Positions 1-64,000 of a stretch of 64,000 nucleotides of DNA are shown here, piece after piece. How positions within the stretch are numbered: position 1 is the first letter of the stretch; each line of letters opens with the position of its first letter. The stretch comes from Polytrichum commune. Its lineage: Eukaryota > Streptophyta > Polytrichopsida > Polytrichales > Polytrichaceae. The stretch spans positions 66,479,554-66,543,553 of the forward strand of contig OX485803.1 of the NCBI GenBank assembly GCA_950295325.1, written 5' to 3'. Under the pieces are notes generated by a model, which made no database searches, was not told the DNA's origin, and was given only the letters and a program-made list of their open reading frames with translations. A program made the translations under genes and the position numbers.

Positions 1-489
1 TCGTGGACACCCATAGACCCTAACGATTGGTGGGCGCCATCGAGGCCCTTAGCAAAACTGTGCTCCAAACCTGGGAGCGCCGATAACACTATATTCGTTA
101 ATTGGAGACTTTTGAAAGTCTCAAAATAAAATATGCCCATAGTTTGGGATGCCAATATTATGGGCATACGGAATATTGGAAATATCAAGAACATGACGAT
201 TTAAAAATTCGTACGTAAAGGATATTCTTATTACTAAAAATAGAGAATTTCAATTAAAATGAAAAATGAGCTCCATGTGGAAAATAACAATCCACTCCAA
301 AAAAAACAAATGGTTTATGTCATTATAGAGTTTGGGGTGCACATCCCATAAGTAAGGCTCTTATGAATTTGGATGGCACATCCCAAACGTATACCACAAT
401 GGAGTGTGACAAGTCCACTAAGTCTATTAAAAACCAAATCTACAATCGCCCATGTTTTTCGCCATTAACTCCCACCTAATATGTTATGT
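1..489. other. Non-coding flank with short inverted repeats
   Basis: No coding signal was recognised. A hairpin-forming inverted repeat lies at about 131-168 (arms TATGCCCAT and ATGGGCATA). A second, looser inverted pair built on GTTTGGG and CCCAAAC lies at about 331-390. These may be ends of small non-autonomous elements, but no target-site duplication was found. Confidence 0.4.
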
Positions 490-3400
490 TTACACATCTC
501 CATCTTCCGCTTCATATCCATTCTCGGCGTCATTTTCTGCCGCTGCAATACGTGCCAAGTTGTCTTTGGCAAAATCTATATGTTTTTGGGGGATGGTCAT
601 TGTTTCTGTTTTGGACCCTTTGCGCGGCTTCCAAGCACAAAGTATAGTATCCGTGTTTATCCAAACCGGTGTGTACGCTGAGTCCACTGTCCACTTAAAA
701 TTCTTTTTGGTGTCCCAACCTAAATAAGTGCGTAGCACGTTCTGGTCTTTAGTACTTGGACGACAATATTCCACCTCAATCTGACGAAAGTTGGGGCTAG
801 TTCGAACAAAATTGGGTGAAGACAATGCTTTCACCAACCAAATTGGCTTGGGATGTTCCTCATCCCCTGCTCGTACAAGGACCAAATAACCTTCATGGCA
901 ATCAACACCTACACGAAACGACGGTGCCGGTCGATTGCGGGCAGGGCCAACGTAATGCTCGTCCATTGCGAACTCTTCACGAACGTCTCCATTGCTAAAA
1001 ACCATGGTGTCGGACTCGACAAACGTCAAACGACTTTGTGGCCAAAATCCTTGTGTTAAAGTTGTACGGGTGTCACCACCAAGTGTCATTAGGGCGGAAC
1101 GAATGCGATCCCAATACGCAATCAAAGGTTCATGAGTATCTCTAACACGTCTAGTAATGTCCTCCTCACACAACTCTTTCCAATATTCAATGAATCCGGA
1201 TATGCCTTTGATGATTTCCGGCCCATTCCTCATGGGGTCGGGTTTGCAAGGCTTTGGATCCCCATCCGGGAGCAAACATTTGCCATCATTGTCTTGACGC
1301 CATACAAGTATACCATCATCCGGGCCCCAATTAGGAGATGTGCACAAAAGCTTGAATTGCATGGCTGGGAGACCATCATCCCTTATATAGAATCGAAATT
1401 GTTGTGCTTTGGTATGCCCCACCAAACGGTCCCCTCCCTTCAACATGTATGACTTGATGAAGGCCTTGAAATCTGGTACTTCCTCAATCATGTGCGGAAT
1501 TACTGGCATATGGTCCAAATCCATATACGATTTCATAAGAAGAGGTATGGTTGGAAAATCTTCTTCATGCAACTTCATGCTCCACCGTCCGAATGATGCA
1601 TCAATGTCGTCGTGTGTATGTTCCACCATAAAAAACGACACAAACACCTCCTTGAAGATTCCTTTCGCCACGAGCAATGACCAATAACAAAATACATATC
1701 GACATTTGTTGTCTTTTGCGCAATTATCAAGTTGAACGTGAAGAGTTGGAGGCAATGGTTTTGCACAAATAGGTTCTCCCGGTGGTTCTGGCAATGACGA
1801 CATACAAACCTCCTTCCCCACAAGCACTGCTTCGTAAAGGGGTGTCGTTCCACAACCATCAAAAAGTGCACGTGATGAATGTAACGGCGGCTTCTCCAGA
1901 TCGCGCAAGAGTTTTACAAATGAACCCACTGTGTGGTTAGCATCGCCAGGGTAAAAATCCAACCCATAATGGGCATACTTTACGTCTCCATGGCCGTGGG
2001 CAATCATCCCTGCGGAAAAAAACAAACGATGCTTGAACAACAACAATAACAACGACAACTCCAAACGGAGGTATGAAATTGGACATTTGGCAAACACACC
2101 CAGTAAAATTTGAGAGAATTTGAATACAGATTATTTGTGATTCAATACAAACCTGTGACAGATTCGGGCAACTTGAAGAGACCATCCGTGGCCTTTATTT
2201 TGCGTGCATAACAAGGGCATGTGGTCTTGGCGTGGTCCATTTTATCATGGATGATTGTTAGAACCTCTGTAGGCCTCATTATGGATAGAGCACAGTTCTT
2301 GTAGTAATCTTGACGGTGAGCCTCTTGGTTGTTGACATGTTCAATATATTTTGCTTGGTGTCTAGTGTGGGATTCGGTGCCTATGGGGTGGGCGTCTCAA
2401 AGACCTTTGTATTTTTTACACGTCGTACACCTAGCGAACTTGTCCCCAAGTCTCTTCAAAATGTATTCGGCAAACTGTTGGTTTTTAATCACTCAACTTG
2501 GACAAAGAAATGGGCCCACATCCCGCTATGCGACCCACTTCATTGATGTCCGTTAATATGTTCTTCCATTTTGTACCCGTGGGCAACACCATTTGTACAA
2601 CTTTCTCCCCTGACGACAATGTCCTCGTCTTGTGGGGCATTGCATCGGCCAATGGGACTATGATGGTGGAGAATGTCGCGGAGGCTTGGAGTGTAGCCTC
2701 TCTAGGTTTCATTGTGCCCGAATTGCCATGAAATCGAGAGCGGCGACCCAACGATGAATACTTTTGAAACCTATAAAAGTCAGACTTTGACACGGCGTGG
2801 ATAGTATACCACGCAGTACAACACACTTCCACATTCTCAAGTGTGACCACCTTATGCCCATGGGTGTCAATGTGGACATTTTTGTGGACCTCGAGTTTCT
2901 TTGCCGATCTCATACGGAAATCCGCAAGCCACATTTCTTGACGTAGGGACTTAAATTTTCTCCCGCGGGAAAAATTGGCAACATTTTCTCTCGCAACAGT
3001 CCTTGGCGGACACAAGACGGATAGATTCGTCTCCTAATATGCGATCCCGTCGACGTTCTTTATCTCCACGAGGCACACGGTTAGAATCATATTTGCGTAG
3101 GCCTTTGCGAGGACGTATTTTGGCCAACAAAGCTAATTGCGTTTGCTTATGGCGCCGCTCATGGTCCAACAAGCTTACTCCGTCATGGAGAACCCAACAA
3201 AGAGGCCATCGACGCAAGGAAAATCTCCATGTCACCGGGACGTCAAGCGGAAGCAAAGAATTCAAGATGCACACACCCACATCATCGGGACCAAGGGGGT
3301 TGGCATCCACACAATCACGGGGATCGGAGTTTCTACATATGCCATCTGCCACCGGGACACCAACATCGTTGAAAAGAACAACATCAAGGCCCACCCATTG

Positions 3401-3631
3401 CTCCCTACCGAAACCGGCACATAACGGAATGTCATCATTGTCATCCCCGGAACGTACAGATTGTTCATGCGCTTCAAATGATTCGTAGGAGGATGCATCC
3501 ACAAACCCACCCATGGCATTTGCCATGCCATGACTACCCGCCGATGCCGAAGATAGTTCATAGTCACCATCGGAAGAGGAAGCTTTTGTGGACAACTCCA
3601 ATGAACTATATCCAACGTGCATCGCCATCCA
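490..3631 (-). pseudogene. DUF7869-type gene (RNase H-like, transposase-related), disrupted
   Basis: The downstream exon (490-2009) is open and carries the DUF7869-type core: a HVQLDNC segment followed by a HTHDDID motif, an arrangement that resembles RNase H-like integrase or transposase cores. The function is not established. An intron at 2010-2152 (143 bp, GT at the donor, TTTTTTTCCGCAG at the acceptor) separates it from an upstream exon encoding a Cys-rich stretch (CCERKCC), a region ending ISLSKLSD, and a CTTC / CPCYARK segment just before the intron. The upstream exon is broken: a one-base frameshift in a T-run near 2957, a stop plus frame change near 2485-2492, and an in-frame TGA near 2390. 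The start is uncertain; a Met near 3631 is the likeliest. I read it as a decayed member of a multicopy, probably transposon-derived family. The intact 3' exon suggests fairly recent loss, or assembly errors at homopolymers. Confidence 0.72.
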
Positions 3632-3771
3632 ACCTAAACAAACCACCAATAAATGACCAACACACCAACAACCGCAATGCATACAAAAGTGGATACGAGA
3701 TATGCCTACATATATGGCTGAAAAATCACAACCAACACTCGACACACCGTTGAGGGACCTCACATATGAAG

Positions 3772-5081
3772 ACGAACGTGCGTTCGACAACATCCCCATG
3801 ACATACAAATCCTACACGGGACTCAGACATCCCTGTACAACGGAACCCCATTCCGATATATATTACCCATGAAGGGCTTTGGGTGGAGTCGCAAATAAAA
3901 CATTGGAAGGGTTTTCCACCACCAAGGGACAACACAAGCACATATATTCACGAACGCGAGGACGAAAACATCAACCCAATATACAATAAAATCTAAATGG
4001 GACATATTATAAGAGCACCAAAAATATACTTGCCACTATATTCACATGCAGTAAGCATCATATTTGAGGGGCGTGTATTTGATGGACGAGAGTTTACGAA
4101 CGATCGTTCGTTAGCTACAGCCGAAATGGAGGGCTTATGTACACGAACGATCGTTCGTAAGTTCCAGCCAAAACATAGGGGCAGATGTATACGACCGATC
4201 ATATGTATGTTACAGCCGTGACAGTGTTAGGCAAAAATGATTGGACACGTCCGAATAGAGATATCTATAGCCACGTTACAGGGATACATGAAATTCAATA
4301 TCCAGTGAAAAATGACAATCGACATCTATCACTAAAATCGTGATTGAACAGATACGAATGAGCGTTCGTATCTATCATTAACACGGTGTAGTCCTCTACA
4401 CATGCTTGCGTCAACATGTCTGTTGGTGGATGCGTGGACGGTGGACAGGTGGTATTTACGAACATGCGTTCGTAAAATTGAAAAACATAATTCTCCGTGG
4501 ACATAAATGGTAGTGCCAAATACGAACGAGCGTTCGTATCTATCCTAAACATGGTGTAGTCCTCCACACATGCTTGCGTTAACAGGTCTGTTGGTGGATG
4601 CGTGGACGGTGGACAGGTGGTATTTACGAACGTGCGTTCGTAAAATTGGAAAACATAATTCTCTGTGGACATAAATGGTAGTGAGAAATACGAACGAGCG
4701 TTCATATTTAACTTCCATATTGTTAACGTGGCCAATGCACAGAAGTGTATAAATTAAGGAATGTTTATGGATTCTTGAAAAATAATCCCAGGTGATATTT
4801 ACGAATGCACGTTCGTAAATATCCCATCATCAGATGTTCCGTTGGAGAAAACGGTTACACGGGAACTCATGCGCGTCTGGGTCTTGAAGGCAGATATACG
4901 AACGTACGTTCGTATATAATCGACACAATTTTCGTGCCTAGTTCTGCCTATAAGTAACTCAATGTCGAGTACGGTTGTGAACAACTTACGAACGCACGTT
5001 CGTAAACAATTCACATCATCTCTATGTACCTCTTCTGCATGTGCTACCAACTCACGTTTACGAACGTGCGTTCGTAAACGT
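3772..5081. repeat. Family A inverted repeats, cluster 1 (12 copies)
   Basis: Copies of ACGAACG-NN-CGTTCGT start at 3772, 4096, 4143, 4354, 4458, 4522, 4626, 4690, 4801, 4898, 4988 and 5060, with a degenerate copy near 4191. Arms are nearly invariant while the central two bases vary (TG, AT, AG, CA, TA). Flanking A/T bases often extend the symmetry: the copy at 5054-5081 has 13-bp arms and the one at 4895-4916 has 10-bp arms. The cluster lies just 5' of the minus-strand DUF7869-type pseudogene, and no coding sequence was recognised in it. Confidence 0.93.
4353..4688. repeat. Tandem duplication of a 168-bp unit containing family A repeats
   Basis: Two adjacent copies of about 168 bp (4353-4520 and 4521-4688) differ at scattered positions. 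Each contains two family A inverted repeats. Local tandem duplication is therefore one way these repeats multiply. Confidence 0.85.
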
Positions 5082-5464
5082 CCGGTATTTGCGGCGGTAT
5101 ATACGGGTATGTGCAGTCTGTAGTGGACCTGGGAGGTGTGGGGTTGGCGCACAAGAAAATGGTTTGAGCGCGTTCCAGTCAGGTCTGTGGAGCGCACACT
5201 TGGATGTGCCGCAGAAAAGAGCTCTTCTGTGGGGGGAAGAGCTTTAAGTACCTTTCCCCCGATGGTTCAAAATCCCTTGGATGCTATTTAAAAAGCGGAT
5301 TCCCGCCGCCTACTTTGACCTAACAATATGCCATTCCATCCATGCGCAATATATAAATAGCATTATGTATGGAACATGTGTTGCGTGCACGCAACATATT
5401 GTAAATCTATAAATCCGTCGCACACCTTAGTTGTTACCAAGGTCGCACGAAAATATGTCTATAT

Positions 5465-5473
5465 GTCTATATG

Positions 5474-5566
<93 letters not shown>

Positions 5567-5660
5567 GTGTATATGTGTATATGTGTATATGTGTATATAT
5601 ATATGTGTATAATTTATATTTTACTATTTTATATATGGGTTATTATATTATATATATATG
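5465..5660. repeat. AT/GT-rich microsatellite
   Basis: Long run of alternating TA and TG dinucleotides (TATATATG, GTATATGT blocks). Open frames across it are low-complexity Tyr/Ile/Val/Met strings and are not genes. Confidence 0.95.
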
Positions 5661-6506
5661 GGTTGATGGGTTAACATTGAGTATTAAATTATTTGCGACT
5701 AAGGTGTGAAGTCCAAGTGAATTGATGAAGGTCTAAGTGATATATATATTCACACACACAATGAGGTAAGAGTGGCTAAGAACATATTGTGGAATCCCCT
5801 AAAATTGTAGGTATCATATGATTCACATAAAAAAAATGCTTGTAATATGGTCACCAAGTGCATGAATACCAATAAAAAGTTGCTTAATCCGTAGTGGCTT
5901 GTGCTAGGTAGATTGAGGACATTTGGAACTGGAGGCTCACCAAACATCGCCCCATATTAATATGACTCATTGTTGCAATTCATCATTGGTGAAAATTAAA
6001 GTTTAATGCACTAGTATTCGATCGTTAGTTCAAGTTGACACCTAATTAAATGACTTGACGTCCTATTGGAAATTCACTTTAGGTCCACCATGGTGTGAAA
6101 ATGGATAACTAATTTGGAATGGTGCATACAATAGTATGCACTTACAATTATATATTTGTATTATTTGCAACAAGAAGTATGTGCATGACCATAGCTTAAA
6201 CTGTTGATTTAAGTTGAAGTCTTAAACCATTCATGTTATAATAAGACTAAGTGTGTATTTTGTGATCAAATTGCACTCAAAACTATTAAGGTGAAAGGGC
6301 TAGCATTTCAAAATTCACTCTTCACCCCCTAAACCAATGTTTTATATCAAAATGACAATTATTGGCATGAGTCTAGATTATTATAGTTGCTATGATCCAA
6401 ATAAGGCAAGTTCCAATCGAACCAACATTCGTAGACCATTTTGACATGATGCGCATAGACCACAACATGGTCATATATAAGAAAGGTTGGTAAGATAAAA
6501 AGATGT

Positions 6507-6536
6507 AGGGTTTAGGGTTTAGGGTTTGGGGTTAGG
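6507..6536 (+). repeat. Interstitial telomere-like repeat
   Basis: Three consecutive TTTAGGG-type units followed by degenerate GGTTTGGGGTTAGGG. This is the plant-type telomere motif, too short to be a telomere. Confidence 0.8.
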
Positions 6537-6733
6537 GTATAGAGTTTGTGAAAGTTGTCTATGTGGTTTGCGGGCTTAGGGTTTAGATCGTTACTTCAAT
6601 GCATTATATACACAAACAATATCGACTCCTAAATAATCCATATCGCACTAACTTAATTTATGGGAAGCTCATACTATCAATTATTGATACTACTAGCAAA
6701 ACATGCGACCACATGGCTAAAATACAGTACACT

Positions 6734-7066
6734 AAATATGATATTTAGTGTTTGATTGTATAATATAGTGTTGTTACACTATCATGGTCAACACTAAATT
6801 TCAATTCTTTGATAATTAGTGTTGGACATATTAAATGGGCCACCACATTTCCTACTACCATGTCCTTTATGCTTTTATCATTGTTAATTGTTTTTTTCAT
6901 ATTAATTTCCTTACACAAAATTTGTGCATGCGACATCCACATATTACCATTATAGTTGAAATTAAGTGTTTGAGTTCACAATGAATAGTAGTTATTTTCA
7001 TAGGGTTACTGATATTTAGTGTACTATGCGTTTGTATTTAGAGTATCTAACACTAAATATCATATT
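6734..7066. mobile_element. MITE-like inverted-repeat element (unclassified)
   Basis: A sequence near 6734-6755 (AATATGATATTTAGTGTT) is matched in inverted orientation at 7044-7066 (AACACTAAATATCATATT), enclosing AT-rich DNA without a gene. The structure fits a small non-autonomous DNA transposon. The target-site duplication is not clear, so superfamily and exact ends are open. Confidence 0.45.
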
Positions 7067-7431
7067 AAGGGTGGTTCAAGCTAACACCTCATTAAATTAA
7101 TGACATCGTATTGAAAATTGAATTTTCATCCACCTCTTGTGGAGAATCAGATAGCCCCTCTCCACAATTCAAATTGAGTCATTTATATATGTAATATGTA
7201 TTTGAGGAACCATTGAAGAACTTTAAAGATGTCTCGTTCATGAAAACGACATTTGCATCTTGGGGGTGGATTCTTCATCGAAAACCTACTAAATGACATG
7301 AATTGTTAAATACAAATTATCTGAACATACTTTTCTAAAATATGTTTACAAGGAATCCATATGTCGAGGTACTAAGGGGATACGGAAAGTTAAATTTATG
7401 TCCCTAAACTAAGCTCCTCCCATCTCCTATT

Positions 7432-7608
7432 TCATTTTTCCTGAACCCTCATCCCTCCATGTCCCCATGGTATCCCCTCATCCCCATCCCCTCCCCCTCC
7501 CCCTCTCCCATCCCATCCTCATCCCATCCCCTCCCCTCCCCCTCCCCTCCCCATCCCCTCCCCATCCCCCCCATCCCCATCCCCATCCCCCTCCCCCATC
7601 CCAGCCCT
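7432..7608. repeat. C-rich CCCCATCC/CCCCTCCC low-complexity tract
   Basis: Irregular repeats of CCCCTCC, CCCCATCC and TCCCATCC on the plus strand. Simple-sequence DNA. Confidence 0.9.
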
Positions 7609-7785
7609 AGCCACGTGGCTGCCGCTTGGAAACCCTAGCGGCGCCGACTACCTCCCCGCGCCCCTCTCTCTCCTCCTCATTTGTCATTTGGAGCAGAGGG
7701 GGAGAGGAGCTCTTAGGTGCGGCAAAGCCCTTGCCAATTTTAGAGCGTCATTGTGTATGTTGTTTTGTTGTGTTGTCAGAACCTT

Positions 7786-8050
7786 GAGAATAGGAAAGCT
7801 TGAGAGTAGGAAAGGTTGAGAGGTTGAGAGTTATAGAAAGCTTGAGAGGTTGAGAGTTATAGAAAGCTTGAGAGGTTTAGAGTTTTAGAAAGCTTGAGAG
7901 CTTGAGTTTTAGAAAGATTGAGAAGTGGAGAGTTTTAGGAAGGTTGAGAGCTTGAGAGTTTCAGAAAGGTTGAGAGCTTGAGAGTTTTGGAAAGCTTGAG
8001 AGCTTGAGAGTAGGAAAGCTTGAGAGCTTGAGAGTTTCAAAAAGCTTGAG
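7786..8050 (+). repeat. Purine-rich minisatellite built on GCTTGAGAG
   Basis: About ten irregular units of 25-35 bp containing GAAAGCTTGAGAG, GGTTGAGAG and GAGTTTTAGAAAG. It lies just upstream of the possible first exon of the ParB-like gene and may be in its 5' region; no regulatory role can be shown. Confidence 0.85.
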
Positions 8051-8595
8051 ATTTCTGAAGGTTGTGAGTTGTGTACATCAGGGTTTGTGTAGGATTTGCA
8101 TAAAAGTTGTGAAGGCTTGAGAGTGTGACAAAGTGAAATTGCAATTGAAAGCGAATTCAGCGCTTTTGAAAGACAATTTGGTGTGCATTTGTGAGGATTT
8201 ATGGATTTCTCAATAGGAGGCAGGAGGTTTTCTGTGCAACAATTCAATGTGAGTACAGGTTTCCTTTACAAATCAGTCCTTCACAATCTAAAATTGTTGT
8301 TTGATGAATTCCTTGTGATTTGTTTTCTGCATTATGAGGTATGGCATGTTTTGTATGAAATAACACTTTCCTCTTCATTCTGAACTATCAATCACTGACT
8401 CGCAATTTTGTTCTGATTCCATTTTTCACTTGTGTTTCATCAATCTGATCACGAGTTGCAGGATCATGAACAATGCCAGATCGCAACATTCATAACAACA
8501 TATATACATATATGTACATATATGTACATATACGTATACGTATATGTACGGATATATGTATATAAATAAATATACCATTTCCTAATCCCAGATGA

Positions 8596-9165
8596 CCACA
8601 TTTACGAACGTTCGTTCGTAAATGTGGCGTGAAAACATGCCTTACCCCACAAACATATACGAACGTGCGTTCGTAAATACGCACCTCACCCTCCATTTTT
8701 ACGAACGCACGTTCGTATATTCGTCTATACCCTGTACATCCTCAAATCCTCAAATCCAAATGAAACATACAAAAATACGAACGAACGTTCGTAATCACAA
8801 ACTATAATAATATCCCAAACCCTTAATGGTAATTGTCTGCATTCCCAAGTAGCATAATTTACGAACGCACGTTCGTAATTAAGAACTAAAGTATTAATTC
8901 ACCTATTTAGAAGATGCTCATAGAAATTCGAACAACCCTCGTGGAAATTAGATAACACTGGACAACTCGTGGACTTGTTTACAAACAATACGAACGCACG
9001 TTCGTAAACTTGTGTCAAATACACCTTAGCAACCACATTCTTTACGAACGATCGTTCGTAAATGAAATCAGCGAAGACATAATTAAAACTCCTCACGGGT
9101 ACCCATAGCCAGCGTTCATTGATTAGTATATATGATTTGCTTGTCAATTACGAACGCTCGTTCGT
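8596..9165. repeat. Family A inverted repeats, cluster 2 (8 copies)
   Basis: Cores start at 8604, 8659, 8701, 8777, 8861, 8990, 9044 and 9150. Spacer dinucleotides are TT, TG, CA, AA, CA, CA, AT and CT. The copy at 8596-8627 has perfect 15-bp arms, extended by CCACA / TGTGG. The cluster lies directly 5' of the acceptor CTCTGCAG that precedes the ATG at 9199. If the small exon proposed at 8201-8248 is real, all eight copies are intronic. Confidence 0.93.
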
Positions 9166-10499
9166 AAACACAATACTAAATGTTTATGTGCTCTGCAGAT
9201 GGCTAGACCGAGCAGGAGCGCCATTGAGATGTTCGCAGTGCAGATAGATCAGCTACCAGAGTCACTGTCCGACCCCAACGGAAACGATAATTATGTCCCG
9301 AAGGAGGACTTCATTGGGGAATGGACGGCACTGCCAGAGAAAACATCAGACGGTCTTTTCTGTCTTCGCTTCACCTACGAGCTGGAAACAACGCCGGACC
9401 AGCCAGAGCAATGGGTGCAGATGAAGACTTGGGAAGTAGAATCAATTGAGGCACAAGGAGATTATGTGATTTTAGACATGAAAAATAAGAAGGATCACAT
9501 TAACCTCCTGTTAGAGTACAGGAGACATAGTTTCTCCTACACATACGCAGAAAATAACGTAGTGGCTGATGCCAAACACTTCGTGAAGGACCTGTTCACG
9601 AAGTACGCCCTGAGCTCGTACTGGACAGCAAGGAAGTTGGCCGCGCTTTCCTTGAATATCTCCAAGTACAATAGCGCGGTCACCGAAGCCAACAAGAAGA
9701 AGAAGAGCCCACGAAAACCATCAGCATACGGGGCAGGAGGATCGAGAAGTGCACCCAGGCCGGTGCCTTCCGCGAGCAGGGTGACGGAGGGTCCCAGCCG
9801 ACATTCCACGCCATAGAAGAGGTCCCGGGACAAAATGGAGAGGTCTGGGGTAACAGAGGGCACTGAGGTGAGCTCTCCTCCCCTGATGCCAACCCCTTTA
9901 AAGAAGGGTGAGAATCCAGATGCAGTGAAGGCAACAAAGATCCTACAAGATTTCAATAATTACTCAAAGGATTGCTGGCCCATGGGGCGCCACTTCACGT
10001 TCAACGTGGACTGCTTCAAGTGCGAAAAGTCCCCCAACAAGTGGGTGGTAAGGTCTCGCGAGAGCGGTGGGGTGAAGTGGCAGATCAACAACCTCATGAA
10101 CAACGTAAAGTGGGATAGGCAGACCGTCTGCGTCATGCCCAAGGGGCTGACATCCCGACCGACAGAGATGGATTGGCCGCGAATCCAGAATGGAGAATTC
10201 TGGATTATAGATGGTCAGCATAGCTTGGAGGCGTCGCAACAGATCCTCAAGGATGACAACTTCCAGCACGAGCTGAAGGCTGACCTGCGGTACTGGAAGG
10301 CGTTCTTGGTCTGGTCGGACGATTGGGACAAGCTGCGCAAGATTTCAACCTTCCTGAACTCGGGGAACAAAATCAAGGCGTTCGAGGCTTCGTGGGCGGC
10401 TAACATAGTGGCTGCGAGAGACGTCTGGGTGGCACACGGATGCCCACCAAAGGAGAGGGAGAACGCCAAGAACCAGTCTCCTCAATGGAAGGTGAGTTT

Positions 10500-10573
10500 A
10501 CGAACGAACGTTCGTAAAATGTTGGACTTACGAAAACATCAATTACTGACGTGCTTTACGAACGTGCGTTCGT
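10500..10573. repeat. Family A inverted repeats inside intron 1 (2 copies)
   Basis: Cores at 10500-10515 and 10558-10573 within the 116-bp intron 10492-10607. The first begins immediately after the donor GTGAGT. The paralogue's homologous intron (19314-19504) also has two inverted repeats, but of family B. Confidence 0.95.
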
Positions 10574-11954
10574 ATTATGTGCAATACTGACATCTTGTTT
10601 TGTGCAGGCATTTTGCGACGCGATGGTAGACAAGTTCTCTTCCATCGATATGAAGTCCACCACCACAAAGTCTGTGCTTGAGCTGAAGGGTGAGCTCAGA
10701 CTGATCTGCTGCAACAGGGACACATGGGATTTGTGGACCCAGTTTTTTGATGCACACAGCTCGGGCGATTTGGTCAACCCCGACACGGAGGAGAAGTACA
10801 GTACGGAAAAAACCGGTGAAGCGCCCCCATTACTGAGGGAGTTCTTTAGACACCTCCAGGGATTGACGGAGTCAGAGCTGAAGAGGTGTGCGATTCATGT
10901 TCTTGGGAACACCGTGGGAAGAACCCTTCCCTATCCCAAGATCTTTTTGAAGAGGCCAAAGCACAAGCCCGGCACGTACTCTATCAAAGAGTGGTGTGAC
11001 CACCGGAAGCTGAAGACTGCAGCCATGAGAGAGTTGAGCGTACTCGTACCAGAGTACAGAATCTTTGAAGTCGACGGCGACATCATCTGGCCGCAATGGC
11101 AAATGTTAAAGGTCGACTACAACATCAACGGAGCCTCCATGCGCAGTCTGGTCAAGGAGCACGCCTCGGTTTTGAAGTTGAAGGGGAACAAAAGGACTAA
11201 GAAAACCGACACGGATCCCCATGAGGTTATGCTGTACTTAAAATTTTTGGAGAGGAAGAGGAACGCCACATTCGAAGGAGTGGCAAGGTTTTGCGTGATC
11301 ACCTCCGGCGTGGAGAGGGTCACATTTTCCAAGTGGGACGGCACCATCAGCAGGGCCGAGGTGAGGGAGGATCGACGGGGTTGCCCTTTTGCCCTCATCG
11401 ATTTCAGGGGGATCCCGGGTGCGTCAAGGCAGGGGGGAAGGACATTCCCTTCTACAACCCTTTCATGGCCAAGTTCATGGAGTTCAAATCGCCGGCCATG
11501 AGGGAGCCACACGTTTGGCTGTGGATAGTCGAACAAGAGAAGCTGTCTGTGGTCACAGAGTTGTACGAGCAGAAGATCAAATTCGAGTACAACATCTTCC
11601 ACAGCACGTACGTGCTAGCGAAGACGGAGGGGATCGTGGCCATCAACGAGGCCAGGGGCAACAAGCAGGTGGGAGCGGTCAGCCTGATTTTCTTGACGTA
11701 CAATGAGCTAAGGGATGGGCGACCGCCTATCAAGGCAAACAACACGTTCAAGAAAATCTACAGCATCCCGCATCCCCCTCCCAAGGATCTGCTGCAAGAG
11801 ACCCTCTACACCGTCTTCCCCGCCATGGAACTCAGGATGGAGTTCTACGTCTCTGTATTGCAGAGTCTGGTTATAAGTGGAGAGACGGTATACAATGTAT
11901 GTGGAGGCTCCAAATTCATGTATGCGGCTATGGTAAGTTGTCCAGACTCCATTT

Positions 11955-12123
11955 ACGAACGCTCGTTCGTAAAGTTAACCAACTTCTCAATGTATTGTTT
12001 CACAGTCGCTGCACGTGACGCATTCATGTTTACGAACGCTCGTTCGTAAACATAACCCCTTCGTAATGTAATGCTTGAAACTCGTTGCACGCTACGCTTT
12101 GATGTTTACGAACGTGCGTTCGT
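11955..12123. repeat. Family A inverted repeats inside intron 2 (3 copies)
   Basis: Cores at 11955, 12032 and 12108 in the intron 11933-12154. The second is extended to 13-bp arms (12026-12053). Confidence 0.95.
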
Positions 12124-13135
12124 ATTTTCTGACCTTATTGCTCTCTTCTCACAGATGATGGGTCTCGTAGTCAACACATTCGTTGACGCTATCGACGAAG
12201 AAGACTTCAAGATCCACCGTGCGAAGGCGTCGACGATGGACCTCAAGGACATCTCTGTCCCCAGGATGGACTTCAGTATGCCCGCCGACGAGGGCATACC
12301 ATTCCACGATTCTGAGGACGACGAGCCCACCCCCTCCGCCAACGTGGACGCCATTTTGCAGTCCTTCGACGTACCCCCACTTCGGATCTTGCCGCCAACG
12401 ACGGATCTTCCCGACCCTCAAGGGACGCCGGGTGGTTACACCGGGTCGTCCGCGGGGACAACCCTGGACGTCCTCCCGGCGAGAACATCTCTTGCGGAGC
12501 CTTTCGGAACGCCAGGCGGATGCTCGACGTCACAGTCTCCAAGGCCCGCCGTGGTTCCGAAGATGGAAACCCTGGACATCCTCGACCAACGCTCGCGGCC
12601 ATCTTTGGACCTCTTCCGCAACACAAGGAGGAGGATGAAGAAGACTCCATACGTGGAGTTGCCGCCGGGAGCAATCATCGAGGTCTCGGACGAGGACGAG
12701 GGGGACATGGACATCATGGCCGAGCTTGGCGTGGACTACGACAAGAACAAGCGGGTGAAGGAGGAGGCACTCACCGTCGCTGAGCTCAACGCCAAGCTGG
12801 AGGCGAAGATGAAGGAGGAGATGGCTGCAGCACAGGAGGAGAGCGCGAAGCATCTGGCCAGGCTGCAAGAGCAGCTGAGGGATTCAGCGGCCAAAACCGA
12901 CGCCATCTTTGAGATGCTCAGAAACATGCAGAGCCTCTCTGCGCCGGTCCAGCAACCTTACCCCTTCCCCCTTGGAGGATACCCCTCACAGCCCCCACCT
13001 CCAGTCATGTACCAAGGAGGGCCTTCCCACCAAACAGCGCCACACCCAACGCCGGCGGGAAGTCCATTGCCCCCGGAAGTGACGGCGGCCGCCTCAACCT
13101 CCCACGATGCAATCACGGCGGCGCTAAGGGAGGAC

Positions 13136-13167
13136 GAAGATTTACGAACGCGCGTTCGTGAATCTTC
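13136..13167. repeat. Family A inverted repeat inside coding exon 3
   Basis: Core 13144-13159 with 15-bp arms and one mismatch. It sits inside the open frame and is translated as LRTRVRES without disturbing it. Confidence 0.93.
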
Positions 13168-13531
13168 AGGTCCGGCAGTCCTCACCCCTCCCCCTTCAAG
13201 GGTAGGACTGCCCACAGACACCGACACGGCCTCTTTCACCGTCGTCCCAAGGGTTCTAGATAGGCGGGGCGATGACACTGCGCAACACACTGACATGGTC
13301 ATTGTGGAGGAAACGTAGGGGAGCCCCAATGACTCGGCAGGTCCGCGTGGGATGGTCGTGGAGAGCCCTGACCAGGAAGGACATCCGTCCGCGCACATGG
13401 AGGATGTCCGCATGGAGAGACTCGACCTGGGCGGGGACAACGACATGGAGCTCATCCAACAGACCCAGTCGTCTCAGGAGTAGCGTCCAGCGGAGGTCAT
13501 GGATCCAGAGGCTGCTTCCCCAATGGATATT

Positions 13532-13605
13532 ACGAACGCGCGTTCGTTAATCAAAGAGGTAACTCATCTCTGAGAATGCCAAATGTTTTACGAACGCGCG
13601 TTCGT
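13532..13605. repeat. Family A inverted repeats at the end of exon 3 and start of intron 3
   Basis: Core 13532-13547 lies in exon 3 (translated ITNARS). Core 13590-13605 lies just inside intron 3. Both have the spacer CG. Confidence 0.93.
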
Positions 13606-13899
13606 AATATCACTAACCCCCCGCGTTGTGTTCTTGGCGCTTCAACTCCATCGACATCACGTTGCCCGCGCGAGCATTTTTCTACGTGATCGCTTGGGCC
13701 GATCAATTTTGTAGGACACTGCATTTTTTCCTTAGGAAATTGTGATAGATTATCACGCGAGACAAATGTACATATTCACCGAATTAATATATGAGCAGAC
13801 GATCTCTGCTCGCATCCCCTCAACTTATTGCATATTCTCGCGTCTTGTGTTGTCTGTGCTCTTGCGCGTCCTTGCATTCTTTGCATGCACACCTCACTC

Positions 13900-14046
13900 A
13901 CGAACGCTCGTTCGTAAAACTGTGCGACCCCGTCTTGACATCCTTCGCGAACGAGCGTTCGTATATGCATGCATCCGCGCTCACGAACGAGCGTTCGTAA
14001 ATGATGCGCACCGCCCCACAGCCTTCATTCACGAACGGTCGTTCGC
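13900..14046. repeat. Family A inverted repeats in intron 3 (4 copies)
   Basis: Cores at 13900, 13947, 13983 and 14031, spacers CT, AG, AG and GT. Two copies carry one arm-end change. All lie in the putative intron 13559-14182. Confidence 0.93.
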
Positions 14047-14182
14047 AATTGTGCCCCTCTGAACATTCTCCTTGCACCCTCCTCACTTCCTCCTCTTTTC
14101 CCATAATGCATCGTCTTTATTTTCAACGCAACAATTTCTTTATTGGATCATAGAATTAAACTAGTCGCGTTGTTCATCACAG

Positions 14183-14950
14183 GACCCCCCGGAGATAGGT
14201 CGCAACCCCTCGACCAGTGGACCTCGAACCTGGAACAAACCGTTCCTCGTTTTTGACCTCAACGAGGTGTTGTGTCACACCCAACACATCCCAAGGGTCC
14301 CCACGCGTCCCTTCCGTCACCCCGACGAAAGGGACTACGACGGCGAGCTCGACACCCTCATTAACCGCAAGGTTGTCCGCGCCCGTCCCGGCCTGCGGGA
14401 CTTCCTTCGCGAGGTGGTCGAGTTCGCCCACGTCGTTGTGTGGAGCTCCATGGTCATGGACAACACGGAGCCCATCGTCCACTTCTTATTCCGTGATCTC
14501 CCGAGCCCTTGCCTCGTCCTCGGCCAAGAGGACTGCGACGAGCTGCTCGACGAGAAAGGCCGACCGGTGCCCAAGTTTGGCGGTCGAGGCGGAGGACAAC
14601 AGTTCCTCAAGGTCCTCCGTTCAAGACTCTGGCAAGGCGTCCCCCGTCTACATGGGACGCCCCACGGGTGGTGGCCGACTCCTGAGAACACCCTCCTCAT
14701 CGACGACAGCCCCACCAAGAGCGTGTTGAACCCCCCGGGCAACGTCATCTTCCCGGACACTTGGACCGGCGATAGGCAAGACACATATTTGGTCGATAGG
14801 CTAGCCCCCTACCTTAGAAGGCTCGTGCTCCACGCCGGTAGCATCCCATTTTTTGTTAGGTCCAACCCCTTCGGCAATGCGGCGCTAAGCCCCCGCGATA
14901 ATTTATATAAGAGCATCATGAGGCTCGCCAAACTCAATAAATTGATTTGA
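14183..14950 (+). CDS. FCP1/NIF-like HAD phosphatase domain, probable C-terminal exon of copy 1
   Basis: An open exon begins after the acceptor TTCATCACAG. It starts in the same phase (0) in which the preceding ParB-like exon ends at 13558. HAD motif I is FLVFDLNEVL at about 14243-14272: the nucleophile Asp is present, but the second Asp of DxDxT is Asn. The motif II region is VVVWSSM, and motif IV is LLIDDSPTK with the Asp pair at 14702-14707. The RPGLRDFLREV segment is typical of FCP1/NIF (NLI-interacting) domains. Some plant members of this group also have Asp-x-Asn in motif I, so the change need not mean loss of activity, but phosphatase activity is unproven. The exon ends with a TGA at 14948. 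It could be a stand-alone gene, but phase and spacing favour fusion to the ParB-like exons. No such domain was found beside the minus-strand paralogue. Confidence 0.72.
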   Translation, partial: DPPEIGRNPSTSGPRTWNKPFLVFDLNEVLCHTQHIPRVPTRPFRHPDERDYDGELDTLINRKVVRARPGLRDFLREVVEFAHVVVWSSMVMDNTEPIVHFLFRDLPSPCLVLGQEDCDELLDEKGRPVPKFGGRGGGQQFLKVLRSRLWQGVPRLHGTPHGWWPTPENTLLIDDSPTKSVLNPPGNVIFPDTWTGDRQDTYLVDRLAPYLRRLVLHAGSIPFFVRSNPFGNAALSPRDNLYKSIMRLAKLNKLI

Positions 14951-15062
14951 AATGCCTCCATGTGTTTGCTTGTTATCATGTGGTTCACATATCTAATGCT
15001 TGCTCTGTTTTTGGATGTCTGTTTTTGTTTTTTGTTGTTTTTGTTCTTGTTCTTGCCCATAG

Positions 15063-16015
15063 TCTACCCCCATATGCGACGCCCCTGTAGTCGATGGCCC
15101 TTCCCGTCCCCTCTCGCCCCCGGCATCCCCTTCTCGCGACGTCACGGACTTCCAAATGCCATCCCTCTACCACTTCTCGGCGGTCGACGCGGCCTCGGCC
15201 GTGGATTACTCCCGCGACGTCGGCATCGACGACGGCGTCGTCAACAGCCCGCCCCCAGCACTTGTCCCCCGCGCGTACGCCCCGTCGCCCTCCCCCCTCT
15301 CCAAGGAGAAACGGACGCTCGTTCGTTTGGGACACCTCTCACCCTCGAGGGACGACGCCGTCGCTCGTCGTGGGCCGAGCCGGCGTCTCCGCATGGAAGG
15401 CCCCCGTTGCCACACCTCCCCCGCCGACTCCGTTCCTCCACGCCTCGACTTCCCCCCGCCATCCAACAGTGCAATAGTTCCATCGGCTCCGGATGCTCCC
15501 GTCGACGCCCCCCTCGTTCCTACCGTTCCCCGCATGGACGTCCCCACAGCCAAGGTGCCCTCCTCAACCCTAAATCCCTTTCCCGCTTTTGTTTTGCTTG
15601 TCTTCCGTGTGCGTGCCGTTTTCTTTACGAGCGCCCATCCCAAACCGCCCTCATTATTTTTCCCACTCCATTCCTATTCTTATCTTCCTATGACGTTGTT
15701 TCGCAGGTGGCTACCCGCTCGCTTGGTGCCCGGCCCTCCTCCACGTCCTCCTTGGATAGGCACGCCCTCAAGGCCGCATCTTCTGAGTCCGATCGTTGTC
15801 TGGCCCTCCGGAGAAGCGCAAGACGTTCCCTTTCGCAAACGCCCTCGTATTCTACTTATAATACCACCTCGTACAATTCGGGAGCGCGTCCTGAAACATG
15901 CAAGAACGACACATATTCCTGTCCAGGCAACACACAAGGATACAGTCATGGGCCTGAGATTTTTAGAGCCATGGAGGCCGCCAAAAAAAAGGACTTAGCC
16001 GCAAAAAAAAAATAG
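15063..16015 (+). CDS. Unrecognised Pro/Arg-rich protein with a basic Lys/Ala tail (two exons)
   Basis: Two exons: about 15063-15554 and 15707-16015. The intron between (15555-15706, GT...TTTCGCAG) joins the frames in phase 0. A strong polypyrimidine tract and acceptor at 15001-15062 suggest an upstream exon as well. The first in-frame Met of exon 1 is at 15156. The product is rich in Pro, Ser and Arg, and its end GYSHGPEIFRAMEAAKKK is basic. A recognisable second copy of this tail lies at 25,221-25,431, which supports a real conserved C-terminus. A degenerate family A repeat (15311-15326) lies in exon 1. It may be the last part of the ParB/FCP1-like gene if the TGA at 14948 is a decayed codon, or a separate gene. 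No known domain was recognised. Confidence 0.5.
15311..15326. repeat. Degenerate family A inverted repeat in an exon
   Basis: ACGGACG-CT-CGTTCGT, one mismatch in the left arm. The last member of the family in this window. Confidence 0.7.
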
Positions 16016-16631
16016 TGGGTCGGACTAGTGTGACTAGAAGCGTACTAGTGGGACGGACTCCCTAAATGCTTAGGTGTAGAACATATTTAAGTGCTTACTT
16101 TCTAGTATGCTATTCCAAGTTACTCAAGACATTGATGGTATTTCCATTATAATTGTATTTCAATCCCAATTAATTCATTAAACTTCCATTCATTCTTCGC
16201 ACCTTCCCTTCCATTCATAACGAGTTGTCATTTCATACGCAACTATTTTCATGTATGCCTCACATTTTTGTTCACTTCCATGCCTTTATGTATAATAATA
16301 GTAGCATACCATTATACATATGGGATTTTTAGTCGTCATTACTGGTCCAATTTTGAAATGCGCATCCTTATATAGTCTCATAATCAACAAAAAGTCTCCA
16401 ATTACCGAATATAGTGTTCGATGCCAGATTAGCAGGCGGCTCTTGTACATCCGAGATCGGATCCTGCTGGATGACATCGTCATCTACTAGACCTCGGACA
16501 AAATCTTCCTTGACTGGCAAATCGTTCGCGCGGTCATCACAATTTAAATCTGGGCAGCGCAAAACAATCTCTTGGGAATCAGGAAAAATGGGGATGAATG
16601 ACGATACAGAAAGAAGTGAATGAAAGCCGAG
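16016..16631. other. AT-rich intergenic region between the convergent copy 1 and copy 2 loci
   Basis: Mostly AT-rich DNA. On the minus strand a short open stretch (about 16368-16620, containing CPDLNCDD) follows the copy 2 gene and could be a further exon of it. The acceptor is weak and no domain was recognised. Confidence 0.35.
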
Positions 16632-16725
16632 CAGTTTAGCTTGAGTAGAGCTAAACTGTACGCGGTAACATTTGAATTTATAACAAAGAAAGCCAAGCAG
16701 TTTAGTTCGTGTCGAGCTAAACTTG
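16632..16725. repeat. Family B inverted repeats 3' of copy 2 (2 copies, tandem)
   Basis: 16632-16658 has 10-bp perfect arms, CAGTTTAGCT / AGCTAAACTG, around TGAGTAG. 16698-16725 is a variant with 12-13-bp arms. Both lie in a tandemly duplicated unit of about 67 bp beginning GAAAGCC. Downstream on the minus strand relative to copy 2. Confidence 0.92.
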
Positions 16726-17919
16726 TCGCGGTAAAATATTAATACATTACAAAAGTTTGGTCAAAAATCCGCGTGTTACAAGAGTTCTTTCTTTTCTGCC
16801 GAAAAATACATCTCAACTACTGCACACTGAATCTAGAAACTAAGTTCGGGGGGGACCTGCAGATGCCCCGTGCACATCGCCCTCGTCTGAGTATCAGGGG
16901 GTACTTGGGGAGCTGGACTTCGTGAAGGCTCACACACCTCGGTACTGGGAGATGGCGGAGAACGTCTTTGCGAATCACTGACGCCTGCACCTCCATTTTC
17001 ACTTTGAACATTAGGCAATACCGATCCACTCAGACCTTGCACTTCTAGCGCACTTGAAGTCCCGCCTAGTGGCACACTCGAAGTTCGCATGTCAGAAGCC
17101 GACAGATTCATCGGCAGCTTGTTGCTAAAGGCCATATGAATCATTTTCATCATTTCTTCATGGCGGATCCTAGCCTCTTCATCTCGCTTCGCTTGCTGAG
17201 CAAGAAAGCGACCCTCGCGCTCCTCGAAATCCGCCTGCATCCGCTTCCGCTCAGCCTCCCCTTCCTCAACCTTCCTCTTCAGCTGATCGAGCTTGTCGTT
17301 GTCTTCGATGAACCTACCCAACGGAGAGCTCCTCTCAGACATCCCGCCTCTTTTCTTTTTTCCAATTCCTCGACCTTTTCCTGACGTGTTACGCAAATCC
17401 TGAGTAGAGATTGGTCTCCGGTCGGCTAGCTCATGCTCATGTACGTCGACAAACTCAAGCCGCCGGTTGAGAATTGGGGAGTCGTCGCCTGGCCTAGAAT
17501 CCGTTTGGCTCTCGAGATTGAGCGGAAATGCATCAGCCTGTGACTCCTCAGCGCTAACGTCGAAGGCGCTTGAAGTAGAAGTGTCCGCACGAGTAGGAAT
17601 GTCTTCCTCTTCAACTTCCTCGTCCTCATCGGCACGCGCTCGGGACTTACCTTTCGCGATCGCCTTTGCAACCATTGGATGAATCTTCTCGTCAACGGGA
17701 TAACCATCAACTGAAAAATCCAGAGAATCAAGACCCTCTTGCCTTCATTCAACGCATCTTCTATGGCATCCTCATCGTCATAATCTGATATGACGAACGT
17801 CTCGAGGGACAACATCTACACAGATAAACGGTGGTTATTAGATAATGGTATGCAACATTCAGACATATCCAACCAAGGGTAGAACAGACCAGTTAATAGA
17901 AACATAATTGATGCAGGGA

Positions 17920-17946
17920 CAGTTTAGCTCGAGTAGAGCTAAACTG
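17920..17946. repeat. Family B inverted repeat in copy 2 second intron
   Basis: 11-bp perfect arms around GAGTA, within the intron 17816-17959. The homologous intron in copy 1 has three family A repeats. Confidence 0.95.
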
Positions 17947-19362
17947 CAATGAAGCTTACCACGCTGGCGGTAACTACTTTGACACCAGCGAAGAGAAGAA
18001 AAATTGAATCATGTTTCTCGCAGAACATCCCTAGAACCTCCAAATAGAACTCCATCCTCAGCTCAGCTGGATACATGGCATACTGGAGCTCGTTGAACTT
18101 ACGGGGCTTATCGTATAGCACATGTTTCGGAGTCACATAGGCATTCTTAGGCTTTTGCGTGATGCCGAGCTCTGACTTCATAAGAAAGAGAAGTCAAACA
18201 GGCTCCGTTGCCAGCTTGCTCTTTGGGGCGTGTCCACCGAGACACTCATTTGGAGCCGGATGGTATTTCGAGGGAAAGTGCTCGAACAACCCTGTCAACG
18301 GGGACTTCCTTGCAAATGCTTCCACTTCCAAGTAATCCATGTCGTCACCATAGATGAACAGCCAACATGGTACATCTGTCAATGCAGGCTCATTCTGGGA
18401 TGTGAAGACTTTCATGATCTCCTCAAAGAATGGCTTCTCAACGGTGGAAGAAGACTTTCTGCTATTGCCCGGCATGAATCTGAAGTCGATTATCCCGAGC
18501 TTTGCATTACTCCCGTACTCGGTCCACTTGTTCGAGGGCCAGTGGCCAAGGGAGATAGCTGGGTTCGCTTGAAATTTGCGAAAATGCACGGCACCTTGCG
18601 GGGGCTCGAACCAGGATCGTCGTTCGATGAAAACCATGAAAAACTGCTTGGCATAAGGCGACAGGTCTTCGCAGGGGGTATTCCGATGCATCGTTTGCCT
18701 CTGATTGCTATAGTACTGATCTGGGATCCTCCAATCCAAAAGCGCGCGCATAGATGCCTTGCTCATGTGATAGTCCCTCTTAAATTTTGTCCACGCAGTT
18801 CTATCAAACTCGTTGTTCTTGAACAAGCCAAGAACAGGCTTGATCTTATGAATTTGCAGCTACGCAGTCGCCTTCCGCTTCCTCCGTTCAATCCAATCTC
18901 TCACGGAGTAGCAGTCCACCCTCAGCGCCGTAGGTTGCTTCAAAACAACTTTGGGATAGTTGTACTCCCTAGAAGGACCTGAACGGTTGAGGATATGTTT
19001 ACACAATTTGACATGATCAGCCTCGGACAAGTTTCCTAGTTGTTTGAAAAAATTCCCTCGAGAGGACTCCATCTTTATCCGGAACAAAGTTCTTGTGGTT
19101 CTTATACTTTTCAAGTTCTTTGGAGTCGACATCAATAAGGTCCCCCTGTGCGGCACAAGTGATCACCTCCAGCCAAAGATCCCATGTTGCGTCGGGAAAG
19201 GTAATAATCTTAACCTCGTCTGTGAGGGTAAGAAGTTTGTTCTTCGACACCTCCATTAGATGCTTCGCCACATCAATCATGGAGAACCTCTCGCGAATCG
19301 CTGCCATAAATTTCTGCATCCAGAAAACGAGTAAAATAAGGTTGACATTACATCACGATGCA

Positions 19363-19389
19363 CAGTTTAGCTTGACTCAAGCTAAAGTG
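19363..19389. repeat. Family B inverted repeat in copy 2 first intron, copy a
   Basis: CAGTTTAGCTTG-ACT-CAAGCTAAAGTG, arms of 12 bp with one mismatch, within the intron 19314-19504. Confidence 0.92.
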
Positions 19390-19451
19390 TTCATGAGTTG
19401 AACTCAGACCTTGGTATTAATCATAGTCAGACTAATGCACATTAGGAAATG

Positions 19452-19478
19452 CAGTTTAACTCGACTAAAGCTAAACTG
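19452..19478. repeat. Family B inverted repeat in copy 2 first intron, copy b
   Basis: Arms CAGTTTAACT / AAGCTAAACTG with small changes, 60 bp from copy a in the same intron. Confidence 0.9.
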
Positions 19479-20032
19479 GATATGGATGGTTCCAACCATC
19501 TTACCTCAAATGTAGCATTCTCTGCCTGTGATCGTCTTTGGTGAACCCTGTTATCGGTAACGCCCGCTGCTGCATGCTTTATTTGTGGCCTCCCGTAATT
19601 CTCCCACACTGAGCGCGCTGCAAGGATGTTGGTAGCCCACGTCTGCTTGAACGGAGTCAAGTGATTCACTCTGTTATAGAACGCCGATATTTTGCGCAGC
19701 TTCTCGATGTCCTTGGTCCAAACAATGAAGCAATGTCACGTTCTAAAATCCTAAATCCTATAGCCTCGGGCTTATTGCCATTGATCATGGCTTTTGAAGC
19801 GGCAACGCTGTACTGGCCGTTGATGATGAAGAATTCACAGTCCTGCATCTCGGACTCATCTGTCGGCTTGAACTCCATATCCGGCATGATGCATAGCGTT
19901 TGCTTCTGCGATCTGTCAGGCATGTTCATGAAGAAATTCTTGAGCTCCTCCATTTCCCTTTGCTCAAAGGTACGAATAATCCATTCATGAGGGACATTCT
20001 TTAACTTCATCACATCTATCTTCATCTTCTTC

Positions 20033-20072
20033 TGATGTTGATGTTGATGTTGATGTTGATGTAGATGTTGAT
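20033..20072. repeat. GATGTT hexanucleotide microsatellite
   Basis: About six units of TGTTGA/GATGTT directly 5' of the presumed copy 2 start. Read on the minus strand in that gene's frame it gives alternating His-Gln. Confidence 0.92.
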
Positions 20073-20242
20073 GAAGAAGGCTTCCAACAAGTTAAAAATC
20101 GGAAAAAACACGAAGAGAAATATCTTTAATATCATTAACGATGAAATGAGGTCAAGTCCCTTTGCTCTAGCAGAGGTGGCAAGAGCAGCAAGGAACCGAT
20201 CTAAACCGTAAGAAAGGGAGGCCAACCGAAGGACAGATTGTC

Positions 20243-20912
20243 ATGGAAAACCCGGCCGCAAAAAGTCAGGATGGGCCAGAAAAGAGGAATACCCAAGTCA
20301 GAGAGCGAGATGAAGGGAACGGGGAGCTCAGGCCGGAGAACGTCGAAACGATGGGGGAGTCACCGAAGGTAGACTCGGTGGCAGTAGAGGAAGGAAGCGT
20401 CGAAGAGCTTGCAACTGTAGTTGAGGGTCGGGGTGACCCAGCATCCACTATGTTGTGGTCGCCAAGAAAGCACGCAGGGCACAAGAGGCCCCTGGAGCGA
20501 GTGAAAACAGAAGATCCGGGAGATGAAGAGGAATCGGACATAGAGGGGGAAACAGTCGAAGGCGGAGTAGCCTGGATGGTCGAAGATGGAACAGAACCCG
20601 GAATGTCCGAGCTAATGCAGCTGGATAAGAGGGAAGCTACTAAAGTTGAGTCGACGCCCAAACCTCAGCTAGAAGAAGCAGCGACCGAGGTGACAACATC
20701 GGCAAAAGAAAACCTTGGATTGATAAGCGAAGGGAGAAAATCACTGGAACTAGGAAGAGGGCCTGAGAGCCTCTAGGCAGCGGTGAGGGAGCAGAGAATC
20801 CAGACCGCAGAAGAAGAGAGCGCAGCAATCCGCCGCTCACAAGGCGAGGCAACACAAGCAGGTAGGGGGCAGTCTCAGGCTAGGGTGCAGGAAGCAGAGA
20901 TAACCACAGCAT
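20243..20912 (+). pseudogene. Glu-rich ORF of unknown function, possible LINE ORF1 remnant
   Basis: Open from an ATG at 20243 to a TAG at 20774, then open in the same frame to about 20912 (AAVREQRIQ...). The protein is strongly acidic (Glu/Asp/Pro/Ser) with no recognised domain and no CCHC knuckle. It precedes a LINE endonuclease and reverse transcriptase on the same strand, so it may be what remains of the first ORF, but nothing in its sequence proves that. The TAG fits loss of a Gln codon (CAG). Confidence 0.35.
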
Positions 20913-21445
20913 AAACGGAGAGAAATAGTCGCATAGAGAGCGGCGAGGCTGCGGGTGGAGAAAGGGAGGCAACCTAGCTAGGGCAGGGAGCGCCACGTGG
21001 GGAAGTAGGGCAGTAAGAACCAACGGCTTCTAAGAGCCGAGAAGGCCACAACTCGGTCCCATGAACTCCCACCAGTACCACCAAAGCTGCAATAACAACC
21101 GAGACCGATACCCAGTATGACAGTTCGGTGAGACCCAAGGGAAGAGAGACCTCGATAGAACCCAGAGAGCTGCGAAAGGCAAGATGGAGGGAAAAGACAA
21201 TGGATGAATGTACACTCACGGAAGCAAACATTTGGAAAAAAAAAAGCGTGGGAAGTCCAGGCCTCCACTCACCGAAATTATAGCAAGACTCCAATGATGG
21301 GTAAGTGGATGGGCCCTTACCCCAGTAATGACTTAGACCGCATTGGAAGTACTTACTCGGAGGCTGGTAGTTTACACCCTATTGGAGCCCAGGATACTAT
21401 TTGGGAACACAACCTCTTCCCAAAACTGAAGGAATCATATACAAA

Positions 21446-21781
21446 GACATTATGGCTAGCATAAGCCTAGATATTATGGCTAGCGTAAGCCTAGATATTA
21501 TGGCTAGCATAAGCCTAGATATTATGGCTAGCGTAAGCCTAGATATTATGGCTAGCGTAAGCCTAGATATTATGGCTAGCGTAAGCCTAGATATTATGGC
21601 TAGCGTAAGCCTAGATATTATGGCTAGGATAATCCTAGATATTATGGCTAATATAAGCCTAGACATTATCGCTAGCATGAGCCTAGATATTATGGCTAGT
21701 ATAAGCCTAGATATTATGGCTTGCATAAGCTTAGATATTATGGCTAGCATAAGCCTAGACATTATAGCTAGTATAAGCCTA
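21446..21781 (+). repeat. 24-bp minisatellite, 14 units
   Basis: Fourteen direct units of the type ATTATGGCTAGCRTAAGCCTAGAT. The unit is a multiple of three, so the plus frame reads as an octapeptide repeat (IMASISLD / IMASVSLD) inside an open frame at 21401-21949. The minus strand is also open. Units near the 3' end are more diverged. Lies between the Glu-rich ORF and the LINE endonuclease. Confidence 0.97.
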
Positions 21782-21985
21782 AATAACTCAACGGAATTTA
21801 GAAGGAAGGAGACAAGAATGCATAACCAAGTTGCGCCACTAGTCGATACACCAATTAGGAATAGTGCATCTAGTTTGATGGCCTTAGGGAAACATGACCT
21901 TACTCCAAGACAAAGAAGTATATGGAGTGTAGCCATCTCCCTCTACTAAATGGAGTAATTTGTGGATTTTTAATCAATTATTGAA

Positions 21986-24900
21986 ATGAAGTGGAACATC
22001 ATTACCCATACTATTCGGGGCCTTAATGACCCGTAGAGCATAGTGAAAGAAAAAAGGTTTCTTAGCACTTTAACCACAAGGGCAGACATTGTAATGATTC
22101 AACACAAGCTAAGAGGGAGGATACTACATAATTTAGGGACTAGACTTATGCCCGGTTATGCTAGTTGGATTCTAGAGGCGGCACCGGGAGAGAGGAGTTG
22201 GTTCAATTCCAATGCCGCCGGGATAGGTGGAGTATGGATCCTTCTAGCTTATAAATATGTTAGGTTAGTCACGGCCACGGGATCCCTCTACAAAAATATG
22301 ATAATTTGGATTAAATTGGAAGGAGTAGAATGGGGTAATATTGGGCTTACATGTGTATATGCACCTAACATTCCCACAGATAGGAGGCACATATGGCATA
22401 TACTTGTGGATGCCCTCCCTTAAGATTGCGAATGGATTATTGGAGGGGACTTCAACATGACCCAGCATCACGAAGATAAGTCACATGATTGTTGGAGGGC
22501 TATTAGTGACCTCGAAAAGTTCACTTGGAAGGAATTACTAAACTCCCTACAAGTGAGTGACAAGTACGTACATCAATGAGGACCTCGATTGTTTTGGAAC
22601 AATAGATAAAAAGGAGTAGGCCGAAGGCTAGCACGGCTAGATAGGCTCTATACTCCGGTCCAAAGCAAGCTTAACATACACATAGGCACCGACTACATAC
22701 AAGGCTATTCCGTGGGATCGGACCATTCCCTGGTGCACCTAGAATTACATATAGGTAGTAGGAAAGAAAGGAAGTCTGTTTTTAAGTGAAATGTCTCCTA
22801 CCTCAAAGATGAAATAATTGCCAAAATAGAGGAAAGGTGGAATGACATGCGGGTAGATGCAACTTTTTTTTACAAGCTTAGAAATATGGCTAGGTTCTAT
22901 AGACAAGCTAGTAAACAAAAAACAATGGTAAATAAGAAAATAGAATTGAACACCTTAGCCAAGTTAGAAATTGCCACGTCCAACCTTCATGAAGACATCA
23001 ACAACTTTGAGAAACAAAGGAAGTCAATAGGCTCAAAGAGGTTATGGAAAATATAGAAACTAGGAAAGTAAAAGGAGTCGTCCTAAGGTCTAGAATTAAA
23101 TGATAACAAGTAGGGGATAGATGTTCAAAAGAATTTTTCAAGTCGGTGAAACCAAAAAACTCCTAAGCCGCAATATCGGAACTTAAAGATAGACACGGCC
23201 GGTGTTTCACCAAGAGGGAAGACCTTGAGATAATAACGAAGGATTTTTACGAGGACCTTTATGCACACAATGATATATTGGAGGAGGTACTAGCAAGGGT
23301 GATGGAGGGAGTCCCGGCCATTTTTACCAACGCCATGAACGAAGGCCTTAGCAATGAGATTACGGAGAGGGAGTTACGGCGAGCGGTGAACTCAATGGCC
23401 AAAGGGAAGGCACCGGGGCACGATGGCATTCTGGTGGAGTTCTTCCAAAAAATGTGGCTTACCTAAGGTAAGAATTTTCACCTTATGGTTAAGGGATGCA
23501 TTGAGGGAAAACAATTACATGAGGCAGTTACCAAGGGGTTGATATGTTTAATACCTAAAAATGGTGACTCTAAGGACCTTAATTACTGAAGGCCAATCAC
23601 CCTATTTACGGTAATATACGAAATATTTGCAAAGGCCTTGCAAACTAGTTTACAACCTATGCTTAGGGACGTAATTAGTCCGAAACAAACGATCTTCGTA
23701 CCTTTAAGATTCATACTAGACAACATCATACTTAGTCACGAAACTCTACATTAGGCTAAGGTGTCCAAACAACTGTCCATTTTCCTCAAGTTAGATTTCT
23801 CTAAAACCTATGATAAGGTATCATAGCATTTCTTATTCCATACAATGAGGGCATTAAATACTTGTGAAAAATTCATAGAGAGGGTCAAACTTCTCTTTGT
23901 CAACGCAACCGCAACGGTCAACCTCAACGGCAACCTTGGCGGTAACTTCAAGATTGAGAGAGGGGTAAGGCAAGGATGTCCACTTGCCCCTTATTTGTTT
24001 TCAATGGTGGGTGAGATTTTCACCCACATGATCAAGAAAGCGGTAGCGGACGGACGGTTAAGAGGAGTTTTTTTACCCGGAAGTAAAAAACAACAATGCA
24101 TCTCGCAATATGCGGATGACTCATCTTTTATAGTAAGGGACACCAATGAGGATGTTGATGAGTTAGTGAGGATACTTGAGACCTTTAATCAAGCCTCGGG
24201 AATCAAAATAAATTGGGAAAAGTCGTGTGTTTATTGGTTTGATAAGTACACGCACAAGCCCAAATGGTTTTTAGGGTATAATTAGAGATGGGCGGAAGAA
24301 GGTGAACTATCTAAGTTACTAAGTACCCCGTTCAGCCTAAACTTCAACACTAGGGATGTAGATCAATTTCTATATAACAAAATTGCAAAGAAATTATAAT
24401 ATTGGAGTAGCATGAAGCTATCACTAGCCAGGAGGATAGTAATTTGTAAGCAAGTGTTATTTTCAACACTTTGGTTCTTTATTACGGTATAGGGAGGTTC
24501 GAATAAAATTTTGAGGAAGATTCATGGGACGATCCGTAACTATATGTGGTCCGGCAAGAAATAACTTACTCGGACTCATGTTGCCTCAAAAATAAATATG
24601 GGGGGTTGGGCCTTGTGGACCCGAAAGAAGCAAAAATTAGTCTACTATGTAAGTGGATAGTTAAGACAATGGAGCCGGTGAATCCAACCTACAAATTATG
24701 CTTAGGTATAGGCTTGCGAGGTTCAACCCACAACGAGGCCGGAATTGGGGAGTGGACCTAGAGTGGTTCACTTGCAAGCAACACCAAAGATTCTCCAGAT
24801 CCAAAGTGTGGGGCCACATTAGCAAGGCTTGGAAAAGCATGGCAAAAAACATCTACCAACTTCCGCCACGCACTAAGATGGAGCTCCTCCACTCCAACAT

Positions 24901-25081
24901 TTGGTGGTCAGATGGGGTCAAACTACTCAAGAAAGGTTTCTCCTACTCTAGGGGCTTGGAGCTCTACCGCAAAGGCATTAGATGCGTGGATGATGTGTGG
25001 AATAACGGTAATAAAGAGTTCTTACCTTGGGAAGAAACACAAAATAAATTCCAACTCAAACCAACCGATGTCCGCGATTGA
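21986..25081 (+). pseudogene. L1-like LINE: APE-type endonuclease and reverse transcriptase, decayed
   Basis: The endonuclease region starts MKWNIITHTIRGLNDP. It has IIGGDFNMT near 22435-22460 and a GSDHSLVHLEL-like end near 22717-22750, as in APE-type LINE endonucleases. The reverse transcriptase region has KGKAPGHDGI near 23400, RGVRQGCPLAPYLF near 23962-24001 and the catalytic QYADD at about 24106-24120. The C-terminal part runs to a TGA at 25079. More than ten in-frame stops (for example TAG at 22036 and TAA at 22422) make it inactive. This is the usual order of plant L1-type LINEs. No poly(A) tail or target-site duplication was identified. The 3' end abuts the tail remnant at 25.2 kb. 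Confidence 0.88.
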
Positions 25082-25220
25082 GAAGGAATCACGAGCAAGC
25101 TAACATTTTTACATTGCATCCGTTTGTAGGTTGAGTCCAAATTTCCAAAACCAACATGTTCCAAAGGCACCTTATACATTGAATCAAGGTGTTTCTACGC
25201 CCTGTGAAGAAGTGCTAGGC

Positions 25221-25431
25221 AATCTTCTTCCCCAATGCATCCCATTCGAATTTATCCTCCTCTAATTTGGGTTCTCGTCAGCCTTGTAAATTTATCATGG
25301 TAGGACCGTGTCCCAACCTTGGCTATAGGCATGGAGCAAAGATTTTCCGGAACATGGAGGCGATGCGAGCAAAAAAAACGGCGGCCAAAGCCAAAAAGGC
25401 CATTGTTAGCATAAACATTGTACAAAAGTAG
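25221..25431 (+). pseudogene. Remnant homologous to the C-terminal tail of the 15.1-16.0 kb ORF
   Basis: An open stretch ends CPNLGYRHGAKIFRNMEAM followed by RAKKTAAKAKK, closely matching GYSHGPEIFRAMEAAKKK at about 15941-15995. Weaker similarity reaches about 30 residues upstream, including an SSSNLGSR segment against TSYNSGAR. Both are followed by a GGTCGGACT segment after the stop. This is a third trace of the family in 25 kb; the rest of that copy is absent or replaced by the LINE. No family A or B repeat lies nearby. Confidence 0.6.
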
Positions 25432-25440
25432 GCTTAGTTT

Positions 25441-25980
25441 AGGTCGGACTGTACAATAATGGTTATGTGGCGTTTGTTTGCTACTTAGTTTCTTTGACTG
25501 GACCTTGTAATTTTTTTATTTCCCATACTACAAATATCTCATGTCTGCTCTGTCGTGTAAACTAAGATCGTTAAACACAACAGATCGAGTGTCATTGTCA
25601 ACATCAATTAGCAAAATAAAATAGCAAACTAAAATGCTAAACAACCACCTCTTCAAGTGCCCCCACTAGCAGATAAGGAGCCCCTCCAATCGGCTAGGAA
25701 CAAACACACTCATCGGTAGAGTTGTTAAACATAATGAAGTTGTTGCTATATCTATACATATTTAATTGGGTAGTAGTAATCGAGGGAATTAAACTCGTGA
25801 TTGACAAAGTAATCCAAAAACTGTAGGCTGGGTGCAATGTGAGCCCCATCCTTAATCGCCTTCAACAATTAATGTTGAATTCTTGGATAACTCTTTCAAT
25901 GTGGTCTTAATCCCATAAAAATTTTAACCAACTAAATAACAACTTCACCACTAAAACATGTGGTAAACATCCACAAATTC
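25441..25980. other. Non-coding region 3' of the gypsy polyprotein
   Basis: AT-rich. This is where the 3' UTR and 3' LTR of the minus-strand retroelement should lie. No segment clearly repeated at 33.2-35.8 kb was seen, so no LTR can be assigned. Confidence 0.4.
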
Positions 25981-28900
25981 TCAATCATGACCATTAATGG
26001 CCACGGAATGAGAGGCTTTCCGACAACGAGGACAAACCCAATTGCCAGAAGGAAGAGTAAAAAAGGGAGGTGTCAAACATGCCATGTGCCATCCACGTTG
26101 ACATTGGTCGCACAATAACATTGTTGCAGCTCCTTTCTTCTCTCCACAAACATAACAAGGCAGACCCTGTGGTACAACCGCCAACTCGGGATGCATAGAG
26201 CCGTCGATGGGAAGGTGACATGGAGCGCAATTCTTTGAATGCTCACGACATTCCCGTCCATCCTTGCCTTCAAGCAATAATATACCACTTGGCAAGACAT
26301 ATTTTACCCGCAAAATCGTGCGCCCAGCCTTGACATCCAATGTCGTAGGCGCCTCCCGTTGCAAGTAAACATAATCCCCCTTGGAAAATCTACGAACCTG
26401 AGGTCGATAAGCTCCACTGTGGATCCGGGCATACCGTAATGTATCACGATGTTGAGCAATATTTAAGTTCTCCATAGCCATAGGCATGGCCTTTTGGAAG
26501 AACGCTGCTCGGTCATGAAGACATTGAGCCCAAACATTTGGATCATCCAAGTTTACCACGGGAGCCAATTTCTCTCGTACCGAGCTAGGTAAAATTGGTT
26601 CCCGTCCATACAAGAGTTGATAAGGACTATAGGATGCCAAAGATGCTTGCCTGCTGAAACGATAACCCATTGCTATCCATGGTAACATCAAGTCCCAATC
26701 GCGATGGTTGCCATGAAGCAATCCATACTTCCGCAAACCGCGCTTAACCGTCTGAACAACTCGTTCAGCTAAGCCATCTGCCTCAGGGTGATCTCTGGAA
26801 GTTGTCCGATGATCAATCAAAGCCTTGGTACACAAAGCCTCGAAAGATCCAAGGAATTCTCTCCCTTGATCCGTCAACACCTCTGCAGGTGCTCCAAACC
26901 GTGCCAAAACTCGATCAAGAAATGCCATAGCCGCCAATTCTGAGGAATTTTGGGGAAGAGCCACGAGTTCAATCCACTTACTAAAATGCTCCACCATCAC
27001 AAGCACATACTTGGAACCACGTGGAGTGATAGTAAGTGGTCCGGAAAAATCCAAAGACCAACGATATCCCAAGCCCATAATAGGTAAAGGCTGAAGTTGA
27101 GGTGACAAAGTATTAAAACTTGACCTGACCCGGTCACATACTTCACACCGAGAAACATAAGTGGCAACCTGTTGATACATACCAGTCCACCAATATTGGT
27201 TGCGCAACATAGAGTGCGTCCTTCGCACTCCAAAATGTCCAAGCTCCTCGTGCACTTGCCGCACCAAAGAAGCTCTTTGATCTGGCCTTGGAACGATGCG
27301 CCTCGTTCCGTTCGGCCACACACGAAATAACAAGCTATTTGCCCAACGAAACCTTGTTATCCGGTGACTAACTCTATCTCGCTTCATAGCAGATAGTCCA
27401 AGAGGAAATATCCCTTGTTGAAGTTTGTGCAAGACCGCCTGGTCTTCCCACACATCACTAACAACGAGAGATTTATCAACCTCCTCATCTTGTTCTTCTA
27501 CAAGGATCTCAGCAGCCAATCCCGACATCATTGTGAGATATGTGGCAGCATGCCAACCCGGCACTGCCTCACGATCACAATCTCCATGCCACCTGGCTCC
27601 AGTTAAATCCTCATCTGAAGGACTTGGATTGCGAGACAATCCGTCTGCATCCAAGTTGGCAATTCCTACTCGGTGAACAACTTCAAAATCATATTCCTGA
27701 AGTAACAATGCCCATCTAGCAAGTTTCACGGTGAGCTTATCTGATTCCATAAGCCATTTTAAAGGCTGATGATCAGTCACCAAAGTAAACTTTTACCCAT
27801 ACAAATAAGGTCGAAAATGTGCAATGGCCCAAACGGCCGCCAAGGCCTCGCCTTCATAAGAAGAATAATTAGATTTAGCACTATTATTGCTTCTAGATGC
27901 ATAAGCCACCACATATTTTTTTCCCTCTTCATCTTTCTGTGTCAATACCGCTCCCAATCCCACTACACTCCAATCCGTGTGCAATTGAAAAGCTCTAGAC
28001 ACATCCGGGCGTCGAAGCACTGGCGCTGAACCGAGCCTCTGCTTCAATGTATCAAATGCCTGTTGTTGTTCCCGATTCCAAATCCATGGTTGGTCTTTCC
28101 CCGTAAGAATTGTAAGAGGTTTGGCAATCAAACTAAAGTTTTTGACAAACCTCCTATAATAATTTGCCAATCCTAGAAATGCACGAAGCCGTGGTACATC
28201 ACTAGGTGCGGGAATTTTGTGCAAAGCATCCACCTTCGCCTGTTGCACACCAAGACCGCCAGGAATAATCATGTGGCCTAAATAGGGCAATTGATCATGG
28301 AGAAACTTACATTTTCTATGATGTAAACGGAGTCCCCACCGTTGAAGTCGTTCAAATACCGCTTGCAAATGTCTCACATGATTTTGTGGATTATTACTAA
28401 AGATGGTAACATCATCAATGTAACATCTAGCAAACGGCAAACCAGCCAATAATTGGTCCATCACCCGTTGAAATTCAGCTGGTGCATTCTTGAGACCAAA
28501 TGGCAGAAATTTCCAATGATAAAGTTGATCCTTGCCATCTTTATCAATTCCCCAAAATGCGGTCTTCACCCGATCACCCAACAACAAAGGTAATTAGTGA
28601 TAACCAGACCTCAAATCCAGAGTGCTGAAGATTCTAGAAAATCCCAGTGCATCAAACAACTCCTCCGGCATCGGCATTGGATATCGATCCGACTTGGTCT
28701 TGCGGTTGACTCGACGATAATCACCACACATCCGTTTTTCCGTCCAGTTGCCAAAGATATCCTTCTTTGACGGCATAACCGTGGCACAAGCATACTCTCC
28801 ATTGGAAAGTTCAATCAATTCCGCTGCCAATAACTCTTGACATCGAGTTTGAACACCCAACCTTTCAGATGCACTAAGTCTGTACGGCCGTCTGAAAATA

Positions 28901-31203
28901 GGGTGGTCGTCCTCGAGTTGAATACGAACAGGTTTACCTTTATATCCTTCAAGATCGTGAAGACTAAAGGCAAAACAATTACGGTAAGAGCGAATAAATG
29001 CCTGTACCTTTCGTGCTTCGGCACCAGTAAGCTTTGGCCCCACTTCAATTGGCCAATCGTCAAACTCCGTGGTTTCCTTCTTCATAGAAGGATTGCCACT
29101 TGGTGCCAGCACAGCCTGTGATTGCTAGTCCGTGGAGAGGGCAACACCTTTGCCCCCATCATCTGCACTTGAATCCAAATGCGTATCCTCTCCACTACAA
29201 TCAGTTTGTGTAGCTAAATAGCTACCCACATATGAAATATCACCAAGAAATAGAATTGGAAACATTTTATGGGCCTCCAACTTCCCAAACTCTTGGGCCA
29301 AAGCCGAAAAAACACGTTGAGCTCGAAGCTCTTCCGCAACATGTTGTTTCAAAGAAAATAATCCCTCGGTGTCATTGACCTCAATGTGATCCTTGGATTG
29401 CGGCTCCATTGCCCCCTGACCATTGTTCTTTGCCCCCAGAGTAAGCAATTGGTCATCCATACGTTGCTGAGCAGCAAGACAAATTCCAATTATCCACACA
29501 ATGCTATTAAGATCCATAGCTTGCCCCAATAGGAAACGTCTCTGACCTTCCTGAAGCCCGTGAGCAGCCGTGGTACCTGTAAGAAACCCCATGGCGCGTT
29601 CCCACTCATCTGCCGTAGGCTCCTCATAAGTTTGGGATTTTGAATCCCAAACCATGCCAGGTCTACGAGATCGAAATGCAAAAGACTGTGGATATGCCAC
29701 AAAAGTAGGTAGTGCACCTCTTGGAATGCCCACCTTGTTAATTAATGCAAATGGCAAGGTGTCATCCTTGGTAACTGCCAAGGAAACACGATGATCATCT
29801 AAAATGTGATCCACCTTGCGATCCATAAGGCGGGGAAGGCGGGCAATCGCCGTTGAAAGCACCCGAGGTGATACCAAGTTGGTCCAAAACCAACGAGGCC
29901 GATGAGCAAAGGATCCCAAAGATGCGGCATCCAGAAATGTTGGAGTACCCAAAATTTGGTTAATGTACTCACCATCCTTCACCACTTTGTGCCGGGTATC
30001 ACCCAATAATGGTACATTTTCGAAAATGTACCTTGGCGGAGTTGATTGGTGGGTAAACCACCATTGCGTCAATCGCATCAAATCCGCAAACAAACTAGAC
30101 CTAGGATCATCCAATCCCTGGCCAGTTCCTGCCCGCGAATGGCCTTGACAAGGCCATCCTGCAATAATCAAATCCACGTGGCCCAACCTTCTCAAATCCT
30201 CATCACTAATCATAGTGACATCTTGAGGAAGTTGACCACAACATCTATGAATGGCAGAGGCTGACAATTGTGCGGGGTATCTTAACAACAATTGTTGGAT
30301 GTGGTGTCGGACGGCTCTGTTGGTTGCATATCCATTGCCCACATGAATATATCGCCGAACTGTAATTCTAGCTTCCAACACTGCCGCCAAACCTGTGCCA
30401 ATGCCTCCAAAGATCTCCACAAGGACAATACCTTCAGGTGATGGTTGCCAACGAATGGGTTGAGCAAAAGAAAATGAGGATGAAGTTGGAGATGCCTCTC
30501 CAAGCTCCAAATCCGCTACAATGTGTTGACAATGGTCGGATAACTCCTTAGGAGTTCGCCATGGTGGAGGTGGATCCTTGAAATGTCGAGCAGGAATTTG
30601 AAAAGATAGTAAAAATTGTTGTTCTGCCGCATTACAAGTGTAGTCCATTGTTTCCTCCAATAAAACTGGAGCACAAGACAAATCTGCAACTGAACCGCTG
30701 CAACCAAACATTGCCTCCGCAACCATAGTCATAGCAGTGGCTGCAAATGTGACGGGAATAAATACCTTCCTGTCATCTCCAGTGGACCATCCCGGTCTAA
30801 TCCATGCCTCTTCCGTCCAATTATCCAAACCAAAGCCAAGTGGGTAAAGAGCTTGCTGACCAACAAGTATATCATAGTTGGTAGCATTAGTAACAACACA
30901 CTTCATTGACAAATGAGTGTAAGTAGGCCCTGCCCCCACATGAAAAATCAAACGTAGAGGTGCCTTGGTGTAACCTGTTGCACGTTCAGTGCCCCCTACT
31001 GAAGTCACAATAGTGAATGGACAAGGATCCAAGCTTGCTGGCGTCAATCCAAAACTGTCAGCAAGTCCTTTGCCAATCATAACTAGTTGAGCACCGGAAT
31101 CCATCATAACTCTCAGTGGTGTAGCACGGATAGTGGGCATATCCGTGCGTGAAACAACAAACAAAGATTTGTCGTTCATCAGCCGTACGACTCCAGGTTG
31201 CAA
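25981..31203 (-). pseudogene. gypsy Pol polyprotein: protease, DNMT, RT, RNase H, integrase, PHD finger
   Basis: One frame of about 1,740 codons interrupted only by TAG at 29125-29127, TAA at 28594-28596 and TAA at 27793-27795; no frameshift. The first part has a retropepsin motif (VMMDSGAQ, Asp near residue 35) and the methyltransferase. RT has LDLRSGYH, FLPFGLKNAP and the catalytic CYIDD. RNase H has a LHTDWS segment and TDHQPLKWL. Integrase has an HHCC zinc motif (HEELGHFG ... CEVC) and DDE residues in SLDFSGPL, LTDQGREF and EADGLAERV. The end is a C4HC3 PHD finger (CYVCGEK ... LLCDQCQRGWHMAC ... WVCPRC). Each stop fits a single C-to-T change of a Gln codon; SGYH is normally followed by Gln in this family. 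The first codon shown is not ATG, so Pol is expected to be made by frameshifting from Gag. Confidence 0.9.
29480..30432 (-). other. Cytosine-5 DNA methyltransferase domain within gypsy Pol
   Basis: Roughly residues 258-575 of the first Pol segment. Motif I is VEIFGGIGTGL (SAM binding). Motif IV is IIAGWPCQGHS, with the catalytic Cys at about residue 352. Motif VI is YIFENVPLL. Motif VIII is HRPRWFWTNL. The C-terminal motif X-like stretch is FLLGQAMDLN, resembling the LLG segment of DNMT3/DRM-class enzymes. All catalytic motifs look intact and the domain is uninterrupted. It is predicted to methylate cytosine in DNA. It lies between protease and RT. Class assignment (DNMT3/DRM rather than DNMT1/CMT) is by motif style and is less certain than the enzyme type. 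Confidence 0.88.
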
Positions 31204-33221
31204 ATTATGCCGTTCGCGAGCAGGCCTTGCAGAATGTCTGCAAGATATGCCGCTCCCGACGCATAATTCGAAAATGACGTATCCACTGCTGAAATTGATG
31301 CTGGAGGAATATCAGTTTGCTTACCAAAAGCAATGATCGCCGCATCCGCAAGACTCGCTCGCAAATTGGCTAAGTCCTCCACCTCCTCAGCCACAGGTAC
31401 GTCAACCACAGCTTGGGATACTTGAAGGGATGGCAAATCCGCCTTACCTTCTAACATTCTCCCAGCTAAATGAAAAACTGCAGTAGGCTTGAAATCCGAA
31501 GCCATAAATTCCGAACCCGAGAAAATTGGCATATGGAGAATTTTATATGCCAATGCCTGCGTAACATCCTTCGAGATGGAATCCCCATCTCTCAAAGGTA
31601 CAGGGTTTTTAGCCCCAACAACAGTGGTGTCTACCAATCCAAATGAAAGAGGTAAACGTGCTTGACCAATTTGATCAGCTGGTCCGGCATGGCGAGGATG
31701 TAGCACCTCGTTGCTACCACCACTCGTGGAAGCCACCGCATCTGCCAATGTTTGTGAGCGAGTAGAAGCCGCCGCCACCACCTCTCCAGCTGCTCCAAAC
31801 ATATACATGTCCGAACCCGAGGTGCCATCACCCACATGCGGCTCATAAATTTGAGCAAAAGATGCAGAAGATTTGAGCTTTTGCTCAAGCTCTGCCACCT
31901 TAGCCTCAAGACTCTGCTCCCTTGGAGACTTTCCAGTGACATAACTGGCAGGCCGCATCTCAGGATGAAGTTGGAAACAATGATCCACATCGTAATTAGT
32001 GCCACCACAATAGTTACATTTCAATTGTCTCTTCTTAGAATTGTCCCCTGCCTTTACTGGTTCCATCTTTTGTTTTAATTTTTCCAAAGGCTGAGTTTTC
32101 TTCTTCTTAGGACAATTGGGATCATTCTTCGAATGACCAGCTTCTCCACAACCCCAACAATGCAAAAACTTTTGCTCCTTGACGGCTTGAGTCTCAGCTA
32201 AACTACTAGTAGCTGTGACAATTCTTCTTGGTTTCGGACTCTCTGTCATCCAAGATACCATATCCGTGGCATCATGTTGGCAAAGAGCCCGATCACATCT
32301 CTCAACCACGGCAAACGCTTGTGCAAGCGTAGCTCGGCCCTCGTAGTCGAGGATAATCCGAGGTGATGCCAACTCAAGTAGCCGCTTGTCAATCTTAGAC
32401 AAAAAGATTTTAACAAGCTGACTCTCAGCAAAAACACCTCCCGACTCCACAGCAAATCGCGCGAGTCGCGTATACATGGTCCGTGGAGTATCATCCTTCT
32501 CTCGGCGGAAATCCTGGATGCGCTGCATCTGGTCTCGCCGAAACCCACCATACTCCACTTCCAAATGTGCGACAAATTCAGTAAGGGGATTAAACGGAGG
32601 TGGTGGACCAACAGCCGTCAATGCTGCCTGTGTAGCACGTGCTACCCGTGAAAGGGTTGCCGTGCTACTGCTAGCCACCATTGGCCCAAGTGCCAGTTCT
32701 GTGTCCTTAGACTCCGCCGGCGATTCCTCCTCCTTTAAGGTGGGTGGAGCTAAGGTAGCAACCGCCCCATCCTTAAGGGCTGAAATGAGCTCAACCCGAG
32801 CTTCCCAATACTGCTCCACCTCCCGAAGTTGTCGCTGATGACCCTTTGTCCAGTGTTCATAAGTTTGGAGTGCCTCATACTCCAAATGTTGAGGCAGAAG
32901 TTCAAAGGCATACCAATCATTGAAATTGGAAGACCTTTGGCGTTTCTCCTTAATCCAGGTACGAAACCGGAGTTTCCAATCGGGCAAGGAAATGCCCCCA
33001 GCTCGACCTGAAAACCGATCACGCATTGAATTGTGGCGATCGTCCTCCATTTCGTCGAACGTGCCGACACTCCAAATCCGAAGCCTACTAGTAGTGTCCA
33101 ACGCCGAAATAGGCTCAAAAGCCTCGTTGGTATCTACCTTTGGCTCAAGATTTGTGGTATGCACGTCCTCCAAGTAATCTGGTGATGGAGATCGATAATA
33201 TCGGCTCCTAGTTTGCACCAT
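31179..33221 (-). CDS. gypsy Gag protein
   Basis: Intact 680-codon frame from an ATG (MVQTRSRYYRS). It has a central retrotransposon-gag-like helical region (VAHLEVEYGGF, FRREKDDTPRTMYTRLARF), then two Cys/His zinc-binding clusters: a CCHC-like knuckle CWGCGEAGHSKNDPNC and a second CNYCGG...HC cluster. The C-terminal third is Ser/Ala-rich with a coiled-coil stretch (LEAKVAELEQKL). Its end overlaps the start of the protease frame. Predicted to form the cytoplasmic particle and bind element RNA. Longer than many gypsy Gag proteins. Confidence 0.88.
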   Translation of the reverse strand: MVQTRSRYYRSPSPDYLEDVHTTNLEPKVDTNEAFEPISALDTTSRLRIWSVGTFDEMEDDRHNSMRDRFSGRAGGISLPDWKLRFRTWIKEKRQRSSNFNDWYAFELLPQHLEYEALQTYEHWTKGHQRQLREVEQYWEARVELISALKDGAVATLAPPTLKEEESPAESKDTELALGPMVASSSTATLSRVARATQAALTAVGPPPPFNPLTEFVAHLEVEYGGFRRDQMQRIQDFRREKDDTPRTMYTRLARFAVESGGVFAESQLVKIFLSKIDKRLLELASPRIILDYEGRATLAQAFAVVERCDRALCQHDATDMVSWMTESPKPRRIVTATSSLAETQAVKEQKFLHCWGCGEAGHSKNDPNCPKKKKTQPLEKLKQKMEPVKAGDNSKKRQLKCNYCGGTNYDVDHCFQLHPEMRPASYVTGKSPREQSLEAKVAELEQKLKSSASFAQIYEPHVGDGTSGSDMYMFGAAGEVVAAASTRSQTLADAVASTSGGSNEVLHPRHAGPADQIGQARLPLSFGLVDTTVVGAKNPVPLRDGDSISKDVTQALAYKILHMPIFSGSEFMASDFKPTAVFHLAGRMLEGKADLPSLQVSQAVVDVPVAEEVEDLANLRASLADAAIIAFGKQTDIPPASISAVDTSFSNYASGAAYLADILQGLLANGIICNLESYG

Positions 33222-33377
33222 AAAATAATCACTTGAGTACCTGCAACTATCTACAAGGTAATGGCAACCTGCACCTGTTGCGGGCTATCTAAATGGCAAT
33301 CCCTTGCCAAATGCCAAATGTATATGCCTCCAGAATTCCAAAATTGTGCAAAGGTTTGAGATTGGTAATTAAAATTA

Positions 33378-33664
33378 AAAATCAGCGTTGAAAATGCTCA
33401 TTTCCAAGGTGATTATGGACTCCAATCATCAAACTAAGTGCACCAATGGACTCCTAGGAAGATTTCACACAAATTAGGCTCAAATTTCACTCCAATCGGA
33501 GTTAATTTGCTCCCAAAAACAAAAATCAGCGTTGAAATTAATAATTTCAGCAATGATTTTGAATTCCAATCAACAATCCAATTACACCATTGGATTCCTT
33601 GGCAAATTTCACACAAGATAGGCTCAAATTTCACTCCAATCGGAGCTAGTATGCCCCCAAATTT
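33378..33664. repeat. Imperfect tandem duplication, about 143-bp unit
   Basis: Two adjacent units beginning ATCAGCGTTGAAA and ending CTCCAATCGGAG-type sequence. Lies in the 5' leader of the gypsy element and may be part of its untranslated region or LTR. Confidence 0.8.
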
Positions 33665-33723
33665 GAACCTCAAAGTTTGTGAGAATTGGATGCCAAGTTT
33701 GAAAGGTGAAAGTAAAAATGTGA

Positions 33724-33992
33724 AAAATTAAATTAAATTAAATTAAATTAAAATAATTGTTTTAATTAAACAAAACAAATAATAAAACAAAAAAATAATA
33801 AAACAAAAAAACTAATTAAGCTAACCTAATTTAATTAACTAACTTAATTAACCAACCTAATTAACTAATTAAGTTAACTAACCTAATTAATTAACTAACC
33901 TAATTAATTAGTTAACTAACCTAATTAGTTAGTTAACTAACCTAATTAGTTAGTTAACTAACCTAACTAACTAATTAATTAACCAACTTAAT
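33724..33992. repeat. AT-rich low-complexity tract (AATTAAATTA / CTAACCTAATTAA)
   Basis: Irregular repeats of TTAAATTAAA followed by CTAACCTAATTAGTTAG units. No gene. Confidence 0.92.
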
Positions 33993-34009
33993 AAATCAAG
34001 GCTTACCTT

Positions 34010-34225
34010 GAAAAGTGGGGGCCAGGCTGGCGCCGCCCGCCACCTGGGCTTGGCTGCCGCCCGCCCGCCCGCGGCCCGCTGCCACCTCGCCGCGGGGCCC
34101 GGCTGGCGCCGCCCGCCGTGGGGCCCGGCCGCCCCCGGCCCGGGATTTTGCCGCCCCCGGGATTCATAATTGGAGCTCCAGGAGCTCCAAGAGGGTCCGG
34201 TGAGCTCCGGATCCGTCCGGAGCTC
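34010..34225. repeat. GC-rich island (GCCGCCCGCC-type)
   Basis: About 215 bp of strongly GC-rich, CpG-rich sequence with repeated GGCGCCGCCCGCC blocks, directly next to an AT tract. On the minus strand it ends CTTTTCAAG|GTAAGCC, a good donor-like sequence. It lies 5' of gypsy gag, so it could be a promoter or leader exon of that element, but this is inference. Open frames in it are compositional. Confidence 0.6.
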
Positions 34226-34249
34226 AACCAAAATTAAAACTAAATCGGA

Positions 34250-35803
34250 TTTTGATTGTGGTTTATGTTTGTATTTAAATTAAACTTTGCTTCACAATTT
34301 GCAAGCAAGAAAATGTGACTTGAGAATCTCGAAACTAAATGGAATCTCAAGATTCAAACATCAACAATTGAAGAAAATACAAGAGACAACAAAAGAAAAA
34401 TGGGAAGATTTCTCTCAAAATCTTCTTGAGGATTGCAAGAAATGACGAACTAAGCTTTCAAACACTTGTTCACTCATTTGCTCTCATTACTGGGCCATTC
34501 TAGCTCAGAAATACAACCAAAAATGAAAAATTTGAACAATTGTTGTCAAGTATGGGAGTTTCTCTCTCCAAGCTTAAGAAACTAAAATGTCTCCTTACAA
34601 AGCTTAAGAAACTCTAAAATTCACATACAAGAGTCAAGCTATCTCTCACTCCACGAAGGGAGAATCCAAGAGTGCAAGTGGTGGAGAAAGAATGCAAAGG
34701 CTTTACTCATAATCTACTACACCATAGCCATGAGAAAGCAACAACAAGCTCTCTCTCTCTCAAAACACACTCACAAGACTTGACTTGACAACAATGGCAA
34801 GTCAAGAGGCCTTCCTCTCCATACAACCCCAATCCTATGTGGAGTTCATCCATGGAGTGGATGAACAACTAACTAGGACTCCCATGGAGTCCGTTACTCA
34901 TCCCAACACACATGGACTCCTAGTGGAGTCCATTTACTCCTAAATTGACGTAACTTAGCCCCCCGATGTCACCTCACGTGACAGCTCCAATATTGTCCCA
35001 TGTTTGGGTTGTCTTTACGAAACCATCTTAATGTAAATTCTTATTTGAGTTGTGTCCTTCATTTGTGCATGTGTTGATGTAGATAACCACTCTTAAAGTT
35101 CTCATGCTTGAGTTTCACACATCATTCCTTATTATTTATGTGATTTTTCTATGTTCTTATATATATAAAAGTCTCCAAATGGCAAAAGTCTCAAATTACC
35201 TAATATAATGTTAAGGATAATGACTCTGCAATTTACAATGCACATCCACTGCAAAATTCCAAGTCATGTCAACACATGGCCTTCGTCACATACTATCAAT
35301 CTAACAACCTCTTGAGAAATGGATAAAAACTTGGAGCTATATGTAACAGTGATAAAGGCAGGTGATCATGAATTCCTTCATCTTGTTATCAAGTCTATTC
35401 AACTTACAACTTGTAACCTGATAACCCTCCCTATGCTTGTGAGATCAAAATTTCTTTGCAAACTGAGTCCCCCTCAACTAACATTCTTCTATGTTCAACC
35501 CTTAAGCACTCATGCAACCTAAAATAGGTCACCACCTAATATTCAAATAGGGTTTGCGACCCACTAGGTGGCAATCTACATGGACATAAGGTATCTACTA
35601 GTGTAGGGTGGTGCCTACTACCATATGGGCCAAAATAACATATAAAAGCCTCTTACTCCAAGCATGTACGATTTTTTGTTAAGTTGGAATTGCTTGTTTT
35701 GAGAGGTGGTCCCATGAGCTTCCCAAATGTAAGAGCCAAATTTAGGAGCTAATATCTTTCACACATGATACCCGATTTGGGTGGGTTTTTCCCTTAGGAC
35801 AAG
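34250..35803. other. Non-coding DNA, no gene recognised
   Basis: AT-rich with short direct similarities and a CT microsatellite near 34750. No domain-bearing frame. May include the 5' LTR of the gypsy element, but no partner copy was found at its 3' side. Confidence 0.4.
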
Positions 35804-35811
35804 GTAACACT

Positions 35812-36486
35812 CAGGGTTGTCTATTGTGTCGTGACGGAGGCTAATCTCGGCATAATGTCGTGCCGTCACGACATGTATCCGTCACGACATTATGCCGGAT
35901 GCTGTCTTTATCCTGACGGACTTGAATTTTACCGAATGTTGTGTGTAATTACATTACCCCATTTCGGACACGTAGGATGTAAGGTATCCACGTGTGATGA
36001 CATGTCAGCAAAGTAGAGGTAAAGTGGGGAAAAAATTACTAGCCCCCGATCCAACCCCCGTCCGCCCCCCCCCGTCCACCCCCGTTCCAAACCCCCATTC
36101 CCCCCCGTTCCCACACCCGGCCCGCCCCCCCGCGTTCCCCCCGTCCGCCCCCGCGTTCCCACCCGTCCGCCCCTACGTTCCCCCCGCGTTCCCGCCCCGT
36201 CCGCCCCACACCCTCCTTAGTCGTTTTTTACTACTTTGTTTTTAACAAAATGATAAACAGAATGGCAAAATGGTTTACCTAGCGCTAGGCATATCCACGT
36301 CCACGTCAGCGTTTTCTGCCACATAGGACGCCACCTTGGCAAGAAGGTAAGTATTTTACCCACCCTACTCCGTTCCCCCTATGTTGACCCTACGTGGACC
36401 CTATTGTGTCGTGACGGAGGGGTCCGTCACGACACGACACGTCATGACGGCACGACACCGTCATAACGGCAGGATAGACAACCCTG
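35812..36486. mobile_element. hAT-like non-autonomous element (675 bp) with 8-bp target duplication
   Basis: The terminal inverted repeat starts CAGGGTTGTCTAT and the element ends ATAGACAACCCTG. It is flanked on both sides by the perfect 8-bp direct repeat GTAACACT (35804-35811 and 36487-36494). An 8-bp duplication with CAGGG ends is the hAT signature. Subterminal regions carry repeated TGTCGTGACGG in both orientations. The interior has a long C-rich tract (about 36040-36220) and no transposase. Confidence 0.92.
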
Positions 36487-36494
36487 GTAACACT

Positions 36495-37059
36495 TGTGCA
36501 CAACTTAACCAGATGGATTTGGATAATAGTTAGTGCACATTTTGCTTGCCCCATGTAAAGGGGAAATCTCCCAAAAATGACTTCATGTGGCCCTCCAACT
36601 TTGAGGGTGATGGACTTCATCTAAATTTTCTTTCAAGAACCCAAATTTTTGGGAGTAGCTCATTTGTTATCCATAACATATCATCACAAGGTTTCCAAAC
36701 CTTCTAAAATTTGTGGCATGACCGAAACGGTCAAGAATCAAAAAACTTATAGTTTTCACTAGTTAACTGCCGGATGAAGGCCATGTTCATATGTCAAGCT
36801 AACCTAGCAAATGTGGTTCGATTTGACTTCAAATTTTCATAAAAATAATACATGGTACTCTAGTTCACACCCGTACGGTTAGATTTCAAGAAAACATACT
36901 CTATTTTGCAACATAACAGAAATTTTCAGCACCGGTGTTAGAAATGCCTGAAAATGGAAGGTGAAGGCTTGAGCGTTTCGGGGTTAAATGTTAACCACTG
37001 AAAACCCCCTTGAGCAATATTAATTTAAATCAACAAAATCTTTGAGTTGTAAGGGCTGA
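36495..37059. other. Non-coding DNA, no gene recognised
   Basis: No coding or repeat structure beyond short low-complexity runs was identified. Confidence 0.4.
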
Positions 37060-37720
37060 CCTATGTTCGGGGAAAACCGACGGCTAGTTCATTATTAGCC
37101 GATGGATTTTCCCTCATGGCCAGTCCAAATTTCCAACCATCAGATGGCAATCTGATTGTAATTTCAATCCTCCGGCAATTAGCCGATGGACCAGAAAATG
37201 TCCCAGAAATGTAGCCGATTCTTCTTGTGAGTTATTGAATTTCAGCCGGAAGCATCCAGAGCGCTATTTGTCTGGGGCATATGATGATGCACTTGAGGAA
37301 GTACCCTAAACCTTAAACTTTTTGAATTATGCAACCTTTCCATGACCAAATCCAATTGCTTCTATGAAGAATTGGGGGACCCTTGGCCTTCAAGCGGTGA
37401 AGGCATTGCTAGGTTCAATTCCTGCCAAGGATATTAACTCTTCAAATTTAAAGTTTTGAACATGCCTTTCTTTTCACTTATTCAAGATTTTGTACTAAGA
37501 AATGGTTTCTAATAACTTTTCATACATTTTTTAAACAATTAGTGCTGATATGAATTCCATTTAATCGGATATTGGCCAATAAAAATATGAAAATATAGGC
37601 AATTGACCGATTGATTTTACAGAAGACCGGCTCTTGCCGATGTAAATTGGAAAAAATCCGACCCTTCATAGCAACTACGGGCAATTAGCCACTAAGGCTT
37701 CAAAAACTTCCCGAACTCTG
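37060..37720. repeat. CACTA-like subterminal sequence, full copy of a duplicated segment
   Basis: Rich in short motifs of the CCGACGGC / CCGATGGA / GCCGATG type, arranged in both orientations as in CACTA (CMC/EnSpm) subterminal regions. 37060-37122 matches 48851-48913, and 37124-37720 matches 50078-50674 with equal length (597 bp) and few substitutions. No coding sequence. Confidence 0.75.
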
Positions 37721-39050
37721 GTAAGGGCTGACCACTGAGTGATGTGAGGGGATAATATCAGCTGTTAAGCTTTCTCATGTACCTGACTCTTGTCAGCTTG
37801 CATCATTCTCCAGTTGTGGTGACGACAAGGCATTAATTGCCTGTTCGTCTCCAGCACACCTTGTTTTGTTCCTGTTACTGCAGTCAACCGGACATATGAC
37901 GTAGGACGCTGTAGTGACTCATGACATTCTCTGAGTCCTGGGTAATTGACCTGCATCACTAGAACTTGTCCTACGTCACCGGAAAATATGCAAATCTAAC
38001 ACAGTAGTAGATTTTTCATTTTTCCTTCTCAAAATCTAAAATGATTCTCTAGGATTCATATGTTGGTAGCGGAGCATTGCACACATGTTTTAAAGATCAT
38101 TTTGATTCACCAATGTTGGATCTTTATATTTATAGGTGAACGCATGGTAGAGTCAATAATCAATAACAATTCAATGGTGTCAAAGAACCTACCCATGGGT
38201 ATCAAAGAACATATCCAAGGGTATCAATATTGTCATCCAAGTCAAATATTGATATTTGGTGGGTGTCTTAAGATGGTAAGAGGAACTTTGTACACCCAAG
38301 TTAGTATTTGGGACAACTTTTTCCTAGGTGTGAAAGTGTTTGCATGGTATATAGACCCATACCATGCTTGTATTGATATTTGTGAAAGTCTCATATAAAG
38401 ACTTTGGTATAAAAAAAAGACAATACTAATCCAGCACCAATCATCGATTTTGTGCAAATATCTAGGAATTTTGTAGGTTGTACCACTTTCAATATGCCCT
38501 TTGTGGTATTAAGTCTCACATACACTATTTGCAAAGGGCCTAAACCGGATGCCTAGAGGTCTCAGATTGCCATCCCTGCTAATTGCCAATATGATACTAT
38601 TTGACAACATAAATAGTTTTCTAAAGTCAAAAAATATTTATATTAGACATTTAGCGTAGCACATTGAGATATTTGAGTTGATAGTTCAGACTACGTTTTA
38701 GTATGAAAGGGGAAGATGTTATTGAGCATACTAATGCCAAGTGCCATTTGTGTACACTTTAGTCAACTCGTAGATCATTGTGTAACACGAGCATGCACCT
38801 CATAACACTTTGAACATACTTAATGTGCCAACTTTGAAGATATTAGTAAGCGCACTTGAACACCAAGTGTCATAAGGTGACACTAAAATTATGGTGAAGT
38901 TTTTGATCGTAAATGTAACCTAGCATTCACCTCAATATAGGGTAAGTGACACTATTACACATGTGACACTGAATACTATAAATGGTGTAGTGACAACATC
39001 TACTCACATCCCATATCCAACACAATGGTGATGAAACCTCAAGGCTCCTG
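37721..39050. other. Non-coding DNA, no gene recognised
   Basis: AT-rich. One open frame at 38060-38398 encodes no recognisable protein and has no codon-usage support. Confidence 0.4.
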
Positions 39051-39550
39051 ATGCCACTTCACACACGAGCCAAGAGCCGTGACTATGAAATTGTGAGAAC
39101 CCAAAAGAGAGTGTCCGAAGGCTGTCCCAAGGCACTTCCAAAATCACGTAGCATGGTCATGGGCCCTAAAGTGTAGTGTGAAGTCATATGTGTGACCAAG
39201 CCATTAACCAAACGCTATGTCAATGAATTTCTATTCATACAGGTACTCACACATAAAAAAATATAAAAAAATCAATGGTTGTGAGATTCCGAAGTGTCAC
39301 AATCTCCCAATTTTGTGTTAGGCCTACCTACAAGAGGTGGTTTTGAAAATAGTCCAGGTGACCATGAAACATGATCCAGTTGATGCCATGTAAGAATCCA
39401 TGTAGACTTTACATCCATTTTGCATTCACTTACTCCGTTGGTCCCTCAGCCGTTTTGCTAAGCGAACTTAGACCGGCTCCGCCTTTTCCACCAATGAGAG
39501 CGCTTAAAGTGCAATGGTCGCGGGCCCTCAGTCTCGTGTGTGAGCGGCCC
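39051..39550. mobile_element. PIF/Harbinger-like MITE, diverged copy
   Basis: The left end GCCACTTCACACACGAGCC is mirrored by a right end GTGTGTGAGCGGCCC. The interior matches the elements at 48131-48630 and 55761-56362 (for example the ACCAATGAGAGCGCTT and CATGTAGACTTTACATCC segments). Ends are mutated and no target-site duplication is evident. Confidence 0.7.
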
Positions 39551-39862
39551 TTAGATAGCCCCCACTCATGAAGCCCCAAACGAGCCTCGAAGTTAGCATC
39601 TGCTTTGTAGATCTTCAAAGGCAAGGTCGCAGGCTCCAAGATTGTGGGTCCTTAGGGCTCTTTTGGTACCGCTTACTTCATCCCTGTGCCAGTGACGCAA
39701 CGAATATCTTACAGTGATTGCATGTGGCCCACAGCAAAGTCACAGCATAAATCATGGCATAAATATGGAGACTGATCCATCCACAAACTCACCCATGCTC
39801 GAGCAGATCTCCAGAATAGCACATGATCAACCTGCAGAGAGAATTTCAAAGTAGCTCCAGGA

Positions 39863-41188
39863 ATGAGGGTGATTGAGGATTCAGTGATGATCAAGTGCGG
39901 CGGTTTGCAGATTGCTTTGGGCCTAATCCTGCTCCTATGTTGCAGCATTTCGGGTGCCAATGCATGGCTTCCGAACGAAAGTAAGATTCGGGGGGTGAAT
40001 TTGGGAGGACTCTTCATCGTGGAGCCATGGATGATGGGGGACGAATGGAACAGCATGGGTTGCAGAAATCGCAACGACGAGTTTGAGTGTACTAAAGCTC
40101 TGGGGCAAGCCGCTGCAGACGCAACGTTCCAGCGTCACTGGGGATCTTGGATCACTCAGGAGGATATCAATCTGATCAAGAGCTATGGATTGAACACGGT
40201 GCGGATCCCCTTAGGGTTTTGGATCCACGAAGAGCTTGTCCAATCTGGTGAGCTCTTCCCTCGAGGTGGATTTGCTTACCTCGAGAATGTCTGCCGCATG
40301 GCTACATCCGCGGGCTTGTACATCATCTTAGGGTTACATGCTGCACCGGGAGGGCAGAGCCCGAACCAGCAGTTTACGGGGAAATCCGTGAAGCGGGTGG
40401 GGTTCTTCAACTCTGGAAACTACGAGAGAGCATACAAATGGTTGGAGTGGATCACAAGCGTCAGACATACACACAGCTCGTTCGGTAACGTTGGCGCCAT
40501 CGAAATTGTGAACGAGCCTGTGCCGTTGACGGACGGCGAGAAGCACAGCATGTTGTATGAGTTTTACCCTAATGCGTGGAAACGCATCCGGGCTATGGAG
40601 GATGGCTTGAAAGTGTCTGCGGATAGTCGACTCCACATTCAGATGATGGATGGCCGATGGTACGCGGGTGGAGGTAACCCTACCCAAGGCCTGGGGGACA
40701 TCGACCTAAGCTTCGCACTCTACGATGACCATAACTACCGGGCTTATGATGGAGATTGCCAGCCCTCTCATAGCTGCTTTGTCCCGCCAACGCGGAGAGA
40801 TTACCTGTTCCACTCTTGTTTTGAGGACGTTGGTGGAAACTCGCCTGTCATTGTCGGAGAGTGGAGCTTGGCGACAGATTACCCTAATTCAGATGAGTTT
40901 GACATCAACAAAGGTGACGCGGTGAGTTGGTATCGAAGCTGGTTCGGTGCTCAAATGGATAGCTATGAGAAGCAGAAAGGATGGATCTTCTGGACATGGA
41001 AAGTGAACTGGATCGGTGGGAGGGACGATTGGCGGTGGGGGTATAAGCAAGCTGTGGAAGCTGGTGTCATCCCAAGCACCGATCCTACCGAGGCTAATAA
41101 TCCCGATGTCTGTAAAAACTTGAAGATCGAGTTGGAGCTCCTCAATCAAACAGATTCTTTTCGCTACAAGAAGCAGGCTGTCATCTGA
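39863..41188 (+). CDS. Secreted GH5-family glucan beta-glucosidase/exo-beta-1,3-glucanase-like, fungal type
   Basis: Single-exon, uninterrupted frame of 441 codons. The N-terminus has a signal peptide: a hydrophobic LQIALGLILLLCC core, with cleavage likely after GANA near residue 34. Translation may start at the first Met or at Met9. Family features follow: RGVNLGGLFIVEPWM, the acid/base Glu in IEIVNEP (Glu218) and the nucleophile Glu in VIVGEWSL (Glu333). Other family-like segments are GLNTVRIPLGFW, DDHNYR and GWIFWTWK. Length suits a one-domain GH5 enzyme. Predicted to be secreted and to hydrolyse beta-1,3-glucans of walls (own callose or fungal glucan) by a retaining mechanism; the substrate is inferred. 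The wording of the motifs is closer to ascomycete secreted GH5 proteins than to typical plant GH5 enzymes, and there is no intron, so transfer from a fungus is plausible. Only intact ordinary gene here. Confidence 0.88.
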   Translation: MRVIEDSVMIKCGGLQIALGLILLLCCSISGANAWLPNESKIRGVNLGGLFIVEPWMMGDEWNSMGCRNRNDEFECTKALGQAAADATFQRHWGSWITQEDINLIKSYGLNTVRIPLGFWIHEELVQSGELFPRGGFAYLENVCRMATSAGLYIILGLHAAPGGQSPNQQFTGKSVKRVGFFNSGNYERAYKWLEWITSVRHTHSSFGNVGAIEIVNEPVPLTDGEKHSMLYEFYPNAWKRIRAMEDGLKVSADSRLHIQMMDGRWYAGGGNPTQGLGDIDLSFALYDDHNYRAYDGDCQPSHSCFVPPTRRDYLFHSCFEDVGGNSPVIVGEWSLATDYPNSDEFDINKGDAVSWYRSWFGAQMDSYEKQKGWIFWTWKVNWIGGRDDWRWGYKQAVEAGVIPSTDPTEANNPDVCKNLKIELELLNQTDSFRYKKQAVI

Positions 41189-42543
41189 GGATCAGTGAAG
41201 AATGTGCACAATGGCCACAACCCTGTGATAATTAACCGAATTGATCAGAGATTGCAAAACATAGCCCTCACATGGCATTGTGCACTTTTGCCGGATCACA
41301 TCAGTAATGACTGACCTTAAACAACTGCAGAATCCGGGATGAGAAAAAGAATATTATGCAACATCAAACGTGTCGAAGCATATATGCACGTCGAAGAAAT
41401 TAGCCTTCCGCTGTAAGGAAATTCTTGACAATTTCGTGCACCTGGAGGGGGAGCAGCCTCTCTCTCTCGCTCTCTCTCTCCGGTCCTGGCGACCTTGTAA
41501 AGTTGTATGTATATAAGTAATGAAATGTTTCATAAGTTTGTCCCCCAAAAGAAATCACTGTCTTGATGGCTATAGAATGGTTTCCATGGTCGCTGTACTC
41601 AAAGTGAATAAAGACCTAGTCTGTTTTGAGTCATTTCAGGTCACTCAATGTTTGCTTGCAATTTGCATGTCTTCAAGTATGGATTTTTAGCTGATCATTC
41701 TGCAAGCACTTACCTAGTATGAGTAAATTCCCACTTGATTCAGTCATGGCTATGCCGGTGCACATGGAGGCATATATTTCAGGTAGCGATATACACCTGG
41801 GATGGCTGCTGATCGATTATTAAAAAACAAATCAACATGGTTGGAGGGATTAACCCACCTCTGTTGATTGGATAGAATTTGGGGACATTCGAAGGAGTTG
41901 AAGGTTATTAAAAAAAACCTGCTGTAAGTTCAAGATGCCATACTCAGCACCCAGTAAACCCAGAATAAGCAGCTCTAATATCTACTTCTTACATGAGTCT
42001 AATGGTGCACGATCTGAGTTCAAGTATAATATTTCATAATATTGTCCATGAGGACATATCTTGACCCCAAACAGTCATAAAATATATTCACCAGAGACTA
42101 GACTTTGCCAAGCTTTTGAGTTCTTTGGAAAACACATCCCTGGTGTACACCAAATTTTTGATAGTTCAGCAGAAACCTGACAGTCCAATTGAGATCATAT
42201 CAATTTACCTGCGTTTGTGATATAATTGTGTGTGCACTTCTGTTGGAAATTAGGACTCAAGCCAGATCCTTTTGTGAGTGGAATGTGTATATATATAGAG
42301 ACACTAATTAGACAAAACAGTGTAGCCCTTAGTTTGCAGTGAACATGAGTGTCTTAAAGTCTTTTAGGCGTAAATTTTATATCGTAACGTCTTAGGGAGA
42401 TGCCAGAAAATTTGTTTAGTTCTGGCTGTGATGGAAAAACCTTTAGCTGGGCCATTAATGGGCCACACCTTCAGGTTTCAATGTCCGTATCTCTATCTCT
42501 CTGTCTCTTGTCCACTTATTAAAAGAAGTATTAGACCATTATC
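41189..42543. other. 3' flank of the GH5 gene, no further gene recognised
   Basis: Contains a CT microsatellite (about 41458-41480). The missing laccase N-terminal domains should lie here if present; no HWHG-type copper motif was found. Confidence 0.4.
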
Positions 42544-45139
42544 TTGGCACGCTTTATTTCAAGAAAGAATTTGTGCAAAACACAAAAGCAAAAGTTTCAG
42601 GTTCCACAGGTCACTTCTTTTAACAATCTTCTAGTTAACAAGGTCAAGTTCTTAAATTTCTGTGTATGTACTACCATTTTTCTCAGGCTATACAGCACTG
42701 GAAGTTATCTCCAGGCAAAGATATTTGCTGCAGCTCGTAAACTCAGCACTCAACAACAACTTTCAAATTTGCAAACCTCACAAATTATGGCGGTTGTAGC
42801 AGCTGGCGGGGAATATGTGAAGCAGTTCAATACTTTGCAAGTGGTATTTCTTTCACCTGGGCAATTGATTGATGTCGTTGTTCATGCCAATCAACCAAAA
42901 GGGAAGGCCAGAATCCATCCTAATTGATTGTGCAAGACATTAGAGTTAATAAGTTCAATAAGTTTTTGTATGCAAATCAACCAACTCCTGACTAAAACTC
43001 TGGTTGAATTAGAGGGTAACTCTGTTGTCCAATTTTAAAATCAGGATCAAGTTCGTAGTAAGAAAAAAAAGCCAACTTCTTGTATACTCTACTTGGGTTA
43101 CAACATCTTTTACATGTTGCAGAGTTGATGTATCCTGGGAAGCCATATAAGCTATGTTGTAGCTTAGAGAGGAGTAATGAATACAACTGTATAAATTCCT
43201 AGCTCTGGGTTAATGAAGAATGCCAATATTTCCAGTGTGTTGCTTCATATTCACATGTGTATCTTATCCATATATGAAAGAGGGAAATATTGTTTCAGAA
43301 TAAGCGGATGGTTACCACTTTTTAACCTTGGTGATATTACTGCACCTTCGATCGCAGTGTTGGTGTAAGCTTACAATGGCTCCGAATCATCACCAGCAAC
43401 ACTGGTGATGCCAGGCTTTCCTAACTTGAACACATCAATTAACGACGGCTATTAAATTTTTGACAAACTTTTTGCAATGGAGTTCAACCTTCCACAGAGT
43501 AGACCACAAGCTAAAATTTGCGACGGCTGTTGTTCATATTGTCTGCACTCCGTCTGAGAATCATGCCAATATGAATGGAACTAAAATTGGGTTCACCATG
43601 AATAATGTGACGTTCAATACCCCAACTAACTATAGATCAGTCTTACAATCCTATAAAACCAATGAACTTCTGGCAGTTCCGCGTTTGATTGTCAACTACA
43701 CATTTGATAATGCCATAATTCCAAATAATTTGATGGTAGACATGGGAGCAAAAAATTGGTCCAGTCTGCTATGCGAAGTCTTTTTGAAGACCTCAATGTG
43801 GAGCTATTGGATAACCACCTGTTCCACTTACACAGACACAAACTTTTAAATTGTTGGAACAGAATTTGGCAACTACAACCCTGCGAAGGATCCTAAAGTT
43901 TTTGAACTTGAAGGATCCACTGAGTGGGAGCACTGTCGGACTCCCGGCTGGAGGTTGGGTCACCATAAATTTCTTAGGCAATGATATAAATCCTGGTGAG
44001 TTCATCATCTCCAAATTTTTTGCCCACGTATTAAGGTAGACGTGCCTCATTTGAACATAGAAAAAATGGACACATGTGTATGAGTGGTAAGAGGTTAGGT
44101 GTGGATCCAAGAGTGGACACCAGAAAGACACGTGTTCAGAAGATTTTGGACTACGTGTTCAAAACATGCTAGCTATTCTAGGCTCAATACTCAACACTAT
44201 TGGGGGGACCCATATGACCACTTAGTGAGCACAGGATTATTTACTTTGATAATGAATATTTAATATTTTAATGAACCCCAAAGTTATTGAGGTGAATGGT
44301 TAAGGGCATGATTTGGAACTGCTAATCATCTCACAATAATTGCGTGTTCCATAACTTTGTAGACTCCACTGTCTATTAATGTGATGTGATGTGAGTGTAT
44401 TCATACTCCTTTTGGTCACTATAATATGCTTGAAGTTAACTTTGAGACTTTACGTAGGTGGTTCTTGAGTGGTCACTCCTCTTAATTTGACAGGTCCTGT
44501 ATTGAAGTGGTATATGGCAGGTTTCATTTATAGTCAAGAATGGAAACCAAAAAGACATGTGTTCTGATAAGATTGGACTATGTGCTGAAAATATACCAAA
44601 CATTCTAGGCTTGATTAGTAGTGAACACAAGGCCTATGTGATCATTTACCTAAAGCAGAAGTCTCAGAGAATCGTCACTTTGAAACTCTTTTAACTTAAA
44701 TTTGCATCTGTACTCCAATGCTGAAACTTGAGATGACAATCTTTGTGATTCATTGGAATTGCTTGCCAGATGTGACATTTCGCTAGCACATCCAGCCACC
44801 ATGGAAATTTCTGGGGAATTGGGAAGTGCCCACAAGAGGCCACATACCTTACTAATTAGAAAGCTTGGTTGGAATGATCCATGTTTGTGACTTTCTTCAC
44901 TGGAAATTCGACTCACTCTTTGGTGGTTGATCGAAATGATTACTAACTTACTCTTTGTGCAATGTTTGACAGGAGTGTGGACGCTCCATTGCCACATCGA
45001 GAAGCACCTTTCATGGGGCATCATAATGTCATTAATCACTGAAAATGGGATTGGTCCAAACGCAACAATACCAAGCCCAAAATATCCTCCGCTCAATTAC
45101 AATCAAAAGCAAAAACTTCACACTGCAGAGCCTCAATGA
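42544..45139 (+). pseudogene. Laccase (plant multicopper oxidase), truncated and frameshifted
   Basis: Fragments of the second and third cupredoxin domains in order. 42680-42910 has VVAAGGEYVKQF and VVFLSPGQLIDVVVHANQP. 43380-43850 has an MNNVTFNTPT-like segment but a TAA and frame changes. 43800-43995 has a degraded copper site (LFHLHRH where HPIHLHG is expected), then VGTEFGNYNPAKDP and TVGLPAGGWVTINF in three different frames. A 977-bp intron (43996-44972, GTGAGT...TTTGACAG) leads to the last exon GVWTLHCHIEKHLSWGI, which keeps the type-1 copper His-Cys-His motif. The first domain is absent. Laccases oxidise phenolics in the apoplast; this copy cannot. Adjacent to GH5 but with no evidence of a functional link. 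Confidence 0.85.
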
Positions 45140-46540
45140 TCAACGTAATCCTTCTGGGTCCAGCTCCTCTCTATGGAGCTTCAGTAGAGTCTCTGTGTGA
45201 GGTTGAAGAAGTCGAGGTCTCTTTCCTCCAAGTTTAGGGTTTAGGGTTTAGGTTTAACACCCTAAACATGACAACAAGGTATTGGTATTATCAGGGCCAT
45301 GGAATTTTCAGCTAGTCATTGTAAATTCCAATGCGCTCGCTAGTTTCTATCTATATAAAAATGAGGACAGCATTCCCAAACTGATACAGTAGTGTTTGAG
45401 ATCATCAATTTAAATGGACTTGCCTAGGTTTATACAACTCAACCCCAAATCTTAAGGAACTTGGCAATATAATTTTGTTGCAATGAGAACTTCAATACAA
45501 ATATAGTGGTCTAGGTTACCCGAGGGTCGATTATCTGTCCCTTCAGGAAGTACACTAAACATGATTTTTAGTGTCATATGGTATTTTATGTCACTGTGCT
45601 AACTTTTTTTGATGACATTTATGAATAAGTGTACAAATATTGTCATGGATGATGGATGAAAGCATTAAGGGTTTAGAAATTTTGGTTTTTGAGAATTCTT
45701 GGAGACTCAAGAATCGGCAAAAAATCTGTGGAGCTAAAGAGTCCGAGCTGAAGAGATCAGTAAATTTTTGAGTATACATTTTTGGGCTCACGGTTTCTGA
45801 GAATATTTCGAACTCTTGAGATTGAGGTGTGAAGTTTTGTGGAGCTGATTCATTGCAATCAAATTCATCATTGAGGCCATAGGGTTTGGGGCTCAAGGTC
45901 TCCGAGGGTTTGTTGAACTTCAGAGTTGGTGTGAGGCAGGAATTCTTAGGAATTGATGCATTGTAGTTGATTTCATCATTGAGAGGTTATGGTTTCGGGC
46001 GTAAGGATTTTGAGGATTGTTGGAGTTCTGTGGAGCTGATGCTTTGTTGTTGAATTCCTTATTGAGAGGTTAAGGTTTAGGGCATGAGGGTTTTGAGAAT
46101 TTGTTGGGATTTTGTGGAGCTGGTGCATTGCAATGAAAATCATCATTGAGGAGCTCAAGGTGTTTGGACTTCACATTGTGGTGTGGGAAAAGCTCTCATT
46201 GAAATCTGTCTTTGATTCTCGATGTCTAAAGTGCTTTGAATGACCAAAACATGAGGGAGGGAGAGGAATACATGGATAAAGATGTCTCATTTCAGATCTT
46301 TGTTGGTGAATTTTACCATGTCTGGTATAAATTGCATCCTAACAAATCTGTGATGAAATATTGTCATGGATGAAAAATCACTTACTAAGTGATGTAACAC
46401 TGTAAATCTATAATGCCCCCCAAAACTTACAAGGAATGGCAAATAATGGTGGGTTAACATTTAGTGTTGGTGACACTACACTGCGGTTTACAATTAGTAT
46501 TGAGCAAGATGATTAGAATCGGTGACACTAAATAACATAT
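45140..46540. other. Non-coding DNA with weak GAGGTTTAGGG-like repetition
   Basis: No gene. Between about 45660 and 46160 there is a loose repetition of phrases such as TTGTGGAGCTGATGCATTG and CATCATTGAGAGG, about 90-110 bp apart, suggesting an old degenerate tandem array. Confidence 0.4.
45233..45268 (+). repeat. Interstitial telomere-like repeat
   Basis: Three TTTAGGG-type units followed by CACCCTAAAC in inverted orientation. Too short to be a telomere. Confidence 0.8.
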
Positions 46541-46543
46541 TTA

Positions 46544-47900
46544 GGGCCGGTTTACACTATGGACCATGAAGTTGTCCCATGGCAATCTAAGAGCGTTGAT
46601 TGGTTGCTGCAGTCGTCCCGGGACAACTTTGGTTTACACTAGAGAAAAAATGGAAGAGGGACCATGAAGGTTGAGGTCCCCAAAATATAATTTTTAAAGC
46701 CTAATAAATGCACTGATATGGTCCAACGGGTTTTGCGTTGAGAGAGGCAAGAGAGGTGGTCCGGTAGGAAAAGCCAAGGGCCCATGGCAGAAAAATGTTA
46801 TTTTAATAAAATTTTAATGAATTTTTGTGGGGATTGTGCGTGATATGGCGGCTACCCTTCAACACAAAAAACGTTATAATTCAAAATGCCAGTATAACGG
46901 TATAATTCAAAAAACTAGTGTAATGTCCAAATCCGAAAAAGTAGGAAAACGTTAAAATAGCTAAAATCAATAAAATATTAAACGGAACATAAAACAGTAA
47001 AATGGTAACATAAAATTATTTAAATTAAAAGAACATAACATTTAATCGAAAGAAATCATTGTAACATTAAAGAATAATAAATAATATGAAGACGGTAAGA
47101 AACAAAATACAATAAACAATGGAATAGTAAAGGGACCCCTAAATTAAAATTCGTATATATTAAGGTTGGTGTATACTATATGCTCTTATTTTTTTTCAAC
47201 CTATTGTGGCATTGTGTAGTAGTCTCAAATTATTTTTGGCAAGAATGGAGGGATACACTGCAGATGAAGAGTCACGTATAGAGTCACAAGGAGAGTGGTC
47301 ATAGAATTCGCAATAGATAGAAGATATGAGACTTCTATTTTTTAGAAGCAAACAATCGTCCATTTCGGAAATGTTGTATGGTCCTAATTTGCTGCCTGCA
47401 CCTTCCAATGTAGTTTGACAACCACCGATGTTTATTTTTGTAAAAGGTCGATAAATGAATGAGCAATTTGAAACAGCAGGAACAACAACAGTGATACCAA
47501 GAGGAGCAGCAACAACAACAACAACATCAAAACATGTTCCAAAGAAGAAAAGAAAGAGAGTAATAAAAGAAGGAGTGAAGAAGACGAAGAGGACGAAGAA
47601 TAACATAATTGAAGTTGGTGAGTCCGAAGATGAGGAGAAGAAGAGACGACGAGAATAAAATGGAGGGACTTTGAGATGCATCACCTCATTGCCATTCGAG
47701 ATGAGATGGACGAAGAGTTTGCAAAAAATGCAAACAAACAAGATAAGTTATGTTTTAGTATTTTTTCTAAAATAAATAAAAGTTTGAATAAAAGGTCAGT
47801 TGAATGAGGTTAAATGCAGGTGTATGAGGGTGTATGTGGGCCGTATGATGAGGCCGTAGAAGGCCTTGGCCTTCGCCGTATAGCCCCTATGTCCACCCTC
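46544..47900. mobile_element. Probable PIF/Harbinger-type remnant with one recognisable end
   Basis: The left end GGGCCGGTTTACACTATGG follows TTA and resembles the GGGCCRGTTCACACTATG end at 50948. No matching right end was found. The interior contains a Myb/trihelix-like fragment (47455-47745), a protein type carried by Harbinger elements. The right boundary is a guess. Confidence 0.4.
47455..47745 (+). pseudogene. Myb/trihelix-like DNA-binding protein fragment
   Basis: A Lys/Arg-rich segment (KKKRKRVIKEGVKKTKR, nuclear-localisation-like) and an acidic stretch come first. After a frame change near 47655 follows KWRDFEMHHLIAIRDEMDEE and FAKN, the start of a Myb/trihelix-like helix region. The frame change and the loss of the remaining helices make it non-functional. 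Family assignment rests on one motif. Confidence 0.5.
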
Positions 47901-48130
47901 CCCCCAAAATGGGAAGTTTAGTGTAGTTGCATAGTTCGTGAAATTTTTTTGCTAGCACCAGAAGTTACATAGAAGACTATTTTCTCTCTAGATTCCAATA
48001 AAACCTAAAAGTTATGAGAGCAGGGACACTAGATAAATTCATAAGTTTTAGGGATTCCTTGGACAATATGTCCTCTTACTTCGAGGTAGTCGTTAATAGA
48101 TTTTGTAACTCATGTTTCATCAGATACATA

Positions 48131-48630
48131 GGGCCACTTCACACACGAGACTGAGAGCCCGTGACCACTACACTTCAAGCACTCTCATTGGTGGAAAATG
48201 CGGAGCAGGGCCAAATTCGCTTCACACTACGCTTGAGGGACCAACAGACTATGTAAATTCAAGATGGATGTAAAGTCTACATGGATTCGTACATGGCATC
48301 GAATGGATCATGTTTCATGGTCACTTGGACTATTTTCAAAAAACCACCTCTTGGAAGTAGGTCTAGCACAAAACCAGGAGACCATGGCACTCCGAATGCT
48401 CACAACGGTTGATTAATTCTATTTTACCATATGTGAGGGCATGCATGAATAGAAATTCATTGAAGTAGCATTTGGTTGAGGGCCTAGTTACATATGGCTT
48501 CCCACAACACTCGAGGGTCCATGACCACACTACATGATTGTGGAGGTGTGTTGGGACGGCCTTTGGACACTTTCTTTTAGGCTCTCACAATTTCACGGTC
48601 ACAGCTCTTGGCTCGTGTGTGAAGTGGCCC
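48131..48630. mobile_element. PIF/Harbinger-like MITE
   Basis: Terminal inverted repeats GGGCCACTTCACACACGAG and CTCGTGTGTGAAGTGGCCC. The interior is homologous to 39051-39550 in inverted orientation and to 55761-56362. No matching 3-bp target duplication is visible, unlike the 55.8 kb copy. Confidence 0.82.
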
Positions 48631-48849
48631 TGGGCCATCATGCACATACCTTGAGTTGTCTGAAAAGTATGTTACATTTCTCAACTCTAAATACATGTGT
48701 GATACATATGTAGATCTAGCTCAGGACGTGTGTCAATTAAGGAGTCGATTGTGTTTGGCCAACCTTCGAAACACTCAACATTGCAAAGTGCACAAACACT
48801 ACTGTTCCTTTCTTCTTTTCTCTTTTCTTTCAACATTGCATCTTAGTAT

Positions 48850-48924
48850 ACCTATGTTCGGGGAAAACCGACGGCTAGTTCATTATCAGCCGATGGATTT
48901 CCCCTCATGGCCGGTGTCGTAGTG
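48850..48924. repeat. CACTA-type element end
   Basis: Matches 37060-37122, then ends GGTGTCGTAGTG. Read on the minus strand this is CACTACGACACC followed by subterminal GGCCATGAGGG, the classic terminus of a CACTA element. Confidence 0.6.
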
Positions 48925-50077
48925 TAATGCGTACACTATTTACATGTGAACTTATTTTGTGTTGCATTACGATTCTTTGATTTGGAGGAAAGTAAAAGGG
49001 AGTAGAAATAGATTACCTTTTTGTCTATTCTTAGTGACTTTTAGTTTACCCTTTTTAATCTTATCTCTCTTTTTTACTCTTATTACCCTTTTAGCCTTAC
49101 TTCTAGTTTTATCCTTAGTTTATTTTTAGACCAATGGATAATTAGAAGCCATGTGATGAGGATAAGAGGAGGATTTTTGGCCTTATCTCACATGTGTGGT
49201 TGAAGAGAAGAGAGGTTGGGGAGACAAGAGGTTTTTTGTTGTGGAAAGCTCATTGTTGTTTTTTGTGTGGATTTGATGAGAATCGGAAAATAAAATATGG
49301 AAGAGTTGCGTTTCATGGGATTGTTTTCTCTTGAGTGATCACTTGCTTGAATGAGAGTTAGCAAAAACAAAAGTTGTGCTAGTTTGAGTGGAGGGAAGTC
49401 TGTTAGCTCTTGCATAGAAGGGTTGAGACTTCGACTGACCACAAAAAGACGGACAAGTCTTTTGTTGGCAACAATCCTTTGAAGGAGTAGCACTTATTGA
49501 TAGATTTTTTTTTGTAAAGATTTGAATCGATCAATTTGGCGTGAAGATTTGAAGATTGAAGAATTTTGAAAATTCAAGTGTGTTGTGGTTTGTGGTCCGT
49601 TGTCATTTTTTTGTGATTCCCAGCCGGATTTGGAGGCTAGTTGTACTTGAATTTCTTTGCATCGTAAAACTGTTGCGGATTTTTTTGTGGGAAACCATAA
49701 AAACCTCATTTTGTGTTTGTGACAACGAAGTGGAATTGATGACTCACAAGGTTGTACTCTGTTGTTCCCACTGGTGAGGCGCGATTGCTGGTCACCGTGG
49801 GTTTGAAAGTTTAGGAGCCAATCTGTCGGACGTCAGCTCGTGTTCTGACGTCCCGTTTTACCCGTCCGAGGCATGTGTTTTCTTATTACCCTACCCTTAC
49901 CCTTAACCCATTTAGAGCCGCAACAGGATAGGCCAACGGGAAAGATGTTGAAGTTTTGAAGAAATTGAAGACCGAGACTTTTGAAGACAAGAAGATCCGA
50001 CGGTCCGGCTAGCAAATCTAGTTGCAGCCAAAAGCCCAGTGCTTTCCCAAAGCGGACCCCTCTCTACCCGACACCGA
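48925..50077. other. Non-coding DNA between the split halves of the CACTA-like segment
   Basis: AT-rich, no gene recognised. Begins TAATGCG after TAGTG and ends CTACCCGACACCG, whose GACACC mirrors the GGTGTC at the other edge. Confidence 0.4.
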
Positions 50078-50674
50078 TCCAAATTTCCAACCATCGGATG
50101 GCAATCCGACTGTAATTTCAATCCTCCGGCAATTAGCCAATGGACCAGAAAATGTCCCGGAAATGTAGCTGATTCTTCTTGTGAGTTACTGGATTTCAGC
50201 CGGAAGCATCCAAAGCTCTATTTGTCTGGGGCATCTGATGATGCACTTGAGGAAGTACCCTAGACCTTAAACTTTTTGAATTATGCAACCTTTCCATGAC
50301 CAAATCCAATTGCTTTTATGAAGAATTGGGGGACCCTTGGCCTTCAAGTGGTGAAGGCATTGCTAGGTTCAATTCCTGCCAAGGATATTAACTCTTCAAA
50401 TTTAAAGTTTTGAACATGCCTTTCTTTTCACTTATTCAAGATTTTGTACTAAGAAATGATTTCTAATAACTTTTCATACATTTTTTAAACAATTAGTGCC
50501 GATATGAATTCCATTTAATCGGATATTGGCCAATGAAAATATGAAAATATAGGCAATTGGCCGATTGATTTTACAAAAGACCGGCTCTTGCCGATGTAAA
50601 TTGGAAAAAATCCGACCCTTCGTAGCAACTACCGACAATTAGGCACTAAGGCTTCAAAAACTTCCCAAACTCTG
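50078..50674. repeat. 597-bp duplicate of 37124-37720
   Basis: Same length and colinear throughout with scattered substitutions, including CCGATTGATTTTACA and GACCGGCTCTTGCCGATG. Non-coding. Confidence 0.9.
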
Positions 50675-50947
50675 TAGTATACTAGGCTCCCGAAAAGCAC
50701 ATGGCGCAATCTTAAAGGGACCTCCCACTAAATGTAATATACGAATATAGTACTTAATGAATGACCCAATGAATGACTACCTACATATTCAATAGAATAT
50801 GAATATACAACACTGACTTCATGTGGGTACCAGACATAGAATTTGTGTTCATGGAGCCTTTGGCCACCATGTTCTTTGCAATGATGTCGGTGCAGCAGCT
50901 TGTGTGGACAAGTCAGTGTGTTTGTTTCACTACCTAACTTACTCTAA

Positions 50948-51330
50948 GGGCCAGTTCACACTATGCCCAAGTCGAGAGGGGAAACGTCACTTTTCTGGAC
51001 CAAACTATGTCGAGAGGAGAAACCTTTGGTCTGGAAAAGTATATTAAAATAATTCACTTTCAGATTTTGAATATTTTAATGGAAAAAAGTTCGGCCTCTC
51101 GATGGAAGTTTGGGTCAAGCATTTTGCTCGACCCAAATTTTGCTCGAGAGGCCAAACTCTTGGCGCCATAACTTCCTAAAAGTGCTGCCACCTAGGCTCT
51201 TTTGGAGGCGACGTCCTTTGGACTTCGACCTCTAGTGTGAAGGTTGAGAGGACGGACTTTGGACATTTCTGCATTTTCATTGGTCCAAACGCTTCTGCTC
51301 TCGAAGTTTGGCCATAGTGTGAACCGGCCC
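50948..51330. mobile_element. PIF/Harbinger-like MITE, second family (383 bp)
   Basis: Terminal inverted repeats GGGCCAGTTCACACTATG and CATAGTGTGAACCGGCCC are flanked by a TAA duplication on both sides (50945-50947 and 51331-51333). A three-base TAA/TTA duplication with GGGCC ends is typical of PIF/Harbinger. No coding capacity. Confidence 0.88.
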
Positions 51331-51854
51331 TAAGCCCATGGACCCCAGGAGGTCTCCCTCTTTGTAAGATATTAAGAACCGCATGCAGAAAAGAAAAAGA
51401 AAAAGGAAAAAGTAGGGTGGAATAAAATAAGAGTAGAGGTAAGGATTGTTGAATTGACCATAGTCAATATGTAAGGTGTCGACTAGGTCTTGACTTGTCA
51501 TCCAAGTTGGTCAAGTTTTTTACTTTGAACACATAGTTGATATCTTGCTCCTCTTTATATGTGATAATTTATTTTTTTATTTTTTTTGACAAATCATGTG
51601 ATTGCACGATGTGCTTCTGTGGTTGTTTCAAGAAACTACATGGTCAATTTAACAATTCCCCATATTATCTATCTAACTATCTATCTATTTATCTATCTAC
51701 ATATATTTTCTTGCTCCTCGCAAAACAATTAACATAATATAGGGTATTACAAACTTGTTTTGAAAACATAATAGGTGAAATTCTAGATTTTTTATCAAAT
51801 ATATTGAGTATTCCATGAATATGCGCATTACTTAATAGGCCCCCCTGGAAAGCC

Positions 51855-52560
51855 CGGGGATGGACTTTTCATATCACGTATGAAGTAACGTGAGTGTAAG
51901 GAAGGGTGTTATTTGAGGCATTGACATACATAGTATACATAAGGGAGAGGTATTATTTTTCTCTAGTGTGTACATTTATAAAGGCTATTAAGAATGTTGA
52001 AGTAAAGGTAGATGTACAAAAGGGGGCCCTAGGGTTTGGAGAAATTTTGACAACATATGTATTAGTTCCATCCAATTCACATTTTCATTCATTATTGTCA
52101 TGTAGTAGTTGTCCTCATTGACTACTTGGTTCATTCTTCTGCGGTTTTGTATTTGGGTTCTAAGTTTTTACAAATTAAAGGCTTATGGAGCGCTCATGGG
52201 CTCCCATTGAGGTTTTCTCTCTAGATTATGATTAAGTTATGATGCTTTTCTCTTTGTTTGCTTGATGCAATTGTTGAGTTACATGCTATGGATGAAAAAA
52301 TGTTCAACCATTTTTCCTTGGAAAGTGAAAGTGGATTTTATGTGTGAAAGTACTTATTTAATTTGAGATTTATATTTTGTATATGTAGTAGAGGCATTTA
52401 TTACATTAGTATAAACACATGAGTCTATTTCCTAGCATGCCGTTAGTACGTATAAGTATTATTTTCTTTATAAACCTTTGGTATGTAGGGAGTTTAATTT
52501 CATAACAATCCACGCACGTCATTTATGTTTCCAATAAAAAGCCCACCCCCCTGAGGTGGG
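51855..52560 (+). repeat. Dispersed repeat R, uninterrupted copy
   Basis: Begins GGGGATGGACTTTTCATATC and runs through CATAGTATACATAAGGGAG, GTAGATGTACAAAAGGGG and CATGAGTCTATTTCCTAGC. Similar sequence recurs at 58282-58378 plus 61990-62455, and inverted at 62456-62810. Non-coding, class unknown. Confidence 0.7.
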
Positions 52561-53414
52561 ACCTTAGTAAAGATGGATGTTCTTGAGGGGTATGGCATAG
52601 TATCCCCCTAGAGGTTTTGATTTGGAGGGCGTGTAGAGGAGATGGTTTCATCAAAATTGTGAGGCCTAGGTGAAGGTAGATGTTCTAGAATGATTTTGCA
52701 CATTTCCCTCTACAGTTTCGATCAAAGGCTTGCAGTGGAGAGAATTTCAATAATATTAAGATTGGATTCTACACATGTTTGGCCTTTTCAAGATTGAAAT
52801 GGCTCGTATCTTGATATTTTTGGACTTTTTAGCCAATTGCAAACTAAATTGTTGTTACATGCCTGCTTCATTATCTCCAATATGGTGCCAAATGTCTACA
52901 CACATCATGTCCACAATCTTTAAATAAATAATCACCTACATAATGGCCACATGGTGAGTATAAATTACAACACTTGAAGCATGAGTGTTTCATAATTTTC
53001 CCAAAACCGCTTGTTTTTTTTCTTTCCAAAGTTGTCATAAGTCCAGAATTACCTAAAACACTAGTTAGATCTCAACCTTTCTTTAGTTGTTTTCATGGGC
53101 AGCCCCTCCCCAAACCCTAAAACCCGTTATAGATTGTAGTTGAGGGTTACACCCCTGTTAAACCCCCTAGCTGAGGGGTTCGACATGAGCATCCTCTTGC
53201 CATTTGTACATGAAATAGAAACCCTTAGTGTGTAAGAGTAGAAAAATGGCTAGATTGAGAATTTTTGATTACCCTCCAGGGGTGCACACTTCAATAGGGT
53301 AAAAGCAAGTGTGCATCCGTCTCTTGGCGGGGACATTTAATGGAGCCCATACATTACCATGGGTGTACTACATGGTACTAGCTATGTACCTCCCGGTGGA
53401 GGGCCTAAAGTTTA
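52561..53414. other. Non-coding DNA, no gene recognised
   Basis: AT-rich with short repeated phrases (GGTACCTCCCGGTGGAGG-type near 53385, recurring near 54650). No domain-bearing frame. Confidence 0.4.
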
Positions 53415-53907
53415 GTAATCTCCCACTTAAGTACGCACCCGTTTAAGTACGCTTCCTAGTTAAGTGCACAATCTTTTTGAAAAATATAAGGGTTCAAACT
53501 TTATTGTTTGAACATGTCATACAAAGTCATTAGTCATGAATGCATGATTTTTTTACGCTTGACATTCTATGTCGGTTTGTTAACGTTTTGCTGAAACGTC
53601 TCAAACGATCGTCGCAGTTCATCATACATATGTTCAGCTTCTGTTTGAACACCGGAGCAAAGCAATTGATCGTCGATGTTGAGGACAATGTTGTGTAGAG
53701 CTTCAAAGCCTTTGAAGTCTGTGGCATTTTCAGATTCAACAAATGTCTTGATAGATTGGATTTTGGTCAAGTGGGTTGCCTATGGTTTCATCCGTTTCCC
53801 ATTGCGATTCATCGAATCAAAAGCGATATGAGTAAAGTACGCACCTACCAACTAAGTGCGCACCAACAACTCTAGTTCAAAGTGCGTACTTAAGCCGGAG
53901 ATTACTG
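53415..53907. mobile_element. Small DNA transposon with a transposase fragment, possibly Tc1-mariner/pogo-like
   Basis: The left end TAGTAATCTCCCACTTAAGTACGCAC is mirrored at the right end by GTGCGTACTTAAGCCGGAGATTACTG, an inverted repeat of about 25 bp with two or three mismatches. The interior on the minus strand has an open stretch of about 67 codons (KTFVESENATDFKGFEAL...) that could be the end of a transposase. A TA target duplication is possible but not clear. Confidence 0.55.
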
Positions 53908-55757
53908 TATAGAAATGTAAAGGCATCAATTTCATCAAATATCTTGGATAAAAACAGATTTTTTGAACAAGGACTTGGTATGCATTTGTAAGGAGAACTT
54001 GGAGTGCGGCTAACTTTTGGAGAGTGTGAGGAAGGTGGTATACATAGATAGCATTGGACCTACCAGTGGAGGCCCTCTTTTAGAAACTTAAGGAGTGACC
54101 TTCACATATATTGGGAAAGTGGTAAAAATATAATAATAAAATAAATAAAGTTTCAACAAACTTGGAGTTGCCGTGTAGTTGTTAGCCAACTTTGGGGTGG
54201 TGGCCAACTTTTGAAGAGTGTGAGGAATGGGGTACACACAGGTAGATCACTCCATTGTCAAGTTGAACACCACGTGCGACCAAAAAAAATCTTCTTTTGG
54301 TAAGTTGCACCACCAAAATGGGTCAAAATTTTATCAATTTTTTTTCATGAGTAGATTATACACAGTACCTATGACATAGTCAAAAGTGGTAACTAAATTT
54401 GATGATTTTTTTTTTCATAAAACATACCATTTCTAACTAGAATGACATAGAATTGAACTAAAACACTTACTAAAAAAATAAAGATGACTAAAAAATTTCA
54501 AAAAAGTATACAAAAGATACTATCAATGGTTATGTATATGTAGAAAAAATATCATAAATTTTAAAATTATATATGGCATGTAATATAGGGGTAGCAAACT
54601 TTGTCCGCACGTGGTGTCAACTTGACAATGAAGTGACCTCCCCGTGGGGGTACATTCACGTACCTCTCGGTGGAGGTGTAATAGCAATTTTTGTTTTCTT
54701 TTTCCTTTTAAGGAAGTAAAGTGTAAAAAGGGTTGAAGAACTAGACATTTTAAGGTGCCATGTGTTAAGTTCGGGCTATTATCTGGGAGATTAGGAAAGT
54801 CGGATTTGTGAGGTCTAGAGTCCAATTGGAATGGTTGCATTCTCTTAAGGGAAGGAATATATGAACATGGAAGAAAAAAGCAGGGGGACCTCTTCTTTCA
54901 TTTTTCTTCTTTTACTACTACTTCTTCTTCTTCTTCTGGATATAAAAATTTGTTTTTAGGAAGAAGGATATTATGAATGAATAATTCTCTTGTAATCTTG
55001 GGAAGGCCATAATCTTCTTATGAAGAAATCTCTTTTGTTGAAAGGGAGTGATTCCCTAGATTATCAAAGCACCAATCTGAAATTCAAAGCCTGAATTCTC
55101 TGGCCATAGTTTGATGTTGATATTTCATGGTTGTGACAGTTGAAGCTGTGTCAAGTCCATAGTCTACCAATTTTGTGTATGGCAGTAAATGCTTAACAGT
55201 CTATCTCCATTCTACTGAATTGTCTAAAGTAGAATCTGAGTGCGGCTATATTCAGTTGGTCATGATAATCTCTCAGTCAAGAGTAGTGCCATAATTTAGG
55301 GTGTAGGTTTGCAAGGTGACAAAGCCTACTATTTAATTCATAGACTGATAAGAGCAGGAGTGTAATTCCATTCTGAAATCATTCTAATTGGAGGGCAATT
55401 GCGATGCAATCTTCGAGAGTGATTGAGTTACTCACGTGCATCAGTGATAACAATTCATTATACCCGAGTCGAGATAAGAAGGATTTTTATCCAGAATTTA
55501 TAAGATGATGCAATCCAGGCTCTTCCTTACAATTAGAAAATCATGAAAAAAAGGAGAGAAGAATAATCAAATTTATTGATGGACGAGTGTGATACATGCT
55601 TACTTTCTGTGTTTAAAGAGTGTAAAGGAGTGCATGCAATGGTCTGAACTATCATAATCTTATCTGAAGAGAATATGAACAGTGCAGGGACAATTGGTTG
55701 GGCTGATCATCGAAAGGTCAGGGATGACCATAATCTTTCAAGGGTTACCAATAAACC
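53908..55757. other. Non-coding DNA, no gene recognised
   Basis: AT-rich. Contains a CTT microsatellite at about 54917-54945. No coding signal. Confidence 0.4.
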
Positions 55758-55760
55758 TAA

Positions 55761-56362
55761 GGGCCACTTCACACATGAGCCAAGAGCCGTGACCTTGTAA
55801 TGGTGAGGACCCTTGACTCTCATCCAAAGGCCATACCATGGGTGTTGGGAAAGCCATTTTATGTGGTCTTTGGCCCTCAAGCATAGTGTGAAGTGAGAAT
55901 GAACCATGTTGCGGGACCATTGCATATTTTGTTGGCGAAAAAAGAGGGGAGGATTTGGTTTAATATAATATGTCTCCAAGTTTATCAATTTAAGATAACT
56001 ACTTGGTGGTGTTTGTTTGTCCTGGAATTTTTCTTGGAATCTGACCTAGAATCTGCCATACAGTTTGTCCTGAAATTTGTCCTGCTGGAAAAAATATTAA
56101 AAAAGTCACGGTCTCCCAGAATTTGCATCAAGCCCACCTCTTGGAGGTGGGTCTGACGTAAATTCCAGTAGACCATGCACCCTTATCCACAACTAGCCAT
56201 GTAGGACTCCATGTAGACTTTTCATCCACGAACTTTTCTTTGGGCCTTTAGGCCTTCACCTCCTAGTGTGAAGTGAACTTGGACGGTCTCCGCCTTTTCG
56301 ACCAATGAGAGCTCTTACATTGCCATGGTCAAGGGCCTTCAGCCTTGTGTGTGAAGTGGCCC
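55761..56362. mobile_element. PIF/Harbinger-like MITE with TAA target duplication
   Basis: Ends GGGCCACTTCACACATGAGCC and GGCCTT...GTGTGTGAAGTGGCCC form terminal inverted repeats. TAA lies on both sides (55758-55760 and 56363-56365). The interior matches 39051-39550 and 48131-48630. Best-preserved member of this family here. Confidence 0.9.
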
Positions 56363-56365
56363 TAA

Positions 56366-58281
56366 GGGTGATGAGCATTGCGAAACAGGTAAGCCTAACC
56401 CTATTCAAGAAATCTCATTTGGAACGGCAGTAGTAATCAGTTCAAGGAGTACCTAAACAAAGTAACCTGGAAATGCCAGAGTTACTGGCAAGACTATGGT
56501 CGGACGGAACAAGTAACTGGCTATAATCAAGGAAGTATGACAGAAAAGCTAGGAGACTCATACTGCTTTTCCAAGTTTCACTAAATGGAAGGCAATTAAC
56601 ATCAGACAATTATACAATACCAAAGTGCTCTTGGCTTTGATAAATAGATGTACCACTGATACGATACAACAGTCAATTGACAATGCTTGTGCCTAAGCTT
56701 GTGCACCGCACTCGGTCTCATTAAAACGAACTCACTGCCAGATTATTGTCCGGGTAATTAAAGTGAGAAGAGTGATTGTCACAATTGTATGTACTGACAA
56801 AGAGATAAATTCAAATTATTAACCTATGTTCCCACCCATTTGTTCACTTCAAACTCGGAATAAAGGGACATACCCTTATATTTTCTCTAATAAAACTTAT
56901 CTAAGACACCTAGATGATGTCAAAATCACCTTTTGAGTCTTCCCTGATTGTTCCCTGATTGTTTGATTGAATCATAAAATAAACTACAGGAGGGCATATT
57001 ATAGAAATCTAAACAAGTGAAAGCTCCATCAAAATTGAAGTCATAACATTATTCAAATCCATAACAATGTTTTGTGGGACTTACAGTATTCCATGGAACA
57101 TTCCCTGATATTTTCCACATTCATTAAGTTATGGATCTGAATAATGTTATGGTCAACATTGTAAATCGTCATACACATATTACCACTCTCAAAAATTCTA
57201 AGGATTAAGAATAAATCAGAAATATAGTTTAAATAAGCTTTGGGATGACATTGGGCACGGATGCCAAGATATGCCAAGATATTCATAAATAGGATGTTCT
57301 TCTATAATTATACAATGCCCATTAGCTAGAAAATTCAATATATTGAAATGCACATTCAAACTACATTAGGCCTTTGTATCCTTTAGGGATTAAGTAGCAT
57401 TTTGTACATCCTTGGGGTGCCGTATGCACTACACGCTAACCCTCGTTAATATCACACCTTTGGCAACCAAAGTGCACGTGATGTTAAGGACGTTTGTAGT
57501 GTTAACATGGGTGCATGATAATAGAGCATTGGTGTAGCATGTGATAATATGGAATAACACAAAGTCAACGTTATAATAATGACAATAATGACAACGTGAT
57601 GCCCCAAGCGTAATATTTGAATTCTTTGGTGGATTATTTTAATGTCAAAACCCATGATATGTGAGAGGGAAATGTGACAACAAGGAAGGAGATTAGAACT
57701 GGGCGCATTTGTTCCCTAGGGCTTTGGGATATAAGAGACGGAGTGACATTATAGAGGGTGACATTATAGAGGTTAGGCTGTATTTTGAGTGCACTCTCTC
57801 TCTCTATAGCATAGATCCCATTGATGTGACTATAATATATACACACACAATATATAAATATATGAAATGCACATATGTATATATACATATATACATAGAT
57901 GTATAGGCTTTACATCATGATTGTTGTCTTCTATGGCACCAGTGTGGGCAAGGTTATGCTTAATTAAAGCCCCATGCACATGTGAGAGGTAAGCCTTACC
58001 GGATGGACCACATGCCTTAAATGCATGCATGCAAGAGATTGATCTCCATTTATTGGGGAATTTGATTGGGGATGACTCCTGGATGAACACATATGTCAAA
58101 CTCTTGGAGATATATTAAGGAAATATACTTGGATGGAATAAACTCCCCATGTAAGAAGTCCTAGGGGACTTGGAATGGGCGAAAGATGCAGCGAAAGAAT
58201 GGACTTTTCATTTGGAACCTAAATGACTTGTTTGGGTCACTATGCAATTAAATCCCCTATATACGAGAGGTTTATAGAACC
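56366..58281. other. Non-coding DNA, no gene recognised
   Basis: About 56575-56790 is similar to 59945-60150 in the same orientation (shared GTGCACCGCAC and AACTCACT segments), indicating an old dispersed repeat. A TATATACACACAC tract lies near 57835-57900. Confidence 0.4.
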
Positions 58282-58378
58282 AGGGGATGGACTGTCCATA
58301 TCACGTACGGACTAGTATGAGTGTAGAAATGGATATTTTGAGGTAATAGCGTACATAGTATACATGTGGTGTTTTTTT
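58282..58378 (+). repeat. Dispersed repeat R, left part of an interrupted copy
   Basis: Matches 51855-51945 (GGGGATGGACT...TATCACGTA...ACATAGTATACAT), then similarity stops abruptly. Confidence 0.65.
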
Positions 58379-61300
58379 TTGGGGGGTTGCTAGATATGGT
58401 TTCTTAGGAAAAAAAAACAGTGTGAATGGAGTTTTAATGAAGGAGAAAGTTTAAGAGACATGTGAATCATATGACTATGAACTTCAGATTTAGAAAAAGA
58501 AAGATTTAACAAGGCCATAGTCTAATAGGAAAGGATACACCCCTCCTAAATATAACACATGGTAATTGTCAAGTATAAGTAGTAATTTTTTCTCCTTGCC
58601 AAGGGGGGGAGGGAGATAAGTATAGATTTTTGACTTGGTACTAAAACTTTGTCAAAATTTCTCAACGGGCATATGAAGTTCTAAAGATTCTACTTGTTGG
58701 GTGAGGGTATCACCTTAGAATTATTTTGACCATTGTATGAGATAATTTAAGGTTACTAGCCAAGTTTTAGTGCCGATTCATTATTTTTCTTCATATGTGC
58801 TTTGTAAGTCATGCATAATAGTGTGGAAGATGCTAGAGTAACCTTGCATACCATGATTGAGTAAACTTTGAAGAATTGTCTGGTTTTGGGAGTCTATAGT
58901 GAAATGAGTTGATAGTTTGTGATGGTTTAATTTGACGAGAAGATTTCTCTGTGGTGTGGGTGACTACATACCAAATATATTTCTAGGTTATGAGTTGTCA
59001 GACGGGGTAAATTGTCTACATAATTAGGTAGAAATTCTATGAAGAAAGGCAATTTTTTGTTCAAGTGTAATTCCACAAAGAGAAGCACCAAAGAGTTATA
59101 CATTGTTGTAAGACGTTGGAAGCATGAATGAGAGTGACGTTGGAGAAGTCAATTGATTGGGGATTGTTGAATATGGAGTTAATATTGAAAATGAAAGAAC
59201 TTAAGTTTTACTTCTCTATCAATAGTAGGATATGTAGGTAAACTCATATGAAAAATTGAATAATTCCATACCTAGGATGTTTGTGAGATACAAGTAAACT
59301 AATATAAATCAAAAAGAAAAGTTCATATAGTTGTTAATGCATGTGAAATAAACCCAGGTAGCCTAGGTTTGTGTGAACCGTGCAAGTTGATGGACAAGTT
59401 GTGAGGATAAAATGGTATTATTTGAGATACATTTTCATGCCAAGATTTTAACTCGATAAGAAGATACAAGACCATAGCTTGTGAATCTCATTCATTCAAA
59501 ATTTATTCATTGTTTTCCTTGAGTGCACTCCTATTAACATAGGGAAATTATGAATATTGTGTAGAGCATTTGACAATAGTGGAAGAACAAGGTGGATGTC
59601 ATTGTAGCATGCCGTGCTCTTAATTTCTTGGGATTCAACCAAAGAGGCTACCTATAGATCGAAAGCCTTTTGAAAGCCTTTGGTGTTACAACCACAATTT
59701 TGACTTTATATTGCTAATTGTTCTTGCCTACCATAGCTTGAAAGAGTAGAACCCCGTCGGTTATACATTCACGTGTTAAAGAGTTGAATCCTTGTTGGTT
59801 GCAGTGGAGTTGCAGCTTAGGGACTTCAACAATAGATAATAATCACTTATGATTGGAGGTAAGGTAAAAAAAACTATAGTTGACAACCAAATCAAATTGC
59901 AAAATTAATAAAGGAAAATTGGAGACCTTGGAAGGGTGATTGCATTGCACTTTCAAGTTATAGTAATAAAGCTAATTAACATGAGACAATCAAATAATCC
60001 AAAGTGCCTTTGACTTTGGTAAAAAAGACAAAAATAGGTTCCACCTCTAAGACTATTGATGATGGTTGTGCTTATGTTTGTGCACCGCACAAAGTTGAAT
60101 TAAAATAAACTCACTACTAGACTATTGCCTAGGTAAAATAATGTGAGATTGAGAGACTGTCATTAAATGCATATATCGTGGTTGAGAGGCTTCTAAGCCT
60201 TTACACTTGAAGTATGAAATGTCTACCCATAATCCTAAATAACTTGAAACAAACTTAACATTTTCCCAATAAAACTTACTTGAGACATGTAGACGATATA
60301 AAGCTAACATTTTAAGTCTTCCTTAAGTGTTTTTCATGGATTTTGTTGTATCAACAAATTTTGACTACAATATATGTAGTTAGTTTTTTGCTATGACTTA
60401 AAACAACAAACCCATGGAACTAAGTCTCCAGGAAGACTGAGATAGTGTCTATAAGGGTTAATGTCACATTGGATTAAGGTTCACAATAACAATTTAGATT
60501 ATTTCTTACTTCGTTCCTTCTTTATTCCATTTATCCTTCACTCTTATGATTCATTGGTGCTTTCTCAGTCGTGAGTGATTCTATCCTATCTTTAGGGAAT
60601 ATTCTATCACTCTATGTTTTTTACCTATTTCAGTCGTAAAGCTCAATAGCTTGGCAAGTTGTCGATGGCTCATAGTCAGGACAAAGTTCGGGGTAATGTC
60701 TTTTTGTAACCGCATAGTCTTTGATCAACATAAATCACAATTGCGGCAATTCAACATTTTAATTCCCTCTTTAATCAACTTACAACCATCATGCAACTTA
60801 ATCTCTCGGCTTAATGGCCCTACCCAGGCTATACCCTTACCTAGGTAACTGCCGGGTAACGTCTATCACTCTCACTCAGGCTCAGCCTCTAAATCAGCTA
60901 TGGCCATGTGATCTGTCTTGGTAATGGCCTCGCTTTTCACAATCTTCTCTCACATAGCCGTTCCCTCTCAGACTACTAGCCTCTTCCCGCTCCTTTCACG
61001 ATCTCTCTTAGACTTCAGCCGACTGCTGATGATATTGTCATTTTGTTAATGAACAGGCGATCGCCCCTCTCAAGCAACTCGTCTTTCTCTCAAAGACTCT
61101 CAGATGACGGCGAATAGGTTCTTGTTTATCGCCAAGACTTTTACTTTCCACTCCAGATTTTACATGACCTTGTAATCTCTCAGGCGATATCCCAAGGTTC
61201 ACTCGCTGGTATAGACACGAGGCTCTCACAACCTCCTTGAATCTACTTGCCCTTCTGACTATGCCGTATGCTCTCGGCCATTGCCCTCCACAGGTTATTG

Positions 61301-61989
61301 CAAATATTCTCATACAATGCTGAACTCTCCAGACACTACTCTTTTAGACTATCACTCAAACTTTTCTCTTTTATCGGCCTATCGCCCGATATATCTTTCA
61401 CATCCTGCTTCAACAAAACAGACTTTGCTCTCTCTCTCTTAGACATTTCTCATTAGACTACTAGCCTGACTTACATTCGACCGACATAATCTCACGTCAT
61501 CAAGACAAGGTTTCCACTTCTCGAATATTGCTCATACTCACACACAACACAATTTGACTCTTCCAAATGCATCAAGATTATAGCACTGAAATTACAACTT
61601 TACTTCAATGTCCAAGTTCAGACTCTACCGAAGTCCGCATCTCACAGCTTCAACATATTTACCTACTCTGCTAAATTCTGATTTAGCTGCCTAATAGCCA
61701 TCCAACCTCGATCACCGAGAGTTGTTGCTTTGCCTATTGCTAACACTACTTTGAGACTATGTGAGATTCTACAACATGATAATAGCCTGCCTTCAATCTC
61801 GACTGTCTCCTCCTCATAGCGTTGAGGGTGAGGGGCAGTTGGTTAGTAGTCTAACCGCTTCTGCAACGGCAATAGCTCTTCCTTTTCACACTGGATGGCT
61901 TCCAGTGGCTAGTAGCCGGATGAATCTCATGAAAAAGTGAAAATGGCCAACTTTGGCTAGGCGATAGCCAAAAAATTGGTTTCACAATA
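58379..61989. mobile_element. 3.6-kb insertion of unknown class inside repeat R
   Basis: Recognised because repeat R is continuous at 51.9 kb but split here between AGTATACAT and ATAAGGGAG. The inserted DNA begins near TGTGGTGTTTT and ends near GGTTTCACA. No transposase, LTR pair or strong inverted repeat was found. The second half (60600-61850) is C/T-rich with many CTCTCA and CGATCGCC-like phrases; the first half is AT-rich. No gene recognised. Confidence 0.45.
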
Positions 61990-62455
61990 TATAAGGGAGA
62001 TGTATTGTTTTTCTCTAGTGCGTCCATTTTAAGAATTTTGAAGTAAAGGTAGATGTACAAAAAAAGGGGCCCTATGGTTTAAATTGTGTTTGATAATAAA
62101 TGTGTTAGTTTCATCCAATTCAATTTGATTCATCCATTGACATGTGGTTTAATATTAGATTATTATACATATGAGGTATATCCTATGTATAAATGATTTT
62201 CTCATTGGAAAGTGAAAGTGAATTACACATGCAATAAAGGCCTATTTACCTCAATATTCGTATTATTTGTGTATATAGTGGAGGCGTATATCGCATTTAA
62301 TCAAAAAGCTTAGTATGAATACATGAATCCATTTTCTAGCCTACTGTTGGTATGTATACATGTATTTTTCTCAATAAATTTCTCATATATAGGGGGCTAT
62401 ATTTCATAGTCACCCATGCTCGTCATGTAAGTTTCCAATGAAGAGTCCACCACTT
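61990..62455 (+). repeat. Dispersed repeat R, right part of the interrupted copy
   Basis: Matches 51935-52550: ATAAGGGAG, TTTTCTCTAGTG, GTAGATGTACAAA, GGAAAGTGAAAGTG and the CCTACTGTTGGTATG-like segment. Confidence 0.7.
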
Positions 62456-62810
62456 GGATTTATATAGAAATATAAAACATGTACGTAGCAATGATATAAG
62501 CCTAGAAAATGGACTCATGTATTTATAAGAGGTTTTAATATTTATTGTGATAAATGCCTCATACACTACATGTATTAAACATAAATCTTGAATTAAATAT
62601 GCCTCTATAGCATTTGAAATTCACTTTCACTTTTCAATGAGAACGTTATTGAACTTTTGTTTTATCCAAATCATGTAATTCAATGATTGCATCAAACAAA
62701 CATAGGCAAGAGTACAACGACTTAGCCACAATGTGGAGAGAAAAACTCAAGGGAGTATGAGCCCAAAATGAGTGCTCATATTTGTTTTATGTTTAGAATT
62801 TAATTAGAAT
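62456..62810 (-). repeat. Dispersed repeat R, inverted partial copy
   Basis: Directly after the previous copy but in reverse orientation: GGACTCATGTATTTATAAG and GGGAGTATGAGCCC are reverse complements of repeat R segments. Together they make a large imperfect palindrome. Confidence 0.65.
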
Positions 62811-64000
62811 TGCAATTGGAGTGTTATTGAAACAATAAAAAGTATAAAAAGAGTGAGGCTTGGTGTGGATTTATGTTTAGGCCTTAAGCCATTTTGTGTG
62901 GTGAATTAGAAGCTTAGTGACATTAGGGAGTGTTTTGATTAGAGGAGTAGTGCTTGATGAGGCAAGGGGAAGTGCCTTTGATTTAATTGTTTGAATTAGA
63001 ACGTGTTCTTGTTGGTTTAGGGGTTGAAGGGTTAGCGGAGAGGATGAGGTCCTACTAAGGGGGAGAAGGTTAAGGGGTTGTGATTGGATGCCCTATCTCT
63101 CCTCTTCCTCCCTTATCCTCTCTTCTCCTTAAGTTCCCTCTCTTTACCTTTTCTTCTCTCTTCTTCAAAATCATTCTCTCTCTCATTCTCTCTCTCTCCC
63201 TCTCCTCTCTAGGATTTTTGAGCTCTTAGAATTAGAGGAAAAGAGTGTGATTAGAAAGGAGGCACGGGGAAGTGCAAGTTTCTTTGGGGGGGAACCGGTG
63301 CCAACCGGTTGTGAGGTTAGTTTTATAGTGCTTAGTTATAGTGTTGGGATTAGTGGCATTTTATAGTGATTAGCTCATAATATTTAGTTTGTAGTATTTA
63401 GTTTATAGGGCTTAGTTCATAAGATTTAATTTGTAGCATCCAATTATGATCTTCGGCCGTGGCATTTAATTCTGGTGCTTAGTTGACTCTCGGGTTCTGA
63501 GACTGCAGCAAAGCTACTGGACCGGGACTGCAGAGGGTGGTTTCGGAAACCCCAGCAGGCTACTGGTTGAGTCTAAGGGGCTACTGGACCGAGACTGCAG
63601 AGGGTGGTTTTGGCAAGCCCAGCTAGCTGCTGGTTGAATCTAAGGGGCTACTGGACCGGGACTGCTGGGGTAAAGGCTGCATCAAAGAGTAGGGGTTGGG
63701 TTAGGAATTAAGTAACTAGATAGGTTAGGATTTAAGAGGTTAGTTGGGTTAGGATTAGAGTTATAGTTAGGAAATCCCGTATAGCGGGAAGTGACACTTG
63801 GGAGTGAACTTGTGAGGAGAATGACATGAGAGTGATAAGAGAGAGAAGTGTTTTTCAACACTTGTATTCTCATCATGGAGTAAATTGATGTGCTAATATG
63901 GATGTGAAGCACGAGATTGGGTTGTTGGCCCCGCACAAGGAGAATGTCCTTGGGTTGACAATTGGGAATTAAGACACTAGAAACTTAATTGAATCATGGA
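62811..64000. other. Non-coding end of window
   Basis: No gene recognised. Contains a CTCTCT-rich tract (about 63100-63210) and irregular TTAGG/GGTTAG phrases (63685-63775). Confidence 0.4.
63513..63680 (+). repeat. 67-bp tandem repeat, about 2.5 units
   Basis: Units start at 63513, 63580 and 63647, each with GCTACTGGACCGGGACTGC. The first two continue with AGAGGGTGGTTT. Confidence 0.9.

Follow-up and report, generated by a model that had tools for sequence, protein, structure and literature searches.

Two gene copies and their palindromes

The window (the whole 64-kb stretch of DNA that was analysed) contains two copies of one gene, which are divergent paralogues ~3.5 kb apart, both broken by in-frame stops and frameshifts. 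Palindromes of two types accompany them, family A at copy 1 and D type at copy 2. The features are listed below (palindromes and tandem repeats carry no strand; protein domains are predictions).

3772..5075: twelve family A sites, some of them in a 168-bp tandem repeat, ~4-5.4 kb 5' of copy 1 exon 1
8604..9165: eight family A sites (ACGAACGNNCGTTCGT core), just 5' of copy 1 exon 1
9200..10491, + strand: copy 1 exon 1, N-terminal beta domain and ParB-CTPase-like domain with DGQHS; in-frame stop
10492-10607, + strand: copy 1 intron 1, two family A sites
10500..10573: two family A palindromes, copy 1 intron 1
10608..11932, + strand: copy 1 exon 2, methyltransferase-fold exon; frameshift
11933-12154, + strand: copy 1 intron 2, three family A sites
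11955..12123: three family A sites within copy 1 intron 2, contained in a tandem repeat of 76 bp (x 2.3)
12155..13318, + strand: copy 1 exon 3, its 3' limit being the ORF end
13144..13159: a single family A site, exceptional in lying within copy 1 exon 3
13532..14046: six family A sites on the 3' side of copy 1
16622..16753: 66-bp tandem repeat x 2.0, each unit with one palindrome
16632..16658: palindrome 3' of copy 2, in unit 1 of the 66-bp repeat
16698..16724: palindrome 3' of copy 2, in unit 2 of the 66-bp repeat
16833..17815, - strand: copy 2 exon 3 (approximate; broken ORF), inferred end of the methyltransferase-like fold, acidic linker and charged C terminus
17816..17959, - strand: copy 2 intron 2, GT-AG, one site
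17920..17946: palindrome, copy 2 intron 2
17960..19313, - strand: copy 2 exon 2, helical region with RRKRK, beta-class DNA methyltransferase fold by homology to the modelled protein P0048; internal stops and one frameshift
19314..19504, - strand: copy 2 intron 1, GT-AG, two sites
19363..19389: palindrome, copy 2 intron 1
19452..19478: palindrome, copy 2 intron 1, sequence CAGTTTAACTCGACTAAAGCTAAACTG
19505..20019, - strand: copy 2 exon 1 remnant, ParB-CTPase-like domain with INGQYS motif, frameshifted; based on tblastn and the splice site (the 5' part of this exon gave no tblastn match)

Allowing up to two mismatches, ACGAACGNNCGTTCGT has 33 matches in the window, all in 3772-15326 (11.5 kb that include copy 1), while shuffled sequence averages 0.1; one of them, at 15311, is a near-match inside another ORF. 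The five palindromes at copy 2 lie where the preliminary description had placed them: two in intron 1, one in intron 2 and two 3' of the gene. They are 27 bp long; the outer 10-nt arms are perfect in two of the five and have one or two mismatches in the other three, and each site keeps 10 to 12 of its 13 dyad pairs. With at most one mismatch, CAGTTTAGCT matches the window 12 times (shuffle mean 3.6; 12 was reached in 0 out of 100 shuffles), and 10 of these 12 matches are arms of the five sites. A search of 16000-20500 for 10-7-10 palindromes with at most two mismatches returned eight, including all five sites, compared with a mean of 1.9 and a maximum of 6 in 200 Markov sequences. The non-chance part at copy 2 is one sequence present five times. 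Within the 64-kb window, D-type sites (at most three mismatches) occur nowhere else.

The parallel placement that had been claimed for the two copies was confirmed: introns 1 and 2 of copy 2 are at the same places as introns 1 (two sites) and 2 (three sites) of copy 1. None of the five copy-2 sites is in an exon, over ~2.85 kb of exon (exon limits rounded by a few bases). The two motifs had also been described as unrelated; their sequences do differ, but the word is too strong, as both share the layout TT-N5-CG, spacer, mirror. We dropped the wording "completely different motifs" for one architecture with changing letters, an alignment of half-sites that is post hoc.

The D consensus contains two CpGs per site, one or both of which are lost in four of the five copy-2 sites. 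A change of CG to TG or CA is expected of methylated cytosine; since three of the six lost CpGs have become TG or CA and three have changed otherwise, the decay is weak evidence of past methylation.

Relatives and a third locus

Three protein searches (the third scored the best 8000 candidates) returned 59, 77 and 55 proteins, 170 of them distinct. The relatives come mostly from ena, jgi or lgn contigs, and one (P0123) is annotated as Physcomitrium patens. One group of 20 rows has a median identity of 88% and is spread over 19 contigs, told apart by their length; this group, the broken copies and the paralogues ~3.5 kb apart suggest that the gene family is mobile or selfish. In an 863-aa relative (P0014) exon 1 reads into exon 2 without intron 1, so this is an intron-less or retro-copied member.

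Another member is on a 6.2-kb contig (L001, CADCWO010000269.1) filed under a cyanobacterial (Synechococcales) MAG. Its four GT-AG-spliced exons give an uninterrupted 1333-aa protein, and for this reason the contig is probably a eukaryotic contaminant of a bacterial genome record. It contains eight TTCAGCTCG-NNN-CGAGCTGAA sites, none with more than two changes: the intron preceding exon 1 holds three, introns 1 and 2 hold one each and the other three are downstream, while the 4.0 kb of exon are free of them. The layout is that of copy 2 with one letter changed, in both arms alike. Profile scans of viral contigs with two family alignments (A1 and A5) found no relative; two palindrome scans of the same contigs hit 3 and 7 contigs with one site each, which we took as chance. 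A tblastn search of two members (P0040 and P0105) against phage records gave nothing up to E 1, and a plasmid megablast gave no match.

The sites could be operators that serve only the transcription of their own gene. Some are indeed upstream and in early introns, and DndB, a member of the ParB superfamily, is described as a negative transcriptional regulator in the available text of PMC10853773. However, 33 sites over 11.5 kb at copy 1 far exceed the needs of an operator, and sites 3' of the gene recur in all three loci (copy 1, copy 2 and L001), so we regard autoregulation as quite unlikely.

Motifs read from protein tails

Gene callers read past exon boundaries, and many predicted proteins therefore have a tail of translated intron codons at their C or N terminus; such read-through in protein catalogues can expose intronic DNA motifs. 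Tails of family A relatives carry LRTNVRK, FTNARS or YERAFV, which are the three frames of the A palindrome, and those of copy-2 relatives carry SSTRAK, LARVELN or QLDSS-stop, which are frames of D palindromes. Eight exon-1 rows shorter than 150 aa were removed, and a decoder then tested if a peptide could be the translation of a given dyad motif. It labelled 35 out of 65 exon-1 rows and 29 out of 104 exon-2 rows. Usable tails were available for 48 exon-1 and 73 exon-2 rows, and 57 of these 121 showed no motif: some are one change away and some have nothing recognisable (e.g. P0131, P0132, P0135). Residue-shuffled tails gave a mean of 0.095 and 0.075 labelled rows (maximum 1 and 2), and 67 335 exon residues used as a control gave two. 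Ten labels were ambiguous and excluded from the tree counts: nine A-or-B (one frame cannot separate them) and one C1-or-C2.

The half-sites followed by a 2-bp spacer and the mirror are A TTACGAACG, B TTACGGACG, B2 TTACGGCCG, C1 TTTGGGTCG and C2 TTTCGGTCG; those with a spacer of 3 are D1 TTTAGCTCG and D2 TTCAGCTCG. A and D1 were taken from the window DNA and D2 was confirmed in the DNA of L001, while B, B2, C1 and C2 are derived from the same peptide tails that they label, with letters outside the decoded core extrapolated. GANTC is a CcrM-like core; its presence in the D sites was considered as a rule and given up, as tails with other spacers speak against it.

The two arms covary (19/19 and 14/15 tails) and the spacer is fixed (33/33 and 8/8), and, with the phylogenetic pattern described below, these properties speak for a symmetric dimer of protein bound to duplex DNA rather than for a hairpin or chance. 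Hairpins in introns or untranslated regions might instead regulate how the gene's own transcript is spliced or how stable it is: they are possible on paper for all motifs, and intron sites are often near the 5' splice site. But that nearness is partly an artefact, tails being read only to the first stop; a hairpin loop would not need a spacer fixed at 2 or 3; and there are sites 4-5.4 kb upstream of copy 1 as well as downstream of all three loci. A role in RNA is very unlikely.

Motifs follow gene phylogeny

The exon 1 tree (64 rows, 32 labelled, 7 states) requires 7 motif changes, where the minimum is 6 and 1000 label shuffles need at least 15; the exon 2 tree (104 rows, 27 labelled, 4 states) requires 4, with a minimum of 3 and at least 9 in shuffles. 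Both are quick trees with SH-aLRT support only and long branches flagged, and each has three DNA-derived labels (copy 1, copy 2 and L001), the labels being otherwise mostly peptide-based. That motifs are private to clades and change with the gene, as had been anticipated, is borne out for several branches of the family. The correlation extends to finer levels for A/B/B2 within exon 1 (2 changes versus a mean of 7.1; 0 out of 1000 shuffles) and for D1/D2 within exon 2 (2 versus 4.9; nine out of 1000), but C1 versus C2 within exon 1 does no better than shuffles (2 versus 2.7; 336 out of 1000), and this pair lends it no support. Two further comparisons, D1/D2 with exon 1 and A/B2 with exon 2, depend on just one deviating row each and are uninformative.

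These patterns also bear on whether the palindromes are tiny MITE-like elements whose insertion into introns was accidental and which then multiplied together with the gene. Being palindromic, multi-copy and non-coding, they look the part; yet the changes hit both arms together and differ between gene clades, D-type sites are confined to copy 2 within the window, and few transposable units would be as small as 20-27 bp, which makes such an origin barely credible. We rejected both MITE-like insertion and the RNA hairpin, each for the reasons given with it.

Predicted protein folds

The exons of the gene were folded separately; an alignment that misplaced exon-2 rows (A3) was discarded. The exon 1 product is predicted to have a ParB N-terminal CTPase fold and the exon 2 product a beta-class DNA N6A/N4C methyltransferase fold, both for exons of one gene and the latter with altered motifs. 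In beta-class DNA methyltransferases motif IV ([DNS]PP[YFW]) precedes motif I (FxGxG). The column assigned to motif IV is DPPY-like in none of the 64 rows of alignment A5 (DFR in 58, DLR in four, DFC in one and DTQ in one), and in motif I of the same alignment a K replaces the second G in 63 out of 63 rows. Canonical ParB proteins bind phosphate through a GERR-type motif; in alignment A4 this is absent, with DGQHS in 45 of 55 rows, NGQHS in six and other residues in four. DGQHS resembles the DGQHR signature of DndB-type ParB/Srx domains, as given in the accessible part of PMC4619093. Pfam and NCBIfam scans of family members assigned no reliable family, and PDB sequence searches with them gave no convincing match. 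A helix-turn-helix in exon 2, considered from a sequence impression and two weak matches, was not used.

A proposed role for the palindromes

The preliminary reading, in which each gene copy has its own cognate sites and the two diverge together, is supported. We think it somewhat probable that the palindromes are the cognate DNA sites of the gene's own product, a putative self-marking protein. The gene would be a member of a multi-copy, mobile-element-like family, encoding a ParB-CTPase-like domain joined to a beta-class DNA-methyltransferase fold with altered catalytic motifs. Binding is probably by a symmetric dimer of this protein whose halves each read approximately TT-N5-CG, with a fixed spacer of 2 or 3 bp between them, and recognition would therefore be limited to the protein's own subfamily; with sites placed in introns and on either side of the gene, the coding frame would stay undisturbed. 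The likeliest outcome may be that the element's own DNA is coated or marked by the protein and so protected from silencing, as VANC does for VANDAL transposons; an accessory role in transposition would be the next likeliest. Observations that count against cognate sites include the family A site in exon 3, the near-match at 15311 in an ORF, the changed ParB phosphate motif, the 57 usable tails that show no motif and the failure of C1 versus C2 to follow the tree. A more specific version is tentative: a eukaryotic self-tag similar to ParB/parS, in which a ParB-type nucleotide switch fused to a pseudo-methyltransferase would load at private palindromes within introns and flanks of the mobile element that encodes it, spread along this element and block silencing, with co-diversifying, mutually blind subfamilies in one genome.

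In CACTA (En/Spm) elements, the TNPA motifs are binding sites of the transposition machinery, cluster subterminally and have a transposase as partner. The present family shares repeated, family-private motifs with them. By analogy, the palindromes might be bound by an element's transposition machinery, the protein being an accessory of transposition and not an anti-silencer. The clustering of repeated sites and the clade-private motifs would fit, as would the ParB-methyltransferase gene within a Sola1 transposon of Ectocarpus (according to the text available of PMC12477816); the palindromes, however, are scattered over introns and both flanks, and we consider this explanation unlikely.

For the self-marking protein, the nearest mechanism appears by analogy to be VANDAL/VANC of Arabidopsis, for which the accessible sections of PMC5735166 and PMC10398659 describe motifs private to one TE family that lie in introns and in intergenic and terminal DNA, frequently within tandem repeats, together with a demonstrated anti-silencing activity. 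Both systems have private motifs in non-coding DNA that follow gene phylogeny (tested above for the palindromes), some sites are in tandem repeats (66, 76 and 168 bp in the window), and protein and motif diverge together. They differ in that the VANC21 motif YAGTATTAY forms a one-orientation array instead of a palindrome; in that the same sections name no ParB or methyltransferase fold for VANC, whereas both are predicted here; and in that loss of DNA methylation is demonstrated for VANC and would be an expectation for our gene family.

The ParB plus methyltransferase gene type is already noticed in algal transposons: the available sections of PMC12477816 report ParB-like and N4/N6 DNA methyltransferase accessory genes in Ectocarpus Sola1-1, and the authors suggest that these proteins are able to bind the transposon they come from and to modify its sequence epigenetically. 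The likeness, one of description and not of sequence comparison, lies in this pair of domains in a eukaryotic mobile-element setting. In contrast, those sections name no cognate site, whereas our family has palindromes; they predict an N4mC or N6mA methyltransferase, whereas 64 out of 64 members here are without DPPY; and the Ectocarpus gene is inside a transposon, whereas no termini were recognised at the present loci (there was no systematic search). Among open-licence papers we found no report of cognate palindromes, or of their co-diversification, with this gene type.

Bacterial ParB/parS, Noc and KorB likewise combine a ParB-CTPase fold with palindromic sites near the gene. Unlike bacterial ParB/parS, the present gene is eukaryotic and intron-bearing, has DGQHS instead of the GERR-type motif and a methyltransferase fold further on, and its sites differ between paralogues. 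Phage fusions of ParB with N6_N4_Mtase (PMC12704722, from the part available) have the ParB-CTPase fold and the same methyltransferase class as predicted here, but are phage genes, and the two members searched by tblastn (P0040 and P0105) have no match up to E 1 in phage records.

If the self-marking reading is true, transposon-like DNA would be seen for a second time, in an apparently unrelated system, to label itself with private DNA words, here through a protein that combines parts of bacterial partition and methylation systems. Clades whose motifs are readable offer a natural series of co-evolution for working out the recognition rules of ParB-methyltransferase proteins, and make testable the idea that self-specific anti-silencing splits elements into mutually blind families.

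Other features in the window

Pfam scans covered 15 ORFs of the window. An ORF at 490-2130 (- strand), upstream of the family A cluster at 3772-5075, matches DUF7869 (E 2.8e-37) and could be part of the same element as this cluster; DUF7869 is not named in the open-licence papers searched. Directly 3' of copy 1 and the last family A sites is an ORF (14165-14950, + strand) similar to NIF/CTD phosphatases (PF03031, E 1.7e-16), either a gene of the host or a passenger. A Gypsy-like retrotransposon at 25981-31311 (perhaps to 33284), on the - strand, encodes integrase, RT, RNase H and a PHD finger; the ORF with a sub-cutoff match to an aspartyl protease also has a C-5 cytosine DNA methylase domain (PF00145, E 8e-12). 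The charophyte Klebsormidium nitens is known to have Gypsy elements that carry Dnmt3, as stated in the text available of PMC5890265. Together with the moss protein among the relatives, the retrotransposon with its methylase domain indicates a streptophyte as the source of the window. A 24-bp tandem repeat array (21373-21852; 14 registers) is within open frames, and a 300-bp direct repeat is found at 37124-37423 and 50078-50377, 13 kb apart, with 95% identity.
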